A DNA stretch of 64,000 nucleotides from Salminus brasiliensis (Eukaryota > Chordata > Actinopteri > Characiformes > Bryconidae): NCBI RefSeq assembly GCF_030463535.1, contig NC_132879.1, positions 32,793,925 to 32,857,924 of the forward strand, read 5' to 3'. The notes under the pieces were generated by a model, which was given only the letters and a program-made list of their open reading frames with translations, searched no databases and was not told where the DNA came from. Numbering within the stretch: position 1 is the first letter of the stretch; each line of letters begins with the position of its first letter. Below, piece by piece: positions 1 through 64,000 of the stretch. The position numbers and the translations under genes were made by a program.

Positions 1-60
1 CCCAATACCCCACCATGCTGATTTGAAATATAATCAACCATGGCATTGTTTTCTTTTTAT
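1..60 (+). pseudogene. U4 snRNA-like, 3' part, cut by window edge
   Basis: It opens with CCCAATACCCCACCATG and continues with GAAATATAATCAACCATGGC. These match the U4 central domain (CCCAATACCCCGCCGTG) and the segment before the Sm site. The 5' half lies outside the window; the duplicate at 25159-25290 shows it. The Sm-site region and 3' stem-loop are degraded. Confidence 0.65.
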
Positions 61-349
61 ACAGAATTAAAAGATTGTTTTAAGAATAAGCTTGAATTTT
101 GTTTCAGTATTATCTGTTGCAGTCAAGACAATTTGTTTGGCAGTAGGTTCAGCTTTGTGTTTCATCTCATCAAGTGGGTAAGAGACTATTAACTTGGTGG
201 TGAGTTGTTTTAAGACTGTTTTTATTGTTTTTTTTAATTTTTGCCCATAGTTACAAACACATTTTTTCCTCAAGGGACCCTTGCTTTGTTGTGTTAAGAT
301 TCACGTAATGTGTCCGGATTTTGTTATCATTTGTAACGCCACCTTCACA

Positions 350-370
350 ATGCAAAAATACCCATAATGC
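350..370 (+). promoter_or_regulatory. snRNA-type distal sequence element (octamer-like + SPH)
   Basis: ATGCAAAA (octamer-like, one base off ATGCAAAT) lies a few bases before ACCCATAATGC. The latter fits the core of the ZNF143/Staf SPH consensus YWCCCRNMATSCMYYRCR. The same pair recurs in most units of the U4-derived array. Confidence 0.6.
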
Positions 371-494
371 TTTTTCCTTTTGCTGTTTGCAACATCCCAT
401 GCCTTTCTTGTGCTTCATATTTTACTAATTGTGTTTTATTGCTGTTATTTTCTTAAAATTTTGTACAATTCTACAATTTGCTTTTGTTTTTTTG

Positions 495-545
495 ACTTGG
501 AAATATAATCAGCCATGGCAATTTTTTTTGTTCTGTAATGAGACT
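495..545 (+). pseudogene. U4 snRNA-like 3' segment
   Basis: GACTTGGAAATATAATCAG and then CCATGGCAATTTTTT match the U4 region just before and across the Sm site. The 5' half of this copy is deleted. Confidence 0.55.
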
Positions 546-835
546 TGAGTCTTTTGGTTTCGTCTCTCTTTTTTCTCACAGTCAAGGCAGTTTCTTGGCA
601 ATTAGTTTTTAGCTTGTGTGGGTATTATGTTTAGGTTCAGCTTTTGAGCTTTGCGTTCTGTCTCATCCAGTGGGTGAGAAAATAGTAACTTGGTGGTGAT
701 TTGGCTGGTTTTATTGATTTTTAATTTTTGGCCCATAGTAACAAACACATTTTTCTCAAGGGTCCCGTGCTTTGTTGTGTTAAGATTCCGGTAATGCTTT
801 TGGATTTTTTTGTCAATCGGAACAGCGACTTCACA

Positions 836-856
836 ATGCAAAAATACCCACAATGC
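836..856 (+). promoter_or_regulatory. snRNA-type distal sequence element, variant
   Basis: Same octamer-like plus SPH pair as at 350, with ACCCACAATGC in place of ACCCATAATGC. The next proximal element is at 1002 and the U4 5' half at 1071, so this element lies about 235 bp upstream of the RNA start. Confidence 0.55.
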
Positions 857-1001
857 TTTTCCCTTTTGCTTTCTACGACATGCCATGGCTTTTAAGTGCT
901 TCATATTTTACTAACTGTGTTTTCTTGCTGCAATTGTCTTAAAATGTATGTTGGTATAACGCAATTCGGAAAGTAATTCAGAAAGTAATTGAAATAACCT
1001 G

Positions 1002-1019
1002 GTTACCATTCTTGAAATC
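1002..1019 (+). promoter_or_regulatory. snRNA proximal sequence element (PSE)-like
   Basis: GTTACCATTCTTGAAATC resembles the vertebrate U6/U4 PSE (CTTACCGTAACTTGAAAG) with one base fewer in the middle. It begins about 68 bp upstream of the U4-like 5' end. Confidence 0.55.
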
Positions 1020-1070
1020 CTCTGTAAAGTAGGTGTACATATATAGAGTTCTAAGTAGATATAACTTCTG

Positions 1071-1135
1071 TATTTTTGGCAATATTGTAGAGTGTAAATT
1101 TAATATGAGGTGTGATCATTGCTGGTTAAAAATAC
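1071..1135 (+). pseudogene. U4 snRNA-like 5' half
   Basis: GGCAATATTGTAGAGTG and then GAGGTGTGATCATTGCTGG track the U4 5' stem-loop region. The copy breaks off after about 65 nt, whereas the K5-flank copy at 49288-49405 continues into the 3' half. Confidence 0.6.
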
Positions 1136-1435
1136 TGAAAGTTGCTGGTTGAAAATGGAGTTTGTATCTTTGGTTTCTTCAGGCTATTTGTGCTGCAATC
1201 AAGGCAGTATTATAGCAGTTTGGTTTTAGATTGTGTGGGCATTCTGTTTGGTGGGTTGTTTTAAGACTGCTTTTATTCATTTTTTTAATGTTTTTGCCTA
1301 TAGATATAATGAGATTTTTCTCAAGGGTCCTTTCCTTTGTTATGTTAAGATTCTCGTGATGTGTTTGGATGTTCTTGTCAATCACAACACCGCCTTGACA
1401 TTGCAAAAATAACCATACTTTTTCCTTTTGTTGAG

Positions 1436-2320
1436 CACGGAGAACACAAAGAGCACAAATATGACTAAGAAAGAGCACAAAGAACACACACATGAACCCA
1501 TACATGAGTACAAATATGGAAATACATTAATAAATAAGTGTAGACATATGGAAACAGATAAATGCCAAAATGTGGCGAAAGAAATAAATACACTAAAACA
1601 AACAAAAAAATAGAGAAATTAATGTGAAATTGTGAAAATACCAAAGTAAAGATGTGGAAGTATGTGACTGATTTTACTGACTGCAGTGATTCATGTCCTA
1701 AAGTAACTAGACACCCTTTCTTCTGATTAAATTCAGCTGCTTTACGGCATCTGACACAGCTGTATTATTTCCATAGAAAAACACTGACCAATAGAACAGG
1801 ACTTTCTACAGAAACTTTGTGGTGACAGACCCGGTTTCTAAATCTAGTCTCAGATCAAACAGATCTGACACTAAACTTTAGTATGAGTGAGGCCTTCATT
1901 CATCAGACCTGGCTGTATTCAGTCAGCTCAGTCTCATCACTGCAATGTGCTTCATGTGTTGCTAAGGTAACTGAAGGGGCATAGCACTGTACACAGCACT
2001 GTGTGTCCATACAGTCCTATACAGCCAATGAAGAGACTGACCTCAGTGACCCGAGTCCTCCTCCATTGTGAGGTCATGTCGATGACATCACAGAGCCTAT
2101 AAAAAGGCAGGTTCCCCCTCATTGGCTCAGTTCGGATTCAGCAGCTCGGGAGACGCTTGATTCCTGCGTTCACACTGACGCCATTTAGCTGATTTTGCCT
2201 AGAACCATCTTATCTAGAACCATAAAGAGGTTCTACATTTGCTTGGGATATACAGGGAACAGTCCTTACAACCTTCTTAACCTTCTGACTTTTATTTCCT
2301 CTTTCCATCTACAAGGGAAA
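1436..2320 (+). promoter_or_regulatory. K1 kinase gene 5' flank and promoter
   Basis: Core promoter: CRE-like TGACATCA at 2083-2090, TATAAAAAGG at 2098-2107, an initiator-like TCAGTTC at 2127-2133 (about 30 bp after the TATA box) and CCAAT at 2025-2029. The block from about 1648 is shared by the K1, K2, K3, K5 and K6 genes; in K4 only the last 385 bp remain. CRE-plus-TATA promoters are common in genes driven by CREM in round spermatids, which would fit a TSSK-like product, but tissue use is inference. A pyrimidine-rich tract ending in an AG lies just before the start codon, so a 5'-UTR intron is possible; I see no convincing donor. Confidence 0.65.
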
Positions 2321-4101
2321 ATGCAAACCAAAGAAGTCCTGAGGAGTTTGGGCTACGAGGTGGTGGATTTCATTGGTAAAGGGAGTTACGGTGAGGTTAA
2401 GCTGGCCACATCTCAAAGGCACTCCAACCATGTGGCTATCAAAATAATGCACCGCAGGCTGGCATCACATATTTTTGTCTCTAAACTTCTGCCCCGGGAA
2501 CTGGCCATTCTGAAAAGAGTAAAGCACCCTCACATTGTTCAGGTGCATGAAATCTTTGAGATGCCAAACGGACAGGTGTTTATTGTGATGGAGGCTGCCG
2601 CAATGGATCTTCAACAGAAGATCTGGGAGCTCGGCCGCATTCCCATTGGCCAAGCAAAAATGTGGTTCTCACAGCTGCTCAGTGCAGTGGCCTATCTACA
2701 TCAGCAGAACATTGTCCATCGTGATCTTAAATGTAAAAACGTTCTGCTGACTGCTAACGACCAAGTCAAATTAACCGACTTTGGTTTAGGCCGTTTTTCA
2801 AGGGGCTTTCCTGACTTAAGCAAGACCTATTATTGCACTCCCGAGTATGGTGCACCTGAGGTGCTTTTGGAACAACCCTATGATCCAAAAAAAAGTGACG
2901 TGTGGAGTCTAGGTATTATCTTTTACTCCATGGTCACCGGATCCACACCCTTCAAAGTTAACAGTTTGAAGAGTCTCCTACGTGTCCAGCGAGAACCCTT
3001 GGTGTTCCCACGTAGGATCACAGTGGAGGAGCCCTGTCGGGCCTTCATATCTTATATGCTGCAGTACGACCCCTCCACTCGGCCGTCTGTGACAGAGGTG
3101 GCACAGCACCCTTGGCTGCAGCCGAGGCAGGAACGGTAAGTAAACCACTGTGCAGGTATACATACATGAAGAACATTTTGAATGGGTCACTCAAAGTAAA
3201 GAGCTGTTTTGCAAATAGGTAACATACAGTATTAGTTCACTAACGATAAGTACACTAACACATTGCTTCTGTACTGTCTCCAGGGTTATTGGCAGGTTTG
3301 TGGTGGTGCCCGTTGAGGATCTGTGTCCAGACGTCAACCCACTTGAAACGTCAGAGGAAGAGTCTCAGTCTTCCTTCTCTTTGAACAGTAACATAGACAG
3401 TATATCCTCTTCTGCCTCTGAAAATGGGCTGGTGTTTTTCAGCACTCATCAGTCGACAGAGGAAGAGTCTCCGTCTTCTTCTTTAAGCAGAGACGTAGAC
3501 GTTCTCTCATCTCATGGTGTCAGATGCGAAACTCTGATGCCTGAGCAGAAAGACAACAGCAGTGGAGCTGGTGCAAGTCTAACTTGCCAAAGGGTAGAGG
3601 CTGTGGAGGAGCACTATGGTTGCGTTAGCTGTAGTCCTGTTTGTGCTGCTATTAAAAGGGCAGCTAATGCTTATGTCAAGGCACCAATTCTCAGAGCCTC
3701 CCGGTCACTCCGACGGAGGATGAGGAAGTTATTCAGAGTTAACTCTGTGGTCCATGACACCACCTCTATTTCCCAGCAGAGTGCTCCTCATTCTGCTTCC
3801 CCTTCAGAAGCTCCTGCTTGTCTGTGTTCTGAGCAGAGACTCAAGGATGTGACTGTAGATGTCCCTCTCCATGGGCTAGTGGTGGAGACAGCACCTGTTC
3901 TCCCACAGCCCACAGTACAGAAAGGAACCAGGAGGCTGAGGTTCCCAAAATTTAAGGTATGTTAGGCAAATGTTGAGCGATCGTCACAGCCTCAGATTTT
4001 ATACTTTAAATATTTGCTAGAAATGTTTCAGTTGATTCATATGTATCATTTTGTCTCGCCAACAGATCCTGAAGAAGACAGAGATTATTCACCCATTGTA
4101 G
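2321..4101 (+). CDS. K1: TSSK-like serine/threonine protein kinase, three exons
   Basis: Exons are 2321-3135, 3284-3956 and 4066-4101, with introns of 148 and 109 bp that both start GT and end AG. The spliced protein is 507 residues. Residues 12-268 form a protein kinase domain: glycine loop GKGSYG (19-24), Lys41 in VAIK, Glu60 in the C-helix, HRD with Asp135, Asn140, DFG with Asp153, and APE at 178-180. SKTYYCTPEYGAPEV and the C-lobe wording are closest to testis-specific serine kinases, which phosphorylate sperm proteins; that role is inferred. Exon 2 is acidic and Ser-rich (294-349) with two related segments, SEEESQSSFSL and TEEESPSSSLS. It then has a small Cys cluster (383-392) and a basic patch RSLRRRMRKLFR (412-423). 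I chose ATG 2321 because the frame upstream has no ATG. This copy has Gln185 where the others have Lys. Without splicing the frame ends at once as a 272-residue kinase. Confidence 0.82.
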
Positions 4102-4129
4102 ACATCTATTACGGCCCTGGTGATGACAT

Positions 4130-4385
4130 ACTACCGTTACACAATTTATTGGTCATTTATACGTTGTTCTGACCAGAGGAGGATGAGTCCCCCTAGTGAG
4201 TCTTGGTTCCTCCCAAGGTTTCTTCCTCCAGCTCTGAGGGAGTTTTTCCTTGCCACTGTCGCCTTTGGCTTGCTCACTTGGGGTTCATGTTGTATTTATT
4301 TATTTTTATTTGTCCTGTTTCCCGATTTCTGTAAAGCTGCGTTGCACCATCAGGTTGTAAAAAGCGTCATACACATCATTTGGAC
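4130..4385 (+). repeat. Dispersed teleost repeat module in K1 3' flank
   Basis: GGTTCCTCCCAAGGTTTC, GAGGGAGTTTTTCCTTGCC and TGTAAAGCTGCGTTG are phrases I know from many fish genomes, often in 3' UTRs. I cannot name the family. The module begins within about 30 bp of the K1 stop, so it probably forms part of the 3' UTR. No AATAAA is visible in the 600 bp after the stop. The open frame across it is not convincing as a gene. Confidence 0.5.
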
Positions 4386-4509
4386 TTGTTATGTGAGGGG
4401 TAGGAGGGACACTGTCTAAACTGTGTCCATTAAGGGCAGTATAGCTCTGCACTCAGCTGAGGATATTGTTGGGTGGCTGATAGAACACTTTCTCTAGACA
4501 TTAGGGATT

Positions 4510-5170
4510 GAGATGCCTCTGTAATGTTGCATGGACCTCGGGAACAGTGCCTCTGGACTGGCAATCCAAGGTTGTGGTCCTCATTAGGAAAGCGAACCAG
4601 AGAGTGTGTGGAAACGTTTGAATCATCACACCTCGGTTTCCCTCTAGAAAGTTTATGCCAGGGTAGTGCAAAGACGAGACTCAGAAGGAAAAATGCAGAT
4701 TCTGTCCTGACCATGAAATTTTGGACCAGCTCTTCACTCTCTTTTGGATAGTTGAGGAGACATGGGAGTTCAGCAGTCCTGTCTACATGTTTTGTGGACT
4801 TAAAGGCTTATGACCATGTTCTCTGAGACATCTTGTGAGAAGTGCTCTAGGTGCATGGGATGCAAGGGTCGGTGATGCGAGCTGTGCAGTCCTTGTACTC
4901 ACTGAGTCAGAGCTGTGTCCATATTTTCAGCACTAAGTCAAGCTTGTTAAGTGTTGCCGTTGGTCTTTGTCAGGGCTGTGCCATGTGTCTGCTCCTGTTT
5001 GTGATATTTATAGACGGGATAGCAAGGCGTAGCCAGGGGCAGGATGGTCTGGGGGGCCTCCAACGCACACTTGACTAGTTTGTAGCTAAGTGTATAGTGG
5101 TTGGTATGAGAATCAGCACCTTCAAGTCTGAGGCCACAGTGGTATCCCACTCACCTTTCACGACCCAGGA
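4510..5170 (+). mobile_element. RTE/Rex3-like LINE reverse transcriptase fragment
   Basis: Broken frames read FVDLKAYDHV, then RAVQSLYSLSQS, QGCAMCLLLFVIFIDG and RRSQG, then GMRIST.KSEA. These are RT-domain phrases of a LINE common in fish. The catalytic block is gone and there are several stops and frameshifts. No ends can be placed. It recurs after every kinase gene. Confidence 0.6.
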
Positions 5171-5199
5171 CTTGCTAGAGGGATTGTATCTTATAGTAT

Positions 5200-5380
5200 C
5201 TTATCTTAAGAATGAAATAGGGGTGCGAATCTCTCTGTGTCAGGTGATTTGATTCAATTCTGATTTTTGAGGTCACGATTCAATTCAGAAACAATCTTTG
5301 ATTCAGGAACCATTTTTCAATTCAAATGGTCTTTAAATTTGATTTAAATTAAGTGACTGATGAAGATGAAACGACATTGT
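5200..5380. repeat. AT-rich dispersed repeat, possible hAT-type end
   Basis: It starts near TAGGGGTGCGAATC, which resembles the CAGGGGTG ends of hAT elements. It then runs through GATTTGATTCAATTCTG and related short direct repeats. No transposase is present and the opposite end was not found. Confidence 0.3.
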
Positions 5381-5895
5381 TGTCATGGTGGGTCAGGCCA
5401 GACACAGGGGGATGAACACTCGCAGAGATGGGTGCAATGCAAGTCCTTTAATAACACAATAGAAAATCATACAAAGAGCAAACCAAAGCAAACAAAGCAG
5501 CAACTAACGGGAATAAACAGGAAAACAACGTAAACTCGACAAACTAGAGGGCGAACACAAAGCACACCTGAGACCGGGGGACTCTGGGAGCTGAGCTAGA
5601 TGAGCAGGGCAGGGAACAGAGGGAACCAGCCGCAGAACCAAAAACGGCTAGGCCAACCAAACCTGGCAACGCAGTGTGGAAAAGGGTCGCCTAGCTGGAG
5701 CGAGGGTCGTGGGTATAAGGTGGCAGTGAGTGAAAGCATCTCGCTAAACACATGAACATGAAACACGACACTGAACCGACACAATGAACCAAACACACAT
5801 GAACGCAACTGAACCAGAACCGAGTCACTGAATAGATACAAGAACAGAAACATAACAAAAAGTCCTTAAGTGGGCAGCGGCTCGGAATCGCCGCA
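5381..5895 (-). mobile_element. LTR-like segment, possible solo LTR
   Basis: A 515 bp segment that starts TGTCATGG and ends CGCCGCA, that is TG...CA. On the minus strand an ATTAAAG lies about 75 bp before the TGACA end, which suits an LTR polyadenylation region. No target-site duplication is visible (ATTGT against TTCTT), so the solo-LTR reading is tentative. The minus-strand open frame inside it has no recognisable content. Confidence 0.3.
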
Positions 5896-6020
5896 TTCTT
5901 GCTAGTAGAAAATGGAGCATTTTGCTTTCATATTTTGAAGTTTACTTTAGTCTGTTTATGTTCAAAACGGAAAATAAAAAATGTAGTTAATTATGTATTT
6001 CAGTGTATTGTGGTTATTCA

Positions 6021-6043
6021 TGTGTGTGTGTGTGTGTGTGTGT
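6021..6043. repeat. (TG)n microsatellite
   Basis: An uninterrupted TG run. It varies in length between the duplicated copies, for example 30 bp at 43982 and 28 bp at 54206. Confidence 0.9.
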
Positions 6044-6260
6044 ATATAGCAAGAATATGTTCTTTGTTCTTCTGTCACTGATAAAGTGGATATATACATT
6101 TTTTGCATTATAAATACAAAATTATTTTATATATATCACATATATCAACACCGTGAACCTAACCATACAGCTGTAGCCTATATGATATGGCTATGTAAAA
6201 GTGCTGTGTGGTTTTGCAGAATTCATGTGTCAATGGAATTGGGGGCCAGAAAATATGGTT

Positions 6261-6830
6261 TCAGAATCAGAATCAGAAATACTTTATTAATCCTAGTAGT
6301 GAAACTGCAGTTGCTATAGTTGCAGCGGTTTGTGTAAGAATAAACACTCTATAAAGTTTAAAACAAAAATAGAAAAAAGGTTTATAAATTATAAGATTAA
6401 ATGGTATTTAGAGTATGAATATAGTTTTATGAATAAATGGCAAAGTGACAATAACTGTGATAATAAATATGGAACAGACCGCCCAGAGCATTAGGCCAAA
6501 TGGTGTTAAATGCACTGGAGAAATCAAAAAACATGATCCTTACAGTGCTGGCTGAATTATAGCATCCTCAACTCCCAGACAGGACTGAGCTTCTCCATGG
6601 TCTTCATGATGTGTGACGTCAGTGCCACTGGCCTGTACTCCTAATGTCACTGGGTCACGGCATCTTCTGGACAGGAACAATGCAGTACGTTTTCCACATC
6701 CACGGGACATAGTGCAGTACTCCGCAAAGCTGTGTGGCACAGGCCTAGCATAAGGCTTTGGCACAGGCCCCTGGGATGGACCCCATCTGGGAGAACAGAG
6801 AACACAAACATGAGTAAGAGAGTAAGCTAA
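6261..6830 (-). mobile_element. Rex1-like LINE fragment, internally deleted
   Basis: TCAGAATCAGAAATACTTTA at the left end is the usual reversed 3' tail of a Rex1-type fish LINE. Further right the minus strand reads YRPVALTSHIMKTMEKL, an RT motif, at about 6590-6640. Beyond 6480 the internal piece differs from the related fragment after K2 (22770-23570), so the two have different deletions or came from different insertions. Confidence 0.55.
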
Positions 6831-8690
6831 TCCAGAGTCTCGTGGAGAAGCCTTAATATGCTAATTTCGAATGTGAGGCATTAACTAACTTACGTTCTCA
6901 AATGACTCACCTAAATACATTTGAACATGCAATGATAGATTCTCAACTTCACACAGAGCTTACGTTTACTTGCTATGTTCTTTTGTATTATTCACTGAGA
7001 TTGGGTAATGAATATATGGTCTCTTATTACTGAAAGGAAAGGAAACTTTTCTTTTCTCGACAAAAGAACAGACGTCTTCATTTGATCAAACAGACACGAG
7101 CTAGAAATTACACCAAAAAGAACAATGTGACGTGAAACACTTGAGGACAAACATCAGTTACATGAGTCTGTTTGCTTCACTATATGTGTGTGTGTGTGTG
7201 TGTGTTATAGGGTCACTCCAGACAAAGTGCCTCCAGAGGGAGGTGAGAGTTGTGTTGTTAGACGGGGAGTAGAGTGTCTGGGTTGATTCACAAGTACCCC
7301 AAGACGTTTTAAGGATCTTGGTCCGAGGTACTCTCCTAAAACTACATGCCATGGCTTTACTAGAATTTGACTAATTGTGTTTTCTTGCTGCTTCTTTCTT
7401 AAAATGTTCTTCTACAATAATAGTATGTTCCTTCCAAAAGGAAAACACATTCAACCCTAAATCAAAGCCTTATGCTAGGTAGCCTGTAAAACTCATTTAA
7501 AGCTGGTGAGGAATCTCAAGAATGAGTATTAGAGCTAGAAGTCCTGATTCTGAAGTAGGAAACACTCCTGAACACCTGCACAGTTTAAACTCATGCAAAT
7601 AACCAGAGCTGAATTCACTGATATTTGGACTACACTCACTTCAACCAGAAATCAGCTCTGTGAGCAACACTTGTGAGATGAACAACTCATAGCAGGTACC
7701 CCCATCTTTTTAGTCTTTTCCCCCACCCACGCTGCAGGCCTGTTAGGATGCTTGTGAACGTTGGGGCCTTGAACCAGTAAACAGCACTGGCCGCTTCGCC
7801 CCGTGTGGAGCAAAATAAAAGAAAATAAAAGGGTAGCGCTAAAATAGCTTCATCAAATGTGAGGCTTGAGTCGTTTCTGGCTCCTTCTCATCCCCTGCCC
7901 ACTCTTCCACTCTCTGTCTCTCTCTCTCTAGCCTCAGCTCCTGCTAACTGTGCTATGGGGTTGTGTATCCCACTCTCTCCAGGAGAAAGTCAAACTCTCA
8001 GTTCTAGCCACTCCGACTACAACAGGTCATCCACAGTACAGCGACAGTCCCTTACTGGTAGCTGACAGTGAACCTGCACCCCAAGCTCGTCTGGCTTCTC
8101 CAACCAAACTGAGACCCAGGCTAGCACGGCTGCTCTGCACTCTGAGCTCACTAACTATCAGACTGAAAGTTAGGATGGTTACTCAAACATACTCTGCTAA
8201 ATCTGTTAGTAAACGGCATTAAAAGATCTAACAGACACTTCTTGTAAGTAATAACAGTGTATTTTACTCCAGAATCCTCAGAGCAAAACTATTGTCCTGC
8301 TGTACTTCTGCTGTTTTTCAGCCCTCTCTCCCTGGAGCCCCGCCCCTCTCTCTCAGGAACCAATTGAATACACTGAAAGCGTGTGATCCTGCTAAACTAT
8401 CCAATTAGAAAGAAGATACAGGAAAACTGACAGATCCACATAACGTTGTAGTGCACTGAGCACATGTTCACCCTGTTCATTTCAACCAAACTCTGGAGCT
8501 TCTTTTTTCTCCTTTTTTCAATGATAAACTTCCTTTAACCATTACATGAACGTACAGACTATTAAAACATTAGTTTCCTCACCTTTGCCAACTATATTTT
8601 ACAAAAGAACCACAAAGATTTTAACACTATTGCTGAAGAAATATTGCTGATAAAAAATAATCATTTCACAAAAAATATTAGTTATTTTTA
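6831..8690. other. Interval without a recognised gene
   Basis: It contains a (TG)n run near 7183-7206 and a piece of the U4-array spacer at 7340-7440 (CATGCCATGGCTTTA, then TTGTGTTTTCTTGCTGC). A pyrimidine-rich patch lies at about 7880-7935. Two overlapping frames at 7859-8222 lack good starts and resemble nothing I know; they persist in the duplicate at 33102-33456. Otherwise I see nothing. The interval recurs at 32063-33900. Confidence 0.5.
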
Positions 8691-8868
8691 TTTACCTTTT
8701 TTCCCTTTTTTCTTTGTGCTGTTTACAACATGCCACGGCTTTTAAGTGCTTCATATTTTACTAATTGTGTTTTCTTGCTGCAATTTTCTTAAAATGTTCT
8801 TGTACAATAGTAGTATGTTGGTATAACGCAATTCGGAAAGTAATTCAGAAAGTAATTGTGATAAACTG

Positions 8869-8886
8869 GTTACGACTCTTGAAATC
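8869..8886 (+). promoter_or_regulatory. snRNA PSE-like element
   Basis: GTTACGACTCTTGAAATC. Its TTACG begins exactly 60 bp upstream of the U4-like 5' end at 8930, the normal vertebrate PSE spacing. Confidence 0.6.
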
Positions 8887-8929
8887 TTCAGTAAAGTCGA
8901 TGTACATATATAGTTCTGAGAAGGTCTGT

Positions 8930-9060
8930 ATTATTTTGCAGAGGCAGTATCATAGCTTGTGAGTTTAATCTGAGGTGTGATCATTGCTTGTTGAAAACTT
9001 TACCCACTATCCGACCAGGATGATTTGAAATATAGTCAACTATGGACATTTTTTTGTTAG
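8930..9060 (+). pseudogene. U4 snRNA-like gene, best-preserved copy
   Basis: U4 pairs with U6 snRNA in the spliceosomal U4/U6 di-snRNP. In order, this copy shows TTTTGCAGAGGCAGTATCAT (U4: TTTGCGCAGTGGCAGTATCG), GAGGTGTGATCATTGCTTG (U4: GAGGCGCGATTATTGCTAA), TTGAAAACTTTACCCA, then GAAATATAGTCAACTATGG before a T-rich Sm-like stretch. The whole 5' domain is colinear with vertebrate U4. CCCAATACCCCGCCGTG has decayed to CCCACTATCCGACCAGG, and the 3' stem-loop is not convincing. I call it a pseudogene or diverged variant. A duplicate is at 34115-34245. Confidence 0.7.
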
Positions 9061-9159
9061 TGTTAGTTAAGAATAAGCTTGAATGTTTTTTTCAGTGCTT
9101 TTTGTTGTAGTCAGTTTGGTTTTAGATTGTGTGGGTATTAAGTTTACGTTCAGCTTTTT

Positions 9160-10079
9160 TCCACTTTCTAGCACTTATTTTTATATCTGTTTAGTCATTT
9201 ACTGCGTCATATGCTTACTAACTGCTTTTCCATTGTGTTTACAGTCTATTCCCACAGGTATATCAACAAACTAAACAAAAAGCCCAGTAGCAGTTTACCC
9301 CTACAACCAGCTTTATTTCAGTGCCCAAATCAACTGCAAGCGGTAAGTCCCTGCTTTTTATGGCTGCTGCTGCTTTTTGACTGTATGAAGTGTGGCATGT
9401 TTAGTCTAGAGCCTTTTTCCACCGCTAGTGATAATGATCGTGTTTGTACTGAATGTGAGCTAGTTCACTCTTTGGTGGTTAAAGTGGAGCAGTTAGAGGT
9501 GAGCATCACGGCTTTACTAAAGGATAGAGAGCCAGAGTCACTGACAGCAGCCCCGGATGCTTTAGGGAGAGCTAGCACCCCCCTCCACTCCGGAGTTAGC
9601 TAAGCTAAGGCTAATGCTAGCGCTAAGACCAAAGCTAACCCACCAGAACACCAAACAGGTTTACCCCTCAGTGAAACACCCGCTGAGGAGCCTGTTCAGC
9701 GTACTCTGCTCAGAGGAGACTCTGTTATCTGACACGTGAAGATAGCTCGTCCTTTAGAGGCTCCAGCAGAACCGTTAGCTGTTTACCAGGAGCCAGAGCG
9801 CCGGACATTAGCGCCCACCTTAAGCAGGTAGCTAACAGGAGATATTCGAGGGTAGTTATTCATGTAGGGGCAACGATATTCATCTGCGGCAGTCAGAAGT
9901 AAGTAAGGATAACATTAAAGAGGGGGTTAAACTGGTCCAGACAATGTCTGATGTGGTCATTTGCTCTGGCCTTATCCCAATGAGGCGCGGCTCTGAGTCT
10001 TACAGCCGACTCACAGCGCTAAATCACTGGATGTTCAAGTGGTGTTCGGAAAATCATGTGGGCTTCATAGATAACTGCT

Positions 10080-10080
<1 letters not shown>
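9160..10080 (+). mobile_element. L2/CR1-like LINE, ORF1 part (left piece)
   Basis: From the ATG at 9385 the frame reads SLEPFSTASDNDRVCTECE and then a short coiled segment. After a stop at 9603, further frames read VVIHVGA, shifted by one lost base near 9868 to NDIHLRQSEVSKDNI, and then SDVVICSGLIPMRRG. This is the SGNH/GDSL-esterase type of ORF1 found in L2/CR1 LINEs. The piece stops in the phrase FIDNCL at 10080 and resumes at 16979, because another LINE was inserted there. Confidence 0.65.
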
Positions 10081-10119
<39 letters not shown>

Positions 10120-10121
10120 GG

Positions 10122-10174
<53 letters not shown>
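10081..10174. repeat. (GA)n tract at LINE insertion junction
   Basis: A run of 94 bp of GA with a few GG interruptions. It lies exactly between the interrupted L2/CR1-like element and the inner LINE. The duplicate at 35266-35291 has only about 26 bp. Confidence 0.9.
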
Positions 10175-10768
10175 TCGTGTTTAGTATGAGCTCTTGAAAT
10201 TTCTACCTTTTTTCATTTTTAAAATGAGATAAATCACAGAAATCAAACTGATTATAATTATAATATCAACAAAACGTCATTTCAGTTTAAAAAGAATTTA
10301 TTTGGATATAATTAGACAGAAAAACAAGCAAAAATAAGAATCAGAAGGAGAGCAGCTAGCAGAGCAGCAAGCAGCGTAGCCGTTAGCCGTTAGCAGTGGA
10401 AGCAGATTCAGCAGAAGCAGAATCAGCTCCAGAAAGAATCCAGAGGAAAACTGAACAGGGAGCTGTAGACCTGCTACACCCACCGCTGAGACCAACCACA
10501 CCCGACTAAACCAGGAGCAGAGACCAGACAGCCCCCACACCTGCGCCTCACACTGGGGTAAGAGACCCGCTCCCACAGAGCGACAGAGTCACAGACCGGA
10601 GACCATCACCCTAAACTAAGGTCTGAACTCAGGTATGAAACTCTAGCTACAGAAGAGGAGAACGTGCTCAGATAGCGCTAACCCCGCTAAGTTTGCTAAA
10701 GCAGCTAATCTGGCAGTTACTGCGAGCCTCCTCTGATTGGTCAGCTGCTACAAAAACTGCTACAACCA

Positions 10769-11737
10769 ATGAGAATGGCCTCAGCAGCAGCAGCTCCGCC
10801 TTCCCACATGTTTGACTTTCCCACAGACGCTGGATCAGAGAGCAGCAGACAGCAGCATAAACAGAGGCAGCAGAGAGAGAACCCTGAGACCCTGTTTAAA
10901 GACTGCAGCTCCATCAGAGGGAGAAACACCACCACCAACCTGCTCTTCTACACTGAGCACAGTCCAGCATGGCATTCGGCTCTGTGCAGATATTTCACAC
11001 ACACCACAAAGAGAGGCATCTGCAAGGGCCGCCAGTTATACATCTTTGAGGATGCAGAAAAAGATGCAGAGAACAGGCTCCTAACAGTGAAGCTGTACCA
11101 AAACGGCACAGTGATGGTGCAGGGGAGTGAAGACGCTCTGCTGGAATTTGAAATGGCTTTTCCCAGTCTCACAAACCTGGCCAACCAAGAAAGAGCTGAA
11201 GCCCCCAGCACAGTCCCCAGCCCAACCCCCGCACTTGAACAAACACCTGCTGAAGGGGAAACAGAGCCCCCCCACAACATTACTGTAGATCACAGCCCTC
11301 CCTCAGTCAGCACGGCCCGGCCCCATAGCCCACGCCTTCACTCCACTGTAGTTAAGGACAGCCTCTCCTTACTGGAACTGGAACTGGTGGAACTGAGGGA
11401 GCACATCCACACCCACATCACCACCAGGAAAGACATGAGCCTCCTCAGAGACCAGTACAGCCAGCTAAAGGTATCTGTACAAGAGCTGAAGGGAGACGTA
11501 AAGAATCTGCTACAGGAGAGAGAAGCACTAAACAATGAACTGGCAAGGGTTCGAGACAACACACACAAAGAACTGGAACAAATTAAACAGGAACTGAAAA
11601 CAGAAATTCGGAGCCTCAAGGAAGAGCTGCACCAGAAAGACACCACCATAAAGAACCTAAACACACAGATCCAGACACACACTGAGCAGCTGAACACTCC
11701 ACTCACTGCCGGCCCCTCACAATCCAGCCAGATTTAA
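10769..11737 (+). pseudogene. Inner LINE ORF1, N-terminal part
   Basis: 322 codons from ATG 10769. The middle is Pro/Thr/Glu-rich. From about residue 190 to 310 the frame is strongly heptad-like and charged (SLLELELVELREHI, QLKVSVQELKGDVKNLL), a long coiled coil as in LINE ORF1 proteins that form multimers and bind RNA. It ends in a TAA, after which the SGNH domain follows in another frame. ORF1 was therefore probably one protein, now broken by a stop and a frameshift. In the duplicate (35886-36440) most of the coiled coil is deleted. Confidence 0.6.
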
Positions 11738-11843
11738 AATCTCCCTGCTACACAGCAAGACCACCACAAGCCCTCGTCTGATAGACCCATAGAGCTCCAG
11801 AAGCCTGAAGCAGAGGGAGCAGCAGACCAGCAGACCAGCCACT

Positions 11844-12311
11844 GTGGAGAAAGACACAGACATTGCCATTCTGATTGATTCAAACGGAAAATTCCTGCAG
11901 GAGGATTTACTCTTCCCAGGTCAGAAAACAGCAAAAATATGGTGCCCAAAAATAAAAGATGCCCACAGAATTCTCTCTGATTCCAAACTTAACACTGCTA
12001 AATCTATCATTATCCACACTGGCACCAATGACCTCAGAACAGAGCAGGATAGGGTAGGAAGACTGATGTGCAGAGTAGCAGAGAGAGCTGCTGAGTCCTT
12101 TCCTAACACCAAAATCATTATCTCCACCCTCCTGCCCTGCAAAGACTTCCACCCAGCCACCATCCACAAGATCAACACAGACATCTCTAGAGGATGTGCC
12201 CTCATGCCTAATGTGCACCTGGCCCACCACTCTAACATCACCCCCCACCATCTCTACGAACCATGTGCACATAAGCAAACACATGGTCAGAGAATTTGCC
12301 AGGACACTTAA
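11844..12311 (+). pseudogene. Inner LINE ORF1, SGNH/GDSL esterase-like domain
   Basis: About 155 codons. DIAILIDSNGKFL carries a block I-like DSN, and IIIHTGTNDLR carries the block III G-x-ND. TKIIISTLLPCKDFHP is the usual following strand. The expected C-terminal Asp-His pair is not clear. There is no ATG (the frame opens at GTG), so this is an internal domain of ORF1 and not a gene of its own. The copy at 36707-37174 differs at one codon (Gly to Ala after DSN). Confidence 0.6.
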
Positions 12312-12709
12312 AAATACTACACTTGGCAGACATTCCCACTCAACACAGGAACACGGAGGAATGGTTCCCAAGACCACAACACAGCTTCAGGCACGCAGCC
12401 ATCAGCCCTACCATCCACAAACACCTCCTGAGAGCCCGACACCTACCTGGACAGCATAATTCTCCTCACACCCCGCCAACTGGACCAGCCTACCGGGTCA
12501 CACCGTCCAGACCAGCACAACGCCCCCCTCCAACCAGACCAGTGCACCGGCCCCACCCTGAACATGCACCCCGAGCAGCCCCCCTCACTCAGGACAGGGC
12601 CCTACAGCAGCAACGCAGCTATGCAGAGGTCCTTCGTACTCCACAGAGCTCTACACAGATGGGTAAAATCAAACAGTTACTACAGTACATCTGTGCAAAA
12701 CTCCCATAG
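12296..12709 (+). pseudogene. Inner LINE ORF1, Pro-rich C-terminal tail
   Basis: A frame shifted relative to the SGNH part, rich in Pro, Thr and His, ending QQQRSYAEVLRTPQSS and then LLQYICAKLP. A SYAEVL-type tail before the ORF2 start is typical of LINE ORF1 ends. The duplicate at 37159-37689 carries an extra direct repeat of about 62 bp within the Pro-rich stretch (around 37375-37460). Confidence 0.5.
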
Positions 12710-12886
12710 CTCATATATGCAGCACACTTACAGTCACTACTTCAATCTTTTTCATTATAAAATGAACTTGTAGTGGACTTCTTGTTTTGTTTTTGAATGC
12801 ATTTATTTATTTTCCCCAATATATTCAGTATTAATAGATTTCTTTATTTATCTCATTTTAATCAGAAAAGGAGATTCACTATTAAC

Positions 12887-13841
12887 ATGGCTTCACTCTC
12901 AATTAGCATATGGAACATTCAAGGTTTAAAATCATCAACATTTGGGTTTAAAAATCTAGATGAAGACTTTACAAAAACACTGATCTTCTAATACTGCAGG
13001 AGACTTGGTGTAGGACTAATACGACCACTCACTGTCCCCAAGGCCACAGAGACATCATCATCCCTTCCCAAAAACTGAACTCAGTGCGTCAGGGCAGAGA
13101 CTCGGGAGGAATAATCATATGGTACAAAGAAAACCTACACAGTTTTTTAGACACATTGAAAATTGGAAAATTTTAAATTTGCTTAAAATAAAAAAGGCAT
13201 TATTATCTCTGAAAAAAGATCTGTTTCTCTGTGCCATTTATATTCCTCCAACAGAGTCCCCTTACTGCTCTGAAGAGATGTTCCCAGAGCTAGAAAAGGA
13301 AATGTGCCATTTCCAGGCGCAGGGAAATGTGCTGATTTGTGGGGACTTCAATGCTAGAACTGGAACACAGCCTGATTATATTAATATAAAAAATGACAAA
13401 TACATTAACAATAATATGCCATCCATTACTAATAACCCTTCTTATGCCCATAGAAACAATCAAGATTGCACGGTCAACAAAAGTGGTAAAGACCTCCTGC
13501 AGCTCTGTCAAAGCCTGGGTCTGTACATCGTCAACGTTAGGTTACGAGGGGACACTTTAGGAAGGTATACATTTTGCTCACCTCTTGGGAATTGTACAGT
13601 AGATTACATCATAACAGATTTAGACCCTTTCTCTCTCAGCGCATTCACTGTAAAAACACTAACCCCTTTGTCTGATCACAGCCAAATCACTGTGTTCATT
13701 AAAAGGGCAGAAAATAACAGCAGTGCACACACACAGCCCAGTAAGCTGTACAACAGGTCCGGAGACCATACAGATGGGCCCAAAACAGCACAGAAGAGTT
13801 CCAGAAAGCAGCTGCAAACCAAGAAATTCAGACACTTTTAG
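12887..13841 (+). pseudogene. Inner LINE ORF2, AP-endonuclease domain
   Basis: From ATG 12887: SISIWNIQGLK (N-terminal strand with the Asn), then after a stop and shift LQETW, SGGIIIWYKE, AIYIPPTES, ICGDFNARTG at about 13335-13360 and LSDHSQI at about 13668-13690. These are the Asn, Glu, GDFN and SDH motifs of APE-type LINE endonucleases, which nick the target to prime reverse transcription. An early stop near 12990 and a shift near 13110 disable it. The duplicate (37803-38670) keeps 220 codons open from 38008. Confidence 0.65.
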
Positions 13842-13903
13842 ACTCCTTTCTGGACACCACATATGTTCCCAGTAAAGAAGGAATCAATCTGGCAGTAAGA
13901 AAT

Positions 13904-16764
13904 ATGAGTATGATTTTTGACAAAACAGCTAAAAAAGCACAATTAAAAAATAGAAACAGATCAAAACCCAAACTCAAAAAAGAAGACAATTGGTTTGATC
14001 AGGAGTGCCAAAACATGAGAAAAGAACTTCGAAATTTATCAAATCAGAAACACAGAAATCCAAACAATGCACACATACGCCTTCTTTACTGTGAAACACT
14101 AAAGAATTATAAACATACACTCAGAACCAAAAAAGCTCAATATACATACAAGCAACTATCACTACTTGATTCAATAAATACAAATAGATTCTGGAATAAT
14201 TGGAATAAACTTAAAAAGAAAGATTATGAAGAACTAGCCATACAAAATGGAGATACATGAACAAACCACTTCCAAACACTGTTTAAAAAAATAGAATTTG
14301 ACCCAAATTCAGAACAAAGCAAGATAAACAGAAAACTAGAAAAATTAGAAATAGCAATTAAAAACAGTCAAAATCCTTTAGACTTCTCAATTACTAAACA
14401 GGAGCCCAAAGACAAAATTAAAAAACTAAAACCAAATAAAGCATCTGGACCCGATGGCTTCCTGAATGAGACGCTACAATGTACCAGTTCAAAATTTAAT
14501 TAGGCCATTTTAAAACTGTTCAATTTAGTTCTGAGTGTAGGTCACTTCCCTGAAACCTGGAACCATGGACTGATAATACCAATCTTTAAAAATGGAGATA
14601 AATTTGACCCTAATAATTACCGAGGCATCTGTGTGAACAGTAATTTGGGGAAGCTGATGTGCAGCATCTTAAATTCTAGAATCTTAAACTTCCTTATGAA
14701 GCACAGTGTCTTGAATAGAAGTCAAATTGGGTTTTTACCAAATCACCGCACCACTGATCATACTTACACCCTACACACCCTGACTAAAAAACATGTTCAT
14801 AAAAATAAAACCAGAATATTTGCCTGTTTTATTGACTTTAAAAAAGCATTTGATTCTATTTAAGATAAGATAAGATAAGATAATCCTTTATTAGTCCCGC
14901 AGTGGGGAAATTCACAGTGTAGCAGCAGAAAGGGATAGCAGGACACTCAGTTACAAAAAATTTGGATAAATAATTTACACTATATACACACAATATAAAT
15001 AAGAATTAAAAAAGCAATAAACAATATTATTTACAGTAAAAGACTCTTAATTGCACATGGGGATGGGATATTGCACATAGTATTCCCTGAACATGAACAT
15101 GTGTGTGTAGTTAAGTGTGTGTGTATGTGGTCCGTTGGGAGCAGTGCTGGTTGTGCAGTCTGACGGCAGCAGGAAGGAAGGACCTGCGATACCGTTCCTT
15201 CACACACTTGGGGTGAAGCAGTCTGTCGCTAAAGGAGCTGCCCAGTGCTGCCAGAGTCTCATGCATGGGGTGGGAGCTGTTCTTCCGCATGGATGCCAGC
15301 TTGGCTGTCATCCTCCTGTCTCCCACCACCTGCACTGGGTCTAAGAAGCACCCCAGGACAGAGCCGGCCCTCTTTATGAGTTTGTCCAGTCTCTTCTTAT
15401 CTGCCGTCGAGATGCTACTACCCCAGCAGACCACTCCATAAAAGATGGCAGATGCCACCACTGTGTCGAAGAAATTTGGCACCAATTTGGCACCAATTTG
15501 GCACCAAGGATTCTTTTACAGACTTCTAGAAAGTGGTGTAGGGGGTAAAACACATGATCTTATTAAATCAATGTACACAGGAAACAGGTGTGGAATTAAA
15601 ATCGGTAACAAACAAACAGATTCTCTCGCTCAGGAGTGCGGAGTGAGACAGGGCTGCTGTTTAAGCCCAACCCTATTCAACATTTATATTAATGAACTGG
15701 CCAAAATACTAGAGGAGTCTACAGCTCCCGGTCTCACTCTGCACAACTCAGATCAAATTCCTGCTCTATGCAGACGACCTGGTCCTGCTGTCCTCCACAG
15801 AGCAGGGTCTACAGCAAAACCTGGACCTGCTGGAGCAGTACTGCCAGACCTGGGCCCTGGCAGTAAACCCCAAAAAGACAAAGATCATGATATTTCAAAA
15901 AAGATCCCGATCTCAATTTCTATTAGGCACACAGGAAATCAACCATGCCTCCAACTATAACTATTTAGGCATCACAATCAGTTCCTCCGGAAATTTCCAT
16001 CAAGCAGTGAATCAGCTGAGAGAAAAAACACGCAGAGCTTTCTACACCATAAAACGTCAAATTTGTGCAGAAATTCCAATTAAAATTTGGCTAAAAATAT
16101 TTGAGTCAGTAATGGAACCTATTGCCCTTCATGGCAGGGAAGTTTGGGGTCCGCTTACCAATCAACAATTTGACAAATGGGACAAACATCCAATTGAGAC
16201 TCTGCATGCAGAATTCTGTAAAAACATGCACAAAAACTCCACCAACAACGCATGCAGGACCAGAACATCACTAAACTAATCAGAACAAACCAAATTACAG
16301 CTCATTTCAGAGACAAATACAACACCTATTGGGAAACTCAAACACAATTACAGAGTAAAATGCAATGTTATCTGACCCCAAAACGCCAGTACACTGTGGC
16401 AGAGTACCTGAGCACAGTGACTGACCCGAAACTGAGGACCACTCTGACCAGGTACAGACTCAGTCAGCACAGCCTGGCTATAGAGACTGGCAGACACAAA
16501 AGATCCTGGGTTCCTCAGGAGAAGAGAACATGCCAGCAGTGCCAGCTCAACAAAACAGAGTCAGAGCTGCACTTCCTGACAGAATGCCCCAAATACACCC
16601 AGACCCGCCAACAATTCTACACCAAAATCAGCCACAGATACCCCAAATTCCTCAGCCTCTCCGACCCAGAGAAACTGCCCTATCTGCTAGGAGAGCGTAG
16701 AGAGTGCTGCTCACTCACAGCTCAGTACACCCTTGCCTGCCACCGTCAGAGAGACAGTGAGTGA
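13904..16764 (+). pseudogene. Inner LINE ORF2, reverse transcriptase and C-terminal domain
   Basis: Thumb-to-palm landmarks in order: KLKPNKASGPDGF, IFKNGDKFDPNNYRGI, NRSQIGFLPNHRTTDH, FACFIDFKKAFDSI (first catalytic Asp block, 14820-14863), then, beyond the Rex1-like insertion, GVRQGCCLSPTLFNIYIN and the YADD codons at 15767-15778. The C-terminus has CQQCQLNKTESELHFLTECP, a Cys/His motif seen in several LINE ORF2 ends. Stops at 14260 and 14508, a shift near 15755 and another near 16230 break the frame. Confidence 0.65.
14864..15478 (-). mobile_element. Rex1-like LINE 3' fragment inserted in inner LINE RT
   Basis: On the minus strand the frame 15485-15111 reads TVVASAIFYGVVCWGSSIS, KRLDKLIKRAGSVLG and RRSFLPAAVRLHNQH, the RT C-terminus of Rex1-type fish LINEs. 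The 3' tail is a five-base repeat, (TTATC)n on the minus strand, at 14864-14884. The host reads GATTCTATTT before and (AATTTGGCACC) three times after. The duplicate at 39770-39790 has the uninterrupted site. Confidence 0.75.
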
Positions 16765-16978
16765 CCATATCAGCTTCTACACACTGTAACACACACTGAC
16801 ACAAACACTGAAACACACACTGACACACACTTTTTTTTTTTTTTTTATGTTAATAGTTCAAACTGTTCAGTAATGTTTAATCTGTTCACATTTCACAACT
16901 TTCCTGTAACCTGTAGCTTTGGCAATACAAATGTAGCTATATTTGTCATGCCAATAAAGCCCCCTGAATTGAAAAGTT

Positions 16979-18225
16979 AATTGGTTAAAGTTCGAGGACA
17001 AGCCTGTTTTTTTAGGTAGGGATGGCGTTCACCCCACACGGGAGGGTGCTGCCCTACTTTCGTGCAGCATAGCTCATAGTCTGCTAGTTAGTCGCTAGAG
17101 TCGTGTAAAAGGCTGCTGACAATCCAGAGCCTGGACCAGGCCACAGACAGACTGGCTAAACCGACTGCTTTAAGGCGTCACCCAGGTTTTACCGCATTGA
17201 GACTGTGTCTGTGTCCCGAATTAAACCCAAACATAGAATATCTAAATCAGCTCGTTTTAATAATTTAATTAGTGTTAAATTCTCACATTCAAACTATAAC
17301 AGCACCACCTCAAACCTAAAGCTCGGTCTACTTAATATTAGACCATTAACCTCGTTGTAAATGAAATTATATTTGATCAGAAATTAGATATTTTCTGCCT
17401 TACTGAATCCTGGATTAGACCTGATCAATATTTAGCACTAAATGAAGCCACCACCGCAGGTTATAAACATGTACATAGCCCTAGATTATCAGGCAGAGGA
17501 GGTGAAGTATGCATACACTTGATATTATTCAAAAACACTGTATCACCTTCACTTCTTTTCAGATTCTCTACATTAATATATCACATTGCATTTATACTAA
17601 TTCATATTTATAGGCCTCCAGGGCCCTACTCTGAATTTAAAAAAAAAATGAGTGATTTTGCTGCAGACTTGGCAAAGTTATAATAGTAGGAGACTTTAAT
17701 ATTCATTTTGAAAAAGCAGACGATCCATTAACAAAGGCGTTTGCATAGATCTTAGATTCTGTCTGCATGATACAAGACATGACTGAAGCCACACATTACT
17801 GTAATCATACCCTAGATTTAGTCCTGACCCTGGGTGTTAGCACTGATCATCTAAATATTCTACCTCAAAGCTCTACCTCCACTCTGACTAAGGACAGCCT
17901 TAGTCAATATAGAAAGGTACTCATTAAAGGCATGTACCCAAAACGCTTACATTAGCAGCCATAAAACCAAATCTTGATCTTAGTGTATTGTCTAATTACA
18001 GACCCATCTCCAACTTAACATTTATATCCAAGATATTAGAAAAAGCTGTGGCCCAACAACTCTGCTTATACCCGAGTAAAAATGACATGTATGAGAAATT
18101 TCAATCTGGACTCAGACCCAATCATAGCACAGACACAGCCTTAGTGAAGATCTCCTTCTTGCCTCTGATCGAGGCTATGTATCTTTATTAGCCCTACTCG
18201 ACCTCAGTGCAGCCTTCGGTACAAT
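16979..18225 (+). mobile_element. L2/CR1-like LINE, right piece (end of ORF1 and broken ORF2)
   Basis: It resumes with KFEDKP and GRDGVHPTREGAALL, the C-terminal Asp-x-x-His block of the SGNH ORF1 begun at 9160. ORF2 pieces follow: LLNIRPLTS, LTESWIRPDQY, GYKHVHSPRLSGRGG, and the RT phrases NYRPISNLTFISKILEKAV and FQSGLRPNHSTDTAL at 17988-18191. The RT is cut at LLDLSAAFGT, where the K2 5' flank begins near 18226. Large internal deletions have removed most of the RT. Confidence 0.65.
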
Positions 18226-18912
18226 AGTAAAGACATGTGGAAATATGTGACTGATTTTACTGACTGCAGTGATTCATGTCCTAAAGTAACTAGACACCAT
18301 TTCTTCTGAATAAATTCAACTGCTTTACGGCGTCTGACACAGCTGTATTATTTCCATAGAAAAACACTGACCAATAGAACAGGACTTTCTACAGAAACTT
18401 TGTGGTGACAGACCCGGTTTCTAAATCTAGTCTCAGATCATACAGATCTGATGCTAAACTTTAGTATGAGTGAGGTCTTCATTCATCAGACCTGGCTGTA
18501 TTCAATCAGCTCAGTCTCATCACCGCAATGTGCTTCATGTGTTGCTAAGGTAACTGAAAGGGCATAGCACTGTACACAGCACTGTGTGTCCATACAGTCC
18601 TATACAGCCAATGAAGAGACTGACCTCAGTGACCCGAGTCCTCCTCCATTGTGAGGTCATGTCAATGACATCACAGAGCCTATAAAAAGGCAGGTTCCCC
18701 CTCACTGGCTCAGTTCGGATTCAGCAGTTCGGGAGATGCTTCATTCCTGCGTTGACACTTACACCATTTAGCTGATTTAGCTGATTTTGTCTAGAACCAT
18801 CTTATCTAGAACCATAAAGAGGTTCTACATTTGCTTGGAATATACAGGGAACAGTCCTTACAACCTTCTTAACCTTCTGACTTTTATTTCCTCTTTCCAT
18901 CTACAGGGGAAA
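18226..18912 (+). promoter_or_regulatory. K2 kinase gene 5' flank and promoter
   Basis: CRE-like TGACATCA at 18666-18673 and TATAAAAAGG at 18681-18690, in the same arrangement as K1. The flank starts directly after the truncated L2/CR1-like LINE; no U4-derived DNA precedes it. The tract before the ATG ends in CTACAG, a better 3' splice site than the CTACAAG of K1 and K3. Confidence 0.65.
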
Positions 18913-20693
18913 ATGCAAACCAAAGAAGTCCTGAGGAGTTTGGGCTACGAGGTGGTGGATTTCATTGGTAAAGGGAGTTACGGTGAGGTTAAGCTGGCCA
19001 CATCTCAAAGGCACTCCAACCATGTGGCCATCAAAATAATGCACCGCAGGCTGGCATCACATCTTTTTGTATCTAAACTTCTGCCCCGGGAACTGGCCAT
19101 TCTGAAAAGAGTAAAGCACCCTCACATTGTTCAGGTGCATGAAATTTTTGAGATGCCAAACGGACAGGTGTTTATTGTGATGGAGGCTGCCGCAATGGAT
19201 CTTCAACAGAAGATCTGGGAGCTCGGCCGCATTCCCATTGGCCAAGCAAAAATGTGGTTCTCACAGCTGCTCAGCGCTGTGGCCTATCTACATCAGCAGA
19301 ACATTGTCCATCGTGATCTTAAATGTAAAAACGTTCTGCTGACTGCTAACGACCAAGTCAAATTAACCGACTTTGGTTTAGGCCGTTTTTCAAGGGGCTT
19401 TCCTGACTTAAGCAAGACCTATTATTGCACTCCCGAGTATGGTGCACCTGAGGTGCTTTTGGAAAAACCCTATGATCCAAAAAAAAGTGACGTGTGGAGT
19501 CTAGGTATTATCTTTTACTCCATGGTCACCGGATCCACACCCTTCAAAGTTAACAGTTTGAAGAGTCTCCTACGTGTCCAGCGAGAACCCTTGGTGTTCC
19601 CACGTAGGATCACAGTGGAGGAGCCCTGTCGGGCCTTCATATCTTATATGCTGCAGTACGACCCCTCCACTCGGCCGTCTGTGACAGAGGTGGCACAGCA
19701 CCCTTGGCTACAGCTGAGGCAGGAACGGTAAGTAATCCACTGTGCAGGTATACATACATGAAGAACATTTTGAATGGGTCACTCAAAGTAAAGAGCTGTT
19801 TTGCAAATAGGTAACATACAGTATTAGTTCACTAACGATAAGTACACTAACACATTGCTTCTGTACTGTCTCCAGGGTTATTGGCAGGTTTGTGGTGGTG
19901 CCCGTTGAGGATCTGTGTCCAGACGTCAACCCACTTGAAACGTCAGAGGAAGAGTCTCAGTCTTCCTTCTCTTTGAACAGTAACATAGACAGTATATCAT
20001 CTTCTGCCTCTGAAAATGGGCTGGTGTTTTTCAGCACTCCTCAGTCGACAGAGGAAGAGTCTCCGTCTTCTTCTTTAAGCAGAGACGTAGACGTTCTCTC
20101 ATCTCATGGTGTCAGATGCGAGACTCTGAAGCCTGAGCAGAAAGGCGACAGCAATGGAGCTGGTGCAAGTCTGACTTGCCAAAGGGTAGAGGCTGTGGAG
20201 GAGCACTATGGTTGCGTTAGCTGTAGTCCTGTTTGTGCTGCTATTAAAAGGGCAGCTAATGCTTATGTCAAGGCACCAATTCTCAGAGCCTCCCGGTCAC
20301 TCCGACGGAGGATGAGGAAGTTATTCAGAGTTAACTCTGTGGTCCATGACACCACCTCTATTTCCCAGCAGAGTGCTCCTCATTCTGCTTCCCCTTCAGA
20401 TGCTCATGCTTGTTTGTGTTCTGAGCAGAGACTCAAGGATGTGACTGTAGATGTCCCTCTCCATGGGCTAGTGGTGGAGACAGCATCTGTTCTCCCACAG
20501 CCCACAGTATGGAAAGGAACCAGGAGGCTGAGGTTCCCTAAATTTAAGGTATGTTAGGCAAGTGTTGAGCGATCGTCACAGCCTCAGATTTTATACTTTA
20601 AATATTTGCTAGAAATGTTTCAGTTGATTCATATGTGTCATTTTGTCTCGCCAACAGATCCTGAAGAAGACGAAGATGATTCACCCATTGTAG
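18913..20693 (+). CDS. K2: TSSK-like serine/threonine protein kinase, three exons
   Basis: Exons are 18913-19727, 19876-20548 and 20658-20693, giving 507 residues. All kinase residues listed for K1 are kept. Differences from K1: Leu51 for Ile, Lys185 for Gln, WLQLRQ for WLQPRQ at the end of exon 1, and in exon 2 a different 357-370 segment (KPEQKGDSNGAG), DAHACLC for EAPACLC and TVWKG for TVQKG. It keeps the Arg423 of the basic patch, so it sits between the K1/K3 and K4-K6 types. The terminal exon reads ILKKTKMIHPL. Confidence 0.82.
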
Positions 20694-20724
20694 ACATCTA
20701 GCACGGCCCTGGTGATAACATACT

Positions 20725-22569
20725 ACCTTTACACAATTTATTGGTCATTTATACGTTGTTTTGACCAGAGGAGGATGGGTCCCCCTAGTGAGTCTTGGTT
20801 CCTCCCAAGGTTTCTTCCTCCAGCTCTGAGGGAGTTTTTCCTTGCCACTGTCGCCTTTGGCTTGCTCACTTGGGGTTCATGTTGTATTTATTTATTTTTA
20901 TTTGTCCTATTTCCGGATTTTTGTAAAGCTGCGTTGCACCATGAGGTTGTAAAAAGCGACATACACATCATTTGGAGTTGACTTGTTATGTAAGGGGTAG
21001 GAGGGACACTGTCTAAACTGATTGAGATGCCTCTGTAATGTTGCATGGACCTCAGGAACAGTGCCTCTGGACTGGCAATCCAAGGTTGTGGTCCTCATTA
21101 AGAAAGTGAACCAGAGAGTGTGTGGAAACTTTTGAAGCATCACACCTCGGTTTCCCTCTAGAAAGTTTATGCCAGGGTAGTGCAAAGATGAGACTCAGGA
21201 GGAGAAATGCAGATTCTGTCCTGACCATGAAATTTTGGACCAGCTCTTCACTCTCTTTTGGATAGTTGAGGAGACATGGGAGTTCAGCAGTCCTGTCTAC
21301 ATGTTTTGTGGACTTGAAGGCTCATGACCATGTTCTCTGAGACATCTTGTGAGAAGTGCTCTAGGTGCATGGGATGCAAGGGTCGGTGATGCGAGCTGTG
21401 CAGTCCTTGTACTCACTGAGTCAGAGCTGTGTCCATATTTTCAGCACTAAGTCAAGCTTGTTGAGTGTTGCCGTTGGTCTTTGTCAGGGCTGTGCCATGT
21501 GTCTGCTCCTGTTTGTGATATTCATAGACGGGACAGCAAGGCGTAGCCAGGGGCAGGATGGTCTACGGGGGCCTTCAACGCACACTTGACTAGTTTGTAG
21601 CTAAGTGTATAGCGGTTGGTATGAGAATCAGCACCTTCAAGTCTGAGGCCACAGTGGTATCCCACTCACCTTTCACGACCCAGGACTTGCTAGAGTGATT
21701 GTATCTTATAGTATCTTATCTTAAGAATTAAATAGGGGTGTGAATCTCTCTGTGTCAGGCGATTTGATTCAATTCTGATTTTTGAGGTCACGATTCAATT
21801 CAGAAACAATTTTTGATTCAGGAACCATTTTTCAATTTAAATGGTCTTTAAATTTGATTTAAATTAAGGGATTGACGAAGAAGAAATGACATTGTTGTCA
21901 TGGTGGGTCAGGCCAGACACAGAGGGATGAACACTCCCAGACATGGGTGCAATGCAAGTACTTTAATAACACAATAGAAAATCATACAAAGAGCAAACTA
22001 AAGCAAACAAAGCAGCAACTAACGAGAATAAACAGGAAAACAACGTAAACTCGACAAACTAGAGGGCGAACACAAAGCACACCTGAGACCGGGGGGCTCT
22101 AGGAGCTGAGCTAGATGAGCAGGGCAGGGAACAGGGGGAACCAGCCGCAGAACCAAAAACGGCTAGGCCGACCAAACCTGGCAACGCAGTGTGGAAAAGG
22201 GTCGCCTAGCTGGAGCGAGGGTCGTGGGTATAAGGTGGGAGTGAGCGAAAGCATCTCGCTAAACACATGAACATGAAACACGACACTGAACCGACACAAT
22301 AAACCAAACATGAACCAAACACACATGAACGCAACTGAACCAGAACCGAGTCACTGAATAGATACAAGAACAGAAACATAACAAAAAGTCCTTAAGTGGG
22401 CGGCGGCTCGGAATCGCTGCATTCTTGCAAGTAGAAAATGGAGCATTTTACTTTCTTATTTTGAAGTTTACTTTAGTCTGTTTATGTTCAAAACGGAAAA
22501 TAAAAAATGTAGTTAATTATGTATTTCAGTGTATTGTGGTTATTCGTGTGTGTGTGTGTGTGTGTGTGT
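20725..22569. repeat. K2 3' flank repeat train
   Basis: Same order as after K1: teleost module 20725-20975, RTE-like RT fragment 21022-21690, AT-rich segment 21715-21895, LTR-like segment 21896-22421 (526 bp, TG...CA) and (TG)n at 22546-22569. About 90 bp present after K1 (roughly 4421-4510) is missing here and after K4-K6. No gene is supported. Confidence 0.5.
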
Positions 22570-22769
22570 AAATGTGTATAGCTATGTTCTTTGTTTAAAC
22601 TCTGTCACTGATAAAGTGGAGATATACATTTTTTGCATTATAAATATAAAATTATTTTATATATATCACATATATCAACAATGTGAACCATACAGCTGTA
22701 GCCTATAAGTGCTGTGTGGTTTTGCAGAATTCATGTGTCAATGGCATTGGGGGCCAGAAAATATGGTTT

Positions 22770-23570
22770 CAGAATCAGAAATACTTTATTAATCCTAGTA
22801 GTGAAACTGCAGTTGCCATAGTTGCAGCGGTTTGTGTAAGAATAAACACTCTATAAAGTTTAAAACAAAAACAGAAAAATAAGGTTTATAATATATATTA
22901 TATGATATGACATATATTATGATATGATTAAATGGTATTTATAGTATGAATATAGTTTTATGAATAAAAGCAAAGTGACAATAACTGTGATAATAAATAT
23001 GGAACAGACCATATGAAACATTTTGAATTACTGCACCTCTGAGTTATTTCACAGATATTAAAATGAATTGCATTACTATTATTATTGCACATATGAACAG
23101 TATAATTAGAGAACTGCACAGATGATCCATAGTGTCACACATTGAGGGAGGAGTTATAGAGTTTGATGAGCACAGGTAAGAATGACCCCCTGTGGCGCTC
23201 TGTGGTGCATTTTGGTGGACTGAGTTTTGCACTGACTGTGCTCCAGTGTCTCAACACCGTGTTGTAAAGTGGGTGGGAGCCATCAGTGTTCTTAGCCCTG
23301 TTTGTAGTTCTCCACAGTGTCCACACTGACCCCACTGACGGACACAGGGGTCATCGGTGCCTTGTCTCTTCTCAGGTCCACCAATAGTTCTTTGGTCACA
23401 TTGAGATGCAGATGGTTTAGCTCACACCATGTGACAAAGTTCTTCATCGTCACCAAATCCTCATCCTCATCACTTCTGTAAAAGAGTGTAGAAGAAGAGA
23501 GAGAGAGAGAGGATAGGTCCCTACGAGGCTCCAATGTTGCTGACCACTCTGTCCGACACACAGTTCTGCA
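22770..23570 (-). mobile_element. Rex1-like LINE RT fragment
   Basis: Minus-strand frames read DLVTMKNFVTWCELNHLHLN and VDLRRDKAPMTPVSVSGV (23292-23561), then RAKNTDGSHPLYNTVLRHW and RGSFLPVLIKLYNSSL (23135-23335). These are palm and C-terminal parts of a Rex1-type RT. The tail AGAATCAGAAATACTTTATT lies at 22771. Frameshifted and truncated. Confidence 0.65.
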
Positions 23571-23579
23571 GTCTTTTTT

Positions 23580-24010
23580 TTAAGGGGCTACACTTGTCTT
23601 TGTTGGTTTCTTTAATCAAGGCAGGTTTTTTGGCAGTTGGGTTCTTTGCGTTCTTTCTCATTCAGTGGGTGAGAAACTAGTAACTTGGTGTTGAGTTGTT
23701 GAGTTGTTTTTAAATTTTTATCCATAGTTACAATCATATTTTATTCTCAAAGGTTTCTTGCTTTGTGGTAGTAAGATTTTCGTAATGAGTCCAGATTTTG
23801 TCGTCCATCGAAACACCGCCTTCAAAATGCAAAAATACCCATAATGCCTTTTTCTTTTGCTGTTCACAACATGCCATGGCTTTTAAGTGCTTCACATTTT
23901 ACTAATTGTGTTTTCTTGCTGCTATTTTCTTAGAATGTTCTTGTACAATAATAGTATGTTGGTATAATATTTTTGTAAATAATTTAGAAATTAATTGCAA
24001 ATATAAATAT
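23580..24010 (+). repeat. U4-derived array, spacer with distal element
   Basis: Spacer of the U4-derived array with a distal element at 23827-23847 (ATGCAAAA, then ACCCATAATGC). The unit should continue to a PSE and U4 body but is interrupted near 24010 by an L1/Tx1-like LINE fragment. Confidence 0.6.
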
Positions 24011-24640
24011 ATTACCCGGCGAGGCCTGTGCCCCCTCGACACGCAGTACTTCAACAAGTTCAAACCAGGCCTCATCCACTTGGACTGAAACTGAAACTTC
24101 AGGTATGACTGATGAAGAAATCAAGTCAGATATCCTAGCCTCACTGAGGGAAGATATATCCAAAATAATAAGGCAAGAATTGGAGTGTGTGTTTACTGAC
24201 AATTTTAATGCTCTACAAAGTGAGTTGATGTGGCGGGAGGTCTGTTGACATGGTCTGATGAAGTGATTACTGACTGCTGAAACTTGCCTTAAAAGCCAAG
24301 TTGAAACCCTTAAAGAAAAGAATGATGATTAGAGGGCAGAATGAGAAGGGGGAATGTTTGAATAGTTGGCGGGGGGTCTTAACTGTGTCTTGTCACAGCA
24401 CATGGACAGACAACCCGAATCGAAAGCCCCCCTCCCTAAAATGAGTAAGATGCTTAGACATCAATCTTTTGAACTGGGTCTTGTTGATTTGTTGAGAAGT
24501 AAATTCACAAGACACAGAGACTTTACACACTATTCATGTACAACTGCATCCTATTCCAGGATTGACTATTTTTGAACCCCCAAATTAGAGTTACATGGGG
24601 TAATAGACATTATGATACCTCTTATACTCTTTATTTAACT
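24011..24640 (+). mobile_element. L1/Tx1-like LINE fragment, internally deleted
   Basis: ATG 24105 opens MTDEEIKSDILASLREDISK, like the start of a fish L1-type ORF1. Without the rest of ORF1, the frame at 24366-24575 reads LNCVLSQHMDRQPESK, FELGLVDLLRSK and RDFTHYSCTTASYSRIDYF, the endonuclease segment of L1/Tx1 elements. Several kb between them are missing. The same deleted copy lies at 45453-46082 and 55675-56304, so it entered before the duplications. Confidence 0.6.
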
Positions 24641-25158
24641 CACTTTTTTTATTTCCTAATGCAAACTGGAAGAAGGAAAAAATGCTATGTATCGAAACAT
24701 TCTGTCTCATGACTTTAAAAAAATCTTCTGTATTTTTATCACAGATTTTTTGGCAGTTTGGTTTTAGGTTGTGTGGGCTTTCTGTTTAGGTTCAGCTTTT
24801 GAGCTTTGCGTTCTGTCTCATGCAGTGGATGAGAAACTAGTAACTTGGTGGTGATTTGTTTTAAGGCTTCCTTGCTTTGCCGCCTTCACAATGCAAAAAT
24901 ACCCATAATGCCTTTTCCTTTTGCTGTTTAAAACATGCCATGGCATTTAAGTGCTTCATATTTGGATAATTGTGTTTTCTTGCATGTATTTGCTTTGAAT
25001 GTTCTAGTACAATAATAGTATGTTTGTATAACGCAGTTCATAATTCAGAAAGTAAGTGTGATAAACTGGTTACCATTGTTGAAATCTGAAGTAAAGTAGG
25101 TGTACATATATACTTCTGAAAAGGGTCAGCGTTGTTTTGTTTTTTTTTTGTTTTTTTT

Positions 25159-25290
25159 GTAAAAGCATTATCAAAGCTGTTGAGTTTAATTCTGTGTGTG
25201 TTCATTACTGGTAAAAAGATCTACCCAATACCCCACCATGCTGATTTGAAATATAATCAACCATGGCATTGTTTTCTTTTTATACAGAAT
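25159..25290 (+). pseudogene. U4 snRNA-like pseudogene
   Basis: GTAAAAGCATTATCAAAGC, TTCATTACTGG, then CCCAATACCCCACCATG and CCATGGCATTG follow U4 order. The central CCCAATACCCC block is fully kept, but the 5' stem-loop is strongly mutated. A T-rich expansion has pushed the PSE (25069) to about 90 bp upstream. Confidence 0.65.
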
Positions 25291-26293
25291 TAAAAGATTG
25301 TTTTAAGAATAAGCTTGAATTTTGTTTCAGTATTATCTGTTGCAGTCAAGACAATTTGTTTGGCAGTAGGTTCAGCTTTGTGTTTCATCTCATCAAGTGG
25401 GTAAGAGACTATTAACTTGGTGGTGAGTTGTTTTAAGACTGTTTTTATTGTTTTTTTTAATTTTTGCCCATAGTTACAAACACATTTTTTCCTCAAGGGA
25501 CCCTTGCTTTGTTGTGTTAAGATTCACGTAATGTGTCCGGATTTTGTTATCATTTGTAACGCCACCTTCACAATGCAAAAATACCCATAATGCTTTTTCC
25601 TTTTGCTGTTTGCAACATCCCATGCCTTTCTTGTGCTTCATATTTTACTAATTGTGTTTTATTGCTGTTATTTTCTTAAAATTTTGTACAATTCTACAAT
25701 TTGCTTTTGTTTTTTTGACTTGGAAATATAATCAGCCATGGCAATTTTTGTTGTTCTGTAATGAGACTTGAGTCTTTTGGTTTCGTCTCTCTTTTTTCTC
25801 ACAGTCAAGGCAGTTTCTTGGCAATTAGTTTTTAGCTTGTGTGGGTATTATGTTTGGGTTCAGCTTTTGAGCTTTGCGTTCTGTCTCATCCAGTGGGTGA
25901 GAAAATAGTAACTTGGTGGTGATTTGGCTGGTTTTATTGATTTTTAATTTTTGGCCCATAGTAACAAACACATTTTTCTCAAGGGTCCCGTGCTTTGTTG
26001 TGTTAAGATTCCGGTAATGCTTTTGGATTTTTTTGTCAATCGGAACAGCGACTTCACAATGCAAAAATACCCACAATGCTTTTCCCTTTTGCTTTCTACG
26101 ACATGCCATGGCTTTTAAGTGCTTCATATTTTACTAACTGTGTTTTCTTGCTGCAATTGTCTTAAAATGTATGTTGGTATAACGCAATTCGGAAAGTAAT
26201 TCAGAAAGTAATTGAAATAACCTGGTTACCATTCTTGAAATCCTCTGTAAAGTAGGTGTACATATATAGAGTTCTAAGTAGATATAACTTCTG

Positions 26294-26358
26294 TATTTTT
26301 GGCAATATTGTAGAGTGTAAATTTAATATGAGGTGTGATCATTGCTGGTTAAAAATAC
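26294..26358 (+). pseudogene. U4 snRNA-like 5' half
   Basis: Duplicate of the 1071-1135 copy, with the same truncation after GAGGTGTGATCATTGCTGG. Confidence 0.6.
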
Positions 26359-26658
26359 TGAAAGTTGCTGGTTGAAAATGGAGTTTGTATCTTTGGTTTC
26401 TTCAGGCTATTTGTGCTGCAATCAAGGCAGTATTATAGCAGTTTGGTTTTAGATTGTGTGGGCATTCTGTTTGGTGGGTTGTTTTAAGACTGCTTTTATT
26501 CATTTTTTTAATGTTTTTGCCTATAGATATAATGAGATTTTTCTCAAGGGTCCTTTCCTTTGTTATGTTAAGATTCTCGTGATGTGTTTGGATGTTCTTG
26601 TCAATCACAACACCGCCTTGACATTGCAAAAATAACCATACTTTTTCCTTTTGTTGAG

Positions 26659-27552
26659 CACGGAGAACACAAAGAGCACAAATATGACTAAGAAAGAGCA
26701 CAAAGAACACACACATGAACCCATACATGAGTACAAATATGGAAATACATTAATAAATAAGTGTAGACATATGGAAACAGATAAATGCCAAAATGTGGCG
26801 AAAGAAATAAATACACTAAAACAAACAAAAAAATAGAGAAATTAATGTGAAATTGTGAAAATACCAAAGTAAAGATGTGGAAGTATGTGACTGATTTTAC
26901 TGACTGCAGTGATTCATGTCCTAAAGTAACTAGACACCCTTTCTTCTGATTAAATTCAGCTGCTTTACGGCATCTGACACAGCTGTATTATTTCCATAGA
27001 AAAACACTGACCAATAGAACAGGACTTTCTACAGAAACTTTGTGGTGACAGACCCGGTTTCTAAATCTAGTCTCAGATCAAACAGATCTGACACTAAACT
27101 TTAGTATGAGTGAGGCCTTCATTCATCAGACCTGGCTGTATTCAGTCAGCTCAGTCTCATCACTGCAATGTGCTTCATGTGTTGCTAAGGTAACTGAAGG
27201 GGCATAGCACTGTACACAGCACTGTGTGTCCATACAGTCCTATACAGCCAATGAAGAGACTGACCTCAGTGACCCGAGTCCTCCTCCATTGTGAGGTCAT
27301 GTCGATGACATCACAGAGCCTATAAAAAGGCAGGTTCCCCCTCATTGGCTCAGTTCGGATTCAGCAGCTCGGGAGACGCTTGATTCCTGCGTTCACACTG
27401 ACGCCATTTAGCTGATTTAGCTGATTTTGCCTAGAACCATCTTATCTAGAACCATAAAGAGGTTCTACATTTGCTTGGGATATACAGGGAACAGTCCTTA
27501 CAACCTTCTTAACCTTCTGACTTTTATTTCCTCTTTCCATCTACAAGGGAAA
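26659..27552 (+). promoter_or_regulatory. K3 kinase gene 5' flank and promoter
   Basis: TGACATCA at 27306-27313 and TATAAAAAGG at 27321-27330. It matches the K1 flank except for an extra nine bases (a second copy of TTAGCTGAT) near 27412. Confidence 0.65.
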
Positions 27553-29333
27553 ATGCAAACCAAAGAAGTCCTGAGGAGTTTGGGCTACGAGGTGGTGGAT
27601 TTCATTGGTAAAGGGAGTTACGGTGAGGTTAAGCTGGCCACATCTCAAAGGCACTCCAACCATGTGGCTATCAAAATAATGCACCGCAGGCTGGCATCAC
27701 ATATTTTTGTCTCTAAACTTCTGCCCTGGGAACTGGCCATTCTGAAAAGAGTAAAGCACCCTCACATTGTTCAGGTGCATGAAATCTTTGAGATGCCAAA
27801 CGGACAGGTGTTTATTGTGATGGAGGCTGCCGCAATGGATCTTCAACAGAAGATCTGGGAGCTCGGCCGCATTCCCATTGGCCAAGCAAAAATGTGGTTC
27901 TCACAGCTGCTCAGTGCAGTGGCCTATCTACATCAGCAGAACATTGTCCATCGTGATCTTAAATGTAAAAACGTTCTGCTGACTGCTAACGATCAAGTCA
28001 AATTAACCGACTTTGGTTTAGGCCGTTTTTCAAGGGGCTTTCCTGACTTAAGCAAGACCTATTATTGCACTCCCGAGTATGGTGCACCTGAGGTGCTTTT
28101 GGAAAAACCCTATGATCCAAAAAAAAGTGACGTGTGGAGTCTAGGTATTATCTTTTACTCCATGGTCACCGGATCCACACCCTTCAAAGTTAACAGTTTG
28201 AAGAGTCTCCTACGTGTCCAGCGAGAACCCTTGGTGTTCCCACGTAGGATCACAGTGGAGGAGCCCTGTCGGGCCTTCATATCTTATATGCTGCAGTACG
28301 ACCCCTCCACTCGGCCGTCTGTGACAGAGGTGGCACAGCACCCTTGGCTGCAGCCGAGGCAGGAACGGTAAGTAAACCACTGTGCAGGTATACATACATG
28401 AAGAACATTTTGAATGGGTCACTCAAAGTAAAGAGCTGTTTTGCAAATAGGTAACATACAGTATTAGTTCACTAACGATAAGTACACTAACACATTGCTT
28501 CTGTACTGTCTCCAGGGTTATTGGCAGGTTTGTGGTGGTGCCCGTTGAGGATCTGTGTCCAGACGTCAACCCACTTGAAACGTCAGAGGAAGAGTCTCAG
28601 TCTTCCTTCTCTTTGAACAGTAACATAGACAGTATATCCTCTTCTGCCTCTGAAAATGGGCTGGTGTTTTTCAGCACTCATCAGTCGACAGAGGAAGAGT
28701 CTCCGTCTTCTTCTTTAAGCAGAGACGTAGACGTTCTCTCATCTCATGGTGTCAGATGCGAAACTCTGATGCCTGAGCAGAAAGACAACAGCAGTGGAGC
28801 TGGTGCAAGTCTAACTTGCCAAAGGGTAGAGGCTGTGGAGGAGCACTATGGTTGCGTTAGCTGTAGTCCTGTTTGTGCTGCTATTAAAAGGGCAGCTAAT
28901 GCTTATGTCAAGGCACCAATTCTCAGAGCCTCCCGGTCACTCCGACGGAGGATGAGGAAGTTATTCAGAGTTAACTCTGTGGTCCATGACACCACCTCTA
29001 TTTCCCAGCAGAGTGCTCCTCATTCTGCTTCCCCTTCAGAAGCTCCTGCTTGTCTGTGTTCTGAGCAGAGACTCAAGGATGTGACTGTAGATGTCCCTCT
29101 CCATGGGCTAGTGGTGGAGACAGCACCTGTTCTCCCACAGCCCACAGTACAGAAAGGAACCAGGAGGCTGAGGTTCCCAAAATTTAAGGTATGTTAGGCA
29201 AATGTTGAGCGATCGTCACAGCCTCAGATTTTATACTTTAAATATTTGCTAGAAATGTTTCAGTTGATTCATATGTATCATTTTGTCTCGCCAACAGATC
29301 CTGAAGAAGACAGAGATTATTCACCCATTGTAG
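27553..29333 (+). CDS. K3: TSSK-like serine/threonine protein kinase with R59W
   Basis: Exons are 27553-28367, 28516-29188 and 29298-29333, giving 507 residues. It matches K1 in exon 2 and exon 3 (TEIIHPL) and has Lys185 as in the other copies. Codon 59, just before the C-helix glutamate Glu60, is TGG (Trp, 27727-27729) where the other five copies have CGG (Arg); this is a CpG transition. The LPRELxI phrase is a TSSK-family hallmark, so this copy may have altered activity. All other catalytic residues are intact. Confidence 0.8.
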
Positions 29334-29361
29334 ACATCTATTACGGCCCTGGTGATGACAT

Positions 29362-31275
29362 ACTACCGTTACACAATTTATTGGTCATTTATACGTTGTT
29401 CTGACCAGAGGAGGATGAGTCCCCCTAGTGAGTCTTGGTTCCTCCCAAGGTTTCTTCCTCCAGCTCTGAGGGAGTTTTTCCTTGCCACTGTCGCCTTTGG
29501 CTTGCTCACTTGGGGTTCATGTTGTATTTATTTATTTTTATTTGTCCTGTTTCCCGATTTCTGTAAAGCTGCGTTGCACCATCAGGTTGTAAAAAGCGTC
29601 ATACACATCATTTGGACTTGTTATGTGAGGGGTAGGAGGGACACTGTCTAAACTGTGTCCATTAAGGGCAGTATAGCTCTGCACTCAGCTGAGGATATTG
29701 TTGGGTGGCTGATAGAACACTTTCTCTAGACATTAGGGATTGAGATGCCTCTGTAATGTTGCATGGACCTCGGGAACAGTGCCTCTGGACTGGCAATCCA
29801 AGGTTGTGGTCCTCATTAGGAAAGCGAACCAGAGAGTGTGTGGAAACGTTTGAATCATCACACCTCGGTTTCCCTCTAGAAAGTTTATGCCAGGGTAGTG
29901 CAAAGACGAGACTCAGAAGGAAAAATGCAGATTCTGTCCTGACCATGAAATTTTGGACCAGCTCTTCACTCTCTTTTGGATAGTTGAGGAGACATGGGAG
30001 TTCAGCAGTCCTGTCTACATGTTTTGTGGACTTAAAGGCTTATGACCATGTTCTCTGAGACATCTTGTGAGAAGTGCTCTAGGTGCATGGGATGCAAGGG
30101 TCGGTGATGCGAGCTGTGCAGTCCTTGTACTCACTGAGTCAGAGCTGTGTCCATATTTTCAGCACTAAGTCAAGCTTGTTAAGTGTTGCCGTTGGTCTTT
30201 GTCAGGGCTGTGCCATGTGTCTGCTCCTGTTTGTGATATTTATAGACGGGATAGCAAGGCGTAGCCAGGGGCAGGATGGTCTGGGGGGCCTCCAACGCAC
30301 ACTTGACTAGTTTGTAGCTAAGTGTATAGTGGTTGGTATGAGAATCAGCACCTTCAAGTCTGAGGCCACAGTGGTATCCCACTCACCTTTCACGACCCAG
30401 GACTTGCTAGAGGGATTGTATCTTATAGTATCTTATCTTAAGAATGAAATAGGGGTGCGAATCTCTCTGTGTCAGGTGATTTGATTCAATTCTGATTTTT
30501 GAGGTCACGATTCAATTCAGAAACAATCTTTGATTCAGGAACCATTTTTCAATTCAAATGGTCTTTAAATTTGATTTAAATTAAGTGACTGATGAAGATG
30601 AAACGACATTGTTGTCATGGTGGGTCAGGCCAGACACAGGGGGATGAACACTCGCAGAGATGGGTGCAATGCAAGTCCTTTAATAACACAATAGAAAATC
30701 ATACAAAGAGCAAACCAAAGCAAACAAAGCAGCAACTAACGGGAATAAACAGGAAAACAACGTAAACTCGACAAACTAGAGGGCGAACACAAAGCACACC
30801 TGAGACCGGGGGACTCTGGGAGCTGAGCTAGATGAGCAGGGCAGGGAACAGAGGGAACCAGCCGCAGAACCAAAAACGGCTAGGCCAACCAAACCTGGCA
30901 ACGCAGTGTGGAAAAGGGTCGCCTAGCTGGAGCGAGGGTCGTGGGTATAAGGTGGCAGTGAGTGAAAGCATCTCGCTAAACACATGAACATGAAACACGA
31001 CACTGAACCGACACAATGAACCAAACACACATGAACGCAACTGAACCAGAACCGAGTCACTGAATAGATACAAGAACAGAAACATAACAAAAAGTCCTTA
31101 AGTGGGCAGCGGCTCGGAATCGCCGCATTCTTGCTAGTAGAAAATGGAGCATTTTGCTTTCATATTTTGAAGTTTACTTTAGTCTGTTTATGTTCAAAAC
31201 GGAAAATAAAAAATGTAGTTAATTATGTATTTCAGTGTATTGTGGTTATTCATGTGTGTGTGTGTGTGTGTGTGT
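29362..31275. repeat. K3 3' flank repeat train
   Basis: Duplicate of the K1 flank: teleost module 29362-29617, RTE-like fragment 29742-30402, AT-rich 30432-30612, LTR-like 30613-31127 (515 bp) and (TG)n 31253-31275. Confidence 0.5.
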
Positions 31276-31492
31276 ATATAGCAAGAATATGTTCTTTGTT
31301 CTTCTGTCACTGATAAAGTGGATATATACATTTTTTGCATTATAAATACAAAATTATTTTATATATATCACATATATCAACACCGTGAACCTAACCATAC
31401 AGCTGTAGCCTATATGATATGGCTATGTAAAAGTGCTGTGTGGTTTTGCAGAATTCATGTGTCAATGGAATTGGGGGCCAGAAAATATGGTT

Positions 31493-32062
31493 TCAGAATC
31501 AGAATCAGAAATACTTTATTAATCCTAGTAGTGAAACTGCAGTTGCTATAGTTGCAGCGGTTTGTGTAAGAATAAACACTCTATAAAGTTTAAAACAAAA
31601 ATAGAAAAAAGGTTTATAAATTATAAGATTAAATGGTATTTAGAGTATGAATATAGTTTTATGAATAAATGGCAAAGTGACAATAACTGTGATAATAAAT
31701 ATGGAACAGACCGCCCAGAGCATTAGGCCAAATGGTGTTAAATGCACTGGAGAAATCAAAAAACATGATCCTTACAGTGCTGGCTGAATTATAGCATCCT
31801 CAACTCCCAGACAGGACTGAGCTTCTCCATGGTCTTCATGATGTGTGACGTCAGTGCCACTGGCCTGTACTCCTAATGTCACTGGGTCACGGCATCTTCT
31901 GGACAGGAACAATGCAGTACGTTTTCCACATCCACGGGACATAGTGCAGTACTCCGCAAAGCTGTGTGGCACAGGCCTAGCATAAGGCTTTGGCACAGGC
32001 CCCTGGGATGGACCCCATCTGGGAGAACAGAGAACACAAACATGAGTAAGAGAGTAAGCTAA
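31493..32062 (-). mobile_element. Rex1-like LINE fragment
   Basis: Duplicate of 6261-6830, including the YRPVALTSHIMKTMEKL segment on the minus strand. Confidence 0.55.
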
Positions 32063-33925
32063 TCCAGAGTCTCGTGGAGAAGCCTTAATATGCTAATTTC
32101 GAATGTGAGGCATTAACTAACTTACGTTCTCAAATGACTCACCTAAATACATTTGAACATGCAATGATAGATTCTCAACTTCACACAGAGCTTACGTTTA
32201 CTTGCTATGTTCTTTTGTATTATTCACTGAGATTGGGTAATGAATATATGGTCTCTTATTACTGAAAGGAAAGGAAACTTTTCTTTTCTCGACAAAAGAA
32301 CAGACGTCTTCATTTGATCAAACAGACACGAGCTAGAAATTACACCAAAAAGAACAATGTGACGTGAAACACTTGAGGACAAACATCAGTTACATGAGTC
32401 TGTTTGCTTCACTATATGTGTGTGTGTGTGTGTGTGTGTGTTATAGGGTCACTCCAGACAAAGTGCCTCCAGAGGGAGGCGAGAGTTGTGTTGTTAGACG
32501 GGGAGTAGAGTGTCTGGGTTGATTCACAAGTACCCCAAGACGTTTTAAGGATCTTGGTCCGAGGTACTCTCCTAAAACTACATGCCATGGCTTTACTAGA
32601 ATTTGACTAATTGTGTTTTCTTGCTGCTTCTTTCTTAAAATGTTCTTCTACAATAATAGTATGTTCCTTCCAAAAGGAAAACACATTCAACCCTAAATCA
32701 AAGCCTTATGCTAGGTAGCCTGTATAACTCATTTAAAGCTGGTGAGGAATCTCAAGAATGAGTATTAGAGCTAGAAGTCCTGATTCTGAAGTAAGAAACA
32801 CTCCTGAACACCTGCACAGTTTAAACTCATGCAAATAACCAGAGCTGAATTCACTGATATTTGGACTACACTCACTTCAACCAGAAATCAGCTCTGTGAG
32901 CAACACTTGTGAGATGAACAACTCATAGCAGGTACCCCCATCTTTTTAGTCTTTTCCCCCACCCACGCTGCAGGCCTGTTAGGATGCTTGTGAACGTTGG
33001 GGCCTTGAACCAGTAAACAGCACTGGCCGCTTCGCCCCGTGTGGAGCAAAATAAAAGAAAATAAAAGGGTAGCGCTAAAATAGCTTCATCAAATGTGAGG
33101 CTTGAGTCGTTTCTGGCTCCTTCTCATCCCCTGCCCACTCTTCCATTCTCTGTCTCTCTCTCTAGCCTCAGCTCCTGCTAACTGTGCTATGGGGTTGTGT
33201 ATCCCACTCTCTCCAGGAGAAAGTCAAACTCTCAGTTCTAGCCACTCCGACTACAACAGGTCATCCACAGTACAGCGACAGTCCCTTACTGGTAGCTGAC
33301 AGTGAACCTGCACCCCAAGCTCGTCTGGCTTCTCCAACCAAACTGAGACCCAGGCTAGCACGGCTGCTCTGCACTCTGAGCTCACTAACTATCAGACTGA
33401 AAGTTAGGATGGTTACTCAAACATACTCTGCTAAATCTGTTAGTAAACGGCATTAAAAGATCTAACAGACACTTCTTGTAAGTAATAACAGTGTATTTTA
33501 CTCCAGAATCCTCAGAGCAAAACTATTGTCCTGCTGTACTTCTGCTGTTTTTCAGCCCTCTCTCCCTGGAGCCCCGCCCCTCTCTCTCAGGAACCAATTG
33601 AATACACTGAAAGCGTGTGATCCTGCTAAACTATCCAATTAGAAAGAAGATACAGGAAAACTGACAGATCCACATAAAGTTGTAGTGCACTGAGCACATG
33701 TTCACCCTGTTCATTTCAACCAAACTCTAGAGCTTCTTTTTTCTCCTTTTTTCAATGATAGACTTCCTTTAACCATTACATGAACGTACAGACTATTAAA
33801 ACATTAGTTTCCTCACCTTTGCCAACTATATTTTACAAAAGAACCACAAAGATTTTAACACTATTGCTGAATGAAACAATAAAAAATAATCATTTCACAA
33901 AAAATATTAGTTATTTTTATTGACC
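32063..33925. other. Interval without a recognised gene
   Basis: Duplicate of 6831-8690. It holds a (TG)n run near 32417-32442, an orphan U4-array spacer piece at 32578-32665 and frames at 33102-33456 that I do not accept as a gene. Just before 33925 a short stretch kept in the first block (around 8640) is missing. Confidence 0.5.
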
Positions 33926-34325
33926 TTTTTTCCCTTTTTTCTTTGTGCTGTTTACAACATGCCACGGCTTTTAAGTGCTTCATATTTTACTAACTGTGTT
34001 TTCATGCTGCAATTTTCTTTAAATTTTCTTCAGAAAGTAATTGTGATAAACTGGTTACGACTCTTGAAATCTTCAGTAAAGTCGATGTACATATATAGTT
34101 CTGAGAAGGTCTGTATTATTTTGCAGAGGCAGTATCATAGCTTGTGAGTTTAATCTGAGGTGTGATCATTGCTTGTTGAAAACTTTACCCACTATCCGAC
34201 CAGGATGATTTGAAATATAGTCAACTATGGCCATTTTTTTGTTAGTGTTAGTTAAGAATAAGCTTGAATGTTTTTTTCAGTGCTTTTTGTTGTAGTCAGT
34301 TTGGTTTTAGATGGTGTGGGTATTA
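33926..34325 (+). repeat. Isolated U4 snRNA gene-derived unit (duplicate)
   Basis: Copy of 8700-9140 with about 45 bp lost between the spacer and the PSE (PSE at 34054-34071). Confidence 0.65.
34115..34245 (+). pseudogene. U4 snRNA-like gene, well-preserved copy
   Basis: Same body as 8930-9060. The only difference I noticed is ATGGCCATT for ATGGACATT near the Sm-site region, which is closer to the normal U4 GGCAATT. The PSE again begins about 60 bp upstream. Confidence 0.68.
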
Positions 34326-34344
34326 AGTTTACGTTCAGCTTTTT

Positions 34345-35265
34345 TCCACTTTCTAGCACTTATTTTTATATCTGTTTAGTCCTTTACTGCGTCATATGCT
34401 TACTAACTGCTTTTCCATTGTGTTTACAGTCTATTCCCACAGGTATATCAACAAACTAAACAAAAAGCCCAGTAGCAGTTTACCCCTACAACCAGCTTTA
34501 TTTCAGTGCCCAAATCAACTGCAAGCGGTAAGTCCCTGCTTTTTATGGCTGCTGCTGCTTTTTGACTGTATGAAGTGTGGCATGTTTAGTCTAGAGCCTT
34601 TTTCCACCGCTAGTGATAATGATCGTGTTTGTACTGAATGTGAGCTAGTTCACTCTTTGGTGGTTAAAGTGGAGCAGTTAGAGGTGAGCATCACGGCTTT
34701 ACTAAAGGATAGAGAGCCAGAGTCACTGACAGCAGCCCCGGATGCTTTAGGGAGAGCTAGCACCCCCCTCCACTCCGGAGTTAGCTAAGCTAAGGCTAAT
34801 GCTAGCGCTAAGACCAAAGCTAGCCCACCAGAACACCAAACAGGTTTACCCCTCAGTGAAACACCCGCTGAGGAGCCTGTTCAGCGTACTCTGCTCAGAG
34901 GAGACTCTGTTATCTGACACGTGAAGATAGCTCGTCCTTTAGAGGCTCCAGCAGAACCGTTAGCTGTTTACCAGGAGCCAGAGCGCCGGACATTAGCGCC
35001 CACCTTAAGCAGGTAGCTAACAGGAGATATTCGAGGGTAGTTATTCATGTAGGGGCAACGATATTCATCTGCGGCAGTCAGAAGTAAGTAAGGATAACAT
35101 TAAAGAGGGGGTTAAACTGGTCCAGACAATGTCTGATGTGGTCATTTGCTCTGGCCTTATCCCAATGAGGCGCGGCTCTGAGTCTTACAGCTGACTCACA
35201 GCGCTAAATCACTGGATGTTCAAGTGGTGTTCGGAAAATCATGTGGGCTTCATAGATAACTGCTT
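34345..35265 (+). mobile_element. L2/CR1-like LINE, ORF1 part (duplicate)
   Basis: Same SGNH-type ORF1 fragment as 9160-10080, with the one-base loss after HVGA also present. The loss therefore predates the block duplication. The right-hand piece of this element is absent from this block. Confidence 0.6.
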
Positions 35266-35291
35266 AGAGAGAGAGAGAGAGAGAGAGAGAG
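35266..35291. repeat. (GA)n tract, short allele
   Basis: About 26 bp of GA at the L2/inner-LINE junction, against 94 bp at 10081-10174. Confidence 0.9.
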
Positions 35292-38200
35292 TCGTGTTTA
35301 GTATGAGCTCTTGAAATTTCTACCTTTCTTCATTTTTAAAATGAGATAAATCACAGAAATCAAACTGATTATAATTATAATATCAACAAAACGTCATTTC
35401 AGTTTAAAAAGAATTTATTTGGATATAATTAGACAGAAAAACAAGCAAAAATAAGAATCAGAAGGAGAGCAGCTAGCAGAGCAGCAAGCAGCGTAGCCGT
35501 TAGCCGTTAGCAGTGGAAGCAGATTCAGCAGAAGCAGAATCAGCTCCAGAAAGAATCCAGAGGAAAACTGAACAGGGAGCTGTAGACCTGCTACACCCAC
35601 CGCTGAGACCAACCACACCCGACTAAACCAGGAGCAGAGACCAGACAGCCCCCACACCTGCGCCTCACACTGGGGTAAGAGACCCGCTCCCACAGAGCGA
35701 CAGAGTCACAGACCGGAGACCATCACCCTAAACTAAGGTCTGAACTCAGGTATGAAACTCTAGCTACAGAAGAGGAGAACGTGCTCAGATAGCGCTAACC
35801 CCGCTAAGTTTGCTAAAGCAGCTAATCTGGCAGTTACTGCGAGCCTCCTCTGATTGGTCAGCTGCTACAAAAACTGCTACAACCAATGAGAATGGCCTCA
35901 GCAGCAGCAGCTCCGCCTTCCCACATGTTTGACTTTCCCACAGACGCTGGATCAGAGAGCAGCAGACAGCAGCATAAACAGAGGCAGCAGAGAGAGAACC
36001 CTGAGACCCTGTTTAAAGACTGCAGCTCCATCAGAGGGAGAAACATCACCACCAACCTGCTCTTCTACACTGAGCACAGTCCAGCATGGCATTCGGCTCT
36101 GTGCAGATATTTCACACACACCACAAAGAGAGGCATCTGCAAGGGCCGCCAGTTATACATCTTTGAGGATGCAGAAAAAGATGCAGAGAACAGGCTCCTA
36201 ACAGTGAACCTGTACCAAAACGGCACAGTGATGGTGCAGGGGAGTGAAGACGCTCCTCTGAAATTTGAAATGGCTTTTCCCAGTCTCACAAACCTGGCCA
36301 ACCAAGAAAGAGCTGAAGCCCCCAGCACAGTCCCCAGCCCAACCCCCACACTTGAACAAACACCTGCTGAAGGGGAAACAGAGCCCCCCCACAACATTAC
36401 TGTAGATCACAGCCCTCGCTCAGTCAGCACTAAACAATGAACTGGCAAGGGTTCGAGACAACACACACAAAGAACTGGAACAAATTAAACAGGAACTGAA
36501 AACAGAAATTTGGAGCCTCAAGGAAGAGCTGCACCAGAAAGAACCTAAACACACAGATCCAGACACACACTGAGGAGCTGAACACTCCACTCACTGCCAG
36601 CCCCTCACAATCCAGACAGATTTAAAATCTCCCTGCTACACAGCAAGACCACCACAAGCCCTCGTCTGAGGGAGCAGCTGAGCAGCAGAGCAGCAGACCA
36701 GCCACCGTGGAGAAAGACACAGACATTGCCATTCTGATTGATTCAAACGCAAAATTCCTGCAGGAGGATTTACTCTTCCCAGGTCAGAAAACAGCAAAAA
36801 TATGGTGCCCAAAAATAAAAGATGCCCACAGAATTCTCTCTGATTCCAAACTTAACACTGCTAAATCTATCATTATCCACACTGGCACCAATGACCTCAG
36901 AACAGAGCAGGATAGGGTAGGAAGACTGATGTGCAGAGTAGCAGAGAGAGCTGCTGAGTCCTTTCCTAACACCAAAATCATTATCTCCACCCTCCTGCCC
37001 TGCAAAGACTTCCACCCAGCCACCATCCACAAGATCAACACAGACATCTCTAGAGGATGTGCCCTCATGCCTAATGTGCACCTGGCCCACCACTCTAACA
37101 TCACCCCCCACCATCTCTACGAACCATGTGCACATAAGCAAACACATGGTCAGAGAATTTGCCAGGACACTTAAAAATACTACACTTGGCAGACATTCCC
37201 ACTCAACACAGGAACACAGAGGAATGGTTCCCAAGACCACAACACAGCTTCAGGCACGCAGCCATCAGCCCTACCATCCACAAACACCTCCTGAGAGCCC
37301 GACACCTACCTGGACAGCATAATTCTCCTCACACCCTGCCAACTGGACCAGCCTACCGGGTCACACCGTCCAGACCAGCACAACGCCCCCCTCCAACCAG
37401 ACCAGCTCATGTATTACCAGCAACGGACCAGCACAACGCCCCCCTCCAACCAGACCAGTGCACCGGCCCCACCCTGAACATGCACCCCGAGCAGCCCCCC
37501 TCACTCAGGACAGGGCCCTACAGCAGCAACGCAGCTATGCAGAGGTCCTTCGTACTCCACAGAGCTCTACACAGATGGGTGAAATCAAACAGTTGCTACA
37601 GTACATCTGTGCAAAACTCCCATAGCTCATATATGCAGCACACTTACAGTCACTACTTCAATCTTTTTCATTATAAAATGAACTTGTAGTGGACTTCTTG
37701 TTTTGTTTTTGAATGCATTTATTTATTTTCCCCAATATATTCAGTATTAATAGATTTCTTTATTTATCTCATTTTAATCAGAAAAGGAGATTTACTATTA
37801 ACATGGCTTCACTCTCAATTAGCATAGAACATTCAAGGTTTAAAATCATCAACATTTGGGTTTAAAAATCTAGATGAAGACTTTCAAAACAATATCAAAA
37901 ACACTGATCTTCTAATACTGCAGGAGACTTGGTGTAGGACTGATACGACCACTCACTGTCCCCAAGGCCACAGAGAGATCATCATCCCTTCCCAAAAACT
38001 GAACTCAGTGCGTCAGGGCAGAGACTCGGGAGGAATAATCATATGGTACAAAGAAAACCTACACAGTTTTTTAGACACATTGAAAATTGGAAGATTTTAC
38101 ATTTGGCTTAAAATAAAAAAGGCATTATTATCTCTGAAAAAAGATCTGTTTCTCTGTGCCATATATATTCCTCCAACAGAGTCCCCTTACTGCCCTGAGG

Positions 38201-39963
38201 AGATGTTCCCAGAGCTAGGAAAGGAAATATGCCATTTCCAGGCGCAGGGAAACGTGCTGATTTGTGGGGACTTCAATGCTAGAACTGGAACACAGCCTGA
38301 TTATATTAATATAAAAAATGACAAATACATTAACAATAATATGCCATCCATTACTAATAACCCTTCTTATGCCCATAGAAACAATCAAGATTGCACGGTC
38401 AACAAAAGTGGTAAAGACCTCCTGCAGCTCTGTCAAAGCCTGGGTCTGTACATCGTCAAAGGTAGGTTACGAGGGGACACTTTAGGAAGGTATACATTTT
38501 GCTCACCTCTTGGGAATTGTACAGTAGATTACATCATAACAGATTTAGACCCTTTCTCTCTCAGCGCATTCACTGTAAAAACACTAACCCCTTTGTCTGA
38601 TCACAGCCAAATCACTGTGTTCATTAAAAGGGCAGAAAATAACAGCAGTGCACACACACAGCCCAGTTAGCTGTACAACAGGTCCGGAGACCATACAGAT
38701 GGGCCCAAAACAGCACAGAAGAGTTCCAGAAAGCAGCTGCAAACCAAGAAATTCAGACACTTTTAGACTCCTTTCTGGACACCACATATGTTCCCAGTAA
38801 AGAAGGAATCAATCTGGCAGTAAGAAATATGAGTATGATTTTTGACAAAACAGCTAAAAAAGCACAATTAAAAAATAGAAACAGATCAAAACCCAAACTC
38901 AAAAAAGAAGACAATTGGTTTGATCAGGAGTGCCAAAACATGAGAAAAGAACTTCGAAATTTATCAAATCAGAAACACAGAAATCCAAACAATGCACACA
39001 TACGCCTTCTTTACTGTGAAACACTAAAGAATTATAAACATACACTCAGAACCAAAAAAGCTCTATATACATACAAGCAACTATCACTACTTGATTCAAT
39101 AAATACAAATAGATTCTGGAATAATTGGAATAAACTTAAAAAGAAAGATTATGAAGAACTAGCCATACAAAATGGAGATACATGGACAAACCACTTCCAA
39201 ACACTGTTTAAAAAAATAGAATTTGACCCAAATTCAGAACAAAGCAAGATAAACAGAAAACTAGAAAAAATAGAAATAGCAATTAAAAACAATCAAAATC
39301 CTTTAGACTTCTCAATTACTAAACAGGAGCCCAAAGACAAAATTAAAAAACTAAAACCAAATAAAGCATCTGGACCCGATGGCTTCCTGAATGAGACGCT
39401 ACAATGTACCAGTTCAAAATTTAATTAGGCCATTTTAAAACTGTTCAATTTAGTTCTGAGTGTACGTCACTTCCCTGAAACCTGGAACCATGGACTGATA
39501 ACACCAATCTTTAAAAATGGAGATAAATTTGACCCTAATAATTACTGAGGCATCTGTGTGAACAGTAATTTGGGGAAGCTAATGTGCAGCATCTTAAATT
39601 CTAGAATCTTAAACTTCCTTATAAAGCACAGTGTCTTGAATAGAAGTCAAATTGGGTTTTTACCAAATCACCGCACCACTGATCATACTTACACCCGACA
39701 CACCTATGTTGAAAAACATCAATATAAAACCAGAATATTTGCCTGTTTTATTGACTTTAAAAAAGCATTTGATTCTATTTGGCACCAAGGATTCTTTTAC
39801 AGACTTCTAGAAAGTGATGTAGGGGGTAAAACATATGATCTCATTAAATCAATGTACACAGGAAACAGGTGTGGAATTGAAAGGTTTCACTGTTTAAGCC
39901 AAACCCTATTCATATTCCCCATTTATATTAATGAACTGGCCAAAATACTAGAGGAGTCTACAG
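35292..39963 (+). mobile_element. Inner LINE, second copy, 3' truncated at the K4 promoter
   Basis: Pieces in order: ORF1 35886-36440 (coiled coil mostly deleted), SGNH domain 36707-37174, Pro-rich tail to 37689, endonuclease 37803-38670 (ICGDFNARTG, LSDHSQI), RT from 38829 with FACFIDFKKAFDSIWHQGF uninterrupted at 39738-39794, ending in NIYINELAKILEES-type sequence at 39963. There it joins the K4 promoter. The YADD block and everything downstream are lost. No Rex1-like insertion is present. Confidence 0.65.
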
Positions 39964-40348
39964 TCCAATGCAATGTGCTTCATGTGTTGCTAAGGTAACT
40001 GAAGGGGCATAGCACTGTACACAGCACTGTGTGTCCATACAGTCCTATACAGCCAATTAAGAGACTGACCTCAGTGACCCGAGTCCTCCTCCATTGTGAG
40101 GTCATGTCGATGACATCACAGAGCCTATAAAAAGGCAGGTTCCCCCTCACTGGCTCAGTTCGGATTCAGCAGCTCGGGAGATGCTTCATTCCTGCGTTCA
40201 CACTGACACCATTTAGCTGATTTAGTCTAGAACCGTCTTATCTAGAACCATAAAGAGGTTCTACATTTGCTTGGAATATACAGGGAACAGTCCTTACAAC
40301 CTTCTTAACCTTCTGACTTTTATTTCCTCTTTCCATCTACAGGGGAAA
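39964..40348 (+). promoter_or_regulatory. K4 promoter, truncated 5' flank
   Basis: Only about 385 bp of kinase 5' flank remain. TGACATCA at 40111-40118 and TATAAAAAGG at 40126-40135 are intact. The upstream part shared by the other genes (CTGATTTTACTGACTGCAG and beyond) is gone, replaced by LINE RT sequence. Confidence 0.65.
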
Positions 40349-42129
40349 ATGCAAACCAAAGAAGTCCTGAGGAGTTTGGGCTACGAGGTGGTGGATTTCA
40401 TTGGTAAAGGGAGTTACGGTGAGGTTAAGCTGGCCACATCTCAAAGGCACTCCAACCATGTGGCCATCAAAATAATGCACCGCAGGCTGGCATCACATAT
40501 TTTTGTCTCTAAACTTCTGCCCCGGGAACTGGCCATTCTGAAAAGAGTAAAGCACCCTCACATTGTTCAGGTGCATGAAATCTTTGAGATGCCAAACGGA
40601 CAGGTGTTTATTGTGATGGAGGCTGCCGCAATGGATCTTCAACAGAAGATCTGGGAGCTCGGCCGCATTCCCATTGGCCAAGCAAAAATGTGGTTCTCAC
40701 AGCTGCTCAGCGCTGTGGCCTATCTACATCAGCAGAACATTGTCCATCGTGATCTTAAATGTAAAAACGTTCTGCTGACTGCTAACGACCAAGTCAAATT
40801 AACTGACTTTGGTTTAGGCCGTTTTTCAAGGGGCTTTCCTGACTTAAGCAAGACCTATTATTGCACTCCCGAGTATGGTGCACCTGAGGTGCTTTTGGAA
40901 AAACCCTATGATCCAAAAAAAAGTGACGTGTGGAGTCTAGGTATTATCTTTTACTCCATGGTCACCGGATCTACACCCTTCAAAGTTAACAGTTTGAAGA
41001 GTCTCCTACGTGTCCAGCGAGAACCCTTGGTGTTCCCACGTAGGCTCACAGTGGAGGAGCCCTGTCGGGCCTTCATATCTTATATGCTGCAATACGACCC
41101 CTCCACTCGGCCATCTGTGACAGAGGTGGCACAGCACCCTTGGCTGCAGCCGAGGCAGGAACGGTAAGTAAACCACTGTGCAGGTATACATACATGAAGA
41201 ACATTTTGAATGGGTCACTCAAAGTAAAGAGCTGTTTTGCAAATAGGTAACATACAGTATTAGTTCACTAACGATAAGTACACTAACACATTGCTTCTGT
41301 ACTGTCTCCAGGGTTATTGGCAGGTTTGTGGTGGTGCCCGTTGAGGATCTGTGTCCAGACGTCAACCCACTTGAAACGTCAGAGGAAGAGTCTCAGTCTT
41401 CCTTCTCTTTGAACAGTAACATAGACAGTATATCATCTTCTGCCTCTGAAAATGGGCTGGTGTTTTTCAGCACTCCTCAGTCGACAGAGGAAGAGTCTCC
41501 GTCTTCTTCTTTAAGCAGAGACGTAGACGTTCTCTCATCTCATGGTGTCAGATGCGAGACTCTGATGCCTGAGCAGAAAGGCGACAGCAATGGAGCTGGT
41601 GCAAGTCTGACTTGCCAAAGGGTAGAGGCTGTGGAGGAGCACTATGGTTGCGTTAGCTGTAGTCCTGTTTGTGCTGCTATTAAAAGGGCAGCTAATGCTT
41701 ATGTCAAGGCACCAATTCTCAGAGCCTCCCGGTCACTCCGACGGAGGATGAGGAAGTTATTCAGCGTTAACTCTGTGGTCCATGACACCACCTCTATTTC
41801 CCAGCAGAGTGCTCCTCATTCTGCTTCCCCTTCAGATGCTCATGCTTGTTTGTGTTCTGAGCAGAGACTCAAGGATGTGACTGTAGATGTCCCTCTCCAT
41901 GGGCTAGTGGTGGAGACAGCATCTGTTCTCCCACAGCCCACAGTATGGAAAGGAACCAGGAGGCTGAGGTTCCCTAAATTTAAGGTATGTTAGGCAAGTG
42001 TTGAGCGATCGTCACAGCCTCAGATTTTATACTTTAAATATTTGCTAGAAATGTTTCAGTTGATTCATATGTGTCATTTTGTCTCGCCAACAGATCCTGA
42101 AGAAGACGAAGATGATTCACCCATTGTAG
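40349..42129 (+). CDS. K4: TSSK-like serine/threonine protein kinase, three exons
   Basis: Exons are 40349-41163, 41312-41984 and 42094-42129, giving 507 residues. The catalytic set is complete. It shares with K5 and K6 a Leu in RRLTVEEP (Ile in K1-K3) and Ser423 in the exon 2 basic patch (RKLFSVN, where K1-K3 have RKLFRVN); the encoded protein is identical to K5 and K6. Exon 2 otherwise resembles K2 (DAHACLC, TVWKG). The leader before the ATG is of the long K1-K4 type ending CTACAGGGGAAA. Confidence 0.82.
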
Positions 42130-42160
42130 ACATCTAGCACGGCCCTGGTGATAACATACT

Positions 42161-43979
42161 ACCTTTACACAATTTATTGGTCATTTATACGTTGTTTTGA
42201 CCAGAGGAGGATGGGTCCCCCTAGTGAGTCTTGGTTCCTCCCAAGGTTTCTTCCTCCAGCTCTGAGGGAGTTTTTCCTTGCCACTGTCGCCTTTGGCTTG
42301 CTCACTTGGGGTTCATGTTGTATTTATTTATTTTTATTTGTCCTATTTCCGGATTTTTGTAAAGCTGCGTTGCACCATGAGGTTGTAAAAAGCGACATAC
42401 ACATCATTTGGAGTTGACTTGTTATGTAAGGGGTAGGAGGGACACTGTCTAAACTGATTGAGATGCCTCTGTAATGTTGCATGGACCTCAGGAACAGTGC
42501 CTCTGGACTGGCAATCCAAGGTTGTGGTCCTCATTAAGAAAGTGAACCAGAGAGTGTGTGGAAACTTTTGAAGCATCACACCTCGGTTTCCCTCTAGAAA
42601 GTTTATGCCAGGGTAGTGCAAAGATGAGACTCAGGAGGAGAAATGCAGATTCTGTCCTGACCATGAAATTTTGGACCAGCTCTTCACTCTCTTTTGGATA
42701 GTTGAGGAGACATGGGAGTTCAGCAGTCCTGTCTACATGTTTTGTGGACTTGAAGGCTCATGACCATGTTCTCTGAGACATCTTGTGAGAAGTGCTCTAG
42801 GTGCATGGGATGCAAGGGTCGGTGATGCGAGCTGTGCAGTCCTTGTACTCACTGAGTCAGAGCTGTGTCCATATTTTCAGCACTAAGTAAAGCTTGTTGA
42901 GTGTTGCCGTTGGTCTTTGTCAGGGCTGTGCCATGTGTCTGCTCCTGTTTGTGATATTCATAGACGGGACAGCAAGGCGTAGCCAGGGGCAGGATGGTCT
43001 ACGGGGGCCTTCAACGCACACTTGACTAGTTTGTAGCTAAGTGTATAGCGGTTGGTATGAGAATCAGCACCTTCAAGTCTGAGGCCACAGTGGTATCCCA
43101 CTCACCTTTCATGACCCAGGACTTGCTAGAGGGATTGTATCTTATAGTATCTTATCTTAAGAATTAAATAGGGGTGTGAATCTCTCTGTGTCAGGCGATT
43201 TGATTCAATTCTGATTTTTGAGGTCACGATTCAATTCAGAAACAATTTTTGATTCAGGAACCATTTTTCAATTTAAATGGTCTTTAAATTTGATTTAAAT
43301 TAAGTGATTGACGAAGAAGAAATGACATTGTTGTCATGGTGGGTCAGGCCAGACACAGAGGGATGAACACTCCCAGACATGGGTGCAATGCAAGTACTTT
43401 AATAACACAATAGAAAATCATACAAAGAGCAAACTAAAGCAAACAAAGCAGCAACTAACGAGAATAAACAGGAAAACAACGTAAACTCGACAAACTAGAG
43501 GGCGAACACAAAGCACACCTGAGACCGGGGGGCTCTAGGAGCTGAGCTAGATGAGCAGGGCAGGGAACAGGGGGAACCAGCCGCAGAACCAAAAACGGCT
43601 AGGCCGACCAAACCTGGCAACGCAGTGTGGAAAAGGGTCGCCTAGCTGGAGCGAGGGTCGTGGGTATAAGGTGGGAGTGAGCGAAAGCATCTCGCTAAAC
43701 ACATGAACATGAAACACGACACTGAACCGACACAATGAACCAAACATGAACCAAACACACATGAACGCAACTGAACCAGAACCGAGTCACTGAATAGATA
43801 CAAGAACAGAAACATAACAAAAAGACCTTAAGTGGGCGGCGGCTCGGAATCGCTGCATTCTTGCAAGTAGAAAATGGAGCACTTTGCTTTATTATTTTGA
43901 AGTTTACTTTAGTCTGTTTATGTTCAAAACGGAAAATAAAAAATGTAGTTAATTATGTATTTCAGTGTATTGTGGTTAT

Positions 43980-44011
<32 letters not shown>
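42161..44011. repeat. K4 3' flank repeat train
   Basis: Teleost module 42161-42411, RTE-like fragment 42458-43130, AT-rich 43150-43331, LTR-like 43332-43857 (526 bp) and (TG)n 43982-44011. Confidence 0.5.
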
Positions 44012-44015
<4 letters not shown>

Positions 44016-44210
44016 GTGTATAGCTATGTTCTTTGTTTAAACTCTGTCACTGATAAAGTGGAGATATACATTTTTTACATTATAAATATAAAATTATTTT
44101 ATATATATCACATATATCAACAATGTGAACCATACAGCTGTAGCCTATAAGTGCTGTGTGGTTTTGCAGAATTCATGTGTCAATGGCATTGGGGGCCAGA
44201 AAATATGGTT

Positions 44211-45012
44211 TCAGAATCAGAAATACTTTATTAATCCTAGTAGTGAAACTGCAGTTGCCATAGTTGCAGCGGTTTGTGTAAGAATAAACACTCTATAAAG
44301 TTTAAAACAAAAACAGAAAAATAAGGTTTATAATATATATTATATGATATGACATATATTATGATATGATTAAATGGTATTTATAGTATGAATATAGTTT
44401 TATGAATAAAAGCAAAGTGACAATAACTGTGATAATAAATATGGAACAGACCATATGAAACATTTTGAATTACTGCACCTCTGAGTTATTTCACAGATAT
44501 TAAAATGAATTGCATTACTATTATTATTGCACATATGAACAGTATAATCATAGAACTGCACAGATGAACCATAGTGTCACACATTGAGGGAGGAGTTATA
44601 GAGTTTGATGAGCACAGGTAAGAATGACCCCCTGTGGCGCTCTGTGGTGCATTTTGGTGGACTGAGTTTTGTACTGACTGTGCTCCAGTGTCTCAACACC
44701 GTGTTGTAAAGTGGGTGGGAGCCATCAGTGTTCTTAGCCCTGTTTGTAGTTCTCCACAGTGTCCACACTGACCCCACTGACGGACACAGGGGTCATCGGT
44801 GCCTTGTCTCTTCTCAGGTCCACCAATAGTTCTTTGGTCACATTGAGATGCAGATGGTTTAGCTCACACCATGTGACAAAGTTCTTCATCGTCACCAAAT
44901 CCTCATCCTCATCACTTCTGTAAAAGAGTGTAGAAGAAGAGAGAGAGAGAGAGGATAGGTCCCTACGAGGCTCCAATGTTGCTGACCACTCTGTCCGACA
45001 CACAGTTCTGCA
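44211..45012 (-). mobile_element. Rex1-like LINE RT fragment
   Basis: Copy of the fragment after K2 (minus-strand frames 44734-45003 and 44577-44777). Confidence 0.62.
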
Positions 45013-45452
45013 GTCTTTTTTTTAAGGGGCTACACTTGTCTTTGTTGGTTTCTTTAATCAAGGCAGGTTTTTTGGCAGTTGGGTTCTTTGCGTTCTTTCT
45101 CATTCAGTGGGTGAGAAACTAGTAACTTGGTGTTGAGTTGTTGAGTTGTTTTTAAATTTTTACCCATAGTTACAATCACATTTTATTCTCAAAGGTTTCT
45201 TGCTTTGTGGTAGTAAGATTTTCGTAATGCGTCCAGATTTTGTCGTCCATCGAAACACCGCCTTCAAAATGCAAAAATACCCATAATGCCTTTTTCTTTT
45301 GCTGTTTACAACATGCCATGGCTTTTAAGTGCTTCACATTTTACTAATTGTGTTTTCTTGCTGCTATTTTCTTAGAATGTTCTTGTACAATAATAGTATG
45401 TTGGTATAATATTTTTGTAAATAATTTAGAAATTAATTGCAAATATAAATAT

Positions 45453-46082
45453 ATTACCCGGCGAGGCCTGTGCCCCCTCGACACGCAGTACTTCAACAAG
45501 TTCAAACCAGGCCTCATCCACTTGGACTGAAACTGAAACTTCAGGTATGACTGATGAAGAAATCAAGTCAGATATCCTAGCCTCACTGAGGGAAGATATA
45601 TCCAAAATAATAAGGCAAGAATTGGAGTGTGTGTTTACTGACAATTTTAATGCTCTACAAAGTGAGTTGATGTGGCGGGAGGTCTGTTGACATGGTCTGA
45701 CGAAGTGATTACTGACTGCTGAAACTTGCCTTAAAAGCCAAGTTGAAACCCTTAAAGAAAAGAATGATGATTAGAGGGCAGAATGAGAAGGGGGAATGTT
45801 TGAATAGTTGGCGGGGGGTCTTAACTGTGTCTTGTCACAGCACATGGACAGACAACCCGAATCGAAAGCCCCCCTCCCTAAAATGAGTAAGATGCTTAGA
45901 CATCAATCTTTTGAACTGGGTCTTGTTGATTTGTTGAGAAGTAAATTCACAAGACACAGAGACTTTACACACTATTCATGTACAACTGCATCCTATTCCA
46001 GGATTGACTATTTTTGAACCCCCAAATTAGAGTTACATGGGGTAATAGACATTATGATACCTCTTATACTCTTTATTTAACT
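45453..46082 (+). mobile_element. L1/Tx1-like LINE fragment
   Basis: Copy of 24011-24640 with the same internal deletion (MTDEEIKSDILASL near 45547; YSRIDYF ending at 46014). Confidence 0.58.
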
Positions 46083-46598
46083 CACTTTTTTTATTTCCTA
46101 ATGCAAACTGGAAGAAGGAAAAAATGCTATGTATGGAAACATTCTGTCTTATGACTTTAAAAAAATCTTCTGTATTTTTATCACAGATTTTTTGGCAGTT
46201 TGGTTTTAGGTTGTGTAACTTTCTGTTTAGGTTCAGCTTTTGAGCTTTGCGTTCTGTCTCATGCAGTGGGTGAGAAACTAGTAACTTGGTGGTGATTTGT
46301 TTTAAGGCTTCCTTGCTTTGCCGCCTTCACAATGCAAAAATACCCATAATGCCTTTTCCTTTTGCTGTTTAAAACATGCCATGGCATTTAAGTGCTTCAT
46401 ATTTGGATAATTGTGTTTTCTTGCATGTATTTGCTTTGAATGTTCTAGTACAATAATAGTATGTTTGTATAACGCAGTTCATAATTCAGAAAGTAAGTGT
46501 GATAAACTGGTTACCATTGTTGAAATCTGAAGTAAAGTAGGTGTACATATATACTTCTGAAAAGGGTCAGCGTTGTTTTGTTTTTTTTTGTTTTTTTT

Positions 46599-46730
46599 GT
46601 AAAAGCATTATCAAAGCTGTTGAGTTTAATTCTGTGTGTGTTCATTACTGGTAAAAAGATCTACCCAATACCCCACCATGCTGATTTGAAATATAATCAA
46701 CCATGGCATTGTTTTCTTTTTATACAGAAT
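46599..46730 (+). pseudogene. U4 snRNA-like pseudogene 1 of K4-K5 array
   Basis: Copy of 25159-25290. The central CCCAATACCCCACCATG is kept. Confidence 0.63.
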
Positions 46731-47212
46731 TAAAAGATTGTTTTAAGAATAAGCTTGAATTTTGTTTCAGTATTATCTGTTGCAGTCAAGACAATTTGTT
46801 TGGCAGTAGGTTCAGCTTTGTGTTTCATCTCATCAAGTGGGTAAGAGACTATTAACTTGGTGGTGAGTTGTTTTAAGACTGTTTTTATTGTTTTTTTTTA
46901 TTTTTGCCCATAGTTACAAACACATTTTTTCCTCAAGGGACCCTTGCTTTGTTGTGTTAAGATTCACGTAATGTGTCCGGATTTTGTTATCATTTGTAAC
47001 GCCACCTTCACAATGCAAAAATACCCATAATGCTTTTTCCTTTTGCAACATCCCATGCCTTTCTTGTGCTTCATATTTTACTAATTGTGTTTTATTGCTG
47101 TTATTTTCTTAAAATGTTCTTGTACAATAGTAGTATGTTGGTATAATGCAATTATACCATTCTTGAAATCCTCTGTAAAGTAGGTGTACATGTATAGTTC
47201 TAAGAAAAGCAA

Positions 47213-47345
47213 GCTTTCTTTTGCAGCGGCTTTATATAATCTGTGAGAGTAATCTGAGGTATGGTAATACCTTGTTCAAAACTTTACCCAAAACCTTCCC
47301 ACCCTTAATTGAAATATATTGTGTCATGGCAAATTGTGTTAGTTT
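47213..47345 (+). pseudogene. U4 snRNA-like pseudogene 2 of K4-K5 array
   Basis: TTTTGCAGCGGC, AATCTGAGGTATGGTAATACC, TTCAAAACTTTACCCA, then GAAATATATTGTGTCATGGC. PSE at 47154, 58 bp upstream; distal element at 47013. The promoter spacing of this copy is almost canonical, but the body has many substitutions. Confidence 0.62.
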
Positions 47346-47757
47346 TTTGGGGGGTTTCTCAGGCTCTTTTTGCTGCAAGGTAGATTTTATTGGTGGTTTG
47401 GTTATAGATTGTGTAGGCATTTTGTTTAGGTTCAGCTTTTGAGCTTTGCGTTTTATCTTATCCAGTGGGTAAAAAACTATTAACTTGGTGGTGAGTTACT
47501 TGAAGACTGTTTTAATTGAATTTTACATTTTTTAAAATGATCCATAAATGCAAAAATACCCATAATGATTTTTTTCCTACTGCCATGCCTTTTAAGTGCT
47601 TCATAATAAACTAATTGTGTTTTCTTATAATAATAATTATAAAATAATAGTATGTTGGTACAAGGCAATTTGGAAAGTAATTCAGAAAGTAAATGTGATA
47701 AATTGGTTACCATTCTTGAAATCCTGAGTAAAGTAGGTGAACATTTTTTGTGGGGTT

Positions 47758-47895
47758 TTTTTTCTGCAAAGGCAATGTCATAGTTTTTGAGTTTAATTCA
47801 GTGCATGGTCATTACTGTTTAAAATATTTACTCAATACCCCACCATGATGGTTTGAAATATAGTCCATCATGGCAATTTGTGTTTTTATAGAGAC
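47758..47895 (+). pseudogene. U4 snRNA-like pseudogene 3 of K4-K5 array
   Basis: CTGCAAAGGCAATGTCATAG, CATGGTCATTACTG, CTCAATACCCCACCATGATG, GAAATATAGTCCATCATGGC, then AATTTGTGTTTTTATAGAGAC. This is the only copy with a hint of the 3' stem sequence (GAGACT). Distal element at 47548 and PSE at 47706. Confidence 0.65.
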
Positions 47896-48557
47896 TCAAA
47901 AATCTTTTCGTTTTTTTGGCAGTTTGGTTTTAGATTGTGTGGCCAACGTGTTTAGTTTCAGGTTTTGAGCTTTGCTTTTCATCTTATCCAGTGGGTAAGA
48001 AACTTGGTGGAGAGTTATTTTAAGACTGATTTTATTATTTTTTAAATGTTTGTGCCCATAGTTACAATCACAGTCAACACAGTCTTTTGGCAGTTTGTTT
48101 TTAGGTTGTGTGTGCATTATATTTATGTTCAGGTTTTGAGCTTTGTGTTTTGTCTCATCTAGTGAGTAAGAAACTAGTAACTTGGTTGTGAGTTGTTTTA
48201 AGACTGGTTTTATTGTTGTTGTTTTATTGGTGTTGCCCACAGTTATAAACATTTTTTTCCTCAAGGGTCCCTTGCTTTGTTGTGGTAAGATTCGCATGCG
48301 TATAGATTTTGTTGTCAATTGTATCCCCGCCTTCACAATGCAAAAATACCCATAATGCTTTTTCCTTTTGCGTTCTACGACATGCCATGTCTTTGTATTG
48401 CTTCATATTTTCCTAATTGTATTTTTTTGCTGCTAATTACTTAGAATCTTTCATGTACAACAATAGTAAGTTGGAACAACACAATTTGGAAAGTAGTTGA
48501 GAAAGTAATTGCTATAAACTGGTTACCATTCTTGAAATCCTCAGTACATTAGGTGTG

Positions 48558-48598
48558 TATATATCTATATATATCTATATATATATATTTATATATTT
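48558..48598. repeat. (TA)-rich microsatellite between PSE and U4 body
   Basis: Imperfect TATATC/TA repeats. They have stretched the PSE-to-U4 distance to about 100 bp in this unit, which should disable snRNA transcription. Confidence 0.8.
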
Positions 48599-48624
48599 CC
48601 TTTTAAGAAGATTTAGTGTTTTTT

Positions 48625-48730
48625 TACTTAGAACCAATGTCATGGTTTATGAGATTAATTCGAGGCGTTGCTATTTGTGGTTGAAAACTTTTTTTGACTT
48701 GGAAATATAATCAGCCATGGCAATTTTTGT
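48625..48730 (+). pseudogene. U4 snRNA-like pseudogene 4 of K4-K5 array
   Basis: AACCAATGTCATGGTTTATG, TTCGAGGCGTTGCTATTTG and GGTTGAAAAC match the U4 5' domain. It then jumps to GACTTGGAAATATAATCAG and CCATGGCAATTTTTG, having lost about 20 nt of the CCCAATACCCC block. Confidence 0.62.
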
Positions 48731-49287
48731 TATTCTGTAATGAGACTTGAGTCTTTTGGTTTCGTCTCTCTTTTTTCTCACAGTCAAGGCAGTTTCTTGG
48801 CAATTTGTTTTTAGCTTGTGTGGGTATTATGTTTAGGTTCAGCTTTTGAGCTTTGCGTTCTGTCTCATCCAGTGGGTGAGAAAATAGTAACTTGGTGGTG
48901 ATTTGGCTGGTTTTATTGATTTTTAATTTTTGGCCCATAGTAACAAACACATTTTTCTCAAGGGTCCCGTGCTTTGTTGTGTTAAGATTCCGGTAACGCT
49001 TTTGGATTTTTTTGTCAATCGGAACAGCGACTTCACAATGCAAAAATACCCACAATGCTTTTCCCTTTTGCTTTCTACGACATGCCATGGCTTTTAAGTG
49101 CTTCATATTTTACTAACTGTTTTCTTGCTGCAATTGTCTTAAAATGTTCTTGTACAATAGTAGTATGTTGGTATAACGCAATTCGGAAAGTAATTCAGAA
49201 AGTAATTGAAATGACCTGGTTACCATTCTTGAAATCCTCTGTAAAGTAGGTGTACATATATAGAGGTCTAAGTCGATATAAGTTCTG

Positions 49288-49405
49288 TATTTTTGGCAAT
49301 ATTGTAGAGTGTAAATTTAATATGAGGTGTGATCATTACTGGTTAAAAATATTACACAATACTTTGCCAGCATGTTTGGAAATATAGTCAGCCAAGACGT
49401 ATTTT
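49288..49405 (+). pseudogene. U4 snRNA-like pseudogene 5 of K4-K5 array
   Basis: GGCAATATTGTAGAGTG, GAGGTGTGATCATTACTGG, ACACAATACTTTGCCAGCATG, then GAAATATAGTCAGCC. The K1 and K3 arrays keep only its 5' half. Confidence 0.62.
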
Positions 49406-49714
49406 ACATAGTTTTTGCAGGGAATTGAATGTTTATGTGAAAATGAAGTTTGTATCTTTGGTTTCTTCAGGCTATTTGTGCTGCAATCAAGGCAGTTTTA
49501 TAGCAGTCTGGTTTTAGATTGTGTGGGCATTCTGTTTGGTGGGTTGTTTTAAGACTGCTTTTATTCATTTCTTAATATTTTTGCCTATAGATACAATGAC
49601 ATTTGTCTCAAGGGTCCTTTCCTTTGTTATGTTAAGATTCTCGTGATGTGTTTGGATGTTCTTGTCAATCGCAACACCGCCTTGACATTGCAAAAATAAC
49701 CATACTTTTTCCTT

Positions 49715-50572
49715 TTGTTGAGCACGGAGAACACAAAGAACACAAATATGACTAAGAAAGAGCACAAAGAACACACACATAAACCCATACATGAGTACAA
49801 ATATGGAAATACATTAATAAATAAATGTAGACATACAGAAACAGATGAATGCCAAAATGTGGCGAAATACATAAATAAAATAAAATAATAATAATAAAAA
49901 AAAAAATAGAGAAATTAATGTGAAATTGTGGAAATACCAAAGTAAAGATGTGGAAGTATGTGACTGATTTTACTGACTGCAGTGATTCATGTCCTAAAGT
50001 AACTAGACACCCTTTCTTCTGAATAAATTCAGCTGCTTTACGGCATCTGACACGGATGTTTCCATAGAAACGCACTGACCAATAGAACAGGACTCTATAA
50101 AGAAACTTTGTGGTGACAGATCCGGTTTCTAAATCTAGTCTCAGATCATACAGATCTGATGCTAAACTTTAGTATGAGTAAGGCCTTAATTCATCAGGCC
50201 TGGCTGTATTTAATCAGCTCAGTCTGATCACTGCAATTTGCTTCATGTGTTGCTGAGGTAAATGAAGGGGCATAGCACTGTACACAGCACTGTGTGTCCA
50301 TACAGTCCTATACAGCCAATGAAGAGACTGACCTCAGTGACCCGAGTCCTCCTCCATTGTGAGGTCATGTCGATGACATCACAGAGCCTATAAAAAGGCA
50401 GGTTCCCCTTCACTGGCTCAGTTCGGATTCAGCAGCTCGAGAGACGCTTCATTCCTGCGTTCACACTGACACTGACGCCATTTAGCTGACGCTCTTCTCT
50501 AGAACCATCTTATCTAGAACCAGAAAGAGGTTCTACTTTTGCTTCTCCTTTCAAATAGGACAGAGTAGAAAA
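49715..50572 (+). promoter_or_regulatory. K5 kinase gene 5' flank and promoter, short leader type
   Basis: TGACATCA at 50374-50381 and TATAAAAAGG at 50389-50398. After the shared TCTTATCTAGAACCAGAAAG the leader differs: 28 bp (CTCCTTTCAAATAGGACAG and so on) stand where K1-K4 have about 76 bp. The split from the K4 sequence ends at the start codon. Confidence 0.65.
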
Positions 50573-52353
50573 ATGCAAACCAAAGAAGTCCTGAGGAGTT
50601 TGGGCTACGAGGTGGTGGATTTCATTGGTAAAGGGAGTTACGGTGAGGTTAAGCTGGCCACATCTCAAAGGCACTCCAACCATGTGGCCATCAAAATAAT
50701 GCACCGCAGGCTGGCATCACATATTTTTGTCTCTAAACTTCTGCCCCGGGAACTGGCCATTCTGAAAAGAGTAAAGCACCCTCACATTGTTCAGGTGCAT
50801 GAAATCTTTGAGATGCCAAACGGACAGGTGTTTATTGTGATGGAGGCTGCCGCAATGGATCTTCAACAGAAGATCTGGGAGCTCGGCCGCATTCCCATTG
50901 GCCAAGCAAAAATGTGGTTCTCACAGCTGCTCAGCGCTGTGGCCTATCTACATCAGCAGAACATTGTCCATCGTGATCTTAAATGTAAAAACGTTCTGCT
51001 GACTGCTAACGACCAAGTCAAATTAACTGACTTTGGTTTAGGCCGTTTTTCAAGGGGCTTTCCTGACTTAAGCAAGACCTATTATTGCACTCCCGAGTAT
51101 GGTGCACCTGAGGTGCTTTTGGAAAAACCCTATGATCCAAAAAAAAGTGACGTGTGGAGTCTAGGTATTATCTTTTACTCCATGGTCACCGGATCTACAC
51201 CCTTCAAAGTTAACAGTTTGAAGAGTCTCCTACGTGTCCAGCGAGAACCCTTGGTGTTCCCACGTAGGCTCACAGTGGAGGAGCCCTGTCGGGCCTTCAT
51301 ATCTTATATGCTGCAATACGACCCCTCCACTCGGCCATCTGTGACAGAGGTGGCACAGCACCCTTGGCTGCAGCCGAGGCAGGAACGGTAAGTAAACCAC
51401 TGTGCAGGTATACATACATGAAGAACATTTTGAATGGGTCACTCAAAGTAAAGAGCTGTTTTGCAAATAGGTAACATACAGTATTAGTTCACTAACGATA
51501 AGTACACTAACACATTGCTTCTGTACTGTCTCCAGGGTTATTGGCAGGTTTGTGGTGGTGCCCGTTGAGGATCTGTGTCCAGACGTCAACCCACTTGAAA
51601 CGTCAGAGGAAGAGTCTCAGTCTTCCTTCTCTTTGAACAGTAACATAGACAGTATATCATCTTCTGCCTCTGAAAATGGGCTGGTGTTTTTCAGCACTCC
51701 TCAGTCGACAGAGGAAGAGTCTCCGTCTTCTTCTTTAAGCAGAGACGTAGACGTTCTCTCATCTCATGGTGTCAGATGCGAGACTCTGATGCCTGAGCAG
51801 AAAGGCGACAGCAATGGAGCTGGTGCAAGTCTGACTTGCCAAAGGGTAGAGGCTGTGGAGGAGCACTATGGTTGCGTTAGCTGTAGTCCTGTTTGTGCTG
51901 CTATTAAAAGGGCAGCTAATGCTTATGTCAAGGCACCAATTCTCAGAGCCTCCCGGTCACTCCGACGGAGGATGAGGAAGTTATTCAGCGTTAACTCTGT
52001 GGTCCATGACACCACCTCTATTTCCCAGCAGAGTGCTCCTCATTCTGCTTCCCCTTCAGATGCTCATGCTTGTTTGTGTTCTGAGCAGAGACTCAAGGAT
52101 GTGACTGTAGATGTCCCTCTCCATGGGCTAGTGGTGGAGACAGCATCTGTTCTCCCACAGCCCACAGTATGGAAAGGAACCAGGAGGCTGAGGTTCCCTA
52201 AATTTAAGGTATGTTAGGCAAGTGTTGAGCGATCGTCACAGCCTCAGATTTTATACTTTAAATATTTGCTAGAAATGTTTCAGTTGATTCATATGTGTCA
52301 TTTTGTCTCGCCAACAGATCCTGAAGAAGACGAAGATGATTCACCCATTGTAG
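50573..52353 (+). CDS. K5: TSSK-like serine/threonine protein kinase, three exons
   Basis: Exons are 50573-51387, 51536-52208 and 52318-52353. The 507-residue protein is identical to K4 and K6, yet its promoter and leader are of a different type from K4. Kinase domain complete; Ser423 in the basic patch. Confidence 0.82.
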
Positions 52354-52384
52354 ACATCTAGCACGGCCCTGGTGATAACATACT

Positions 52385-54205
52385 ACCTTTACACAATTTA
52401 TTGGTCATTTATACGTTGTTTTGACCAGAGGAGGATGGGTCCCCCTAGTGAGTCTTGGTTCCTCCCAAGGTTTCTTCCTCCAGCTCTGAGGGAGTTTTTC
52501 CTTGCCACTGTCGCCTTTGGCTTGCTCACTTGGGGTTCATGTTGTATTTATTTATTTTTATTTGTCCTATTTCCGGATTTTTGTAAAGCTGCGTTGCACC
52601 ATGAGGTTGTAAAAAGCGACATACACATCATTTGGAGTTGACTTGTTATGTAAGGGGTAGGAGGGACACTGTCTAAACTGATTGAGATGCCTCTGTAATG
52701 TTGCATGGACCTCAGGAACAGTGCCTCTGGACTGGCAATCCAAGGTTGTGGTCCTCATTAAGAAAGTGAACCAGAGAGTGTGTGGAAACTTTTGAAGCAT
52801 CACACCTCGGTTTCCCTCTAGAAAGTTTATGCCAGGGTAGTGCAAAGATGAGACTCAGGAGGAGAAATGCAGATTCTGTCCTGACCATGAAATTTTGGAC
52901 CAGCTCTTCACTCTCTTTTGGATAGTTGAGGAGACATGGGAGTTCAGCAGTCCTGTCTACATGTTTTGTGGACTTGAAGGCTCATGACCATGTTCTCTGA
53001 GACATCTTGTGAGAAGTGCTCTAGGTGCATGGGATGCAAGGGTCGGTGATGCGAGCTGTGCAGTCCTTGTACTCACTGAGTCAGAGCTGTGTCCATATTT
53101 TCAGCACTAAGTAAAGCTTGTTGAGTGTTGCCGTTGGTCTTTGTCAGGGCTGTGCCATGTGTCTGCTCCTGTTTGTGATATTCATAGACGGGACAGCAAG
53201 GCGTAGCCAGGGGCAGGATGGTCTACGGGGGCCTTCAACGCACACTTGACTAGTTTGTAGCTAAGTGTATAGCGGTTGGTATGAGAATCAGCACCTTCAA
53301 GTCTGAGGCCACAGTGGTATCCCACTCACCTTTCATGACCCAGGACTTGCTAGAGGGATTGTATCTTATAGTATCTTATCTTAAGAATTAAATAGGGGTG
53401 TGAATCTCTCTGTGTCAGGCGATTTGATTCAATTCTGATTTTTGAGGTCACGATTCAATTCAGAAACAATTTTTGATTCAGGAACCATTTTTCAATTTAA
53501 ATGGTCTTTAAATTTGATTTAAATTAAGTGATTGACGAAGAAGAAATGACATTGTTGTCATGGTGGGTCAGGCCAGACACAGAGGGATGAACACTCCCAG
53601 ACATGGGTGCAATGCAAGTACTTTAATAACACAATAGAAAATCATACAAAGAGCAAACTAAAGCAAACAAAGCAGCAACTAACGAGAATAAACAGGAAAA
53701 CAACGTAAACTCGACAAACTAGAGGGCGAACACAAAGCACACCTGAGACCGGGGGGCTCTAGGAGCTGAGCTAGATGAGCAGGGCAGGGAACAGGGGGAA
53801 CCAGCCGCAGAACCAAAAACGGCTAGGCCGACCAAACCTGGCAACGCAGTGTGGAAAAGGGTCGCCTAGCTGGAGCGAGGGTCGTGGGTATAAGGTGGGA
53901 GTGAGCGAAAGCATCTCGCTAAACACATGAACATGAAACACGACACTGAACCGACACAATGAACCAAACATGAACCAAACACACATGAACGCAACTGAAC
54001 CAGAACCGAGTCACTGAATAGATACAAGAACAGAAACATAACAAAAAGACCTTAAGTGGGCGGCGGCTCGGAATCGCTGCATTCTTGCAAGTAGAAAATG
54101 GAGCACTTTGCTTTATTATTTTGAAGTTTACTTTAGTCTGTTTATGTTCAAAACGGAAAATAAAAAATGTAGTTAATTATGTATTTCAGTGTATTGTGGT
54201 TATTC

Positions 54206-54233
<28 letters not shown>
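52385..54233. repeat. K5 3' flank repeat train
   Basis: Teleost module 52385-52635, RTE-like fragment 52682-53354, AT-rich 53374-53555, LTR-like 53556-54081 and (TG)n 54206-54233 (two bases shorter than after K4). Confidence 0.5.
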
Positions 54234-54237
<4 letters not shown>

Positions 54238-54434
54238 GTGTATAGCTATGTTCTTTGTTTAAACTCTGTCACTGATAAAGTGGAGATATACATTTTTTAC
54301 ATTATAAATATAAAATTATTTTATATATATCACATATATCAACAATGTGAACCATACAGCTGTAGCCTATAAGTGCTGTGTGGTTTTGCAGAATTCATGT
54401 GTCAATGGCATTGGGGGCCAGAAAATATGGTTTC

Positions 54435-55234
54435 AGAATCAGAAATACTTTATTAATCCTAGTAGTGAAACTGCAGTTGCCATAGTTGCAGCGGTTTGTG
54501 TAAGAATAAACACTCTATAAAGTTTAAAACAAAAACAGAAAAATAAGGTTTATAATATATATTATATGATATGACATATATTATGATATGATTAAATGGT
54601 ATTTATAGTATGAATATAGTTTTATGAATAAAAGCAAAGTGACAATAACTGTGATAATAAATATGGAACAGACCATATGAAACATTTTGAATTACTGCAC
54701 CTCTGAGTTATTTCACAGATATTAAAATGAATTGCATTACTATTATTATTGCACATATGAACAGTATAATCATAGAACTGCACAGATGAACCATAGTGTC
54801 ACACATTGAGGGAGGAGTTATAGAGTTTGATGAGCACAGGTAAGAATGACCCCCTGTGGCGCTCTGTGGTGCATTTTGGTGGACTGAGTTTTGTACTGAC
54901 TGTGCTCCAGTGTCTCAACACCGTGTTGTAAAGTGGGTGGGAGCCATCAGTGTTCTTAGCCCTGTTTGTAGTTCTCCACAGTGTCCACACTGACCCCACT
55001 GACGGACACAGGGGTCATCGGTGCCTTGTCTCTTCTCAGGTCCACCAATAGTTCTTTGGTCACATTGAGATGCAGATGGTTTAGCTCACACCATGTGACA
55101 AAGTTCTTCATCGTCACCAAATCCTCATCCTCATCACTTCTGTAAAAGAGTGTAGAAGAAGAGAGAGAGAGAGAGGATAGGTCCCTACGAGGCTCCAATG
55201 TTGCTGACCACTCTGTCCGACACACAGTTCTGCA
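54435..55234 (-). mobile_element. Rex1-like LINE RT fragment
   Basis: Copy of 44211-45012 (minus-strand frames 54956-55225 and 54799-54999). Confidence 0.62.
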
Positions 55235-56820
55235 GTCTTTTTTTTAAGGGGCTACACTTGTCTTTGTTGGTTTCTTTAATCAAGGCAGGTTTTTTGGCAG
55301 TTGGGTTCTTTGCGTTCTTTCTCATTCAGTGGGTGAGAAACTAGTAACTTGGTGTTGAGTTGTTGAGTTGTTTTTAAATTTTTACCCATAGTTACAATCA
55401 CATTTTATTCTCAAAGGTTTCTTGCTTTGTGGTAGTAAGATTTTCGTAATGCGTCCAGATTTTGTCGTCCATCGAAACACCGCCTTCAAAATGCAAAAAT
55501 ACCCATAATGCCTTTTTCTTTTGCTGTTTACAACATGCCATGGCTTTTAAGTGCTTCACATTTTACTAATTGTGTTTTCTTGCTGCTATTTTCTTAGAAT
55601 GTTCTTGTACAATAATAGTATGTTGGTATAATATTTTTGTAAATAATTTAGAAATTAATTGCAAATATAAATATATTACCCGGCGAGGCCTGTGCCCCCT
55701 CGACACGCAGTACTTCAACAAGTTCAAACCAGGCCTCATCCACTTGGACTGAAACTGAAACTTCAGGTATGACTGATGAAGAAATCAAGTCAGATATCCT
55801 AGCCTCACTGAGGGAAGATATATCCAAAATAATAAGGCAAGAATTGGAGTGTGTGTTTACTGACAATTTTAATGCTCTACAAAGTGAGTTGATGTGGCGG
55901 GAGGTCTGTTGACATGGTCTGACGAAGTGATTACTGACTGCTGAAACTTGCCTTAAAAGCCAAGTTGAAACCCTTAAAGAAAAGAATGATGATTAGAGGG
56001 CAGAATGAGAAGGGGGAATGTTTGAATAGTTGGCGGGGGGTCTTAACTGTGTCTTGTCACAGCACATGGACAGACAACCCGAATCGAAAGCCCCCCTCCC
56101 TAAAATGAGTAAGATGCTTAGACATCAATCTTTTGAACTGGGTCTTGTTGATTTGTTGAGAAGTAAATTCACAAGACACAGAGACTTTACACACTATTCA
56201 TGTACAACTGCATCCTATTCCAGGATTGACTATTTTTGAACCCCCAAATTAGAGTTACATGGGGTAATAGACATTATGATACCTCTTATACTCTTTATTT
56301 AACTCACTTTTTTTATTTCCTAATGCAAACTGGAAGAAGGAAAAAATGCTATGTATGGAAACATTCTGTCTTATGACTTTAAAAAAATCTTCTGTATTTT
56401 TATCACAGATTTTTTGGCAGTTTGGTTTTAGGTTGTGTAACTTTCTGTTTAGGTTCAGCTTTTGAGCTTTGCGTTCTGTCTCATGCAGTGGGTGAGAAAC
56501 TAGTAACTTGGTGGTGATTTGTTTTAAGGCTTCCTTGCTTTGCCGCCTTCACAATGCAAAAATACCCATAATGCCTTTTCCTTTTGCTGTTTAAAACATG
56601 CCATGGCATTTAAGTGCTTCATATTTGGATAATTGTGTTTTCTTGCATGTATTTGCTTTGAATGTTCTAGTACAATAATAGTATGTTTGTATAAAGCAGT
56701 TCATAATTCAGAAAGTAAGTGTGATAAACTGGTTACCATTGTTGAAATCTGAAGTAAAGTAGGTGTACATATATACTTCTGAAAAGGGTCAGCGTTGTTT
56801 TGTTTTTTTTTGTTTTTTTT

Positions 56821-56952
56821 GTAAAAGCATTATCAAAGCTGTTGAGTTTAATTCTGTGTGTGTTCATTACTGGTAAAAAGATCTACCCAATACCCCACCA
56901 TGCTGATTTGAAATATAATCAACCATGGCATTGTTTTCTTTTTATACAGAAT
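56821..56952 (+). pseudogene. U4 snRNA-like pseudogene 1 of K5-K6 array
   Basis: Copy of 46599-46730. Confidence 0.62.
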
Positions 56953-57434
56953 TAAAAGATTGTTTTAAGAATAAGCTTGAATTTTGTTTCAGTATTATCT
57001 GTTGCAGTCAAGACAATTTGTTTGGCAGTAGGTTCAGCTTTGTGTTTCATCTCATCAAGTGGGTAAGAGACTATTAACTTGGTGGTGAGTTGTTTTAAGA
57101 CTGTTTTTATTGTTTTTTTTTATTTTTGCCCATAGTTACAAACACATTTTTTCCTCAAGGGACCCTTGCTTTGTTGTGTTAAGATTCACGTAATGTGTCC
57201 GGATTTTGTTATCATTTGTAACGCCACCTTCACAATGCAAAAATACCCATAATGCTTTTTCCTTTTGCAACATCCCATGCCTTTCTTGTGCTTCATATTT
57301 TACTAATTGTGTTTTATTGCTGTTATTTTCTTAAAATGTTCTTGTACAATAGTAGTATGTTGGTATAATGCAATTATACCATTCTTGAAATCCTCTGTAA
57401 AGTAGGTGTACATGTATAGTTCTAAGAAAAGCAA

Positions 57435-57567
57435 GCTTTCTTTTGCAGCGGCTTTATATAATCTGTGAGAGTAATCTGAGGTATGGTAATACCTTGTTCA
57501 AAACTTTACCCAAAACCTTCCCACCCTTAATTGAAATATATTGTGTCATGGCAAATTGTGTTAGTTT
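57435..57567 (+). pseudogene. U4 snRNA-like pseudogene 2 of K5-K6 array
   Basis: Copy of 47213-47345, with the same promoter spacing. Confidence 0.62.
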
Positions 57568-57979
57568 TTTGGGGGGTTTCTCAGGCTCTTTTTGCTGCAA
57601 GGTAGATTTTATTGGTGGTTTGGTTATAGATTGTGTAGGCATTTTGTTTAGGTTCAGCTTTTGAGCTTTGCGTTTTATCTTATCCAGTGGGTAAAAAACT
57701 ATTAACTTGGTGGTGAGTTACTTGAAGACTGTTTTAATTGAATTTTACATTTTTTAAAATGATCCATAAATGCAAAAATACCCATAATGATTTTTTTCCT
57801 ACTGCCATGCCTTTTAAGTGCTTCATAATAAACTAATTGTGTTTTCTTATAATAATAATTATAAAATAATAGTATGTTGGTACAAGGCAATTTGGAAAGT
57901 AATTCAGAAAGTAAATGTGATAAATTGGTTACCATTCTTGAAATCCTGAGTAAAGTAGGTGAACATTTTTTGTGGGGTT

Positions 57980-58117
57980 TTTTTTCTGCAAAGGCAATGT
58001 CATAGTTTTTGAGTTTAATTCAGTGCATGGTCATTACTGTTTAAAATATTTACTCAATACCCCACCATGATGGTTTGAAATATAGTCCATCATGGCAATT
58101 TGTGTTTTTATAGAGAC
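57980..58117 (+). pseudogene. U4 snRNA-like pseudogene 3 of K5-K6 array
   Basis: Copy of 47758-47895. Confidence 0.63.
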
Positions 58118-58846
58118 TCAAAAATCTTTTCGTTTTTTTGGCAGTTTGGTTTTAGATTGTGTGGCCAACGTGTTTAGTTTCAGGTTTTGAGCTTTGCTTT
58201 TCATCTTATCCAGTGGGTAAGAAACTTGGTGGAGAGTTATTTTAAGACTGATTTTATTATTTTTTAAATGTTTGTGCCCATAGTTACAATCACAGTCAAC
58301 ACAGTCTTTTGGCAGTTTGTTTTTAGGTTGTGTGTGCATTATATTTATGTTCAGGTTTTGAGCTTTGTGTTTTGTCTCATCTAGTGAGTAAGAAACTAGT
58401 AACTTGGTTGTGAGTTGTTTTAAGACTGGTTTTATTGTTGTTGTTTTATTGGTGTTGCCCACAGTTATAAACATTTTTTTCCTCAAGGGTCCCTTGCTTT
58501 GTTGTGGTAAGATTCGCATGCGTATAGATTTTGTTGTCAATTGTATCCCCGCCTTCACAATGCAAAAATACCCATAATGCTTTTTCCTTTTGCGTTCTAC
58601 GACATGCCATGTCTTTGTATTGCTTCATATTTTCCTAATTGTATTTTTTTGCTGCTAATTACTTAGAATCTTTCATGTACAACAATAGTAAGTTGGAACA
58701 ACACAATTTGGAAAGTAGTTGAGAAAGTAATTGCTATAAACTGGTTACCATTCTTGAAATCCTCAGTACATTAGGTGTGTATATATCTATATATATCTAT
58801 ATATATATATTTATATATTTCCTTTTAAGAAGATTTAGTGTTTTTT

Positions 58847-58952
58847 TACTTAGAACCAATGTCATGGTTTATGAGATTAATTCGAGGCGTTGCTATTTGT
58901 GGTTGAAAACTTTTTTTGACTTGGAAATATAATCAGCCATGGCAATTTTTGT
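58847..58952 (+). pseudogene. U4 snRNA-like pseudogene 4 of K5-K6 array
   Basis: Copy of 48625-48730, again preceded by the TA-rich stretch. Confidence 0.61.
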
Positions 58953-59509
58953 TATTCTGTAATGAGACTTGAGTCTTTTGGTTTCGTCTCTCTTTTTTCT
59001 CACAGTCAAGGCAGTTTCTTGGCAATTTGTTTTTAGCTTGTGTGGGTATTATGTTTAGGTTCAGCTTTTGAGCTTTGCGTTCTGTCTCATCCAGTGGGTG
59101 AGAAAATAGTAACTTGGTGGTGATTTGGCTGGTTTTATTGATTTTTAATTTTTGGCCCATAGTAACAAACACATTTTTCTCAAGGGTCCCGTGCTTTGTT
59201 GTGTTAAGATTCCGGTAACGCTTTTGGATTTTTTTGTCAATCGGAACAGCGACTTCACAATGCAAAAATACCCACAATGCTTTTCCCTTTTGCTTTCTAC
59301 GACATGCCATGGCTTTTAAGTGCTTCATATTTTACTAACTGTTTTCTTGCTGCAATTGTCTTAAAATGTTCTTGTACAATAGTAGTATGTTGGTATAACG
59401 CAATTCGGAAAGTAATTCAGAAAGTAATTGAAATGACCTGGTTACCATTCTTGAAATCCTCTGTAAAGTAGGTGTACATATATAGAGGTCTAAGTCGATA
59501 TAAGTTCTG

Positions 59510-59627
59510 TATTTTTGGCAATATTGTAGAGTGTAAATTTAATATGAGGTGTGATCATTACTGGTTAAAAATATTACACAATACTTTGCCAGCATGTTTG
59601 GAAATATAGTCAGCCAAGACGTATTTT
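59510..59627 (+). pseudogene. U4 snRNA-like pseudogene 5 of K5-K6 array
   Basis: Copy of 49288-49405. Confidence 0.61.
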
Positions 59628-59936
59628 ACATAGTTTTTGCAGGGAATTGAATGTTTATGTGAAAATGAAGTTTGTATCTTTGGTTTCTTCAGGCTATTTG
59701 TGCTGCAATCAAGGCAGTTTTATAGCAGTCTGGTTTTAGATTGTGTGGGCATTCTGTTTGGTGGGTTGTTTTAAGACTGCTTTTATTCATTTCTTAATAT
59801 TTTTGCCTATAGATACAATGACATTTGTCTCAAGGGTCCTTTCCTTTGTTATGTTAAGATTCTCGTGATGTGTTTGGATGTTCTTGTCAATCGCAACACC
59901 GCCTTGACATTGCAAAAATAACCATACTTTTTCCTT

Positions 59937-60794
59937 TTGTTGAGCACGGAGAACACAAAGAACACAAATATGACTAAGAAAGAGCACAAAGAACACACAC
60001 ATAAACCCATACATGAGTACAAATATGGAAATACATTAATAAATAAATGTAGACATACAGAAACAGATGAATGCCAAAATGTGGCGAAATACATAAATAA
60101 AATAAAATAATAATAATAAAAAAAAAAATAGAGAAATTAATGTGAAATTGTGGAAATACCAAAGTAAAGATGTGGAAGTATGTGACTGATTTTACTGACT
60201 GCAGTGATTCATGTCCTAAAGTAACTAGACACCCTTTCTTCTGAATAAATTCAGCTGCTTTACGGCATCTGACACGGATGTTTCCATAGAAACGCACTGA
60301 CCAATAGAACAGGACTCTATAAAGAAACTTTGTGGTGACAGATCCGGTTTCTAAATCTAGTCTCAGATCATACAGATCTGATGCTAAACTTTAGTATGAG
60401 TAAGGCCTTAATTCATCAGGCCTGGCTGTATTTAATCAGCTCAGTCTGATCACTGCAATTTGCTTCATGTGTTGCTGAGGTAAATGAAGGGGCATAGCAC
60501 TGTACACAGCACTGTGTGTCCATACAGTCCTATACAGCCAATGAAGAGACTGACCTCAGTGACCCGAGTCCTCCTCCATTGTGAGGTCATGTCGATGACA
60601 TCACAGAGCCTATAAAAAGGCAGGTTCCCCTTCACTGGCTCAGTTCGGATTCAGCAGCTCGAGAGACGCTTCATTCCTGCGTTCACACTGACACTGACGC
60701 CATTTAGCTGACGCTCTTCTCTAGAACCATCTTATCTAGAACCAGAAAGAGGTTCTACTTTTGCTTCTCCTTTCAAATAGGACAGAGTAGAAAA
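59937..60794 (+). promoter_or_regulatory. K6 kinase gene 5' flank and promoter, short leader type
   Basis: TGACATCA at 60596-60603 and TATAAAAAGG at 60611-60620; by eye identical to the K5 flank. Confidence 0.65.
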
Positions 60795-62575
60795 ATGCAA
60801 ACCAAAGAAGTCCTGAGGAGTTTGGGCTACGAGGTGGTGGATTTCATTGGTAAAGGGAGTTACGGTGAGGTTAAGCTGGCCACATCTCAAAGGCACTCCA
60901 ACCATGTGGCCATCAAAATAATGCACCGCAGGCTGGCATCACATATTTTTGTCTCTAAACTTCTGCCCCGGGAACTGGCCATTCTGAAAAGAGTAAAGCA
61001 CCCTCACATTGTTCAGGTGCATGAAATCTTTGAGATGCCAAACGGACAGGTGTTTATTGTGATGGAGGCTGCCGCAATGGATCTTCAACAGAAGATCTGG
61101 GAGCTCGGCCGCATTCCCATTGGCCAAGCAAAAATGTGGTTCTCACAGCTGCTCAGCGCTGTGGCCTATCTACATCAGCAGAACATTGTCCATCGTGATC
61201 TTAAATGTAAAAACGTTCTGCTGACTGCTAACGACCAAGTCAAATTAACTGACTTTGGTTTAGGCCGTTTTTCAAGGGGCTTTCCTGACTTAAGCAAGAC
61301 CTATTATTGCACTCCCGAGTATGGTGCACCTGAGGTGCTTTTGGAAAAACCCTATGATCCAAAAAAAAGTGACGTGTGGAGTCTAGGTATTATCTTTTAC
61401 TCCATGGTCACCGGATCTACACCCTTCAAAGTTAACAGTTTGAAGAGTCTCCTACGTGTCCAGCGAGAACCCTTGGTGTTCCCACGTAGGCTCACAGTGG
61501 AGGAGCCCTGTCGGGCCTTCATATCTTATATGCTGCAATACGACCCCTCCACTCGGCCATCTGTGACAGAGGTGGCACAGCACCCTTGGCTGCAGCCGAG
61601 GCAGGAACGGTAAGTAAACCACTGTGCAGGTATACATACATGAAGAACATTTTGAATGGGTCACTCAAAGTAAAGAGCTGTTTTGCAAATAGGTAACATA
61701 CAGTATTAGTTCACTAACGATAAGTACACTAACACATTGCTTCTGTACTGTCTCCAGGGTTATTGGCAGGTTTGTGGTGGTGCCCGTTGAGGATCTGTGT
61801 CCAGACGTCAACCCACTTGAAACGTCAGAGGAAGAGTCTCAGTCTTCCTTCTCTTTGAACAGTAACATAGACAGTATATCATCTTCTGCCTCTGAAAATG
61901 GGCTGGTGTTTTTCAGCACTCCTCAGTCGACAGAGGAAGAGTCTCCGTCTTCTTCTTTAAGCAGAGACGTAGACGTTCTCTCATCTCATGGTGTCAGATG
62001 CGAGACTCTGATGCCTGAGCAGAAAGGCGACAGCAATGGAGCTGGTGCAAGTCTGACTTGCCAAAGGGTAGAGGCTGTGGAGGAGCACTATGGTTGCGTT
62101 AGCTGTAGTCCTGTTTGTGCTGCTATTAAAAGGGCAGCTAATGCTTATGTCAAGGCACCAATTCTCAGAGCCTCCCGGTCACTCCGACGGAGGATGAGGA
62201 AGTTATTCAGCGTTAACTCTGTGGTCCATGACACCACCTCTATTTCCCAGCAGAGTGCTCCTCATTCTGCTTCCCCTTCAGATGCTCATGCTTGTTTGTG
62301 TTCTGAGCAGAGACTCAAGGATGTGACTGTAGATGTCCCTCTCCATGGGCTAGTGGTGGAGACAGCATCTGTTCTCCCACAGCCCACAGTATGGAAAGGA
62401 ACCAGGAGGCTGAGGTTCCCTAAATTTAAGGTATGTTAGGCAAGTGTTGAGCGATCGTCACAGCCTCAGATTTTATACTTTAAATATTTGCTAGAAATGT
62501 TTCAGTTGATTCATATGTGTCATTTTGTCTCGCCAACAGATCCTGAAGAAGACGAAGATGATTCACCCATTGTAG
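60795..62575 (+). CDS. K6: TSSK-like serine/threonine protein kinase, three exons
   Basis: Exons are 60795-61609, 61758-62430 and 62540-62575; 507 residues, same protein as K4 and K5. The two introns and their splice sites are unchanged. Confidence 0.82.
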
Positions 62576-62606
62576 ACATCTAGCACGGCCCTGGTGATAA
62601 CATACT

Positions 62607-64000
62607 ACCTTTACACAATTTATTGGTCATTTATACGTTGTTTTGACCAGAGGAGGATGGGTCCCCCTAGTGAGTCTTGGTTCCTCCCAAGGTTTCTTCC
62701 TCCAGCTCTGAGGGAGTTTTTCCTTGCCACTGTCGCCTTTGGCTTGCTCACTTGGGGTTCATGTTGTATTTATTTATTTTTATTTGTCCTATTTCCGGAT
62801 TTTTGTAAAGCTGCGTTGCACCATGAGGTTGTAAAAAGCGACATACACATCATTTGGAGTTGACTTGTTATGTAAGGGGTAGGAGGGACACTGTCTAAAC
62901 TGATTGAGATGCCTCTGTAATGTTGCATGGACCTCAGGAACAGTGCCTCTGGACTGGCAATCCAAGGTTGTGGTCCTCATTAAGAAAGTGAACCAGAGAG
63001 TGTGTGGAAACTTTTGAAGCATCACACCTCGGTTTCCCTCTAGAAAGTTTATGCCAGGGTAGTGCAAAGATGAGACTCAGGAGGAGAAATGCAGATTCTG
63101 TCCTGACCATGAAATTTTGGACCAGCTCTTCACTCTCTTTTGGATAGTTGAGGAGACATGGGAGTTCAGCAGTCCTGTCTACATGTTTTGTGGACTTGAA
63201 GGCTCATGACCATGTTCTCTGAGACATCTTGTGAGAAGTGCTCTAGGTGCATGGGATGCAAGGGTCGGTGATGCGAGCTGTGCAGTCCTTGTACTCACTG
63301 AGTCAGAGCTGTGTCCATATTTTCAGCACTAAGTAAAGCTTGTTGAGTGTTGCCGTTGGTCTTTGTCAGGGCTGTGCCATGTGTCTGCTCCTGTTTGTGA
63401 TATTCATAGACGGGACAGCAAGGCGTAGCCAGGGGCAGGATGGTCTACGGGGGCCTTCAACGCACACTTGACTAGTTTGTAGCTAAGTGTATAGCGGTTG
63501 GTATGAGAATCAGCACCTTCAAGTCTGAGGCCACAGTGGTATCCCACTCACCTTTCATGACCCAGGACTTGCTAGAGGGATTGTATCTTATAGTATCTTA
63601 TCTTAAGAATTAAATAGGGGTGTGAATCTCTCTGTGTCAGGCGATTTGATTCAATTCTGATTTTTGAGGTCACGATTCAATTCAGAAACAATTTTTGATT
63701 CAGGAACCATTTTTCAATTTAAATGGTCTTTAAATTTGATTTAAATTAAGTGATTGACGAAGAAGAAATGACATTGTTGTCATGGTGGGTCAGGCCAGAC
63801 ACAGAGGGATGAACACTCCCAGACATGGGTGCAATGCAAGTACTTTAATAACACAATAGAAAATCATACAAAGAGCAAACTAAAGCAAACAAAGCAGCAA
63901 CTAACGAGAATAAACAGGAAAACAACGTAAACTCGACAAACTAGAGGGCGAACACAAAGCACACCTGAGACCGGGGGGCTCTAGGAGCTGAGCTAGATGA
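62607..64000. repeat. K6 3' flank repeat train, cut by window end
   Basis: Teleost module 62607-62857, RTE-like fragment 62904-63576, AT-rich 63596-63777 and LTR-like segment from 63778 running off the window. The array may continue beyond. Confidence 0.5.

Follow-up and report, generated by a model that had tools for sequence, protein, structure and literature searches.

How a series of U4 snRNA-like units, promoter elements included, came to stand between copies of a protein kinase gene is the question raised by this stretch of DNA (the window, 64,000 nt). The answer that we favor, with a probability of roughly 75%, is that a dead tandem U4 snRNA locus has been passively copied along with a TSSK6-like kinase gene. 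An earlier note had proposed a decayed U4 array with promoter layout beside kinase genes, and Rfam searches, blastn, and scans for the DSE and PSE bore this out. Five U4-like bodies lie in 45015..49710, all on the + strand and each preceded by a DSE (an octamer-like plus a ZNF143-type element) and then a PSE; all five, the number originally proposed, are found by blastn with the genome's own U4. Neighboring DSEs within the interval follow one another head to tail, 535-1063 bp apart, and five of the seven DSE-like sites have both a PSE and a body (Table 1). Similar arrays occupy three more intervals, as had also been claimed.

Table 1. Positions of U4-like units, array blocks and kinase genes in the window.
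Feature	Position	Strand	Remarks
DSE 1	45269..45289	+	PSE and body replaced by insert from ~45445
DSE 2	46332..46352	+	DSE pattern scan
PSE 2	46511..46528	+	TATATA at 37 nt from PSE start
U4-like body 2, decayed	46591..46729	+	Rfam 19.4 bits; blastn
DSE 3	47013..47033	+	DSE pattern scan
PSE 3	47154..47171	+	TGTATA at 37 nt from PSE start
U4-like body 3, decayed	47215..47354	+	Rfam 33.0 bits; blastn
DSE 4	47548..47568	+	DSE pattern scan
PSE 4	47707..47724	+	Without TATA
U4-like body 4, top scorer of interval	47758..47894	+	Rfam 42.8 bits; blastn
DSE 5	48338..48358	+	DSE pattern scan
PSE 5	48523..48540	+	TATATA at 35 nt from PSE start, within TA repeat
U4-like body 5	48620..48745	+	Rfam 35.5 bits; internal deletion; Sm-like AATTTTTG retained
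DSE 6	49038..49058	+	DSE pattern scan
PSE 6	49220..49237	+	TATATA at 37 nt from PSE start
U4-like body 6, decayed	49281..49403	+	Rfam 19.3 bits; blastn E 9e-10
DSE 7, decayed (5 mismatches)	49688..49708	+	Without PSE or body
Solitary unit	8870..9069	+	PSE at 8870, best-kept U4 body 8930-9069; without DSE
Second copy of solitary unit	34055..34257	+	PSE, U4 body 34115-34257; without DSE
Array block, truncated by window start	1..1421	+	DSE at 350, 836; decayed DSE 1401
Array block	23827..26644	+	DSE at 23827, 24891, 25573, 26059; decayed DSE 26624
Array block	55491..59930	+	Near-identical to 45269-49708, offset 10,222 nt
TSSK6-like kinase gene	50573..52353	+	Three exons (read from splice signals), 507 aa
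Other kinase copy starts in window	2321, 18913, 27553, 40349, 60795		

Chance resemblance in AT-rich repeats is the simplest alternative, and it would draw on the base composition of the array (AT-rich, ~33% GC) and on two interval bodies, 46591 and 49281, which in a smaller Rfam search reached only E ~0.3 each. It is refuted by the shuffle controls and by the E values, and its probability is close to nil. The DSE pattern ATGCAAAAATACCCATAATGC (≤3 mismatches) occurs 18 times in the window and 0 times in 100 dinucleotide shuffles, and the PSE (≤3 mismatches) occurs 15 times against a shuffle mean of 0.43, so the motifs are not random scatter. Moreover, 12 of the 15 PSEs have, at a fitting distance, both a DSE and one of the bodies on the list used, where random placement averages 0.115; the remaining three comprise the two solitary units, which have no DSE, and PSE 25070, whose body was absent from that list. 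The Rfam U4 (RF00015) search of the window reached E 2.5e-11, and blastn against the genome's own U4 reached E 5e-14. Across the 1.07-Gb genome, all 58 matches to the DSE pattern, in a scan covering units that carry it, lie on the + strand in C2:32,616,558-32,863,428 (247 kb), a stretch occupied by a cluster of TSSK6-like kinase genes; viral contigs gave 0 matches to the pattern. Within the DSE, CCCATAATGC is one base off CCCATTATGC, a motif given in PMC7154149. With a DSE, and a PSE near -60, the predicted elements fit a SNAPc-dependent snRNA promoter.

The bodies are homologous to U4 and decayed. The two solitary bodies, 8930-9069 (61.8 bits) and 34115-34257 (61.4 bits), pass the Rfam gathering score of 46, which is missed by all five interval bodies, by the copies of 47758, 48620 and 47215 at +10,222 nt, and by first-block body 1064 (16.8 bits, E 0.54). 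Four points had been named for this search, and it succeeded at 8930 and 34115 only, with 47758 (42.8) below gathering and 49288 weak (19.3), though blastn finds both. The genome's own U4 L001 matches the five interval bodies at 64-69% identity over 99-145 nt (blastn E 5e-14 to 5e-8), and solitary body 8930 is homologous to the genome's own U4 as well. Since identity to that U4 is 61-73% in the six window bodies tested, we take the window bodies to be pseudogenes. U6 pairing, the 5′ stem-loop and the Sm site are partly or wholly gone in most of the eight bodies tested. With human U6 as the partner, U4/U6 stem II pairing in these eight beats mononucleotide shuffles at 8930, 34115 and 47215 (p 0.012-0.018), and stem I pairing does so in no body except 1064 (p 0.05). 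The 5′ stem-loop exceeds shuffles only at 8930/34115 (p 0.02-0.03), in a weak test, since human U4 as the control did no better than p 0.09. The exact Sm site AAUUUUUG is found in one of the eight (48620), 8930/34115 carrying ATTTTTTTG, and 3′ boxes, scored with a consensus, were no better than shuffles in six of six bodies (P 0.14-0.72). With CpG sites placed using human U4, these sites showed 1.18 vs 0.80 changes per column; CpG decay accounts for part of the body decay, not all of it. Some apparent shared founder changes relative to human U4 were discarded when L001 showed that the normal U4 of this species has the same bases.

The stem II pairing and the Sm-like sequence kept at 48620 could also be read as signs of diverged yet working U4 variants, germline-specific ones for example. 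Zebrafish has maternal snRNA variants, of U1 and U6, whereas its two U4 sequences on chromosome 4 are classed as somatic (PMC11075544). We consider working variants very improbable: no single one of the eight bodies has an exact Sm site, a DSE, a 5′ stem-loop and U6 pairing together, a DSE is lacking at the two best (8930, 34115), and a comparison of five units shows the body to be conserved no better than the spacer (49/59 and 25/38 vs 51/100 changes per column).

A better candidate for the working gene lies elsewhere on the same contig. Exact copies of the canonical U4 5′ end number 82, all at C2:38.64-38.96 Mb, 5.8-6.1 Mb from the window, in an array of ~2.58-kb spacing, tandem on one strand, whose 42 scored copies reach 121-130 bits. 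The two canonical kinds, L001 (129.9 bits) and L003 (127.5 bits), are identical at 124/128 positions; the best body in the window scores 61.8. Twelve canonical promoters of two types were examined, those of L001 and of 11 nearly identical array copies; every one has a ZNF143-type core at -217/-220 together with a PSE-like sequence near -61 (-61/-62 in L001 and L003). The window units resemble this array in the U4 body, the ZNF143-type core near -220, the PSE-like sequence near -61 and the one-strand tandem arrangement, and the element order and near-normal spacing claimed for them hold, with DSE starts 202-282 nt and PSE starts 51-97 nt before the body in the interval. They differ in being 0.5-1.1 kb apart, in scoring 17-62 bits, and in that many carry TATATA. 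Beyond the bodies, blastn of window against canonical sequence gave TA-repeat matches, plus one match extending ~85 nt into a 3′ flank at 61%. In contrast to the freely decaying relic bodies, the RNA of the canonical array is almost unchanged.

The kinase has a Pfam Pkinase domain, and its closest solved relative is TSSK6 (E 2.8e-86, the first non-TSSK6 match following at E 2.9e-44); among ncbifam models it matched general kinase models, all under their cut-offs. All 22 kinase copies counted in the fetched stretch have a first exon that is open and has its splice donor, a 23rd copy being broken; DSE units precede 11 of the 22, and a solitary unit precedes 10 of the other 11. The segment 40346-53778 equals 50570-64000 at 99.98% identity, and the co-amplification suggested at the outset is therefore real: the dead array was recently copied together with the kinase gene. 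"Satellite-like", also used of the array in the earlier note, is the wrong term. Each of 11 blocks holds only 4-8 DSE units, which are 76-84% alike outside DSE and PSE, and the array is for that reason better described as a relic gene cluster.

Vertebrate genomes contain many U snRNA retropseudogenes, which would favor retroposed or SINE-like U4 pseudogenes as the source of the bodies. Promoter and spacer were copied too, however, the untranscribed DSE and PSE belonging to the repeated unit, and none of seven bodies examined has an A-run of ≥6 within 80 nt downstream, so that duplication as DNA is indicated; with the 58 exact DSE matches all in one 247-kb stretch as well, retroposition seems scarcely credible. 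Under the favored reading of a dead U4 locus, old units of DSE, PSE, body and spacer would have been duplicated as DNA, head to tail, beside the TSSK6-like kinase gene, presumably by unequal crossing-over. Their RNA bodies would then have lost U4 function, with working U4 supplied by the separate 2.58-kb tandem array. Later and larger duplications of the kinase gene, in 10.2-kb and ~25-kb units, would have carried the dead array along, and probably nothing now depends on it. This would make a small-RNA relic the passenger of a protein-gene expansion. U4 snDNA clusters have reportedly been studied as fish chromosome markers, with U2 and U4 snDNA mapped in Apareiodon and Parodon (Zebrafish 2023). 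Among titles and abstract openings listed by one open-access library, no description of a dead tandem U4 cluster co-amplified with a kinase was found. Birth-and-death evolution of fish 5S rDNA and U2 snDNA (PMC3123226, PMC3464664) likewise involves tandem units that vary between copies, whereas here the gene is U4 and the relic cluster is linked to a protein-coding gene and has been amplified again along with it. The zebrafish chromosome 4 snRNA region similarly brings many snRNA genes and expanded gene families together on one chromosome; unlike here, its maternal genes are U1 and U6, and the two U4 sequences, described as somatic, are found in a different region (PMC11075544).

Conservation of the promoter elements complicates this account. 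Among five old units, changes per column numbered 2/21 in the DSE and 3/18 in the PSE against 51/100 in the spacer. Across eight lineages the DSE (2/21) differed from the spacer (67/139) at P 0.003 and the PSE at P 0.07; with the upstream spacer as reference, the DSE gave 1/21 vs 64/150, and the best-conserved 21-nt windows of the 625 in the unit alignment fall in the DSE. Between old units the DSE thus seems, on these alignments, to change about five times more slowly than the spacer, and the PSE less clearly so. Such slowing counts against passive decay, which does not predict it, and would suit an exapted promoter array in which the U4 bodies are dead and DSE and PSE are kept as putative ZNF143/Oct-1/SNAPc docking sites for chromatin or kinase expression. 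The arrays do sit upstream of the kinase, the last DSE being 1.46-1.54 kb from the ATG, and according to PMC7154149 ZNF143 acts as a looping factor and is required by human U4C. We nonetheless judge exaptation unlikely. Eleven of the 22 kinase copies have no array, yet their first exons are no less open, and all 22 copies alike are preceded by the TATAAAAAG/TGACATCA motifs. Between recent blocks, DSE plus PSE change about as fast (5/216) as the insert inside the array (19/736), with the body (24/599) below the spacer (239/3053) and above the insert, in a block-to-block alignment where block C seems inflated through paralogous alignment. Furthermore, all 10 blocks scanned contain a decayed DSE of the 49688 type, and including it weakens the DSE test to P 0.03; the DSE and PSE boundaries were set by a reader already aware of the conservation, and the units were chosen for having a DSE. 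Because the five-unit and block-to-block tests disagree on the rate of body vs spacer, only an absence of clear constraint is claimed for the RNA body. An enlarged conservation test (body 158/614, PSE 8/90, DSE 1/126) was dropped, as it grouped non-homologous units after deletions and inflated the body and PSE rates, and an earlier DSE test with a lower P was set aside for non-homologous columns in its flank. The array may serve as a natural record of the death of a tandem snRNA locus, in which the RNA decays freely and transcription-factor sites seem to last, and for ZNF143/Oct-1 site scans it provides a block of strong predicted sites without a working gene.

Many units also carry a TATA-like element, which is unexpected for a normal U4 gene and counts against the dead-U4 account. 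TATATA lies exactly 37 nt from the PSE start at 30 of 56 PSE sites (8 of 23 distinct sequences), a spacing that we take to be that of human U6. Within 33-42 nt of the PSE start, 36 of the 56 sites have exact TATATA, 10 have one mismatch and 10 have none; by distinct sequence (n = 23) the figures are 11, 6 and 6. In none of the genome's 12 examined canonical U4 promoters does a TATA follow the PSE, so that the layout of the array promoters is U6-like rather than typical of U4, and the absence of TATA downstream of the PSE that defines the Pol II snRNA class does not hold for the array PSE sites. The promoter layout originally described is right as to DSE and PSE, which are in place; to be added are the TATATA and an octamer that in every intact DSE departs at its last base from the consensus. 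TATA is described as a switch to Pol III (PMC9652321; PMC3499247), and a scan of 65 salmon U6 promoters found it in every one (PMC11541246). A tentative and rather unlikely reading starts from an ancestral U4 gene unit with a newly gained Pol III-type core (DSE-PSE-TATA): this switch would have killed the U4, while DSE and PSE would have persisted without the RNA, forming a protein-binding array multiplied with the TSSK6-like kinase gene. U4 output would then have been lost because vertebrate Pol III would terminate at the Sm-site T-run. Both the retention of snRNA promoter elements without their RNA and the killing of a Pol II snRNA gene by gain of TATA become testable here. Type 3 Pol III promoters of U6 and 7SK share the order DSE, PSE, then TATA with the array, which differs from them in lacking TATA at 10 of 56 sites and in having its elements ahead of a U4-like body.

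The interval at window positions 45015..49710 is best read as a dead tandem U4 locus. Of the four points at which the earlier note had placed U4 bodies, 8930-9069 (61.8 bits) and 34115-34257 (61.4 bits) exceed the gathering score of the Rfam U4 model (RF00015), while 47758 and 49281 (49288 in that note) pass a relaxed threshold only; all five bodies of the interval were also recovered by blastn with the genome's own U4 gene. Each of these five is preceded at 202-282 nt by a DSE (octamer-like plus ZNF143-type; ATGCAAAAATACCCATAATGC type) and at 51-97 nt by a PSE (TTACCATTCTTGAAATCC type), in agreement with the near-normal promoter spacing proposed before. With up to three mismatches allowed, the window holds 18 DSEs (0 in 100 shuffles) and 15 PSEs (0.43 in shuffles), and all window DSEs, PSEs and bodies lie on the + strand. 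Five of the seven DSE-like sites in the interval belong to full units; at 45269 an insert occupies the place of the PSE and body, and the site at 49688 is decayed and stands alone.

Features of the window and of the related kinase clusters
Feature	Position	Strand	Remarks
U4-like body	47758	+	42.8 bits, full-model match (relaxed Rfam threshold)
U4-like body	48620	+	35.5 bits, full-model match (relaxed Rfam threshold)
U4-like body	47215	+	33.0 bits, full-model match (relaxed Rfam threshold)
U4-like body	46591	+	19.4 bits, E about 0.3, full-model match (relaxed Rfam threshold)
U4-like body	49281	+	19.3 bits, E about 0.3, full-model match (relaxed Rfam threshold)
U4-like body, first block	1064	+	only 16.8 bits (Rfam U4)
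Insert within array	45445-46180		replaces first unit's PSE and body; putative LINE ORF1-like frame
TGACATCA/TATAAAAAG motif site before kinase	50373-50400		
TSSK6-like kinase expansion	C1, C2, C3, C8, C11, C12, C16, C18, C26		clusters 64-71% identical to window kinase

The RNA bodies are decayed. With human U4 and U6 sequences as references, pairing with U6 exceeded shuffles for stem II in 3/8 bodies (8930, 34115, 47215) and for stem I at 1064 alone (p 0.05). The 5' stem-loop did so in two (8930, 34115), but the human control itself gave p 0.09. An exact Sm site is retained only at 48620, and none of the eight bodies tested combined all U4 features. The best bodies, 8930 and 34115, have no DSE. 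Thirteen changes, several at CpG sites, are common to at least five of six bodies, so that decay may either have started in a common ancestor or have struck identical sites in parallel.

The canonical U4 genes of the same genome provide the reference. Their 5' 28-mer occurs 82 times without mismatch (1 on +, 81 on -; genes changed within those 28 bases are missed), all in C2:38,642,028-38,957,838, where the 42 best Rfam U4 matches also fall; two examples reach 129.9 and 127.5 bits. The canonical promoters examined, which comprise 11 near-identical array copies and the differing L001, all (12/12) have a ZNF143-type core at -217 or -220. A PSE-like sequence lies at -61 in L001 and, in L003, the second kind of canonical gene, at -62, with the array promoters agreeing. 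The DSE and PSE positions expected for this species were thus read from its own promoters. L001 is the lone + strand copy, and its promoter is unlike the 2.58-kb array type. The two canonical kinds agree at 124/128 positions, and the window bodies are 61-73% identical to canonical U4 (n=6), which, with the Rfam and blastn homology and the ordered DSE and PSE, bears out a decayed U4 array among kinase genes. Outside the bodies, blastn between canonical and window sequence gave only TA-repeat hits and one match that extends ~85 nt into a 3' flank (61%); because so little is found there, the split looks old.

In the whole genome (1.066 Gb, 103 contigs), 58 sites match the DSE pattern ATGCAAAAATACCCAYAATGM exactly, all on + and all inside C2:32,616,558-32,863,428, in 11 blocks of 4-6 each; the window occupies C2:32,793,925-32,857,924. 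Within 271,925 contiguous joined bases including the window, the pattern occurs 61 times with up to two mismatches, and there are 22 kinase copies, every one with an open first exon and a GTAAGT donor. All 22 carry TATAAAAAG and TGACATCA (CRE-like) about 180-250 nt before the ATG, a layout seen in testis genes. Units with a DSE (4-8) precede 11/22 copies, a solitary PSE-body unit precedes 10 of the 11 array-less copies, and the first copy has neither; an extra partial copy with one stop lies beyond this stretch, at C2:32,873,312. The six window copies are predicted from splice signals to have 3 exons and encode 507 aa, with TSSK6 as nearest relative (E 2.8e-86). Among at least 142 scored kinase-domain matches in the genome, many in tandem clusters, the closest relatives outside the cluster are 76% alike (C2:7.7 Mb). 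Because kinase clusters occur elsewhere, the kinase family is expanding on its own, with the U4 relic attached to one of its clusters.

Co-amplification with the kinase, also suggested earlier, is upheld by the DSE units before half of the copies and by recent duplications of 10.2 kb (99.98% identity) and larger. The U4 units would have multiplied by DNA-level duplication, and the dead array may then have been carried passively in recent duplications of the kinase gene. In the open-access literature, the only part covered, no comparable dead tandem U4 case was found.

The main rival is that the array was exapted as a promoter array, a reading on which rates of change bear. Between five old units, chosen for having a DSE whose motif had been picked by look, changes per gap-free column were 2/21 in the DSE (Poisson P 0.0015) and 3/18 in the PSE (P 0.019), against 51/100 in the spacer between them and 49/59 and 25/38 in the bodies. 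Across eight lineages the values were 2/21 (P 0.003), 4/18 (P 0.07) and 67/139; the DSE gave 1/21 against 64/150 in upstream spacer, and 6/21 against 87/145 (P 0.03) with the decayed unit included. Against constraint, between recent blocks DSE plus PSE (5/216) changed at the rate of the array insert (19/736), a yardstick alignable in 10/10 other blocks, and less than spacer (239/3053). Because the recent rate matches that of the insert, these comparisons are evidence for constraint in the older phase only. A second conserved spacer stretch, at window 48832-48859 (mean identity 0.95), contains AGCTTTGCG, identical to the nine bases with which canonical U4 begins, at ~190 nt before a DSE.

Many relic units also differ from the canonical U4 promoters in carrying TATATA. 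An exact copy lies 33-42 nt past the PSE start at 36/56 cluster sites (30 at exactly 37), with 10 further sites one mismatch away and 10 without; as the units are related, this comes closer to a single observation than to many, and the pattern was noticed only after the fact. For the 23 distinct PSE sequences the counts are 11 (8 at exactly 37), 6 and 6; the array background per 16-nt stretch is 0.027 for exact and 0.154 for one-mismatch copies. TATATA after the PSE is absent from all 12 canonical promoters, whose best hexamer is two mismatches off. In vertebrates, TATA after the PSE confers Pol III specificity (PMC9652321; PMC3499247).

LINE fragments lie between kinase copies at window 10769-16279, with endonuclease (Exo_endo_phos_2) and reverse transcriptase (RVT_1) matches, and at 35886-39998, which resembles the former in self-comparison.
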